A stretch of DNA of 36,809 nucleotides, from positions 1 to 36,809 of the forward strand of contig JAAYVJ010000460.1 of the NCBI GenBank assembly GCA_012517265.1, in the 5' to 3' direction. The DNA comes from Planctomycetota bacterium. Lineage in GTDB: Bacteria > Planctomycetota > Phycisphaerae > Sedimentisphaerales > Anaerobacaceae. Position numbers and translations under genes: made by a program. Below the pieces are notes generated by a model. It ran no database searches. It was not told the DNA's origin and saw only the letters and a list, made by a program, of their open reading frames with translations. Positions 1 through 36,809 of the stretch are shown here, piece after piece (the stretch's first letter is position 1; the number at the start of each line of letters is the position of its first letter).

Positions 1-1377
1 GGTCTTGTCCTGAAGGCCGATCCAGCCGATGCAGCGGCCGTCCTTGGCGACGTACAGCGTGCTGAACCCCTGCTCTTCGTGCAGCCGGGGGTCGGCGACG
101 TTCTTCGTGTCGATTCCATTCTCCGCCAGGAACGACTCTCGGCCTACGAGAATGCGGGAGGAGTCGATCTTCGCGCTGACGCCCTTGCCCGGCGTCTCCT
201 TGAAGGCCTCCGACGCCGGCAGAGAAAGGCTCGCCTCCTTGGCCACTTCCTGCAGCGCCCGGGCGGCCGGGTGCTTGCTCATCTGCTCGGCCGCCGCCGC
301 GTCGGCCAGCAGGTCCGCCGGCTCGACCCCCTCGGCAGGCGTCAGCTTGGTCACGTAGAGTCGGCCGGTCGTCACCGTGCCCGTCTTGTCGAACACCAAG
401 GCCGTCATCTTGCCGGCCACCTCGAGATACGTGACGTCCTTGACCAGAATGCCCAGGCGGGCCGCGGCGGAGATCGCCGCCACCATGGCCGTAGGCGTCG
501 CCAGGATGATCGCGCACGGACAGGAGATCACGAGAATCGTGATCGCCTGGTCGATGTTCCGCGTAAAGACCCAGACGATGGCCGCGATCATCAGGATCGT
601 CGGCACATACCAGGAAATGTACCGATCGATGATCCGCATGACCGGAATCTTCGTGTGCTCGGCCTGCATGATCAACGACTGGACTTTGCCCAGCGTGGTG
701 TCCTTGCCTGCTTTGGTGACGCGGATGTCCAGGACGCCCGTCAGGTTGTTCGTGCCGGCGAAAACCTGCATGCCGGGCACCTTGTCGACCGGCAGCGATT
801 CGCCCGTGATCGTCGCTTCGTTCACCGAGCTCAGCCCATCGTAGACCTCGCCGTCGGCCGGGACGTTGTCGCCCGGACGGACGCGGATGCGGTCGCCGGC
901 CTTCAGCTCGCTGACCTTGACTTCGCGTTCCTTGCCGTCCTGATCGATCAGGTTGGCCTTGACGGGAGTCAGGCGGATCAGCGATTCGATCGAAGCCCGG
1001 GCTCCCAGCGCCGTTCGCGTTTCCACCAGTTCGCTGAGCAGCATGAAGAAGCCGATCAACCCGGCGGCCACATACTCCCCGATCGCAAACGCCGCGACGA
1101 TGCCCAGCGCCGCCAGCTCATCCATGTGCGAATGGCCCTCGATCAGGCTGCGAACCGCGTGGATGATGATCGGGGCGCCCAGCAGGAGCGCACCGAGCAT
1201 CGCGAACAGCTCGGTGTTGAAGCTGCCGGCCCCGTAGAAGACCTTGCCAATCCCGCTGTTGATGAGCAGGACGCCGCCGGCCAGCGTGCCCAACAGGGCG
1301 ATGCTCACGCGGACCTGTTTCTCGCGGGTCTGCTCGGTGCCGAATTCTTCCTGTAGATGCAGGTGCTGATGCGCCAT
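1..1377 (-). CDS. Heavy-metal (P1B-like) translocating P-type ATPase, C-terminally truncated by window edge
   Basis: Manual reverse translation gives MAHQHLHLQEEFGTEQTREKQVRVSIALLGTLAGG..., with ISCPCAIILATPTAM (CPC metal motif), LVFDKTGTVTTG (phosphorylation motif) and TGES. No stop before base 1, so it is absent from the ORF track. Start ATG at 1377..1375. Confidence 0.95.
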   Translation of the reverse strand, partial: MAHQHLHLQEEFGTEQTREKQVRVSIALLGTLAGGVLLINSGIGKVFYGAGSFNTELFAMLGALLLGAPIIIHAVRSLIEGHSHMDELAALGIVAAFAIGEYVAAGLIGFFMLLSELVETRTALGARASIESLIRLTPVKANLIDQDGKEREVKVSELKAGDRIRVRPGDNVPADGEVYDGLSSVNEATITGESLPVDKVPGMQVFAGTNNLTGVLDIRVTKAGKDTTLGKVQSLIMQAEHTKIPVMRIIDRYISWYVPTILMIAAIVWVFTRNIDQAITILVISCPCAIILATPTAMVAAISAAARLGILVKDVTYLEVAGKMTALVFDKTGTVTTGRLYVTKLTPAEGVEPADLLADAAAAEQMSKHPAARALQEVAKEASLSLPASEAFKETPGKGVSAKIDSSRILVGRESFLAENGIDTKNVADPRLHEEQGFSTLYVAKDGRCIGWIGLQDKT

Positions 1378-1449
1378 AGCCTTATTCTCTCACCGAATTT
1401 CAATTGCGGACCGTCGCAAGGAGGCCCGGCTGTTCGTTCCCTCTTCGTC

Positions 1450-2799
1450 CTATTTCGGACTGGTCTTGGGTTTGAGCTTCGTATCCCGGTTCAGCATGAT
1501 CCGGATCTCGCGATCCCGATCGGCGCCCGAGCTGTCCAGGATGAACTTCTCGTCGGCGTTCTTGAGAATCTCCTCCATGGCCGCCAGGTACCGCTCGCGG
1601 GCGACCAGCTCCGGCCACTTGCGGTATTCCGGCAGGATGCTCGTCAGGTAGCTGGCGCTGGCTCGGGCGGCCTCCACCACCTTGGTCTGGTATGTCTGTG
1701 CCTCGGCGAGGATCTGCTGCGCGTCGCCGGTGACCTGGGACCAGAGCTCTTCCCGCTGTTGCGGACTGCAGTTGGGATCCAGGATCGCCTCGCACAACCG
1801 GCGAGCCACCTGGCCGCCCGTCTTGGTCAAGGTCGTCTCGGCGTAGGTCCGCGCCAGCGTGATCGTCTGGGCACTCTTCTGACTGGCCTCCACGTAGGCC
1901 TGGAACGCTTCGTCGATCTGCATGGGCCATCGTTTGTCGATCAACTGCATCTGCACGACGCGAATCCCGCATTCCAGATCGTCGAGCTTCTTCTGGACGA
2001 CCTGCTGCACTCGACGGGGAATCGTGTCGGCGCTCTGGATCGCCTCGTCGATCGTGAAGTTCACCATCGTCGCGACGATCGCGTCCTCCACCACGCTGCG
2101 AAGCAGAGGCGTGATGTCCGCCGTCATCACGTCGGCGTAGATCTCACCGGGCTTGATGTTCCGCACATGGACGCTGCGGAAGAACTGCTCCGCGTTGCTG
2201 ATCTGATAGTTGATCTGCCATTTCGTGTGGACGATGCTGTAGTCGCTGCCCTCGCTGGCCCCAAGGGACTGTCGAGCGGCCGCTGTGGCGTCCTGCGACG
2301 CCGCAGCCTGGCTCCTCGTCAGGCAGTACCCTTCCACCAGAGGATCGAGCTTGTCGGCCCGGTAGTTTCTCGGCTTGACGCCGCCGCCGAGGATGTCGTC
2401 GCGCGTCTCCTTGAACCAGAACGTGTTCACAGGCAGATTGATGTTCTTCTCGACAGGGATCTTGATCAGCTCGTCGATCGGATAGGGAAATACCCAGTGG
2501 GCGCCGGGCCGCAGGATCGCCTCGTCGCCGACCCCCTGGATCTTGCCGAACCGCAGGACCAGTCCTCGCTCGTCGGGCCCGATCGTCCGGAAACCCGACG
2601 CCAGGAATGCGACGATCAAAACGATCATGATGACCTTCAGGATCGTGAAGCTGACGTGCAGGGCGTCGGAAAGGGACTTGCCGGCCGCGTCCAGCCGCTC
2701 GTCCAGCGCCGGGCCGGGCGGAGTGGGGTCATGGTCATGATGGTGATCATGCCCGTGATCGTGTCCGTGGTCATGTCCGTGATTGTGTCCGTGTGCCAT
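1450..2799 (-). CDS. hflK: HflK-like SPFH/prohibitin-domain membrane protein with His-rich N-terminus
   Basis: 449 aa; N-terminal MAHGHNHGHDHGHDHGHDHHHDHD, one TM segment, then IGPDERGLVLRFGKIQ...LRPGAHWVFPYPIDELIKIPVE typical of HflK. Confidence 0.85.
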   Translation of the reverse strand: MAHGHNHGHDHGHDHGHDHHHDHDPTPPGPALDERLDAAGKSLSDALHVSFTILKVIMIVLIVAFLASGFRTIGPDERGLVLRFGKIQGVGDEAILRPGAHWVFPYPIDELIKIPVEKNINLPVNTFWFKETRDDILGGGVKPRNYRADKLDPLVEGYCLTRSQAAASQDATAAARQSLGASEGSDYSIVHTKWQINYQISNAEQFFRSVHVRNIKPGEIYADVMTADITPLLRSVVEDAIVATMVNFTIDEAIQSADTIPRRVQQVVQKKLDDLECGIRVVQMQLIDKRWPMQIDEAFQAYVEASQKSAQTITLARTYAETTLTKTGGQVARRLCEAILDPNCSPQQREELWSQVTGDAQQILAEAQTYQTKVVEAARASASYLTSILPEYRKWPELVARERYLAAMEEILKNADEKFILDSSGADRDREIRIMLNRDTKLKPKTSPK

Positions 2800-2832
2800 G
2801 GCTTCTTCGCTCGCTTGAATGCTGTCCTTCGG

Positions 2833-3738
2833 CTACTTTGCAGACCCTTCCGTTCCCAGCGGCGGCAGCCCCATCAGGAGCTTGAACGGCTCTGCGTCCG
2901 TCGGGATGATGATCGTGGCGCGGTCCTTCAGAGTCTGCTTGAGAGCCTCCAGGTTCCGCAGAAAGATGGCCAACTTCGTATCCGCCTGCAACATTTCATA
3001 GTATCGGGCCGCATCCGCATCGCCCTGACCGCGAATCTCCTTGGCCCGGCCTTCCGCCGCATCCAGCAGGGTGTCCCGCTTCTGGTTGGCGTCGGCAGTG
3101 ATCTGCGTGGCGATCGCCTCGCCCTCGGACGTGATGGCGTCGGTCCGGCCCTGGCGTTCCGCCTTCATTCGGTCGAAGACCTTCTTCGTCACGTCCTCGC
3201 TGACCTTGAGCTGCTTGATGCCCAGCGTTTTGATGTCGATGCCGTACTCGGCCAGAACGGGGCCCTTGAGGTCCGCGAGCATCTCCTCCTGGATCTTGTC
3301 GAACTGGATCTTGGCCGGGTCGCTGTTGACGAACTCCCCGAAGGAGTGCTGGCCGATCACGCGGTTCTGCGTGTCGTTGATGTGGTTGCGAAGCTTGGCC
3401 TCGGCGTTCGCTTCGGTCTTGACCGCGTTGAGGAACTTCAACGGCTCGGCCACCCGCCAGACGATGTACGTGTTGACGATGATCGGGACGTTGCCCCGGG
3501 TGGTGGTCTCGGCCAGTTGCGCCGCCTCCAGGACCCTCATCCGCGAATCGAACTTGTGGACCTGCTCGATGGGCGTGGGCCACTTGAAGTACAGGCCGGG
3601 CTTGGTGACCTCGCGCACCGGCTTGCCGAACCGCGTCACAAAGCCCGATTCGGTCTCACGAACCTGGAACGTGACGAGATAGACGATCATCACGAGAGAA
3701 ATCACGGCAATCAGTATCGGAATCGCTACGTTCTTCAT
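2833..3738 (-). CDS. hflC: HflC-like SPFH/prohibitin-domain protein
   Basis: 301 aa; N-terminal TM, then VRETESGFVTRFGKPVREVTKPGLYFKWPTPIEQVHKFDSRMRVLE and RAKEIRGQGDADAARYY, typical of HflC. Confidence 0.87.
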   Translation of the reverse strand: MKNVAIPILIAVISLVMIVYLVTFQVRETESGFVTRFGKPVREVTKPGLYFKWPTPIEQVHKFDSRMRVLEAAQLAETTTRGNVPIIVNTYIVWRVAEPLKFLNAVKTEANAEAKLRNHINDTQNRVIGQHSFGEFVNSDPAKIQFDKIQEEMLADLKGPVLAEYGIDIKTLGIKQLKVSEDVTKKVFDRMKAERQGRTDAITSEGEAIATQITADANQKRDTLLDAAEGRAKEIRGQGDADAARYYEMLQADTKLAIFLRNLEALKQTLKDRATIIIPTDAEPFKLLMGLPPLGTEGSAK

Positions 3739-5807
3739 TGTCCACTGGTCTCCTGTGCGCCGGCAAGCTGGCTGATCAGACTCGTATCCAGCTTGTCTTC
3801 CAGCTCCATGATAATGACCTGGCGATCCTTCGGATCGCCGGCCAACACGTACTTGCGGATGTTCTTCATCGCCTCTTCAAGCACGGCGGCGCGTTGCTCG
3901 CACTTGTAGATCTCCGGCGCCGCCCGATAGGCCTGGATTTGCCCGGCGAACTGCTTTCCGGTCGCCTCCGCCAGAGTCGCCATGCGGAATCGGTAGCTCT
4001 GCGCCTCGCTGAGGATCCGGAAGATGTCTCCGTGGGATTCCTTCAGCAGCGCCGTGTCGAACTGCGAGCCCAGACGCTTGACCTCCTCGGACAGCCCCTT
4101 TCGCTGGGCCTCCTGATACCGGGCGGCCAACTCCGCCAGCCGGTAGGCCCGCGCCACGGACCCGGCCAATTTCGTGAGGCTTCGATTTCGCTCCGCTTCG
4201 GCCGCCAACACCAGCGCCTGCTTTCCCTGCACCGCGCCCACGACCGCCTGGAACCCAGGGACAACCTCCACCGGAGGATGGATGCCCTGCAATCCGACGA
4301 AGACGATCTCGACTCCCAGGCCCTCGGCGTCTGCGGCCTGCTGGATCCGCTCCGTCAGGATCTGCTTGGCTCGGGTTCGGCCGCCGCCCAGGAGGTTCTG
4401 CTCCCCGCCCCCCTCAACTTCGATATTGGCCGTGGAGGCCAGCCGGGCCAGTTCACGATAGCAGATATCCTCCAGGAGCCTGCCGGGATTGCTGTGGCCG
4501 TAGACGTAGGCGAGCAGATCCTTGATCCGGTACTGGACCGGCATGTTGACCTTGACCAGACTGACGGGCACGGCCCCCTCCACCGCCCCTTGCGAAGCGT
4601 CCGCCCGCGTATCGCTGGCCGCCACCAGCAGGTCATGCTCCTGCTCGTAGTGGGTCTGGCCCCACAGGAGCTTCATCTCCGGGATCGCGACGCCATTGGC
4701 GTCCACCTTGGGCACGTACCCGATATGCAGGTCCATGACCAGACCCGTGGGGTACAAGTAGGCGATATCCATCGGCCAGGGCAGTTTGAAATGCAGGCCC
4801 GGACCGACGTGGCGAACCTGTCCGTCGGCGGTGGTCGGCCGGCCGAACCGCTCAACGATCCCCTCCTCGTTCGGCCCCACCACCACCAGGCAACTGGCCA
4901 GATACAGCGTCCCGGCCGAAAACAGAATCAGCGGAACGACCGCCTTCTCCAGGAGCTTGTAGAACCAGGTCTGTGACACCTGGAATCCGAACTGGTAGTC
5001 CATCGCGGCGGCCACGCTGCGGAAGATGCCGCCGGGTTCGCTGATGACGCCCAGAAGCCGGCTGTCGAAGGCCGCCCGGCTGTACTGGCCTTTGAGATGC
5101 GGCCGATAGAGGTCGAAGACGAGATTCAGCGCCGTCTCGACGCCCAGAACCATCAACAGGACGGGCACCGCGTAGGTGACGATCGCGATCAGCGGGAAGA
5201 TCTGGAACTGAACCAAGGCCAGGGCGATCGCCAGCACGAAACACAGGAGCGCCACGCCGAGAAAGAAGCTGCCGCCGGCCCGCAACGGCTTCCAACGGGT
5301 CTCGGCCGACATCCCGGTGGCGTATCGCGACATGAGGAACCCGATGAACGCGATGGCCGTGGCGACGATCGCACAGACCAACGGTTGCTGGGTCTTGACG
5401 TCCGGCCCGGACGGAATGCCCTTGAACAGATAGAGGCCCATACCTATCTCATAGGCCGCGACCAACGCGGCGAAGATCGGAATGAACCACTTTTCCAGGA
5501 CGTCGAGCCGACGCTGCGCGGCCGCCAGGACGGCCGCGGTCTCGCCCTTCTGGAAAATCGTGGCCGTGCTCTTCTCGCGGGCGAGCTGGCTCATATCGAG
5601 CTTTTCCTGCTCAGCCAAGCTCCGCTGGTGGAATTGAATGGCCAAGACCAGCCAGATCAGAGCCGCGGCGAGCGACTGCCACCCGACGGCCGACAGAGCG
5701 TAGAATCCGCTCCACCGCCCCAGGAAGAACGCGATGCCGAAGAAGACGAGGCTGAGAACCAGCGCGACCCAAGCGACCTGTTCGGGGCGTTTCGAGGATA
5801 CTGTCAT
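3735..5807 (-). CDS. Large polytopic membrane protein with C-terminal SPFH (HflK-like) domain
   Basis: 690 aa; several hydrophobic segments in the N-terminal ~310 aa, then VVGPNEEGIVERFGRPTTADGQVRHVGPGLHFKLPWPMDIAYLYP. Overlaps the hflC start by 4 bp (ATGA). Confidence 0.82.
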   Translation of the reverse strand: MTVSSKRPEQVAWVALVLSLVFFGIAFFLGRWSGFYALSAVGWQSLAAALIWLVLAIQFHQRSLAEQEKLDMSQLAREKSTATIFQKGETAAVLAAAQRRLDVLEKWFIPIFAALVAAYEIGMGLYLFKGIPSGPDVKTQQPLVCAIVATAIAFIGFLMSRYATGMSAETRWKPLRAGGSFFLGVALLCFVLAIALALVQFQIFPLIAIVTYAVPVLLMVLGVETALNLVFDLYRPHLKGQYSRAAFDSRLLGVISEPGGIFRSVAAAMDYQFGFQVSQTWFYKLLEKAVVPLILFSAGTLYLASCLVVVGPNEEGIVERFGRPTTADGQVRHVGPGLHFKLPWPMDIAYLYPTGLVMDLHIGYVPKVDANGVAIPEMKLLWGQTHYEQEHDLLVAASDTRADASQGAVEGAVPVSLVKVNMPVQYRIKDLLAYVYGHSNPGRLLEDICYRELARLASTANIEVEGGGEQNLLGGGRTRAKQILTERIQQAADAEGLGVEIVFVGLQGIHPPVEVVPGFQAVVGAVQGKQALVLAAEAERNRSLTKLAGSVARAYRLAELAARYQEAQRKGLSEEVKRLGSQFDTALLKESHGDIFRILSEAQSYRFRMATLAEATGKQFAGQIQAYRAAPEIYKCEQRAAVLEEAMKNIRKYVLAGDPKDRQVIIMELEDKLDTSLISQLAGAQETSGQ

Positions 5808-5897
5808 TGGCGAATCAGCTCCAGCAGTGAACCAAAATCCTGCTCATCGAGTAGTACCGGGTACGGGACCAGGTCCTTTACAAATAGGGAACCCGGC

Positions 5898-5903
5898 ACT
5901 ATA
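5898..5903 (-). promoter_or_regulatory. Candidate extended -10 (TGtTATAGT) for the SPFH/P-type ATPase operon
   Basis: Minus strand reads ...TTTTCGGTGTTATAGTGCCGGG..., about 90 bp upstream of the 5807 start; no good -35. Confidence 0.35.
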
Positions 5904-6002
5904 ACACCGAAAACGACGCTCGTGTAGAGACAATCGTGAAAAAAACGAGTCACAGCCTCGTATCAATCGCAGCGTTCGACAGGACGGCAATGCTTCGGGT
6001 GA

Positions 6003-6968
6003 ATGATGAATAAACTGATAGCGATCGCCAGGAACACCTTCGTCGAGACCCTTCGCCAACCCGTGTACGCCGTCATTATTGCAGTGGCATTGCTGTTGTT
6101 CCTCATCAGTCCGGCGCTCTCTATGTACACCATGGACGATGACAACAAGCTGCTGCGAGAGATTGGGCTCTCTACGCTGTTTCTGACGAGTTTGTTCGTG
6201 GCAATCTTTTCGGCCTCAGGGGCCATCTCCGTGGAGATGGAGAACAAGACCATCCTGACCGTGCTGACCAAGCCCGTCCAACGTCCGATATTCATCCTGG
6301 CCAAATTCATCGGCGTCATGGGGGCCGTGGCCCTGGCCCACTACCTGTGCGCGATCGGCGTGCTGATGACCATTCGGCACGGCGTTCTTTCGACCGCACG
6401 CGACACGCACGACTGGACCGTGATCGGTTCGGCGTCCGTGGTCGTCGTCACGACGGTCCTGCTCAGCGCGTTCTTCAACTACGCATACGACTGGAAATTC
6501 ACCTCGACCGCGGTGGTGGTCGGGGCCATCCTGGCGACGCTGGCCATGGTGTTCCTGGGTCTGATCGATCGCGACTGGCAGTTCAACCCGGCGCACAATG
6601 GGATCAACAGGCTGGACGTCTACGCCGTCGTCCTGCTCTTCCTGGCGGCGATGGTGATCGCCTCGATCGCCGTGGCCATCTCGGCCCGCTTCAACATGAT
6701 CGTCACCCTCTCGGCGTGCATCGGCGTCTTCCTGCTTGGGCTGATCAGCGACTGGGTCTTCGGTCGTTACGCCGGGATGCACCTCTGGGCTCAGGCAGGC
6801 CGCTTCCTCGTGCCCAACCTGCAGATCTTCTGGATCAGCGACGCGATCTACGAGAACAGCGTGGTTCCCGCCAGGTACATTCTGGTCAGCGCATCGTATG
6901 CAGTCGCCTATACGATCGGAATCCTCGCCGTGGCGATCGCCCTGTTTCAGCGCAGACAAATCGCCTGA
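6003..6968 (+). CDS. ABC-2 type transporter permease
   Basis: 321 aa; multiple TM helices, MNKLIAIARNTFVETLRQPVYAVIIAVALLLFLISPAL start and SGAISVEMENKTILTVLTKPVQRPIFILAKFIG, typical of ABC-2 permeases. No ATP-binding partner adjacent. Confidence 0.8.
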   Translation: MMNKLIAIARNTFVETLRQPVYAVIIAVALLLFLISPALSMYTMDDDNKLLREIGLSTLFLTSLFVAIFSASGAISVEMENKTILTVLTKPVQRPIFILAKFIGVMGAVALAHYLCAIGVLMTIRHGVLSTARDTHDWTVIGSASVVVVTTVLLSAFFNYAYDWKFTSTAVVVGAILATLAMVFLGLIDRDWQFNPAHNGINRLDVYAVVLLFLAAMVIASIAVAISARFNMIVTLSACIGVFLLGLISDWVFGRYAGMHLWAQAGRFLVPNLQIFWISDAIYENSVVPARYILVSASYAVAYTIGILAVAIALFQRRQIA

Positions 6969-7031
6969 ACGGGAAAACCCCGCGCAGAGCATGGAATTCA
7001 CAAACGGGTTGTTACTTCCCCCGGGGCAAGA

Positions 7032-7496
7032 TCACCCGCAGGGCGAAACGTCCCGGATGAGAGCGATTTCGTCGCACTCGTCTTGCTTGGGACACCGGGC
7101 GCAATCGCTCCAGACCTTCATGGGCAATTCCTCTTTCTTCACAACCGCAAACCCGGCCCGCTCGAAGAACTTGGGCTCCAGGGTCAGGGCGAAGACACGC
7201 GGAACACCGAGCTGCCGGGCCTGATCCACAGCCGCCGCGACCAGCGCCATGCCCACTCCCTTGCCTCGCTCGTCCGCCGCCACGGCCAGCGACTTCACCT
7301 CCGCCAGATCCGACCAGATCACCTCCAGTGCGCAGCAGCCGATCAGCCGGCCGTCCCGCTCGGCCACCAGGAAGGTCTGGAGGTTCTCATAGATCTCGGC
7401 CATGGACCGAAAGAGCATTTTGTCGTGCTCGGCGTAGAAATTGATCAGCGAACAGATCGCCTTGGCGTCCCGAATTCTTGCGTTGCGTACTTTCAT
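7032..7496 (-). CDS. GNAT-family N-acetyltransferase, short ArgA-like N-acetylglutamate synthase type
   Basis: MKVRNARIRDAKAICSLINFYAEHDKMLFRSMAEIYENLQTF...AEVKSLAVAADERGKGVGMALV...FFERAGF...VWSDCARCPKQDECDEIAL. Start ATG at 7496 rather than the longer ORF start. Confidence 0.85.
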   Translation of the reverse strand: MKVRNARIRDAKAICSLINFYAEHDKMLFRSMAEIYENLQTFLVAERDGRLIGCCALEVIWSDLAEVKSLAVAADERGKGVGMALVAAAVDQARQLGVPRVFALTLEPKFFERAGFAVVKKEELPMKVWSDCARCPKQDECDEIALIRDVSPCG

Positions 7497-7503
7497 GGGC
7501 TCA

Positions 7504-7532
7504 AGTATACTACCTCGCTTTCGCGACTTCAA
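7504..7532 (-). promoter_or_regulatory. Candidate sigma70-type promoter for the GNAT gene
   Basis: Minus strand TTGAAG (7532..7527), 17-nt spacer, TATACT (7509..7504). The -10 ends 7 nt before the ATG. Confidence 0.5.
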
Positions 7533-7577
7533 TGCCGCAATCCCGGGCCGGAGGGTTGCGCAAAAAACGAAAAAACA

Positions 7578-7606
7578 CTGGCAAAAAGGACGGCAGCCAC
7601 TACAAT
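7578..7606 (+). promoter_or_regulatory. Candidate sigma70-type promoter for the dehydratase/ACP/KS operon
   Basis: CTGGCA (7578..7583), 17-nt spacer, TACAAT (7601..7606), followed by the ATG at 7640. Confidence 0.45.
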
Positions 7607-7639
7607 GACGCCGGTTCGTGTTCGGTGACCCAGGGATTC

Positions 7640-8113
7640 ATGAAGTTCATACTGATAGACAAGATAGTCTCGCTCGAAGAAGGCAAGACGCTGACTGCAG
7701 CCAAGTGCGTATCGCTGGCCGAGGAATATCTGGGGGATCATTTCCCCACGTTCCCCGTACTGCCCGGGGTTCTGTTGTTGCAGGGCCTCGTGGAATCGGC
7801 AAGCTGGCTCGTCCGCAAGACCGAGGGATTTGCCCACAGCATGATCCTTCTGGAAGAGGCAAGAAACGTCAAGTACAAGAGTTTCCTGGCGCCGGGGTCA
7901 CGGATTGAGTACATAGTCCAGGCAAAGACCATTGAGGAGAACGTGAGCAGTTTCACCGGGTGCGGAACCGCCGACGGGGAGAAGATCCTCGATGCGAGGT
8001 TCGGCCTGAGACACTTCAACCTGGCAGACCGCCGCTCGGCCATGGCCCCCGTGGACGCCCAGGTGATCGCAGCGATGAAAAACCGCTACAGCCTGCTCAC
8101 GCAGCAGTGCTGA
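7640..8113 (+). CDS. FabZ/FabA-like hotdog 3-hydroxyacyl-ACP dehydratase, subunit 1 (His34 present, Glu replaced by Gln48)
   Basis: MKFILIDKIVSLEEGKTLTAAKCVSLAEEYLGDHFPTFPVLPGVLLLQGLVESASWLV aligns to FabZ GHFPxxPxMPGVLxxEAxAQ. Confidence 0.85.
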   Translation: MKFILIDKIVSLEEGKTLTAAKCVSLAEEYLGDHFPTFPVLPGVLLLQGLVESASWLVRKTEGFAHSMILLEEARNVKYKSFLAPGSRIEYIVQAKTIEENVSSFTGCGTADGEKILDARFGLRHFNLADRRSAMAPVDAQVIAAMKNRYSLLTQQC

Positions 8114-8166
8114 CCGAGGTTGTGAAAAGGATTTTCGGAAGGAACTGACCGGAGGTAGCAGCAACC

Positions 8167-8562
8167 ATGACCATGAGTCGGGATGAGATTTTCGAGAAAG
8201 TCCAGGAAGTGCTTGTGGACGCCCTGGGAGTGGACGACGACGAAGTGACGGCCGACGCCACGCTGATGGGCGATCTGGGGGCCGAGAGCATCGACTTCCT
8301 GGACATCGTGTTCCGTCTGGAGAAGGCGTTCGGAATGAAGGTGCCTCGCGAGGAGCTGTTCCCGGTGGAAGGACTGCTCAACAGCACCGATCTGGTCAGC
8401 AACGGCAGACTCACCGACAAGGGGCTGGCCGAGCTGCGGGCCAGGGTCCCGCACACGGACCTGACCGAGTTCGAGAAGAACCCGGACATCAACAAACTGG
8501 CCGACCTGTTCACTGTGAACGCCATCGTCAACTACGTCGCCAGCCGCCTGAACGCGGCGTAA
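8167..8562 (+). CDS. Acyl carrier protein, long atypical form
   Basis: 131 aa; LGAESIDFLDIVFRLEKAFGMKVPREELFP matches the ACP phosphopantetheine Ser region; C-terminal DLFTVNAIVNYVASRL matches ACP helix IV. Confidence 0.9.
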   Translation: MTMSRDEIFEKVQEVLVDALGVDDDEVTADATLMGDLGAESIDFLDIVFRLEKAFGMKVPREELFPVEGLLNSTDLVSNGRLTDKGLAELRARVPHTDLTEFEKNPDINKLADLFTVNAIVNYVASRLNAA

Positions 8563-8581
8563 CAACGAACCGGGCTGCAGC

Positions 8582-9088
8582 ATGCGCTGGATCTGGATTG
8601 ACAAGTTCGTCGAGTTTGAAAGCGGACGGCGGGCGGTGTCCGTCAAGAACGTCTCCATGGCCGAGGAACACGTGCACGACAACTTCCCCGGCTTTCCGAT
8701 GATGCCCGAGTGCCTCATGATCGAGGCGATGGCCCAAACCGGCGGGATCCTCGTCGGCGAGGCCCGTGACTTCCAGGAAAAGGTCGTTCTGGCCAAGATC
8801 AGCAAGGCGGTCTTCTTCGACTACGTCGTGCCGGGCGACACCCTCCGGCTTGAAGCCTGCATGCAGTCTATCGCGTCGGAGGCCGCAACCACCAGCGGCC
8901 GGATCACGCGGGCCGACCAGTTGATCGCCGAGATCGATCTGATGTTCAGCCACGTCGACCAGAATCTCGCCGGCAAGAAGTTCCCGGAGGACAACTTCGT
9001 GTTCACCGGGTTGTTCACGTCTCTCCTGCGGGATGTCGCCCTGAATCACGCTTGCCCGGAATCGCAGAAGACGGAGTCCGGGCAATGA
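8582..9088 (+). CDS. FabZ/FabA-like hotdog 3-hydroxyacyl-ACP dehydratase, subunit 2 (Glu48 present, His replaced by Asn34)
   Basis: MRWIWIDKFVEFESGRRAVSVKNVSMAEEHVHDNFPGFPMMPECLMIEAMAQTGGILVGEARDF aligns to FabZ. Confidence 0.87.
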   Translation: MRWIWIDKFVEFESGRRAVSVKNVSMAEEHVHDNFPGFPMMPECLMIEAMAQTGGILVGEARDFQEKVVLAKISKAVFFDYVVPGDTLRLEACMQSIASEAATTSGRITRADQLIAEIDLMFSHVDQNLAGKKFPEDNFVFTGLFTSLLRDVALNHACPESQKTESGQ

Positions 9089-10413
9089 CATCGGCGCGCG
9101 TCGTCATCACGGGGCTCGGCGCGGTCAGTCCGCTGGGCTTGACCGCTGCGGAACTGTGGTCTGGCCTGACTGCCGGGCGGTGCGGCATCGCGAGAATCAA
9201 GGCGTTCGATCCGACCGGCCTTCCCTGCGAACTGGCGGGCGAGGTCCCCCCTTATCGAGTTCAGGACCACGTCCCCAAGGTCCTTCGAAAGGCCGCCAAG
9301 TTGATGTGCCGCGACATCGAACTGTCCGTCATCGCGGCCAAGGAAGCGGTGGCCAGCAGCGGCCTGATCACCAAGGGAGTCGATCCCGAGAAGGCGAACG
9401 TCGATCCCACACGGTTCGCAATCAATATCGGCGCGGGGATGATCAGTTGCGACCTGGAGGAACTGGGCCCCGCCACTGCCGCCAGCGTCACCGACGGGCG
9501 GTTCGACCTCCGCAAGTGGGGCAAGGACGGGATGCGGCAGATCACCCCCCTATGGCTGCTCAAGTACCTGCCCAACATGCTGGCCTGCCATATCGGGATC
9601 ATTCACGACATCCAGGGGCCCAGCAACACGATCACCTGCGCCGAAGCCTCGGCCCACCTGGCGATCGGGGAAGCCGCCCAGATCATCGCCCGCGGCAGCG
9701 CAGACATCGCCCTGGCGGGCGGCGCTGAGGCGAAAGTCAACATGATGATCATGGTCCGACAGAACCTGCTCAAGCGCGTCGTCATGAACCGAAACGACAC
9801 GCCCGAAAGCGCGTGCAGGCCCTTCGACGTCGATGCGGCCGGCGCGGTGTTCGGCGAGGGAGGCGGCGTCCTGGTGCTGGAGAGTCTCGACCATGCACAG
9901 GCCCGCGACGCCCGAATCCTGGCGGAGATAGCCGGAATCGGCCAGAGCCACAGCATTCACACTCCGTATGCGGAGATGGAACCTGAGGGGACCGGAATCC
10001 GCATCGCCGTCGAGAAGGCGATGGCCGACGCGGGCATCGGGCCGGAGGATCTGGACCTGATCCTGCCGCACGGAACCGGCGTGCCGCACGACGACTTGGC
10101 CGAAGCTCGGGCGCTTGAAGCCGCTCTGGGCCCGGCGGTTCGTCGCATTCCGGTGTGGCCGACCAAGAGCTTGTTGAGCACGACGGGAGCCGCCGCCGGG
10201 GCGCTGGACATCATCGCGGCCGTGAAGGCGATGAATGAGCGTCTGATCCCGCCGGCGAGGAACTTCACCAAGCCGGCCAGCGGATGTGATTTGAGCATCC
10301 TGACCCAGAGTCGAGGAGGCAGAATCCGTCACGCACTGTGCTGCAGCCACACCTTCGGCGGGCAAACCGCCGCGGTTGTGCTCAAGTCCATCGACGGAGG
10401 CGCCGGACGGTAG
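9085..10413 (+). CDS. Beta-ketoacyl-ACP synthase family protein, variant (second catalytic His missing)
   Basis: RVVITGLGAVSPLG start; TITCAEASAHLAIGEA (Cys retained), LPHGTGVPHDDLAEA (first His), TKSLLSTTGAAAGALD where KSxxGHxxGAAG is expected. ATG at 9085 overlaps the upstream stop by 4 bp. Confidence 0.9.
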   Translation: MTSARVVITGLGAVSPLGLTAAELWSGLTAGRCGIARIKAFDPTGLPCELAGEVPPYRVQDHVPKVLRKAAKLMCRDIELSVIAAKEAVASSGLITKGVDPEKANVDPTRFAINIGAGMISCDLEELGPATAASVTDGRFDLRKWGKDGMRQITPLWLLKYLPNMLACHIGIIHDIQGPSNTITCAEASAHLAIGEAAQIIARGSADIALAGGAEAKVNMMIMVRQNLLKRVVMNRNDTPESACRPFDVDAAGAVFGEGGGVLVLESLDHAQARDARILAEIAGIGQSHSIHTPYAEMEPEGTGIRIAVEKAMADAGIGPEDLDLILPHGTGVPHDDLAEARALEAALGPAVRRIPVWPTKSLLSTTGAAAGALDIIAAVKAMNERLIPPARNFTKPASGCDLSILTQSRGGRIRHALCCSHTFGGQTAAVVLKSIDGGAGR

Positions 10414-11742
10414 ATGAGAACGTCAGAAACACGCGAACGAGTCGTCGTCACGGGGATGGGAATCGTCTGCCCGCTCGGCCACGACGTGGCATCCCTCTGG
10501 GAGGGGCTCCTGTCCGGCCGCAGCGGCGTCGGACGCACCACCCTCTTCGACGCCTCGACGTTTCCCACAACATTTGACGCCGAGGTCAAGGGCTACGACT
10601 TCCGCCGGCACATCCGGCATCCGGAATTCCATGAGGGGTGTAGCCGCGGATCCGGGTTCGTCCTCGGCGCCACGGTCCAAGCCTGCAAACAGGCCAAAAT
10701 CGAGGTGGAGACCAGCAAGCCGGCCGATGGAATCGATCGCACGCGGATGGGCATCTACCTCGGCGCCGGCGAAGGCTCGCTCGACAATGACTCGTTCTTC
10801 GGCAGCATCATCGCCGGCTGGGATGCCGAGCAACAGCGGATGGTCTGGCCTCGAAGCATCCGCGTCGCGATGGGGCAAATGTCAGCCGTGCGGGAGCTCG
10901 AACAGGAGCCGAACATGGCCGCCGGCCACACCGCGATGCTCACCGGAGCCCGGGGGCCGGTCCGAAGCTGTCTGACGGCCTGCGCCGCCAGCACGCAAGC
11001 CGTGGGCGAAGCCAGCATGATCATCCGACGGGGCGACGCGGACATCATGGTCGCCGGCGGCGTCCACTCGATGATCCACCCCCTGGGAATTACAGGCTTC
11101 AACCTGCTGACCGCCCTGTCGCAACGAAACGACAGTCCCGAAACGGCATCCCGTCCGTTCAGCGGCACCCGGGACGGCTTCGTCATCGGCGAGGGCGCGG
11201 CGATTCTGATCCTGGAGTCGCTGACCAGCGCTCGCAGACGAGGCGTTCCCATCCTGGCCGAGATCGCCGGCTACGGGTGCAGTTCGGACGCTTTTCGCGT
11301 GACCGACATGCACGAGGAGGGCCGCGGCGCGGCCCAGGCGATGATCGCCGCGCTGGCGGACGCTGGCCTGACGACCGATGACATCGACTACATCAACACC
11401 CACGGCACGAGCACGCAGGAGAACGACTCCATCGAAACCCTGGCCATCAAAACCGTTTTCAAGGATCGGGCCAGGCAGGTTCCGGTCAGCAGCATCAAAA
11501 GCATGCTCGGACATCTGATCGGGGCCGCAGGCGCGGCGGAGATCATCGCCTCCGTGCTGGCGATTCACCACAACATCGTGCCCCCGACGATGAACCTGCA
11601 CGATCCCGATCCCAAGCTGGATCTTGATTACGTGCCGAACGCGCCGCGCAAAATGCCCGTGAACACGGTGATGAAGGAGTCCTTCGGTTTCGGCGGCCAG
11701 AACAACGTCGTGATCCTAAAACGATTCCGTGAAGAAGCATAG
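10414..11742 (+). CDS. Beta-ketoacyl-ACP synthase (FabF-like), complete catalytic triad
   Basis: RVVVTGMGIVCPLG; CLTACAASTQAVGEA (Cys); INTHGTSTQENDSIE (His); IKSMLGHLIGAAGAAE (His); FGFGGQNNVVIL C-terminus. Confidence 0.93.
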   Translation: MRTSETRERVVVTGMGIVCPLGHDVASLWEGLLSGRSGVGRTTLFDASTFPTTFDAEVKGYDFRRHIRHPEFHEGCSRGSGFVLGATVQACKQAKIEVETSKPADGIDRTRMGIYLGAGEGSLDNDSFFGSIIAGWDAEQQRMVWPRSIRVAMGQMSAVRELEQEPNMAAGHTAMLTGARGPVRSCLTACAASTQAVGEASMIIRRGDADIMVAGGVHSMIHPLGITGFNLLTALSQRNDSPETASRPFSGTRDGFVIGEGAAILILESLTSARRRGVPILAEIAGYGCSSDAFRVTDMHEEGRGAAQAMIAALADAGLTTDDIDYINTHGTSTQENDSIETLAIKTVFKDRARQVPVSSIKSMLGHLIGAAGAAEIIASVLAIHHNIVPPTMNLHDPDPKLDLDYVPNAPRKMPVNTVMKESFGFGGQNNVVILKRFREEA

Positions 11743-11796
11743 ACTCGATAGGTCCCATTCGTCTCAGTGGTCCTGTCGCAGCGAGGCAAAACGACT

Positions 11797-13071
11797 ATGA
11801 TCGATATCAGGCAAATCCGGGACAATCCGGATCTGTACATTCAGGCGGCCAGGAACAAGCGTATCGACGCCGACATCCAGAAGCTGCTGGAGATCGACCG
11901 CCGGCTCAAGGACATCAAGACCAAGCTCCAGGACATCGCGACGGAGAAGAACCGCGTCGGCAAATCGATCCCGAAGCTCTCCGGCGCCGAGCGGGAGTCC
12001 GCACTGGCGAATCTGGCGGGCTTGAAGCCGCAGGAAGAGCAGCTCCAGGAGGAAGCCAAGGCCCTTCAACCCCAGTATGACTCTCTGTTGCTGGAGGTGG
12101 CCCAGCCGGCCGATCCCGACGTGCCCGTGGGCAAGGACGACACGGAGAACGTCGAAGTCCGTCGAGAGGGCGAGGTCCGGCAGTTCGGTTTCGAGCCCAA
12201 GGACCACGTCCAGCTCGGTCTGGCTCTGGACATGGTGGACATCGAGCGAGGCGTACGCCTGGCCGGTGCGAGGAACTACTTCCTCAAGGGCGACGGCGCA
12301 ATGCTGCACTGGGCAGTCCTGCGGTTTGCGATCGATTTCATGGTCGGGCGGGGCTACACCCCCATGGTCGTGCCGCTGCTGATGCGGGACGAGGCGATGC
12401 GAGGGACCGGCTACTACCCTGGCGCCGAAGAGCAGACCTACCGCATGGAGCGGGACGAGTTGAACCTCGTCGGGACCGCCGAAGTGCCGGTGACGGCCTA
12501 CCGCATGGGCGAGATCCTCCAGGAGGACGAGCTGCCGATCAAGAGCGTCGCCTTATCGAGCTGTTTCCGTCGCGAGGCGGGCGCCGCCGGCAAGGACACC
12601 TATGGGCTCTACCGTATCCACCAGTTCGACAAGGTCGAGCAGGTCGTGGTGTGCCGCAACAGCGTCGAGGAGAGCAACAAGTACCATGCCGAGATCCTGG
12701 CCAACTCCGAAGGCGTGATGCAGGCCCTCGGACTGCCCTACCGCGTCGTGATCGTCTGCACGGGCGACCTCGGCCGCGGACAGGCCAAGAAGTACGACAT
12801 CGAGGCCTGGATGCCCTCGCGGAAGAGCTACTCGGAAACCCACAGCGCCAGCAAATTCCACGAGTTTCAGGCCCGACGGATGAACCTCCGATACAAAGAA
12901 GCCCAGACCAAGAAGAACCTCTACTGCCACACGCTGAACAACACCGTGATCGCTTCGCCTCGCGTGCTGATCCCCCTGATGGAGATGTACCAGAACGCCG
13001 ACGGCTCGATCACCATCCCCGAAGTGCTGCGGCCCTACATGGGCGGTCGGGACCGGATCGGTCCCCGCTGA
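11797..13071 (+). CDS. serS: Serine--tRNA ligase
   Basis: MIDIRQIRDNPDLY start; motif 2 SCFRREAGAAGKDTYGLYRIHQFDKVE; CTGDLGRGQAKKYDIEAWMPSRKSYSETHSAS; NNTVIASPRVLIPLMEMYQNADGSITIPEVLRPYMGG. Confidence 0.98.
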   Translation: MIDIRQIRDNPDLYIQAARNKRIDADIQKLLEIDRRLKDIKTKLQDIATEKNRVGKSIPKLSGAERESALANLAGLKPQEEQLQEEAKALQPQYDSLLLEVAQPADPDVPVGKDDTENVEVRREGEVRQFGFEPKDHVQLGLALDMVDIERGVRLAGARNYFLKGDGAMLHWAVLRFAIDFMVGRGYTPMVVPLLMRDEAMRGTGYYPGAEEQTYRMERDELNLVGTAEVPVTAYRMGEILQEDELPIKSVALSSCFRREAGAAGKDTYGLYRIHQFDKVEQVVVCRNSVEESNKYHAEILANSEGVMQALGLPYRVVIVCTGDLGRGQAKKYDIEAWMPSRKSYSETHSASKFHEFQARRMNLRYKEAQTKKNLYCHTLNNTVIASPRVLIPLMEMYQNADGSITIPEVLRPYMGGRDRIGPR

Positions 13072-13114
13072 TCCGCTGCGTCGGCGCCTTTTAGTCCAGA
13101 ATGAAGTAGAAAAT

Positions 13115-13152
13115 CCGGCCTTCGAATGAGATAGCCGTCATTCGAAGGCCGG
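13115..13152. terminator. Bidirectional hairpin terminator between serS and gspD
   Basis: Perfect 15-bp inverted repeat CCGGCCTTCGAATGA / TCATTCGAAGGCCGG with 8-nt loop, between two converging genes. T-rich on both exits (ggtttt on +; attttctacttc on -). Confidence 0.8.
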
Positions 13153-13193
13153 ACCGGTTTTCACATCCGGTCGAAGAACCGTCCTCCGGCCGC

Positions 13194-16100
13194 CTAGTTG
13201 TCTTTCAGGCTCTCGTCCAGCTCGTCGGACATCTGGTTCAATTCGCCCTGGATGGTTTCGAGCTTCTGCTTGGGCTTCTCGATCTGCGCCGCGGTCTCCG
13301 GCGACAGCGCTTCTCCGTGGTCGATGACGTACGGCGTGATGAACACGATCAGCTCGTTGTTCGCCTTCGTGACATCATTGTGCCGGAACGCCCCGCCGAT
13401 CAGGGGCAGATCGCCCAGGAGCGGGACCTTCTTCTCGATCTTGCTGTCGGTCTGGAAGAGAATGCCGCCCAACATGAGGGTCTGGCCGTCCTCGACGATC
13501 ATGTTCGTGGTGCTCTCCATGACTCGCCGCACGGGCTGGCTGTTGATCGTATCGCCCGTCAGGTCGGACAGCAATACCGTGACGATCATGTCGACGTTCT
13601 TCTCCGGCGTGATGCTCGGACGCACCGCCAGCTGCATGCCGACTCGCATGTAGTCGAAGCTCTGGGTGACGCGGCCGCCGGTTTCGGACGTGGAGGCGTT
13701 CGTCTGGAAGGCGACCATCTGGCCCTTGAAGAAGCTCGCCTCTTCGTTGTCCTCGGTCCACAACGACTGCTGGTTGAGGATCTGGGCGTTGACCTTCTTG
13801 ACCAGAAAGTCCAGCATGCCCGTGACGCTCGTTCCCACCTTGAGCGTGGCCGAGCCTCGCTCCTCGAGATACGTCAACTCGGACAAGGCGGTGACCGAGT
13901 TCTCTCCGACGGAGAAAGCCCCCGCCGCATTCGACGACAATTGGAGGCCTAGAGAGGTCAGGTCCTGGTGGTCTATCTCGACAACGACCGCCTTGACCAA
14001 GACCTGCTTGCCGGGAACATCCAGGCCCCGAATCGTCTCCTCAATGCTGGCCTGGAACTCCGGCGGCGCCAGCACCAGGATCGATTTGCTCCGCGGGTCG
14101 GGCACGAACCGCACCCGTCCGATCACGTTGCTGATCGGCTCCTGGTCGGTCCTGCCTCTGGCCCCGCCGCCGCCGGTGGACCACCACGGAGTGTACTCGC
14201 TCGAGCCGCCCTGGTTGCCGTTGGGATTTCCGCCTTGGTTGCTGTTCCTCGCGTTGCCCTGGTTCTGCGAGTTTCTGCTGTCCTCCATGGAGTACTGGCC
14301 GATGCCCTGCGTGGTCCGGCGAACGCGGGCATTCGTCCCGGGCTCGTTGAACATGGCGTTGAGCCGCTCGGCAAGATCCTCCGTGTCGGCGTACTTGATC
14401 TGAACGACGTGTGGAATCTCGGCCATCTCCTGGCGGTCCAGTTCGTAAATGAGCTGTTCGATGACCGCGTACGCCTGCGGAATCTTGCTCACGACGATGA
14501 TCTTCTTGGTCCCCGTCACCTCTTCGAAGGTCAGTTGCCCGTACAGGGGACCGACGATCTTCTGCCGCTGGTCCATCTCGTCGCCGTAGAGAAGCATGCG
14601 AATCAGCGACCGGCTGGAGTCGGATTCCTGAGAGAAGAGTTTGCGGAGCAGCGTGGCCATCTGGACCGGGTCCGAGTTCTTCAGTTCGATGATCCGCGGC
14701 CTGACCTGGTCCACGTCCAGCGGCACGTCCCACTCCTCGATCTGCTTGCGGATCTTGACCATGTTCTCCGCGGAGGCGATCACCGTGACCTGGCCCATCG
14801 AGGGATACGAGATGGCTTTCACCGTCTCGCTGGGCTGGATATTGCGGTACCGCGAGGAGCGGTAGCCGTAGCTGTAGGAACTGCCCGACTCGGACTCGTA
14901 CAGCCCTTCGAGGTTGGTCTTGATCTGGTCGGGGTCGGCATGCTTGAGCTTGAAGACCTCGGTGAGGAACTGCCCCGGCATGATGTCGACCTCGGCGATC
15001 AGCTTCTTGACCATCTCCCGCAGATCCGCCCGGCCGAAAATCATGATCTGCCGGGATTGCGACAGGGCCTGCACGAGCACGTTCGGCCGCAGCTCCGTGC
15101 CCGGCATCTGCTCCAACGACTGCTGGATTCGCCGGGCCACTTCTTCCGTATCGGCGTAGACGATCGACACCGTCTCGTATTCCGCTTTGATCGGCTCGTC
15201 CTGGTCCATCTTCTGGATCCATTCGCCAATCTGGCGGATGGCGTCGGACGAGCCCCTTGCGATGATCCACTTTCGCTTCGGCTCGGGGATCAGAACGATG
15301 GGCGTGTCGTCGGCGCCGATGACGACCGAACTGGCGCTCTTGCCGCTGCCACCGGAAACCTGGCTGCTCCGCCGCGCCGCGCCGCCACTTCGAAGTTGCC
15401 CTCCCCGCCGGCTGTCCGCCGGACCGCCCAGGAGCATGCGCAGCAACTGCACCATCTCCGTCGGATCGCCGCTGTGGACGTCGAAGATCTCGGTGACCAT
15501 CCGGCCGGCGTCAGGCACGTCGAACTGCGAGATGATGTTCTCGATCCGCATCAGGTTGGCGACCGAGTCGATCACCAGCAGCGTGCCGGTCGATTCGTCG
15601 GCGCCGACGTGCCCGTACTCGCTGACCAGCGGCTTGACGATCTCGCCCATCTGCGACGGAGGATAGTTCTGCAGCTTGAAGAACTTCTGAACGATCTGGC
15701 TGGTGTCTTGGAACGCCGCCAGGGGCTGTTCGGGACGAACAATCGGGTGGATGCCCAGCTTGGCTTCGCTCAGCGGCTTCAGGAAGATCGTGTCGTCCAT
15801 CTCCTCCGGCGAGAAGCCCTTCATCCGCAGGGCGCTGTAGATCCTCAGCAGAGCCTTGCTCCGGGGCAGCTTGTCCGGCGCGTAGATGGTGATCTTCTGC
15901 TTCATCGCTTCGTCGCTGGGAATTACGGCTTTGCCGGTCCACTGGGCGATCTTCTCGATGATGTTCTTCATCTCGACGTCTTTGAGGTTCACGGCCTCGA
16001 GGGGATCGTTCGGATCCTCCCGGGCCTTGGCCTCGGCAGGCTTGGCCTCCGCAGGCTTGGCGTCGCCGGACGTGATCGCCTCGGGCTTGGCGGTCTGGCC

Positions 16101-16382
16101 GGGGCCCTCGCTGAACTGGGGAGTCGGCCGATTCGGCTCTTCGCCGGCCGGCTTGTTGGGGTCGCCCTTGGTTGCCGCGGACTGCGCCGCGTTGGGATCG
16201 AGCTTTGGAGTCGTCGCCCTGTTAGGCTCGTTTGGGCCCGACCCTTTGCGGCTGGGCTGCGCGCCGGCCTTGCTTTCAACTCCCGACAGACCCGCTGCGG
16301 GCGACTGGAAGCCGACCTGCCAGACGATCACGCCGGCCGCCACCAAAACCAGCATCCATAAGACTACTTTTGACCGTTCCAA
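13194..16382 (-). CDS. gspD: Type II secretion system secretin GspD, with an enlarged N-domain region
   Basis: 1062 aa; N0-like domain, repeated N1-type modules ending in '...xxIxxxD', then secretin domain VLVKAVVVEIDHQDLTSLGLQLS ... VEDGQTLMLGGILFQTDSKIEKKVPLLGDLPLIGGAFRHNDVTKANNELIVFITPYVI. Apparent TTG start. Confidence 0.93.
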   Translation of the reverse strand: MERSKVVLWMLVLVAAGVIVWQVGFQSPAAGLSGVESKAGAQPSRKGSGPNEPNRATTPKLDPNAAQSAATKGDPNKPAGEEPNRPTPQFSEGPGQTAKPEAITSGDAKPAEAKPAEAKAREDPNDPLEAVNLKDVEMKNIIEKIAQWTGKAVIPSDEAMKQKITIYAPDKLPRSKALLRIYSALRMKGFSPEEMDDTIFLKPLSEAKLGIHPIVRPEQPLAAFQDTSQIVQKFFKLQNYPPSQMGEIVKPLVSEYGHVGADESTGTLLVIDSVANLMRIENIISQFDVPDAGRMVTEIFDVHSGDPTEMVQLLRMLLGGPADSRRGGQLRSGGAARRSSQVSGGSGKSASSVVIGADDTPIVLIPEPKRKWIIARGSSDAIRQIGEWIQKMDQDEPIKAEYETVSIVYADTEEVARRIQQSLEQMPGTELRPNVLVQALSQSRQIMIFGRADLREMVKKLIAEVDIMPGQFLTEVFKLKHADPDQIKTNLEGLYESESGSSYSYGYRSSRYRNIQPSETVKAISYPSMGQVTVIASAENMVKIRKQIEEWDVPLDVDQVRPRIIELKNSDPVQMATLLRKLFSQESDSSRSLIRMLLYGDEMDQRQKIVGPLYGQLTFEEVTGTKKIIVVSKIPQAYAVIEQLIYELDRQEMAEIPHVVQIKYADTEDLAERLNAMFNEPGTNARVRRTTQGIGQYSMEDSRNSQNQGNARNSNQGGNPNGNQGGSSEYTPWWSTGGGGARGRTDQEPISNVIGRVRFVPDPRSKSILVLAPPEFQASIEETIRGLDVPGKQVLVKAVVVEIDHQDLTSLGLQLSSNAAGAFSVGENSVTALSELTYLEERGSATLKVGTSVTGMLDFLVKKVNAQILNQQSLWTEDNEEASFFKGQMVAFQTNASTSETGGRVTQSFDYMRVGMQLAVRPSITPEKNVDMIVTVLLSDLTGDTINSQPVRRVMESTTNMIVEDGQTLMLGGILFQTDSKIEKKVPLLGDLPLIGGAFRHNDVTKANNELIVFITPYVIDHGEALSPETAAQIEKPKQKLETIQGELNQMSDELDESLKDN

Positions 16383-16421
16383 GATCTCACCTCACTTTTG
16401 TCGTTGGCCTGCAATCGGCGA

Positions 16422-16835
16422 TCAACTCTGACCTGCGGCGTTGGGCTCCGCGACGGTCTTCTCGCTGCGTTGACTGCTGTTGGGTTCCTGCACCTTGGGC
16501 GGTTGTCTGCTTCGCCGCCCGCCGACTCGCTCTCGCACCTGCTCCCGGAATTTGTCCTTTTCCTCTTGCGTCGCGTTCTCCATTTTCTCGATCATCTCGG
16601 CATGCCGCTGTTTGATCTGGGCCCGGACCTCGGGGGTATCCTTCGTCTGCCCGCCGCCGGGCGCTGGGCCCTTGGGAGCCTCGCTTTGAACCGCCTTCGT
16701 GGTGTTCGCATCACTGGAAGTCGCCGGCGTGTTGCTTCCCATCCGAGCCTGGTGGATCAACAGACCCACGCCGTATGCGGCGATCAAAACCGCCGCGATC
16801 ACAACCACTGTGACAATCGAGTTCGATGACTTCAT
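16422..16835 (-). CDS. Hypothetical single-TM protein with charged helical tail, within the T2SS operon
   Basis: MKSSNSIVTVVVIAAVLIAAYGVGLLIHQ (TM), then TPEVRAQIKQRHAEMIEKMENATQEEKDKFREQVRERV. Co-oriented with gsp genes. Confidence 0.6.
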   Translation of the reverse strand: MKSSNSIVTVVVIAAVLIAAYGVGLLIHQARMGSNTPATSSDANTTKAVQSEAPKGPAPGGGQTKDTPEVRAQIKQRHAEMIEKMENATQEEKDKFREQVRERVGGRRSRQPPKVQEPNSSQRSEKTVAEPNAAGQS

Positions 16836-16859
16836 TCCCTGCAACCTTTCGCATCCAAA

Positions 16860-17549
16860 TCACTGTGCTCTTCTGCTGAGTCGTTCGCGCATCTGCTGGC
16901 GAGCCTGTTGTCGTTCCTCCGGGCTCATGTTCTGCCATTGGGACCGCATCCGTTCCCGCTCCTCCGGCGACAACTGCGAGCCGCCCTGCCCCGTCTGGGA
17001 GGGGCCGCCGCTTGGACCGCCCGCCGCCGCCTGGGCCTTTCCCCCCGGGCCCGGCCTGCCGCCGGAACGTGAGGGACCGGGGCGATCCTCAGAGGAGCCG
17101 CCGCTGCCGCCGGAACCGATGGGCGTGAATTCCTTCTCCTGCCCGTCCCACACCACCTTCACCTTCGTCGGTTCGATGGCGACGATCTTCGCGTCGCCCA
17201 CGCTTTCGCCGACCTTGCACCACTTGCCGTTGATCAGCGCCTCGTCGCCCAGGATGCCGAGCACTTCGCTGATCGGATGCTGACGCGGCGGCGTCTTGAC
17301 GAACAGACTCTTCTTCTTGAGTTCCTCCGCCGAGGTCCTGCCCGCAGCGAGCAGCTTGCCCATGTCGGGCGCAGCCCCCGAGCCGGTCGCATCGGCGACG
17401 AGCTTCGCGGCCACGCCGCGAGCTTCTGCCGAAGACGCGAGAAAGCCGGCGACTCTCAGAAACGTGAGAGCCCCCAGCAGAATCGTCGTGGCTGCAAGCA
17501 CCTTGGCGTAGAAATCCGTCTTCTCTCTGCTGAATTCAGTCTTCATCAT
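16860..17549 (-). CDS. GspC/PilP-like inner-membrane protein with C-terminal SPEER-type charged repeat
   Basis: N-terminal TM; KKSLFVKTPPRQHPISEVLGILGDEALINGKWCKVGESVGDAKIVAIEPTKVKVVWDGQEKEFTPIG resembles the GspC homology region; tail SPEERERMRSQWQNMSPEERQQARQQMRERL. Confidence 0.6.
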   Translation of the reverse strand: MMKTEFSREKTDFYAKVLAATTILLGALTFLRVAGFLASSAEARGVAAKLVADATGSGAAPDMGKLLAAGRTSAEELKKKSLFVKTPPRQHPISEVLGILGDEALINGKWCKVGESVGDAKIVAIEPTKVKVVWDGQEKEFTPIGSGGSGGSSEDRPGPSRSGGRPGPGGKAQAAAGGPSGGPSQTGQGGSQLSPEERERMRSQWQNMSPEERQQARQQMRERLSRRAQ

Positions 17550-17587
17550 GCGTTACCACACAACCCCACCCGCCGCCGGCGTTTCGC

Positions 17588-18319
17588 CTACATGTGTTGC
17601 TCCATCTGATCGACGACGCGTGCCTTCTCATCGTCGGACATCTTGTTCCATTCCTCCTGGGCCCTGGCCTTCTCCTCGGGCGAGGCCGAATTCCACTTCT
17701 CCATCAGCACCGCGCGGAGCCGCGGCGAAAGCGTCACGCCCAGCCAGCCCAGCGGGTCGTCTTGTTCGACGGCGGCCGCCGTCTCGACTTTCGGCGTCTC
17801 GGCCGGCTTGCCCTCGTTCTTCTTGGCCTCCGCCGGGGCTTCCTTCTTGGGCTCGCCCCTGGCCACCGGCGGACCGGACGGTTCGGACGTCGCCGCTCCA
17901 ATCGGGGCGAGATTCGTCGTCTTGCCCTCCCATTCAACCGTCACATAGGTCGGCCGAACCTCCACGATCGTCGCGTCGCCGATCTTCGCCCCGGCCTTGT
18001 ACCACTGGCCCGCGACGAAAGCCTCGTCCCCCAGAATGCCGTCAACCTGTTTGACCGGATTCTCCTTCGGCGGTTCCTTGATGAACAGGTTCTTTCCCTT
18101 GATCGCATCGGCCGTCTTGCGGGCCTGCTCCAAACACCCTTTCAGGCCGTCCGGATCGCGATCGGCCTTCGCCACGCCGCCCAGTCCCTGCATCCGTCCT
18201 CGCTCGGCGCAGAAGGCCGCCACCTTGGCGAAAGCCGACGCGCCAAACAGAAGGGCGACCGCCATCAGCATCGGTGCAACCCGGTCGTTCCGATTTGTGT
18301 CGACTGTCTTCACCTGCAC
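17588..18319 (-). CDS. GspC/PilP-like protein, paralogue of the adjacent ORF
   Basis: KGKNLFIKEPPKENPVKQVDGILGDEAFVAGQWYKAGAKIGDATIVEVRPTYVTVEWEGKTTNLAPIG matches the 16860..17549 product domain; tail SPEEKARAQEEWNKMSDDEKARVVDQMEQHM. GTG start. Confidence 0.62.
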   Translation of the reverse strand: MQVKTVDTNRNDRVAPMLMAVALLFGASAFAKVAAFCAERGRMQGLGGVAKADRDPDGLKGCLEQARKTADAIKGKNLFIKEPPKENPVKQVDGILGDEAFVAGQWYKAGAKIGDATIVEVRPTYVTVEWEGKTTNLAPIGAATSEPSGPPVARGEPKKEAPAEAKKNEGKPAETPKVETAAAVEQDDPLGWLGVTLSPRLRAVLMEKWNSASPEEKARAQEEWNKMSDDEKARVVDQMEQHM

Positions 18320-18349
18320 GCCTCACCCAATCCGCGATCCGTTTCTCGC

Positions 18350-18886
18350 TCACTTGACGAACGTGCTGACCGTCAGATCGATCTCAATCTCCTTGTCCTT
18401 CCTCTTCTCCGGCGGCTCCTTTGTGTCACACTGGAACCGCAACTCCTCGATCCCGACCAGGTACGGATTCTCTTTCAGATTCGAAAGGAAGTCGAGCAAT
18501 TGGTCAAACTTGCACTTGCCCTTGCACTTGATCTTGAGCACCCGGTACGGCACGCTCCGGGGCTTCCTCACCGGCAAGAACTGCAAAGGCTCGGTGTTGA
18601 TCCCGGCCTTCTTAAGTTGCTCGTGCAACTTGTCCCGGAACAGGAATTTCTGTCTGTCCTCGACCTGCGGCTGCTCGATCACCGGCACCATCATCGCCAG
18701 GGCCGCCTGACGGTTCTGGTCCGTCTCGACCTCGCCGAGCTTGTTCTTGGCGGCCGCCAGGGTGCGCCGGGCCTCGCTCCAGCGGTCGTACCCCTTGGCT
18801 CCATATGTCAGAACGAAGATGAACACCGCCGACGCCGCCCCGAACAGGACCAGGCGTCTCTCGCGTGGATTCAGTTTTCTTGTCAT
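18350..18886 (-). CDS. GspM/PilO-like T2SS inner-membrane protein
   Basis: 178 aa; MTRKLNPRERRLVLFGAASAVFIFVLTYGAKGYDRW (N-terminal TM), coiled coil, then ferredoxin-like region; position after the GspL-like gene. Confidence 0.65.
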   Translation of the reverse strand: MTRKLNPRERRLVLFGAASAVFIFVLTYGAKGYDRWSEARRTLAAAKNKLGEVETDQNRQAALAMMVPVIEQPQVEDRQKFLFRDKLHEQLKKAGINTEPLQFLPVRKPRSVPYRVLKIKCKGKCKFDQLLDFLSNLKENPYLVGIEELRFQCDTKEPPEKRKDKEIEIDLTVSTFVK

Positions 18887-18929
18887 CTGATTTCCGATTC
18901 ACCCATTGCCGATTGCCGCACGCGGCCAC

Positions 18930-20375
18930 TCACAGCGCCGCTTCCTTCTTCGAGAACTCCTTGTATTGGAACGCGATCGTGAACTTGATCTTCTTGGTCT
19001 TGGAATCGCGTGCGTTGTTCACGATCTCCGCGTCCTTGAGTTCCTTGTGCTCCCGCAGATTCGCCTGGAACTTCCACATCTGCTCCATGTTGTCCGCCTG
19101 GCCGGTCACCGAGACCGCCTGGCCCTTCTTAAACTGAAAAGCATCGAGCACGACGCCCTCGTTCTGGCCGGCGTTGATCAGCGTCAACAACTCCAGCATG
19201 TCCGGCCGGTTGCGGGCCACGGTCTTGACCAGCGACTGTTGCTGGAGAGACGCCTGGAACTCCGGCTGCCGGGCCATCGCATCCCACCGCTTGGCGCTGG
19301 CTACGTCGGTGAAGTAGACCGTCAGAAGAAGGACGATCAACATAACCGCCGCCGCCGCGCCCGCCAGCGCCACCGAACGCCACGCGGACGCCGCTTTTTC
19401 CGCCTCCTGCTCCTGGAGCACGCGGTCGAAGAGGTTGAGCGCTCCTGACGACCTGTCCAAGGCGAGCAAGGCAAGGCCCAGCGGCGTGCGATACTCGTAG
19501 GCCTCCTTGGCTCCAAAGCCGGCCGGAAGCCGGAGATTCGCCCCGTCCGCAACGAGGGCCCGCGCCGAGACGCCCGCGGCGTTCAATTGCTCGACCAACC
19601 TCGCTATCGCTTCGCCGCCGTCCGAGAGAACAACCACCGGCCAGGGTCCCGTGCCGTCCCAGCCGAACGAGGTCAACATGATCTGCAGTTCATGCAGGAA
19701 CCGATCCATCAGGGCGGCCGTCTCCGAGGCCGGCGAGAGCGCCGCCATCCCCATATCGAGCACCCCGGCCCGCGTGATCAAGCCGTTCTGAACCAGGCAC
19801 ACCTGCGCATTCTCGGCGCCGACGCTCAGCACCAGCGCCTGCGTTTCCCGATTGGAGAAGAGGCTCTGCCACGCCTTGGCCGTTCCCTCGCACGACAGCA
19901 GAATGGTGCGAGGCCGAAAGTCCTTCACTGCCGCAGCGAACTTGTGAAGATGCTCCTTGCGGGCCGCTGCAATCGTGACATCCAGGTTGCCGTTGTTCGC
20001 GTGGCTCGCGCGCCAGGCGACCTCGATCTGGTCCGGGGGCAGCGGAAGCAACGACTCGGCCTGCATCTTCACGATGGCCGCAATCTCGTGGTCGTCCACG
20101 GCCGGGGCGCTGATTTGATAGAACGCCACGCCGGTCGAATCCAGCCCGACCACGGCCGGGGAGTGCCGCCTGGCGGTCTTCTCCCGGCTGTCGGCATTCG
20201 TTGCGACCCCGCATTCGATCGCGAAACTGTTCCACGTCTGCTGCTCGGCCGGCAGTTCCTTGGCCCACAGCAGCTCGACGTGTCCGTCCAGACGGCGTAC
20301 CTCGACGGCCTTGAACCGGGCGTCTTCCTTCGCGACCGCGATCACCGAGTGCGGTGTCTTCTCGCCTTTGCTCAT
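18930..20375 (-). CDS. GspL-like protein (PilM-like actin-fold domain fused to TM and PilN-like domain)
   Basis: From MSKGEKTPHSVIAVAKEDARFKAVEVRRLDG; PPDQIEVAWRASH, VVGLDSTGVAFYQI; TM AGAAAAVMLIVLLLTVYF; C-terminal PilN-like segment. Its start overlaps the gspK stop. Confidence 0.72.
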   Translation of the reverse strand: MSKGEKTPHSVIAVAKEDARFKAVEVRRLDGHVELLWAKELPAEQQTWNSFAIECGVATNADSREKTARRHSPAVVGLDSTGVAFYQISAPAVDDHEIAAIVKMQAESLLPLPPDQIEVAWRASHANNGNLDVTIAAARKEHLHKFAAAVKDFRPRTILLSCEGTAKAWQSLFSNRETQALVLSVGAENAQVCLVQNGLITRAGVLDMGMAALSPASETAALMDRFLHELQIMLTSFGWDGTGPWPVVVLSDGGEAIARLVEQLNAAGVSARALVADGANLRLPAGFGAKEAYEYRTPLGLALLALDRSSGALNLFDRVLQEQEAEKAASAWRSVALAGAAAAVMLIVLLLTVYFTDVASAKRWDAMARQPEFQASLQQQSLVKTVARNRPDMLELLTLINAGQNEGVVLDAFQFKKGQAVSVTGQADNMEQMWKFQANLREHKELKDAEIVNNARDSKTKKIKFTIAFQYKEFSKKEAAL

Positions 20376-21745
20376 CAGAAGTTGGCTCCCTGATACCAAT
20401 AGAGAATCGTGCACGGCGACGCGCTGCGATCGACGACGCTTTCGGTTCGAAAAGTCGCGCCGGTGACGTCCGCCGTGGCAAGGCACTGAATCGTGAACAC
20501 ATCCGAGCGAACGGTGACTACGTCCGCAACGCTCTTGAATCGTTCGAGACTGATCGACGATTGATTGAGCAGATCCGCCACGCTCGTGTACCCGTACGCA
20601 AGGGCGGCGCGGTCGGCGACGATCGACCTCGCGATCTGCTCGGCCTGGTCGTCCACGCCGAAGAGCGTCTTGAGGACCGCCACCGGCGCGGTGTTGATGT
20701 TGATCTTGCCGGGGAGTTTCTTCTCGCCCGAGATGGTGATGCGATCGGCGATCTGGCCGAACGTCTGCATGTCCATGGGTTCGGCCTGATCCTGGTTACC
20801 GCCCGAACCCTCGGAGGCGGTCTTGGGGCTGCGGTCGTTGATCAGATCCGCGATGCTGCGGAAACCGCCGCCGCGGTTGTCCACGATCCACTTGGCCTGC
20901 GAGGCCTTCAGACCCAGTCCGTCCTGAAGCTGCTGCTGGTTCGCCTGGTTGATGTTGATCCGATCCTCGCCGGCGCCGTCCACGTTCCGCTCATACGAAT
21001 AGCAGGTCAGATACGCGATCCAGCCCTGGTCGAGACGGTCGTCGCCGTTGTCCGGCGGCGGACTCAGATCCCCGTCCCGCTCGTTGGCGTCCAGCAGGCC
21101 GTTGAGATTGGCGTCCTCGCCGTAGAGCTTCTCCTCCGTGACGCCCTTGACCTTGAGCAATTCCCGCACCGTCTTGAACGGCCCGTTGCGGATCTTGTAG
21201 GGGATGGGCAGATTCTCGTAGTATCCCGCCTCGGCGCCGAGCGGCTGCGGATCGTCGTTGTCGTCCCGCCAGTCCACAATCGCTTCGGCGATCTCCTCCT
21301 CCATGTACGGCAGAGCCATGAACTGGTCTTTCGTCGCCACGTTGATATTCAGCTTGCCCGCTTCGTCGTACACGCGGACGCTGTATCGACACCGCTCCAG
21401 GACCACGTCGTTGAAATCCTCGTCATTGTCGCTCCAGAGATCCGCCAGACAGTCGCTGTCTTTCGGATCCTCATTGAGAATTCCGATCGCGTTCTCCGTT
21501 CCCGCCCGGCAGGCCCACTTGCAACGGACCTCGTCGGTGGCCGCCATGGCCATCTTCATATTGAGCCGGCTGGTCTGCCCGACCACGGCAACGACGGCCG
21601 TCATCACCGCGAGGATCCAGAGCACCGCGACCAGAACCAGCCCGCTCCCCCGCACGTCCCAGGGACAGACCCGGGGCGCAAGGCGTGCGGCCCGTGCCTT
21701 TGCCCCGTCAAATCCTCTGTTGTCCCATGGCATCTGCATCGTCAT
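20375..21745 (-). CDS. gspK: Type II secretion system minor pseudopilin GspK
   Basis: GSGLVLVAVLWILAVMTAVVAVVGQTSRLNMKMA; DEAGKLNINVATKDQFMALP; repeated helix-hairpin-helix-like NINTAPVAVLKTLFG. Start ATG 21745 overlaps the gspJ stop. Confidence 0.88.
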   Translation of the reverse strand: MTMQMPWDNRGFDGAKARAARLAPRVCPWDVRGSGLVLVAVLWILAVMTAVVAVVGQTSRLNMKMAMAATDEVRCKWACRAGTENAIGILNEDPKDSDCLADLWSDNDEDFNDVVLERCRYSVRVYDEAGKLNINVATKDQFMALPYMEEEIAEAIVDWRDDNDDPQPLGAEAGYYENLPIPYKIRNGPFKTVRELLKVKGVTEEKLYGEDANLNGLLDANERDGDLSPPPDNGDDRLDQGWIAYLTCYSYERNVDGAGEDRININQANQQQLQDGLGLKASQAKWIVDNRGGGFRSIADLINDRSPKTASEGSGGNQDQAEPMDMQTFGQIADRITISGEKKLPGKININTAPVAVLKTLFGVDDQAEQIARSIVADRAALAYGYTSVADLLNQSSISLERFKSVADVVTVRSDVFTIQCLATADVTGATFRTESVVDRSASPCTILYWYQGANF

Positions 21746-22542
21746 CGACCTTGAGGTCCTTGGTTTCCCTGATCGCTCGGGTTGCCCTGTCCTTGGTTCC
21801 CCTGATCGCCAGAGTTCTGCCGATTCGATCCCTCGTCCCCCTGGGGCGATTCGCCCTGCTGCTGATCCCCCGCCGAGACCTCCGCCATCCGCGGAAACGC
21901 GACAGTAAAGACTTCCAGAACCGGGTCCCCCTTCTCTGGCGGAACCGTCCCCAGCGTGACTTCGATCAGCTTCGGGAGCGTCCGCATTTCCTCCGTCCAC
22001 TCGCCTTGCCATTCCTGGCCGTCGTAGAACCGGATGTAGAAGATCCCGATCTTGTCGCTAATCGGCGTCAGGACGCCGCGGGGCTCGCGTTCCTTGTCCG
22101 GGTTGGGCCACAGCCGGCGAAAGAGCACGGTCTGCTCCTCGGGCGACCCGCCGACGCCGGAAGGCGGGGCCTCGCCCTGATGGCTCCCCAAGAAGTACTC
22201 CACCTCATAGACGTCGCCCTCGGGCTGATCGACCCGCGCCTTGGCACGCCCCACCGTATAGAACGTCAGGAACGGAGGGCTGTCGATGTCGGAGCCCTGC
22301 GAAACCCCGAGCAATTTCATGTTCTCAGGGCTCGGGTCGCGGTAGAGATTGGCCAGGTCCTGCGCGATCATCCTGGCGGCGAATCGAATCTCGCCGTGCA
22401 CCTCGCTGACCTTGCCGACAGTCTGGGCGGTGTGGGAGACGGCGTTCATCGCGCCGACCGCGACGATCGCGATGAAGCCGCTGAGCGTCGAGGCGACCAG
22501 GACCTCCGCGAGCGTGAATCCCTTGTTCCGCATGCGTGTCAT
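21742..22542 (-). CDS. gspJ: Type II secretion system minor pseudopilin GspJ
   Basis: MTRMRNKGFTLAEVLVASTLSGFIAIVAVGAMNAV prepilin signal; GspJ position in operon. Start 22542 overlaps the upstream stop. Confidence 0.82.
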   Translation of the reverse strand: MTRMRNKGFTLAEVLVASTLSGFIAIVAVGAMNAVSHTAQTVGKVSEVHGEIRFAARMIAQDLANLYRDPSPENMKLLGVSQGSDIDSPPFLTFYTVGRAKARVDQPEGDVYEVEYFLGSHQGEAPPSGVGGSPEEQTVLFRRLWPNPDKEREPRGVLTPISDKIGIFYIRFYDGQEWQGEWTEEMRTLPKLIEVTLGTVPPEKGDPVLEVFTVAFPRMAEVSAGDQQQGESPQGDEGSNRQNSGDQGNQGQGNPSDQGNQGPQGR

Positions 22543-22964
22543 GGGGTCTGCGATTCCTCCGGGGTGGCCTCGCTGGCGAGCGAGGCGCCGTTCAGCATGG
22601 TCTGAGCCGTCACGTGATAGGGCCGCTTGCCCTCCAGCCAGGTCACCGTGATTTTCACCGCATACAGATTGTCGGTCCCCGTGTACTCCGTGGCCACCAC
22701 CCACTGGTAGCCCGGTTCGAGCTGATCGTTCACGCCCTCCATCCGACCGGCCTCGATGAACTGGTCGATCCCAACCTGATCGATCACCGTCAACTGCTGA
22801 TCGATCACCGAAGCCGCCATCTCGTAATGCCGGTGCAGACGGGTGCTGGTCAGAGCGTTCGTGCTGATCGCGCCGAGAGTCAGCACGGTCGCCGAAAGGA
22901 TCATGCTGGCCACCAGCGTCTCGACCAGGTTGAAGCCGCGTTTTCGCACCGTCGTCCGCATCAT
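22539..22964 (-). CDS. gspI: Type II secretion system minor pseudopilin GspI-like
   Basis: MMRTTVRKRGFNLVETLVASMILSATVLTLGAISTNAL prepilin signal; operon position. Confidence 0.78.
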   Translation of the reverse strand: MMRTTVRKRGFNLVETLVASMILSATVLTLGAISTNALTSTRLHRHYEMAASVIDQQLTVIDQVGIDQFIEAGRMEGVNDQLEPGYQWVVATEYTGTDNLYAVKITVTWLEGKRPYHVTAQTMLNGASLASEATPEESQTP

Positions 22965-23602
22965 CGCCTCGATGTCCCGTTTCCTTCTTCCAGGTCCAGA
23001 TCGACGCTCACCCCCCTGACGTCCGTGGTCAGGCCGGGATAGAGATCCGCCTTGCCCGTCGCGGCGACCACCGCGATCGAGCAGTGGGTCTTGCCGTCGC
23101 CGATCTGGACGATCGCCGGCTCCGCCGAGCCGCTGGGGAAGAACATGACCCGGCTCTCCAGGTCCGTCTGGGCCGAGCCGGCTTCACCGTACGACAGCAA
23201 CTGCACGTCCTCGAACTTCACGTCGCCCTCGAACTTCACCGGCTTGCAGAAGTAGTCCCGCACGAGAACCTTGTGCGACTCGCCCGTCTGGGGATCGGTC
23301 TGCGTGGTCGCCAGAAGAAAACCCCGGTTGTTCGGATCGATCTGCAGCTCGTACGGCCGCTGCTGCTCGATCGCCATGATCCGGGCGTACCTCGCCATCA
23401 GGAGAAACTGGCGGGCCGCCTTCTCCACGAGCAGCTTCTTGTACGTCCCGACGCAATACCCGCCGCCCAGCGTGCCCAGCATCGCGATGATGGCCACCAC
23501 GAGCAGGATCTCCGTCAGGGTGAACCCGCAGGCCGGTCTTCGATTTCCGATTATTGATCTTCGATCTGAGGACACGACGTCTGGCTCTCTGCAAATCAGC
23601 AA
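22961..23602 (-). CDS. gspH: Type II secretion system minor pseudopilin GspH-like
   Basis: ACGFTLTEILLVVAIIAMLGTLGGGYCVGTYKKLLVEKAARQFLLMARYARIMAIEQQRPYELQID. True start may be internal to the ORF. Confidence 0.8.
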   Translation of the reverse strand: MLICREPDVVSSDRRSIIGNRRPACGFTLTEILLVVAIIAMLGTLGGGYCVGTYKKLLVEKAARQFLLMARYARIMAIEQQRPYELQIDPNNRGFLLATTQTDPQTGESHKVLVRDYFCKPVKFEGDVKFEDVQLLSYGEAGSAQTDLESRVMFFPSGSAEPAIVQIGDGKTHCSIAVVAATGKADLYPGLTTDVRGVSVDLDLEEGNGTSRR

Positions 23603-23629
23603 TCAACCATCAAGAATCGAACGTCACCG

Positions 23630-24061
23630 TCAGTCATTGACGATATCCGCGTTCTCGCCTTCGCCGCCTTCCTGGCCGTCGGCCCCGAGGCAAATCAGGT
23701 CGTAGCTCCCGACGTTCGTCTGCCCCTCTGAAATGTACTGGTACTCGCGGCCCCAGGGGTCCAGGAGCTGGCTCTTCTTGAGATAGGGGCCCGCCCATTT
23801 CTCCTCCAGCTCCGGCGGAGCGACCAGCAGGGCTTCGAGCCCGCCTTCGGACTCGTCCGGCAGCCGCCCGCAGTCATACTGGAATCTCGCCAGGGAGTCC
23901 TCGATGATCGCCATCTTCGCTCGGGCGATGTCCCCTTTGGTCTTGCCCATCCCGCGGAACACGCGGGGCACCAGCATGGCCGCCAGCATCGTGATGATTC
24001 CGACCACCACGAGCAGTTCGACCAGCGTGAAGGCCTTTCTTTGGCGTTTGGTACGTTTCAT
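23630..24061 (-). CDS. gspG: Type II secretion system major pseudopilin GspG
   Basis: MKRTKRQRKAFTLVELLVVVGIITMLAAMLVPRVF; LLDPWGREYQYISEGQ...YDLICLGADGQEGGEGENADI is the GspG C-terminal signature. Confidence 0.95.
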   Translation of the reverse strand: MKRTKRQRKAFTLVELLVVVGIITMLAAMLVPRVFRGMGKTKGDIARAKMAIIEDSLARFQYDCGRLPDESEGGLEALLVAPPELEEKWAGPYLKKSQLLDPWGREYQYISEGQTNVGSYDLICLGADGQEGGEGENADIVND

Positions 24062-24128
24062 CCGACCACCTTTCGTATTGATCACGCTCACCTCGTCATT
24101 CTCATGCTCACGCGATTCGGTTCGCCCG

Positions 24129-25412
24129 TCAGGCACCGCCGGCGCTGAGCGACATCATCACGATCGGGAGGAGCGCCGCCGCGATCACGAACCCGATCAC
24201 GATGGCCAGCAACAGAATCAGCAGAGCGGGAAACAGGCTCATGAAGCGGTTGATCGCCGCATCGGCGTCCGCATCGAACGTGTCCGCCGCGTTCAACAGC
24301 AACTCATCAAGTTTACCCGTCTGCTCGCCGATCGCAACGATCTGCACCAGCAACGGCGGAAAATACCCCGAATCTTCCAGCGGCCCGGCCAGCGATTCGC
24401 CGCGCTTGACCTTCTCGGCCACCTGATCGACCTCTCGCGCCAGCACCTCGTTGCCCAGGGTGTCGCGAACGACCGCAAGCGACTCCAGAATGGTAACGCC
24501 GCCCTGCGTCAGCGCGCCCAGCGTACGAGCAAACCGCCCTACCGCAATGGTCCGCAGAACCGACCCGAGGACCGGGATCTTCAGGCGAAACGCGTCCCAT
24601 TGCGCCCGGCCCGTCGTCCGAGTCCATCGGCGAAGCTTGACGAGCCCTGCGACGATCGCGGCCAAGACGATCCAGCCGGGGACGCTGGTGAAAACAACCC
24701 GAAAGAAATGACTGGCGACCAGGAGAACGCGTGTCGGCAGAGGCATCGCCGACGAAGGCATGTCCACCGTTCCGAGGATCTTGGGCAACATGACGGTGAC
24801 GACGAGCACCGCCGAGGCCATGCCCAGACCCAACAGAAAGATCGGGTAGGCCGCCGCGGTCTTCATGTTCGATTTGATCTTCTCCTCCCGGGCCAGGATC
24901 ATCGCCAGTTGCGTGCTGGTCTGTTCGAGAATGCCGCCGGTTTCGCCGACGCGGATCATCGACAGGTAAAGGGCGTTGAAAACCCCTTTGTGCTCGGCCA
25001 GAGCCTCGGAAAGGGATTTGCCCCCGCTGACGTCCTTGGTCAGCCGGTCGAACATCCGCTTCATCGCGGGCCTTCGCTGCTGTTTTCGCATCAAATCCAG
25101 GCAGCTGAGCAAGGGAAGTCCCGCCCGCACGGCGGTGCTCAGCTGCGTGGTCATGGCCAGCACATCCCGGCTGGAGACGCGTCCATTGCGGAGGCGGTCC
25201 ATGAAACCGGACTCTCCAGGCGCCCCCGCGGCGTCTGCGCCGTGTGACTCGCTCTGAGAAGCCTCGTGCCCCTGGCCTTTTTCAATCAACTCCATGACGA
25301 AATGGCCCCGTTCGGTCAGCGCGGCCACCGCGCTGCGGCGGTCGGTTGCGTCCAGCACACCCGCGACGTGCGCTCCTCCTCGATCGACTGCTTTGTAGGC
25401 AAACTGGCCCAA
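24129..25412 (-). CDS. gspF: Type II secretion system inner-membrane platform protein GspF
   Basis: 427 aa; FAYKAVDRGGAHVAGVLDATDRRSAVAALTERG; TTQLSTAVRAGLPLLSCLDLM; MIRVGETGGILEQTSTQLA; VAIGEQTGKLDELLLNAADTFD. Confidence 0.95.
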   Translation of the reverse strand: MGQFAYKAVDRGGAHVAGVLDATDRRSAVAALTERGHFVMELIEKGQGHEASQSESHGADAAGAPGESGFMDRLRNGRVSSRDVLAMTTQLSTAVRAGLPLLSCLDLMRKQQRRPAMKRMFDRLTKDVSGGKSLSEALAEHKGVFNALYLSMIRVGETGGILEQTSTQLAMILAREEKIKSNMKTAAAYPIFLLGLGMASAVLVVTVMLPKILGTVDMPSSAMPLPTRVLLVASHFFRVVFTSVPGWIVLAAIVAGLVKLRRWTRTTGRAQWDAFRLKIPVLGSVLRTIAVGRFARTLGALTQGGVTILESLAVVRDTLGNEVLAREVDQVAEKVKRGESLAGPLEDSGYFPPLLVQIVAIGEQTGKLDELLLNAADTFDADADAAINRFMSLFPALLILLLAIVIGFVIAAALLPIVMMSLSAGGA

Positions 25413-25537
25413 GATCTACCCCACGTGGCAATTCTTCCAGGAAACCGGTACACGGATTGCCTGGGAGGATACAGGTCGAATGTCCATTCTTGCGAAATCC
25501 ACTCCCGTCGGACGGCCGCACACCCGCGACAGGTCGA

Positions 25538-27271
25538 CTATTCGTCTTCCCCGATCGTCTTGGCGACGCGGAAAATCTCCTCCGGCGTCGTGACCCCCTG
25601 CAAGACCTTGGCGAAACCGTCGTGCACCATGCTCACATGGTCGGCCGGGGCTTCTTTCAGGATCTGGTCACCCGAAGGACGCGAAGCGATCAATTCCCGG
25701 ATCCGCCCGGTAATGCGAAGCAACTCGAAGATGCCGACTCGCCCGGTCATACCGGTCTGATTGCAGTTGTTGCACCCGGCGCCATGATAGAACTTCGTGC
25801 CCGGGCCGACCTTGGCGAAGCCGTTGAAGCTCCGAAGCAGGGTCTCGTCCGGCTCGTACGGCTCCTTGCACTTCGGGCAGATCTTGCGGACCAGACGCTG
25901 GGCGAGAATGCCTTCCAGCGAGCTGGCCAGCAAGAACGGCTCGATCCCCATGTCGATCAGTCGAGTTACCGCGCCGCTGGCTTCGTTTGTGTGGAGGGTG
26001 GAAAAGACGAGGTGCCCCGTAAGGGCGGCTCGGATCGCGATTTCCGCGGTTTCCTTGTCGCGGATTTCGCCGACCATGATGACGTCCGGGTCATGACGAA
26101 GGATGTGCCGCAACCCCGTCGCGAACGTCAGACCTCGTTTGGGATTCACCGGCATCTGGTTGATGCCTTCGAGCTGGTACTCGACCGGATCCTCGATCGT
26201 GATCATCTTGACCGTGGGCGAGTAGATCTGGTTGAGGGCCGCGTAGAGCGTCGTCGTCTTGCCGGAGCCGGTCGGCCCGGTGACCAGGACGATCCCGTGG
26301 GTCTTCTTGAGACACTTGCCGAAGCCTTCGAGAGTGGCTTGGTTCATCCCCAGGTCGCTCAGGTGGATCAGCGACGCGGACCGGTCCAGAAGCCGCAACG
26401 CGACGCCTTCCCCGAACACCGTGGGCACGGTCGAGACGCGGATGTCGATCTTGCCCTTCTTGCCCATGAACTCGATGTGGCCGTCCTGAGGGACGAACCG
26501 CTCGGCGATGTTCATATTCGCCATGATCTTGATGCGGGAGACGATCGCGGCGTGGAGCCGCTTGGAAGACGGCGTCTTCTCCACCAGCAGGCCGTCGATG
26601 CGGTACTTGATCTTGACCTCGCGGTCGAACGGCTCAATGTGGATGTCGCTGGCGCGGGACTCGATGGCCTCGAAGATGATCAGGTTCACCAGGTTGACAA
26701 GCGACGGCTCGCGGGCCAGTTCGCTCAACTTGGCCGGGGAGAAGTCGCCGTTGCCGGAGTCCTCGTTGTCCGCCTGCTGCTCCTGCGGCGCCAGGTTGTC
26801 CAGCATCCTCGCCACGTTGCTGCCGTAGAATCGCAGGACCGCGTGTTCCAGTTGCACCGGGTCGGCGTAGAACCGCTGGATCATGCAGCCGGTGACCAGG
26901 CGCAAATCCTCGGTCACCTGGAGTTGGAAGGGGTCGGTCATGGCCACCGCCAGGCGGCCGTTCTCCCGCCACAGAGGCAGGATGTTGTGTTTGCTGACCA
27001 GTTCGGCGGGTACCAGGCCGATGATCTCTTCGCCGATAGAAACCTCGGACAGATCCACCCGCTCGATCCCGGCCTGGATGGAGAGCGCTTCGTTCAGCTG
27101 GGCCTGGGTGATATAGCCCAAATCGATGAGGATCTGCCCCAACTGCCTGTGCTTGACCTTCTGCTCGGCCAGCGCAACTCCGAGGTTCACCTCGTCCAGA
27201 TATGCCTTCTCACAGAGCAGCTCACCGAGCTTCTTTCTGCGAACCGTACTGCCCCGAGGCTCTATACCCAT
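25538..27271 (-). CDS. gspE: Type II secretion system ATPase GspE
   Basis: 577 aa; VTGPTGSGKTTTLYAAL (Walker A), DPDVIMVGEIRDKETAEIAIRAALTGHLVFSTLHTN, CPKCKEPY...GCNNCNQTGMTGR tetracysteine motif. Confidence 0.96.
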   Translation of the reverse strand: MGIEPRGSTVRRKKLGELLCEKAYLDEVNLGVALAEQKVKHRQLGQILIDLGYITQAQLNEALSIQAGIERVDLSEVSIGEEIIGLVPAELVSKHNILPLWRENGRLAVAMTDPFQLQVTEDLRLVTGCMIQRFYADPVQLEHAVLRFYGSNVARMLDNLAPQEQQADNEDSGNGDFSPAKLSELAREPSLVNLVNLIIFEAIESRASDIHIEPFDREVKIKYRIDGLLVEKTPSSKRLHAAIVSRIKIMANMNIAERFVPQDGHIEFMGKKGKIDIRVSTVPTVFGEGVALRLLDRSASLIHLSDLGMNQATLEGFGKCLKKTHGIVLVTGPTGSGKTTTLYAALNQIYSPTVKMITIEDPVEYQLEGINQMPVNPKRGLTFATGLRHILRHDPDVIMVGEIRDKETAEIAIRAALTGHLVFSTLHTNEASGAVTRLIDMGIEPFLLASSLEGILAQRLVRKICPKCKEPYEPDETLLRSFNGFAKVGPGTKFYHGAGCNNCNQTGMTGRVGIFELLRITGRIRELIASRPSGDQILKEAPADHVSMVHDGFAKVLQGVTTPEEIFRVAKTIGEDE

Positions 27272-27679
27272 CCCGTAACCTCAACTCCACACGTTGTCCG
27301 CCTGCAACCTCAGGCCGACCAACAATTTACATTCGATTCGGTGCAGCGGCCAATGAAATCCCTCGAATCGCCTCGCAGAGACGCTCTGCCGTGCGAACAG
27401 GGCCCACGCCTGGCCGCAGGAATCCCGACAGCCGCGTCCACCGCCACAGCCCATTCCCCGGGGCCCGCGGTGGCCTACCCAACATACCCTCCCCGGTCAC
27501 TACTTACAGACGCTCGGAGACACGCCTTTGTTACAGAAAAATGGATTTCCAACGTACGCGGACCGCGTTGCGACTCTCGTTCTCGGCAGAACCGTCGCCC
27601 CCCAAGACGGACAGGGCCGCTGCGACATCCTCCCATGGAATATCAGGACAATCCTTGCTTGAACAGGAGAAAAAATCAT

Positions 27680-27708
27680 TTGACAGTCTCAAGTGCTGCT
27701 GTGACAAT
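27680..27708 (+). promoter_or_regulatory. Candidate sigma70-type promoter in the gspE/28132 intergenic region
   Basis: TTGACA (27680..27685), 17-nt spacer, GACAAT (27703..27708). Confidence 0.4.
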
Positions 27709-28131
27709 AGCATGCATAAGGTTGGCGTCGCGCGATAGGCCGGATGTGCTCACCGCGACAGTCGGGACGGGGTGGCGACGGAGCCCCAGAGTTCATGGAG
27801 AGACCAGGCTCACAAGCCAGGCAAATGTCTGCCTCTGATCTGAAAACCGCCGGGGGATTGTGATTGTCGTTTGCCAGGGTTTGGACGCGACAACCTCAAG
27901 AACGCGTGCTTTTTTGACTGGAGGATAAGCAAGGATGCTCAAATCCAGGCATGGAGTGGGTGGGGAAGGGCCACGCGCCTGCCATGTGTCGTGGTGCGCT
28001 CCAGCGTCTCACCGCACCTGGGTTCTCACCGGGGCCTCAGACACAGTGGTTCTTTTGTCTCCACTGGAATCGATGCGAAGCGGCTCTCAAGAAACGGATT
28101 CTGGACATCGAGGCACACAGGAGGTGGCGCC

Positions 28132-28623
28132 ATGAGGCTGGAGAAAAGACAACCCTCGGGCCGCGAAAAGGACGAGGCAGCCGTTGAGTTGCTGGACAAG
28201 CTGCGGGAACAATTGTACTCCACGAACACTTCAACGGTCCGGCAGAGCGCATTTCACCTGTCCTGGATGCAGGAGGATGGTCTGGACATCCTGCGGGAGG
28301 CTCTCCTGACCGATACGCCCCGCCGGGCCAAGAGCGCCGCGGCGTACGGTCTTCGCAAGATGCGAGGCAGAATGAAGAAACGTGCCGAAGAGACTCTAGT
28401 CGAAGGTACCACCAGCCTGGACCGCCTGACAGCGGAGATCTCCCGCAACGCCCTGCTGGTGATCAAGAAAGGCAAGGCCGCTCCAAAGCGATCGACACGC
28501 CCCGCCGGCAAACGTCCCGGCAAGTTCGAGATTCGGGATGTGCCCGGAAAAGACAGGGGCAGGAGGCAGCCGCAGCAAGGCAAACGGCCGGACGATCGTC
28601 ATTCCTCTCGCCACAGGCACTGA
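28132..28623 (+). CDS. HEAT-repeat-like protein with highly basic C-terminal tail
   Basis: MRLEKRQPSGREKDEAAVELLDKLREQLYSTNTSTVRQSAFHLSWMQEDGLDILREALLTDTPRRAKSAAAYGLRKM...; GGAGG-like RBS upstream. The ORF-track start at 27871 is in apparently non-coding sequence. Confidence 0.7.
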   Translation: MRLEKRQPSGREKDEAAVELLDKLREQLYSTNTSTVRQSAFHLSWMQEDGLDILREALLTDTPRRAKSAAAYGLRKMRGRMKKRAEETLVEGTTSLDRLTAEISRNALLVIKKGKAAPKRSTRPAGKRPGKFEIRDVPGKDRGRRQPQQGKRPDDRHSSRHRH

Positions 28624-29172
28624 GGCACGCGCTTCACATAGCCTGCGACTCTGGTTCCTCCGCACCGCTTCGGTTTGTTCCGGGCCGTTCTCGTCGTGTT
28701 CGCCTGTGCCGTACAGTCATCTTGCGATTCCCCGATCTGCTTGCCAGGGATGACCGCGTGGCAAGTTGCCGCGCCGAATGACGGTTGCCCGGTGCACCAG
28801 ATGTGAGGGGCGTGGCGTGGAGGCTGGGACTGTTCATTTCAAGGGGTGCATCTGTCGGTGTGCGCCGTGGCTGCCCCCCTCGCCTGAGTTGCTCGATCGC
28901 ATCGACCGGCGTGGTTCCAGGCAAGTACTCGTGCTACATCAACGGCGCGGACGTCGAGCCGCCCGGCGGGAACGCCAGCGTCTGCGCGAAGCTGACCGAC
29001 GCGAATCTGGCCGGCCGTCTGGGCGGCACGAAGGACCTCAAGGTCGCGGTGGTCACCGTCCGAGTCGTACCAAGCCCCTGACGAACATCTCCGTGCGACG
29101 ATCGAGAATCGCCGACAAGGGGGTGGATGGCCTGCATCCGCCCCCGCGCGCTCGTGACGGAGCAGCCCAGGG

Positions 29173-29655
29173 TTACTCGCGATCATCAGATTTCGACGGC
29201 AGGCAGCCCCCGGATTCCACTGCTCCGTTACGGCCGGAGGCTCCGTCGGACGAATGACTCGTCGTGATGCGAAAGTACCCGTCTGCGAACGCGATGTCCG
29301 TGATCTCCACGCCTCGGACCTGCTGCACCACCAGTTTGTTGACGTCCACGTGCAGCCTCGGGTACTCCCAGCGCGCGCCGTGCTCGGCCAGGGGAAACCC
29401 CGCGAGCATCTTGTCCACAAGCCAGTCGAATTGGTCGATCAGACGGTTGGTCGCCAATTGCAGGATCGCCTGCCCCTGCTCGAATCCGGCGAACCGCAGA
29501 CCGACCCGGATCGACTTGAAGATCGGCCAGGGGGTCTTGACCCGAAGCTTGATCTCCTCGCCCTCCAGCTCAATGTCAGCGACTTCTTCAGGGATCAGGC
29601 CGTTGGCGTTCAGTATGCACACCAGTTCATCGCCTGAGAGAATTATCTGCGCCAT
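29173..29655 (-). CDS. Conserved-looking hypothetical protein
   Basis: MAQIILSGDELVCILNANGLIPEEVADIELEGEEIKLRVKTPWPIFKSIRVGLRFAGFEQGQAILQLATNRLIDQFDWLVDKMLAG; co-oriented with the ABC genes. Confidence 0.6.
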   Translation of the reverse strand: MAQIILSGDELVCILNANGLIPEEVADIELEGEEIKLRVKTPWPIFKSIRVGLRFAGFEQGQAILQLATNRLIDQFDWLVDKMLAGFPLAEHGARWEYPRLHVDVNKLVVQQVRGVEITDIAFADGYFRITTSHSSDGASGRNGAVESGGCLPSKSDDRE

Positions 29656-29718
29656 GCCCGACCACCTGCCCAATCAGCCTTCGTCATCATGCAATCCGCA
29701 GAGCCCCCGCCGGCCCGG

Positions 29719-30510
29719 TCATTGAACCAGGCGATTCCGGAGCCGCCGGATCGCCAGCATGCCCATGACGGGCGTGAATACCGCAATGTACGCAACGCTG
29801 CCCAGGAGGGCGGGCGTGTAGTCACTCGAACACACCGCACGCGACAGACGAACCGCGTGCGTCAGCGGCAGGATCTCCGCGACAAACCGAATGTTCTGCG
29901 GCAGATCGTCGGTCGGGAACACGACCCCGGAGAAGAAGAACATCGGGGATATGACGCCCGTCAAGTAGAAGTTGAAATGGTTGATCGTCTTGACGAACGA
30001 CGTGATCCACAGCGACAGCGTCGCGAACATCATGCCCGTCAGGAAGCCCACGAAGGGAGTCAACAGTCCGGCGGGCAGTTGGATGATCCCGAACGCGATC
30101 AACACGCACATCACCGCGAACGTGAAGAACAGGCCCTTGGTGCCGGCCCACAGGATCTCGCCTACGATGAGGTTGTTCACAGTGATTGGGGCCGCCAACA
30201 TTCCGTCGTAGACCTTCTCGAACTCCAAGCGGATGAAGGTCCCGAACGTGCACTCGTAGGCCGCCGTGAACATCGCGGCCGTAACCAGGAGGCCCGTGCC
30301 CAGGAAGTCGATGTACGGCAGACCGTCCCACTTCTGATCGATGTACTTGCCAAGCCCCAGCCCCACGCCCATTAGGAACAACAGCGGCTCCAAGAACGGA
30401 GGCAAGCCGTTGCTGACGAGATTCTTGGTATAGACCCGCATGTGACGATACCACACGCTGAACAGCCTTTGCGAGAGCGAGGGATACACCGCCGGACTAC
30501 TGCTTCTCAT
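29719..30510 (-). CDS. ABC-2 type transporter permease (NodJ-like)
   Basis: 263 aa; six-TM profile; NGLPPFLEPLLFLMGVGLGLGKYI, FEKVYDGMLAAPITVNNLIVGEILWAGTKG, SPMFFFSGVVFPTDDLPQNIRFVAEILPLTHAVRLSRAV. Confidence 0.9.
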   Translation of the reverse strand: MRSSSPAVYPSLSQRLFSVWYRHMRVYTKNLVSNGLPPFLEPLLFLMGVGLGLGKYIDQKWDGLPYIDFLGTGLLVTAAMFTAAYECTFGTFIRLEFEKVYDGMLAAPITVNNLIVGEILWAGTKGLFFTFAVMCVLIAFGIIQLPAGLLTPFVGFLTGMMFATLSLWITSFVKTINHFNFYLTGVISPMFFFSGVVFPTDDLPQNIRFVAEILPLTHAVRLSRAVCSSDYTPALLGSVAYIAVFTPVMGMLAIRRLRNRLVQ

Positions 30511-31423
30511 TGAGGGCCCTCCCGGTGGCCTTGAGGAACACGTCTTCGAGAGTCGACTGGCGAATGAAGTACTGGTCGCCGGAGAGCTTGTCGACCACGC
30601 TCTTGAGCCGGTCGATGTCGTCGGCGTAGAACCGCTGTGTCCCCTCGGCGCGGTCCAGGCGGACGCCGGCGGGCAGACCCGACTCTTCGATCGCCGGGGC
30701 GCCGTTGGCGATCGGCACCTCCAGCACGTAGGCCTCGATATTCGACCGCAGCAGGTCGCGAGGATCGTCTTCCAGGACCCTGCGGCCCTTGTCCATGATC
30801 AGGATCGTGTCGCAGATCTGGAAGGCTTCTTCCATGTAATGAGTCGTCAGGAGAATCGTGGTGCCCTGGGCGCGGAGCCGGCGGAGCTTGTCCCAGATCA
30901 GGTGGCGAACCTGGGGATCCAGGCCGGTAGTCGGCTCGTCGAGGATCAACAGCCTCGGGTTGTTCAGCAGCGCCCTGGCGATGACCAGGCGCCTCTGCAT
31001 GCCGCCCGACAGCTCGCGGATTCTCGCCCCGGCCTTCTCGGACAGCTCCAGGAATTCGAGCAACCCCTTGATCCGCTCGCGCGCCGTCGCGCCGGACAGG
31101 CCGTAGAACTTCGAGTAGATCATCAGGTTCTGGAAGACGTTGAGTTCATCGTCCAGGTTGTTCTCCTGGGGCACCACGCCGGACAGGTACTTGATCGCCA
31201 GTTCGTCCCGAGCCGGATCGAAACCGAAGACGCGGATCACGCCGCCGTCTCCGAGGTCTCTGTGGCTGCGGCCGTAGAGCATCTTCATCATCGTGGTCTT
31301 GCCGGCCCCGTTGGGGCCCAACAGGCCGAAACAGATGCCCTCCTCGACCTCGAAGCTCAGGTCACAGACGGCCTGGACCCGGCCGAATGCCTTGTTGACG
31401 TGCTGAACGCTTATGATCTTCAT
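30497..31423 (-). CDS. ABC transporter ATP-binding protein (NodI-like)
   Basis: MKIISVQHVNKAFGRVQAVCDLSFEVEEGICFGLLGPNGAGKTTMMKMLYG; ELSGGMQRRLVIARALLNNPRLLILDEPTTGLDPQVRHLIW. 14-bp overlap with the permease. Confidence 0.95.
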   Translation of the reverse strand: MKIISVQHVNKAFGRVQAVCDLSFEVEEGICFGLLGPNGAGKTTMMKMLYGRSHRDLGDGGVIRVFGFDPARDELAIKYLSGVVPQENNLDDELNVFQNLMIYSKFYGLSGATARERIKGLLEFLELSEKAGARIRELSGGMQRRLVIARALLNNPRLLILDEPTTGLDPQVRHLIWDKLRRLRAQGTTILLTTHYMEEAFQICDTILIMDKGRRVLEDDPRDLLRSNIEAYVLEVPIANGAPAIEESGLPAGVRLDRAEGTQRFYADDIDRLKSVVDKLSGDQYFIRQSTLEDVFLKATGRALNEKQ

Positions 31424-31572
31424 GATCGCATCACCAGCTTGCCCTTTTCCGGCCGGCATGGCCTAGATTACTGGCGGTATTCTACACATCCTTTGCGAAA
31501 ACGCCACAGGGTACTGCCAAACGAACCGCGCCGGTGGTGGGGCCGCCCGTCCGGCGGTCTTCCCCCCAAAAA

Positions 31573-31656
31573 GGAACAGGACACCGCGAGCAGGGTTCCA
31601 AAGTCCGGAGTCTCATGCCGACTCCCGGCTTCATACCGCTCGCGATGTCCTGGTTT
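31573..31656. repeat. Two-tier imperfect palindrome, possible REP/MITE-like element or structured RNA
   Basis: Outer arms CAGGACACCGCGAGC (31577..31591) and GCTCGCGATGTCCTG (31638..31652), 14/15 complementary with a G-U on the minus strand; inner arms CCGGAGTC / GACTCCCGG. Confidence 0.6.
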
Positions 31657-31728
31657 GACTCTACCGTTCAGCGCATCTGGCGGGCGAGGTCTGTCACCAC
31701 CTGCACCGCCTGGACAACTCGTCGGCAA

Positions 31729-32790
31729 TTACTGCTGCACGGGCGCCACGTACGGAGTGCCGTAGAACTGCACTTCGGCAATCTGCATCGAGTTGGCAGC
31801 GGCCTCATTCTTGACGGTCTCGAAAACCATCTTGTACGAGGTGTAGGCCTCGGCCTGATTGGCGATGACATACACCGGGCCGGCGGTCAGCCGTTCGGCC
31901 GGCAGGGCCATGGTGCCGCCGCAGATCAGCGTCCAGTTCTCAGCCTTGCCGTCGCCGTTCATCGGCGTAACGATGGCGTCATTGGTGCCGTAGACCATCC
32001 AGATGACCGGGTCACGCTCGACGGCGTCATTGGCGGTGGTGATCTGGAAGCTGTCGAGGATCGAGGCGCCCAGGGCCGGGGTGACGATGAAGCCGGACTT
32101 CGTCTCGCCGAAGTTCAAATACTTCGTGGCGGGGTTGCCGTCGATGGCGTTGGCCGGGGCTTCGTTGGCCGGATACCTGCTTTGCCAGCCGCTCTCAATA
32201 GCCTTGATCGGATCGGTAGGCAGAAGGATGTTGGCGCCCTGGGCGTCGGGCAACATGTACATCGCGATGTCCGCGATCTGGAACAGGCTGTCGCCCTTGT
32301 TGGTGGGGAATACCATCTTGAACGACTTGTAAACGTCGAAGCTCATGAACGAGACGACCGGGCCGACCGTCAACCGCTCGGCGGGCAGTTCCAGGGTGCC
32401 GGAGGCAACCAGCGTCCACGTCTCGGCGATGCCGGCGCTGTTGTCGGCGCTGACGACCGCGTCGTTGGTGCCGTAGAGCTCCCAACTGGTGGGGTCACGG
32501 TTCACGGCGTCGTTGGCCGTGGTGATCACGAAGCTCTGGACCATCATCGGGGCCGACGGGGTGACGATGAAGCCGCTGCCGGCGCCGCCGCGGTTCAGGT
32601 ACTTCGTGGCCGGGTTGCCGTCGAGAATGTTGGCGGGGGCTTCGGCGGCCGGATAGCTGCTCGACGAAACGATGCCGTCGCCATCAATGGCCAGGATCAA
32701 GTCGTTCGGCCCGAGAATGGCATCGGCGAACGCCGGACCACCCACAAGGGCCAACACTGCCAGGGATACCAGAACTCTCTCGCATCTCAT
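31729..32790 (-). CDS. Secreted protein with two discoidin (F5/8 type C)-like tandem repeats
   Basis: Signal peptide MRCERVLVSLAVLALVGGPAFA; two ~165-aa repeats each containing YPAxEAPANxxDGNPATKYLN, GFIVTPA, FxITTANDAVxRDPxxWxxYGTNDAxV, LPAERLTxGPV. Confidence 0.72.
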   Translation of the reverse strand: MRCERVLVSLAVLALVGGPAFADAILGPNDLILAIDGDGIVSSSSYPAAEAPANILDGNPATKYLNRGGAGSGFIVTPSAPMMVQSFVITTANDAVNRDPTSWELYGTNDAVVSADNSAGIAETWTLVASGTLELPAERLTVGPVVSFMSFDVYKSFKMVFPTNKGDSLFQIADIAMYMLPDAQGANILLPTDPIKAIESGWQSRYPANEAPANAIDGNPATKYLNFGETKSGFIVTPALGASILDSFQITTANDAVERDPVIWMVYGTNDAIVTPMNGDGKAENWTLICGGTMALPAERLTAGPVYVIANQAEAYTSYKMVFETVKNEAAANSMQIAEVQFYGTPYVAPVQQ

Positions 32791-32909
32791 CGTCCTACTC
32801 CTCTTCAATTCCCCCCGGGTTCCTTTAGGACAAACACGCCGTCCGTCCATTGCACACCATCCTCGTGCCACGACCACACACAGCCTTCAATCCGTGGCTC
32901 TACACATCT

Positions 32910-32939
32910 AATATAGGCCTTCCCCCCGCTGGGCGTCAA
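32910..32939 (-). promoter_or_regulatory. Candidate sigma70-type promoter for the discoidin-like gene
   Basis: Minus strand TTGACG (32939..32934), 18-nt spacer, TATATT (32915..32910). Confidence 0.45.
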
Positions 32940-33100
32940 GCCAAATCTCGGCATAATGGGCTCTGTCGGAGACCTGCACAAGATCCGACGTTTGGATGAG
33001 CCGGAGAGAGACCGCCGATGGCATTATGGGCATGATGCGAAACGAAGCCAATTCCTGCGATACGCGGCACGGAACGCCTCAAGACCAGCATCCGCCCTCC

Positions 33101-33313
33101 TTATCGGTGTCTGTGGTGAGAATGGGGATGAGGATAGGGAGAGGGACACGGCCCTGGACGAGGGACATGGATGACCTCAACCACCGGATGAGGGTGGACC
33201 GGCACGACGCAGACGCCCGCCGGCGGCCCGTAATCCTCGCAATCGATGACCATGCAACCGCTCAACCAGAGCATCAGAAAGGCAACGACGGCAATCAGCA
33301 GGATCCTTCTCAT
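33101..33313 (-). CDS. Small His/Pro-rich lipoprotein
   Basis: 70 aa; MRRILLIAVVAFLMLWLSGC lipobox, then CMVIDCEDYGPPAGVCVVPVHPHPVVEVIHVPRPGPCPSPYPHPHSHHRHR. Confidence 0.6.
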   Translation of the reverse strand: MRRILLIAVVAFLMLWLSGCMVIDCEDYGPPAGVCVVPVHPHPVVEVIHVPRPGPCPSPYPHPHSHHRHR

Positions 33314-33410
33314 GATCTATTCTCCCGGATCAGCAACATCGTCGGAATGTCCTGTCCAAAGAGAAAAGGCGCCCCGCCGGCCTACGGTAACGCCCGCTTG
33401 CCACCTACCC

Positions 33411-33848
33411 TCAGTATCCCACCCGCCCCCAGATCGCTTCCTGCATTCTTCGCACGTCGGCCAGGCCTTCGTCGGTGGTCGGGGTGAAGTTGTACGGCGG
33501 GTTCGGCTGCTTGCCGGCCTCGATGGTCTCCTTGGCCTGATACTTCCAGTAGTCGCTGTGGCCATCCGCGAAGGCGACGTTGGTGCCGTCGCCGTGCCGG
33601 ACGAAAGGCGGGTCCCACCAACGGGGCGACTGATACTGGATGGCGTAGCTGTCCGGGCTGATCCGCCCTTCGTCCAGGAAGACCAGGCGGAAGGACGGCG
33701 AGGGGACCGTGATCTCCGCTCTCCGTTTGACCATCATCACCGTCCGGACAACCATGATTTCACGACTGCATTGTAGGGCCGCCACAAGTGAAAGGCAAAG
33801 GGCATTTCCCCCTGCCCGGCGGTCGGGTCCCGGATCGAGGACCCGCAA
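33411..33848 (-). pseudogene. 5'-truncated H-X9-DG / DUF1559-type pilin-like protein remnant
   Basis: RLVFLDEGRISPDSYAIQYQSPRWWDPPFVRHGDGTNVAFADGHSDYWKYQ is the C-terminal signature; no prepilin N-terminus (GFTLIELLVVI) upstream in frame. Confidence 0.65.
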
Positions 33849-33976
33849 CCTTGACGGAAACGACGTCCCGGCTTAGACTTTCGTCCGTAAAGGTCGCTTG
33901 TGCGTTTCTGGTCCGGCACGGCACGAGCCGGGTACGGTGCCCATGGGGCGCACAGGCATGGAAAGGAAGAACCACG

Positions 33977-35287
33977 ATGAAAAGCGGAAGACTCCACCCC
34001 ACTCTGACTCTCGCAGCGGCGTTTCTGGTCGTCCTGCTGTCCACCTGCGCCCTGCACGCGCAACCGCTGAACCAGCCTCCTGAGGGGTTCAAAGCCCTGT
34101 TCAACGGCAAAGATCTGGCCGGCTGGAAGGGACTGCTCAAAGGGCCTTACGACAATCCCGACAAACGGGCCGCCCTGCCCAGCGACCAGTTGACCGAGCT
34201 CCAGAAGGAAGCCGACGACAACATGCGGGCACACTGGAAGGTCGAGGACGGCATCCTCGTTTTCGACGGCAAGGGCCGCAGTCTGTGCACGGCCAAGGAC
34301 TACGGCGATTTCGAGATGCTCGTCGACTGGAAGATCGAGAAGGACGGCGACAGCGGCATCTACCTGCGAGGCGCACCGCAGGTGCAGATCTGGGACACCG
34401 CACGCACGACGGTCGGCGCTCAGGTCGGCTCCGGCGGCCTTTACAACAACAAGAAGAACCCGAGCAAACCGTCGAAGGTCGCGGACAAGCCCGTCGGCGA
34501 GTGGAACACATTCCGGATCATCATGATCGGGGACAAGGTCACGGTCTACCTCAACGGCGAACTGGTCGTCGACAACGTGACCATGGAGAACTACTGGGAC
34601 TACAGCAAGCCGATCTACCCCACCGGCCAGATTGAGCTGCAGAACCACGGCAACTTCCTCTACTTCCGCAACATCTACATCCGCGAGATCGTCCCGGCCG
34701 AGGAGAAGCTGGCGGGCTTCGTGCCGCTATTCAACGGCCGCGACATGACCGGCTGGGTCGGCAACACCGTCGGGTATTACGCCCAGGACGGCAAGATGAT
34801 CTGCGACCCGAAGAAGGCCGGCGGCAACGTCTACACCGCCGACGAGTACGGCGACTTCTCCTTCCGGTTCGAATTCAAGTTGACGCCCGGCGCCAACAAC
34901 GGCCTGGGCATCCGAGCTCCGCTCGAGGGCGACGCCGCCTACGCAGGCATGGAGATCCAGATCCTCGACGACACGGCCCCCCAGTACGCGACGCTGCAGC
35001 CCTACCAATATCACGGCTCGATCTACGGCACCGTCCCGGCCAAACGCGGGCACCTCAAGCCGGTCGGCGAGTGGAACTACGAGGAGGTCATCGCCAAGGG
35101 CCGCCAGATCACGGTCAAGCTCAACGGCGAGACGATCGTCGACGCGGATATCGACAGGGCCAGCACGCCTGAGACGATGGACCATCGCGATCACCCGGGC
35201 CTCAAGAGGACCCGGGGCCACATCGGCTTCTGCGGCCATGGCGACTACCTGGAGTTCCGCAACATCCGGATCAAATCGCTGGACTGA
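33977..35287 (+). CDS. Secreted protein with two DUF1080 (3-keto-disaccharide hydrolase-like) domains
   Basis: Signal peptide MKSGRLHPTLTLAAAFLVVLLSTCALHAQ; GFKALFNGKDLAGWKG ... YFRNIYIREI and GFVPLFNGRDMTGWVG ... LEFRNIRIKSLD are two DUF1080 units. Confidence 0.9.
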   Translation: MKSGRLHPTLTLAAAFLVVLLSTCALHAQPLNQPPEGFKALFNGKDLAGWKGLLKGPYDNPDKRAALPSDQLTELQKEADDNMRAHWKVEDGILVFDGKGRSLCTAKDYGDFEMLVDWKIEKDGDSGIYLRGAPQVQIWDTARTTVGAQVGSGGLYNNKKNPSKPSKVADKPVGEWNTFRIIMIGDKVTVYLNGELVVDNVTMENYWDYSKPIYPTGQIELQNHGNFLYFRNIYIREIVPAEEKLAGFVPLFNGRDMTGWVGNTVGYYAQDGKMICDPKKAGGNVYTADEYGDFSFRFEFKLTPGANNGLGIRAPLEGDAAYAGMEIQILDDTAPQYATLQPYQYHGSIYGTVPAKRGHLKPVGEWNYEEVIAKGRQITVKLNGETIVDADIDRASTPETMDHRDHPGLKRTRGHIGFCGHGDYLEFRNIRIKSLD

Positions 35288-35301
35288 AAGCAGCCATATG
35301 C

Positions 35302-35348
35302 CGGCCGGGCGGCGTCGTTTCAGACGGCGCCGTCCGGCCGTTCTTCCG
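35302..35348 (+). terminator. Hairpin terminator downstream of the DUF1080 gene
   Basis: CGGCCGGGCGGCGTC, gtttca loop, GACGGCGCCGTCCGGCCG, followed by TTCTTCC; starts ~15 nt after the stop. Confidence 0.6.
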
Positions 35349-35493
35349 CTCGTTCCATCCCTTCCTTTTTCTTCTCGATTCCCCGCACCCCGGGCCACAA
35401 TCTGCGTATAATGCCACAGGCATTTTTCATGCACAAAGCATGACAGAATCCTTTGAGCCATGACGGTGTTCTATTCGACCGGGGGGTGCGAAG

Positions 35494-35925
35494 ATGACAC
35501 TCTTGTCCATGTGCTGCACGATGGTTGCGACGACGTCCCTGCTGACGCAGGGGCCTGCGCCGGCGGCAAATCAGAAGGACCCGATCGAACGGCTTCTCGA
35601 TGCGATTGCCCAGGTCGAGAGCCGCAGGGATCCGAACGCCGTGGGGGACCACGGGCGGGCCGTCGGAGTGTACCAGATCCACCGCCGATACTGGCAGGAC
35701 GGCACGCGAATCCTCGGCAGGGACTGGCCCTATGCAGACGCGGCAGACCCCGCGAAGGCCCGCCAAGTTGTCCGGGCCTATCTGCGCCACTACGGCAAGG
35801 ACCGCAGCCTGATCGAAATGGCCCGCATCCACAATGGTGGCCCGCGTGGAGACCGCAAATCGTCGACCGAGGACTATGCCCGCAAGATCGCCGCCATCCT
35901 GGGCAGCCCACCGCAGTCCTCCTGA
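35494..35925 (+). CDS. Lysozyme-like / transglycosylase SLT-type small secreted protein
   Basis: LLDAIAQVESRRDPNAVGDHGRAVGVYQIHRRYW (ExxxSxxxxxxxxGxxGxxQ-like motif) and ARIHNGGPRG. Confidence 0.65.
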   Translation: MTLLSMCCTMVATTSLLTQGPAPAANQKDPIERLLDAIAQVESRRDPNAVGDHGRAVGVYQIHRRYWQDGTRILGRDWPYADAADPAKARQVVRAYLRHYGKDRSLIEMARIHNGGPRGDRKSSTEDYARKIAAILGSPPQSS

Positions 35926-35938
35926 AACCCGGGCCGGA

Positions 35939-36742
35939 TCAGACCTGCCGGTTCCTGGCCACGTCAACGACCTCCGGAACGTGGAGTCGAGCGACCGTTT
36001 CCTCGGCCAGCGCCTCGTACTCCTGGGCCCCCTTGTTGTCCGGGGCGAAGGTGAGAATGGCCTGCCCCTGGCTGGGTGCCTCGGCCAGAGCAACGGATTT
36101 GTGAATAACCGTATTGAAAACCAGAGCGCCGAACAGGTCGCGAAGGCCGGTCTCAATCCGTTTGCTCAACGCGGTCCGGTCTTCGACGAACGTCAGGACC
36201 ACGCCCAGAGGCGCCACCCGGCAGGGATAGAACCGAGCCCGGATGTGGCGCATCGTGTCGAGGATGCGTTTCAGACCGTCCAGGGAATAGAAATGGGCCT
36301 GGACGGGGATGATCACGCCGGTGCTGGCCACCAGCGCGTTGATCATGAGCAGCCCCAGCGAGGGAGAACAATCGACCACGCAGAAGTCATAATCCCGGGC
36401 AACGCTTCGCAACTGCTCGCCCAGAATCAGTTCTTTTCCCGGCATCCCGCGAAGCGAAAGCTCCGCTCCCCCCAGAAGAATGTTGCTGGGCAGCAGGTGC
36501 AGCCGGGTGAGGCGCGTACCAATGGCGACCGCCGAGACCTTCAGGCAGTCCACCATGACGTGGTACGCGCTCTTGTCGAAGCCGTTCGGGTCGTAGCCCA
36601 GGCCGAGAGTCGCATGGCCCTGCGGATCGAAATCCACCAACAGCACCCTGTGCCCACGACCGGCAAGAGCGGCCGAGAGGTTGATGGCGGTGGTCGTCTT
36701 GCCGCAACCACCCTTCTGATTCGCAATTGCTATGATCTGCAT
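35939..36742 (-). CDS. ParA-family ATPase
   Basis: MQIIAIANQKGGCGKTTTAINLSAALAGRGHRVLLVDFDPQGHATLGLG; YDFCVVDCSPSLGLLMINAL; IPVQAHFYSLDGLKRILDTM. Confidence 0.93.
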   Translation of the reverse strand: MQIIAIANQKGGCGKTTTAINLSAALAGRGHRVLLVDFDPQGHATLGLGYDPNGFDKSAYHVMVDCLKVSAVAIGTRLTRLHLLPSNILLGGAELSLRGMPGKELILGEQLRSVARDYDFCVVDCSPSLGLLMINALVASTGVIIPVQAHFYSLDGLKRILDTMRHIRARFYPCRVAPLGVVLTFVEDRTALSKRIETGLRDLFGALVFNTVIHKSVALAEAPSQGQAILTFAPDNKGAQEYEALAEETVARLHVPEVVDVARNRQV

Positions 36743-36809
36743 TCCGCGGCGTCGCCAACTCGTGCCGCTACAGACAGGCACGCTTGTCCATATTCACCCT
36801 TGAACCCCA

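Follow-up and report, generated by a model that had tools for sequence, protein, structure and literature searches.

A planctomycete GspD secretin with six N1-type modules, and the lengthening of its relatives by a two-domain cassette

The type II secretion locus

The window, a stretch of 36,809 nt from a Planctomycetota bacterium of the class Phycisphaerae, carries on its reverse strand what is, judged by gene content and order, a complete type II secretion system (T2SS) operon, gspEFGHIJKLM-(C-like)x2-D, with gspD as its last gene. The genes upstream of gspD, with the evidence on which each is named, are as follows:

25538-27271 (-), GspE ATPase: T2SSE and MshEN profiles
24129-25412 (-), GspF: T2SSF profile
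23630-24136 (-), GspG, major pseudopilin: T2SSG profile
22961-23602 (-), GspH: GspH profile (slightly below cut-off) and N_methyl
22539-22964 (-), GspI-like pseudopilin: prepilin-type N-terminus GFNLVETLVASMILS and position
21742-22704 (-), GspJ: T2SSJ profile
20375-22012 (-), GspK: T2SSK profile
18930-20486 (-), GspL (PilM/PilN-like): PilN and PilM_2 profiles
18350-18886 (-), GspM: T2SSM_b profile
17588-18319 (-), GspC-like protein 1: position and sequence pattern
16860-17549 (-), GspC-like protein 2, a TM helix and a small beta-rich domain: position and sequence pattern
16422-16844 (-), small single-helix protein kept beside gspD: synteny

The same gene order around gspD is found in relatives. 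The two GspC-like proteins (16860-18319) are encoded in tandem, share 34% identity with each other and end in charged C-terminal tails. Neither matched a Pfam profile, a PDB search with a GspC-like protein found nothing relevant, and we infer the name GspC for both from position and sequence pattern. GspC must bind the N0 domain of GspD through its HR domain. GspD/PulD/XcpQ operons carry one GspC gene, in contrast to the two GspC-like genes beside this gspD. Downstream of gspD lies serS in convergent orientation, adjoined by a small cluster at 7478-11742 (+) that comprises a FabA/FabZ-like dehydratase gene and two beta-ketoacyl synthase genes.

The gspD reading frame and its domains are laid out as follows; the TTG start is preceded, a few bases 5' of it, by GAGGTGA:

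13194-16382 (-), gspD, type II secretion secretin, 1062 aa, TTG start: TIGR02517 and Pfam
16314-16373 (-), residues 4-23, N-terminal hydrophobic helix, signal peptide or anchor: sequence, and a helix in the AlphaFold model
15801-15995 (-), residues 130-194, N0 domain of GspD: PF21305 and PDB profile match to XcpQ N0-N1
15696-15770 (-), residues 205-229, N0-N1 'wedge' linker of GspD (..PLAAFQDTSQIVQ): equivalent of PulD loop 7
15522-15695 (-), residues 230-287, N1-type module 1 (FFKLQNYPPSQ), the canonical N1: Pfam, HMM, AlphaFold
15207-15497 (-), residues 296-392, N1-type module 2 (EIFDVHSGDPTEM), with a Gly/Ser-rich insert: HMM, AlphaFold
14988-15179 (-), residues 402-465, N1-type module 3 (ETVSIVYADTEEV): HMM, AlphaFold
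14730-14966 (-), residues 473-551, N1-type module 4 (EVFKLKHADPDQI), with a Ser/Tyr-rich insert: HMM, AlphaFold
14430-14696 (-), residues 563-651, N1-type module 5 (RIIELKNSDPVQM), with an insert: HMM, AlphaFold
14022-14417 (-), residues 656-787, N1-type module 6 (HVVQIKYADTEDL), with a long Gly/Ser/Asn/Gln-rich insert, the canonical N3: Pfam, HMM, PDB profile match, AlphaFold
13323-13808 (-), residues 859-1020, secretin beta-barrel domain: PF00263, 3e-38

Six N1-type modules in a GspD

By profile and fold comparison, the protein belongs squarely with GspD/PulD. It scores 366.1 bits against the GspD equivalog model TIGR02517 (cut-off 351.35), whereas the PilQ, SctC and MshL models all remain below their own cut-offs. 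Membership in PilQ was rejected, as Pfam gives no AMIN match and TIGR02515 reaches 157 bits against a cut-off of 284. A GspD-type N0 (PF21305, 34 bits, cut-off 27) stands at the N-terminus, the single Secretin domain directly follows the last N1-type module, as in GspD (PF00263; PDB profile match), and the E, F, G-K, L and M genes lie alongside. The protein thus shares with the proteobacterial GspD/PulD/XcpQ an N0, N1-type modules, a secretin barrel, a T2SS operon and an N0-N1 linker of ~23-26 aa, but has six N1-type modules where those have three. The three-module layout (N1-N3) is typical of GspD without defining the family; since secretins are known to differ in the number of their N domains (PMC8563730), we regard the six-module protein as a GspD variant and not as a non-member. 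At 1062 aa it compares with a secretin family mean of 555 +/- 151 aa (PMC4827864).

An earlier note on this DNA had read six N1-type modules after the N0 in place of the usual three, and Pfam, a module HMM and AlphaFold each give six. The Secretin_N search that it had proposed as a check yields six separate PF03958 stretches (whole-protein E 6e-55) rather than only three. The module HMM, built from the protein's own six modules and then iterated on homologues, recovers the identical six; it matches none of 1000 shuffled copies and 4 of 1,478 non-secretin ORFs, all four of which are pieces of related secretins at contig ends or a frame break. In an AlphaFold model of the full-length single chain (alignment of 17 sequences), also among the proposed checks, beta-alpha-beta-beta-alpha units are seen at residues 230-287, 296-392, 402-465, 473-551, 563-651 and 656-787. 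The mean pLDDT of this model is low (55.7), with module cores mostly at 65-81, and its pTM of 0.29 means that inter-module geometry cannot be taken from it. Modules 1-4 modelled alone reach a mean pLDDT of 68.9, with module 1 mostly at 80-90. The best Foldseek matches are PulD and GspD, both for the full model (4.6e-20) and for modules 1-4 (1.1e-11); PulD, GspD and XcpQ also lead the PDB matches.

Comparison of an orthologue profile with PDB chains aligns N0 and module 1 with N0-N1 of XcpQ, and module 6 and the barrel with N3-secretin (5wln, 5wq8 and others). On these matches, module 1 is the canonical N1 and module 6 the canonical N3, with three extra modules between them; hence, four modules occupy the place of the single N2 of GspD. 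The Gly/Ser/Asn-rich inserts noted earlier in several modules are borne out for modules 2, 4 and 6, at 48-57% G+S+N+Q against 26% protein-wide, while the module 5 insert is less enriched (35%).

Module number in relatives and the added cassette

A strong match to the window GspD is found in 31 of 61 relatives, and throughout the order the module HMM counts six modules in almost every full-length orthologue of the window type; a comparison with planctomycete GspD was among the checks proposed earlier. Six are likewise present in L099, the GspD of a different family within the class, and in L118, a GspD found elsewhere in the phylum, and the six-module orthologues include those of two single-contig genomes (G025, G058). 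The possibility that six is peculiar to the source genome was therefore rejected. It should also be noted that two window-type orthologues (G007:C225 and G008:C362; L022, L025) each contain one in-frame stop, for which sequencing errors or decay are possible causes.

The source genome itself encodes secretins of 3 (C402), 5 (C338), 4-5 (C262, C763), 6 (the window) and 12 (C107) modules. Those of C262 (L010:7766-11347) and C763 (L013:3149-6439) have an apparent N1-type-like segment ahead of the N0-like domain, an unusual order.

Paralogues and relatives of the window GspD have 8 modules (G015, L076, L079), 12 (G005) or 16 (G007, G008), always six plus a multiple of two. The 12-module paralogue of the source genome (L009:1062-6281 (+), on the short contig C107, with no T2SS genes beside it) consists of an N0 followed by 12 N1-type modules, arranged as four tandem wedge-N1-N2 cassettes and N3-N6. 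Best-match analysis is unambiguous: the first two modules correspond to window modules 1-2, the last four to window modules 3-6, and the remainder are further copies of 1-2; in the 12-module paralogue, these are modules 1-2, 9-12 and 3-8, respectively. The 8-module GspD of G015 lies in the same L-M-C-C-small-D operon; in the loci examined, no T2SS operon adjoins the 12- or 16-module paralogues.

As read from these sequences, the added unit is a wedge linker of about 20 aa together with N1 and N2, and it has been duplicated independently at least three times. The linker (..PLxxIENKNQ[IV]VQ, 19-20 aa) opens the repeated unit and, in the three expansions that arose independently, stands ahead of every N1 that was added; the other linkers are 5-10 aa long. 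It recalls loop 7 of PulD, a stretch of 26 aa that wedges between neighbouring N1 domains (PMC6882859) and that the window's own N0-to-module-1 linker (~23-26 aa) resembles. By analogy with that loop, each new N1 ring would have to carry its own inter-subunit wedge for stability, which is most likely why the cassette includes the linker. The cassette copies share 36-60% identity in protein and 53-72% in DNA (28-47% different) and yet stay in register between species, which argues that they are old and real.

In an IQ-TREE tree of the N3-to-barrel region, separate gains of modules are required for the eight of L034 and L079, the eight of L076 and the 12-16 of a genus-level paralogue clade; partial genes at contig ends were counted low in module number. 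Because the extra modules have to be gained independently, six is likely the ancestral number for the window-type planctomycete GspD.

Far longer arrays were met in a PF00263 survey of secretins in 120 Phycisphaerae genomes, where secretin ORFs reach 6,169 aa. Mega-secretins of 3,300-6,150 aa with 32-62 Secretin_N domains occur across Phycisphaerae families (L082 in G098:C18, L083-L089, L094-L096, L100-L101, L115-L116). Most of the fetched secretins above 3,000 aa, from many families, have 32-44 N1-type modules, and one has 62. Run on the longer arrays, Pfam gives 12, 15/16, 38/39, 41/43 and 31+31 of 62 modules; the 41-domain case is from a single-contig genome, as are the mega-secretins of G062, G088 and G093. 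All secretin ORFs above 2,000 aa among the matches listed for a phylum-wide sample are from Phycisphaerae; the survey outside Planctomycetota covered 14 control genomes. In the tree, the mega-secretins form one clade (97-99% support) apart from the window type. They lie beside T2SS genes where examined, and that of G108, directly 3' of E, F, H, I-like, J, K, L and M genes, is by this context a GspD.

Most of these genomes are fragmented, that of the source organism into 766 contigs, but we reject with near certainty the notion that the counts come from misassembly of repetitive metagenomic DNA or from over-counting by a lenient profile: the six modules have little sequence in common and recur in independent genomes, the single-contig ones included, so that for the six-module case the orthologues already refute it; the cassette copies are 28-47% apart in DNA; and Pfam at its own thresholds gives near-identical module counts, one of them the single-contig 41-domain case. 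Thus, the six-module observation of the earlier note was right and understated: by these comparisons, the family keeps its six modules stably, within a group whose secretins have been lengthened time and again.

Length of the secretin channel

We place at roughly three in four the probability of the reading as a whole, namely a six-ring GspD of a complete T2SS, with a longer vestibule and a module number that changes by a two-domain cassette. About a dozen to fifteen subunits would assemble as in PulD/GspD, into an outer-membrane channel that would export folded proteins, and each N1-type module would form one stacked ring, in which case the vestibule would be three rings longer than that of E. 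coli GspD. PulD, with N0 and three modules and tight N1-N3 packing, is 20 nm long (PMC6882859), and the Thermus thermophilus PilQ, with six rings (N0-N5), measures 35 nm and spans most of a wide (~70 nm) periplasm (PMC5745081, PMC4463427). By analogy with these two, the six modules would amount, with N0, to seven layers stacked on one another and, by our estimate, to a channel ~28-40 nm long. The periplasm of planctomycetes is enlarged and invaginated (PMC5394234); a longer vestibule, the most probable consequence of the six modules, would reach deeper into it and bring N0 nearer to the inner-membrane platform.

Thermus PilQ is a parallel in that extra N1-type modules are stacked as rings and the periplasm of the bacterium is wide, although it serves the type IV pilus and DNA uptake rather than a T2SS, has five N1-type modules and is 757 aa long; no report of cassette duplication in it was found in the literature. 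In the T4aP PilQ of Proteobacteria, the number of N-terminal domains is likewise variable, but it is the AMIN domains that vary (0-3) beside a single Secretin_N (PMC7545093), whereas the window GspD multiplies Secretin_N itself. The pIV of phage f1, with N0 and N3 only, represents the opposite extreme, the N-domain number varying among secretins (PMC8563730). A literature search, mostly among freely accessible papers, found no description of planctomycete or giant secretins and no array of more than five N1-type modules, the five of Thermus PilQ being the largest number that it found described.

The presence of 3-, 5-, 6- and 12-module secretins side by side in one genome makes a simple periplasm-width ruler doubtful, as a single fixed width would not predict them, unless the co-existing lengths serve different sites of an envelope of variable width. 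The same coexistence would suit a neutral drift of module number, in which tandem duplication of the cassette is easy and tolerated and carries no adaptive tie to periplasm width, as would the fact that added cassettes arose at least three times. Nevertheless, six modules are kept across the order and present elsewhere in the phylum, and the cassettes remain in register between species despite divergence to 36-60% identity, probably because they are under selection to remain functional; we consider drift a doubtful explanation.

The extra modules might also not all be closed stacked rings but a flexible string of beads, or a side scaffold that binds substrate or peptidoglycan, and the channel would then not be proportionally longer. 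Disorder of N0-N2 is frequent among the known secretin structures (PMC8563730, PMC6882859), several modules of the window GspD have long disordered Gly/Ser/Asn inserts, some mega-secretins show 3-5 inter-module gaps above 40 aa, and a stack of 62 rings would be more than 100 nm long. However, the linkers are short and uniform: those between the six window modules are of 5-8 aa each, as expected for tightly packed rings, and those of mega-secretins have medians of 9-11 aa, with 61 of 61 at or below 15 aa in the 62-module protein. Furthermore, every N1 copy came with its own duplicate of the wedge linker, which in PulD stabilizes the N1 ring, and the extra N domains of Thermus PilQ do stack as rings (PMC5745081). 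These observations render such an arrangement improbable, and favour stacked rings.

How secretion machines are matched to the thickness of the envelope is poorly understood. Related secretins with added modules, often in two-domain blocks and up to 62, make the length of the export tube look evolutionarily adjustable. We tentatively suggest, at somewhat less than even odds, that secretin length is evolvable and modular, the T2SS secretins of Phycisphaerae growing by N1-type rings, one family by wedge-bearing quanta of two rings and a separate clade up to 62. If all rings stack at ~2.5 nm, by our estimate, the longest tube would extend 100-150 nm or more across the enlarged planctomycete periplasm, which, if true, far exceeds any secretin found described. 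Such a natural series of one secretin, with 6, 8, 12, 16 and, in the separate clade, 32-62 modules, some of them co-existing in single genomes, allows a direct test of the proposition that channel length is set by the number of rings, in bacteria with a wide and invaginated periplasm.
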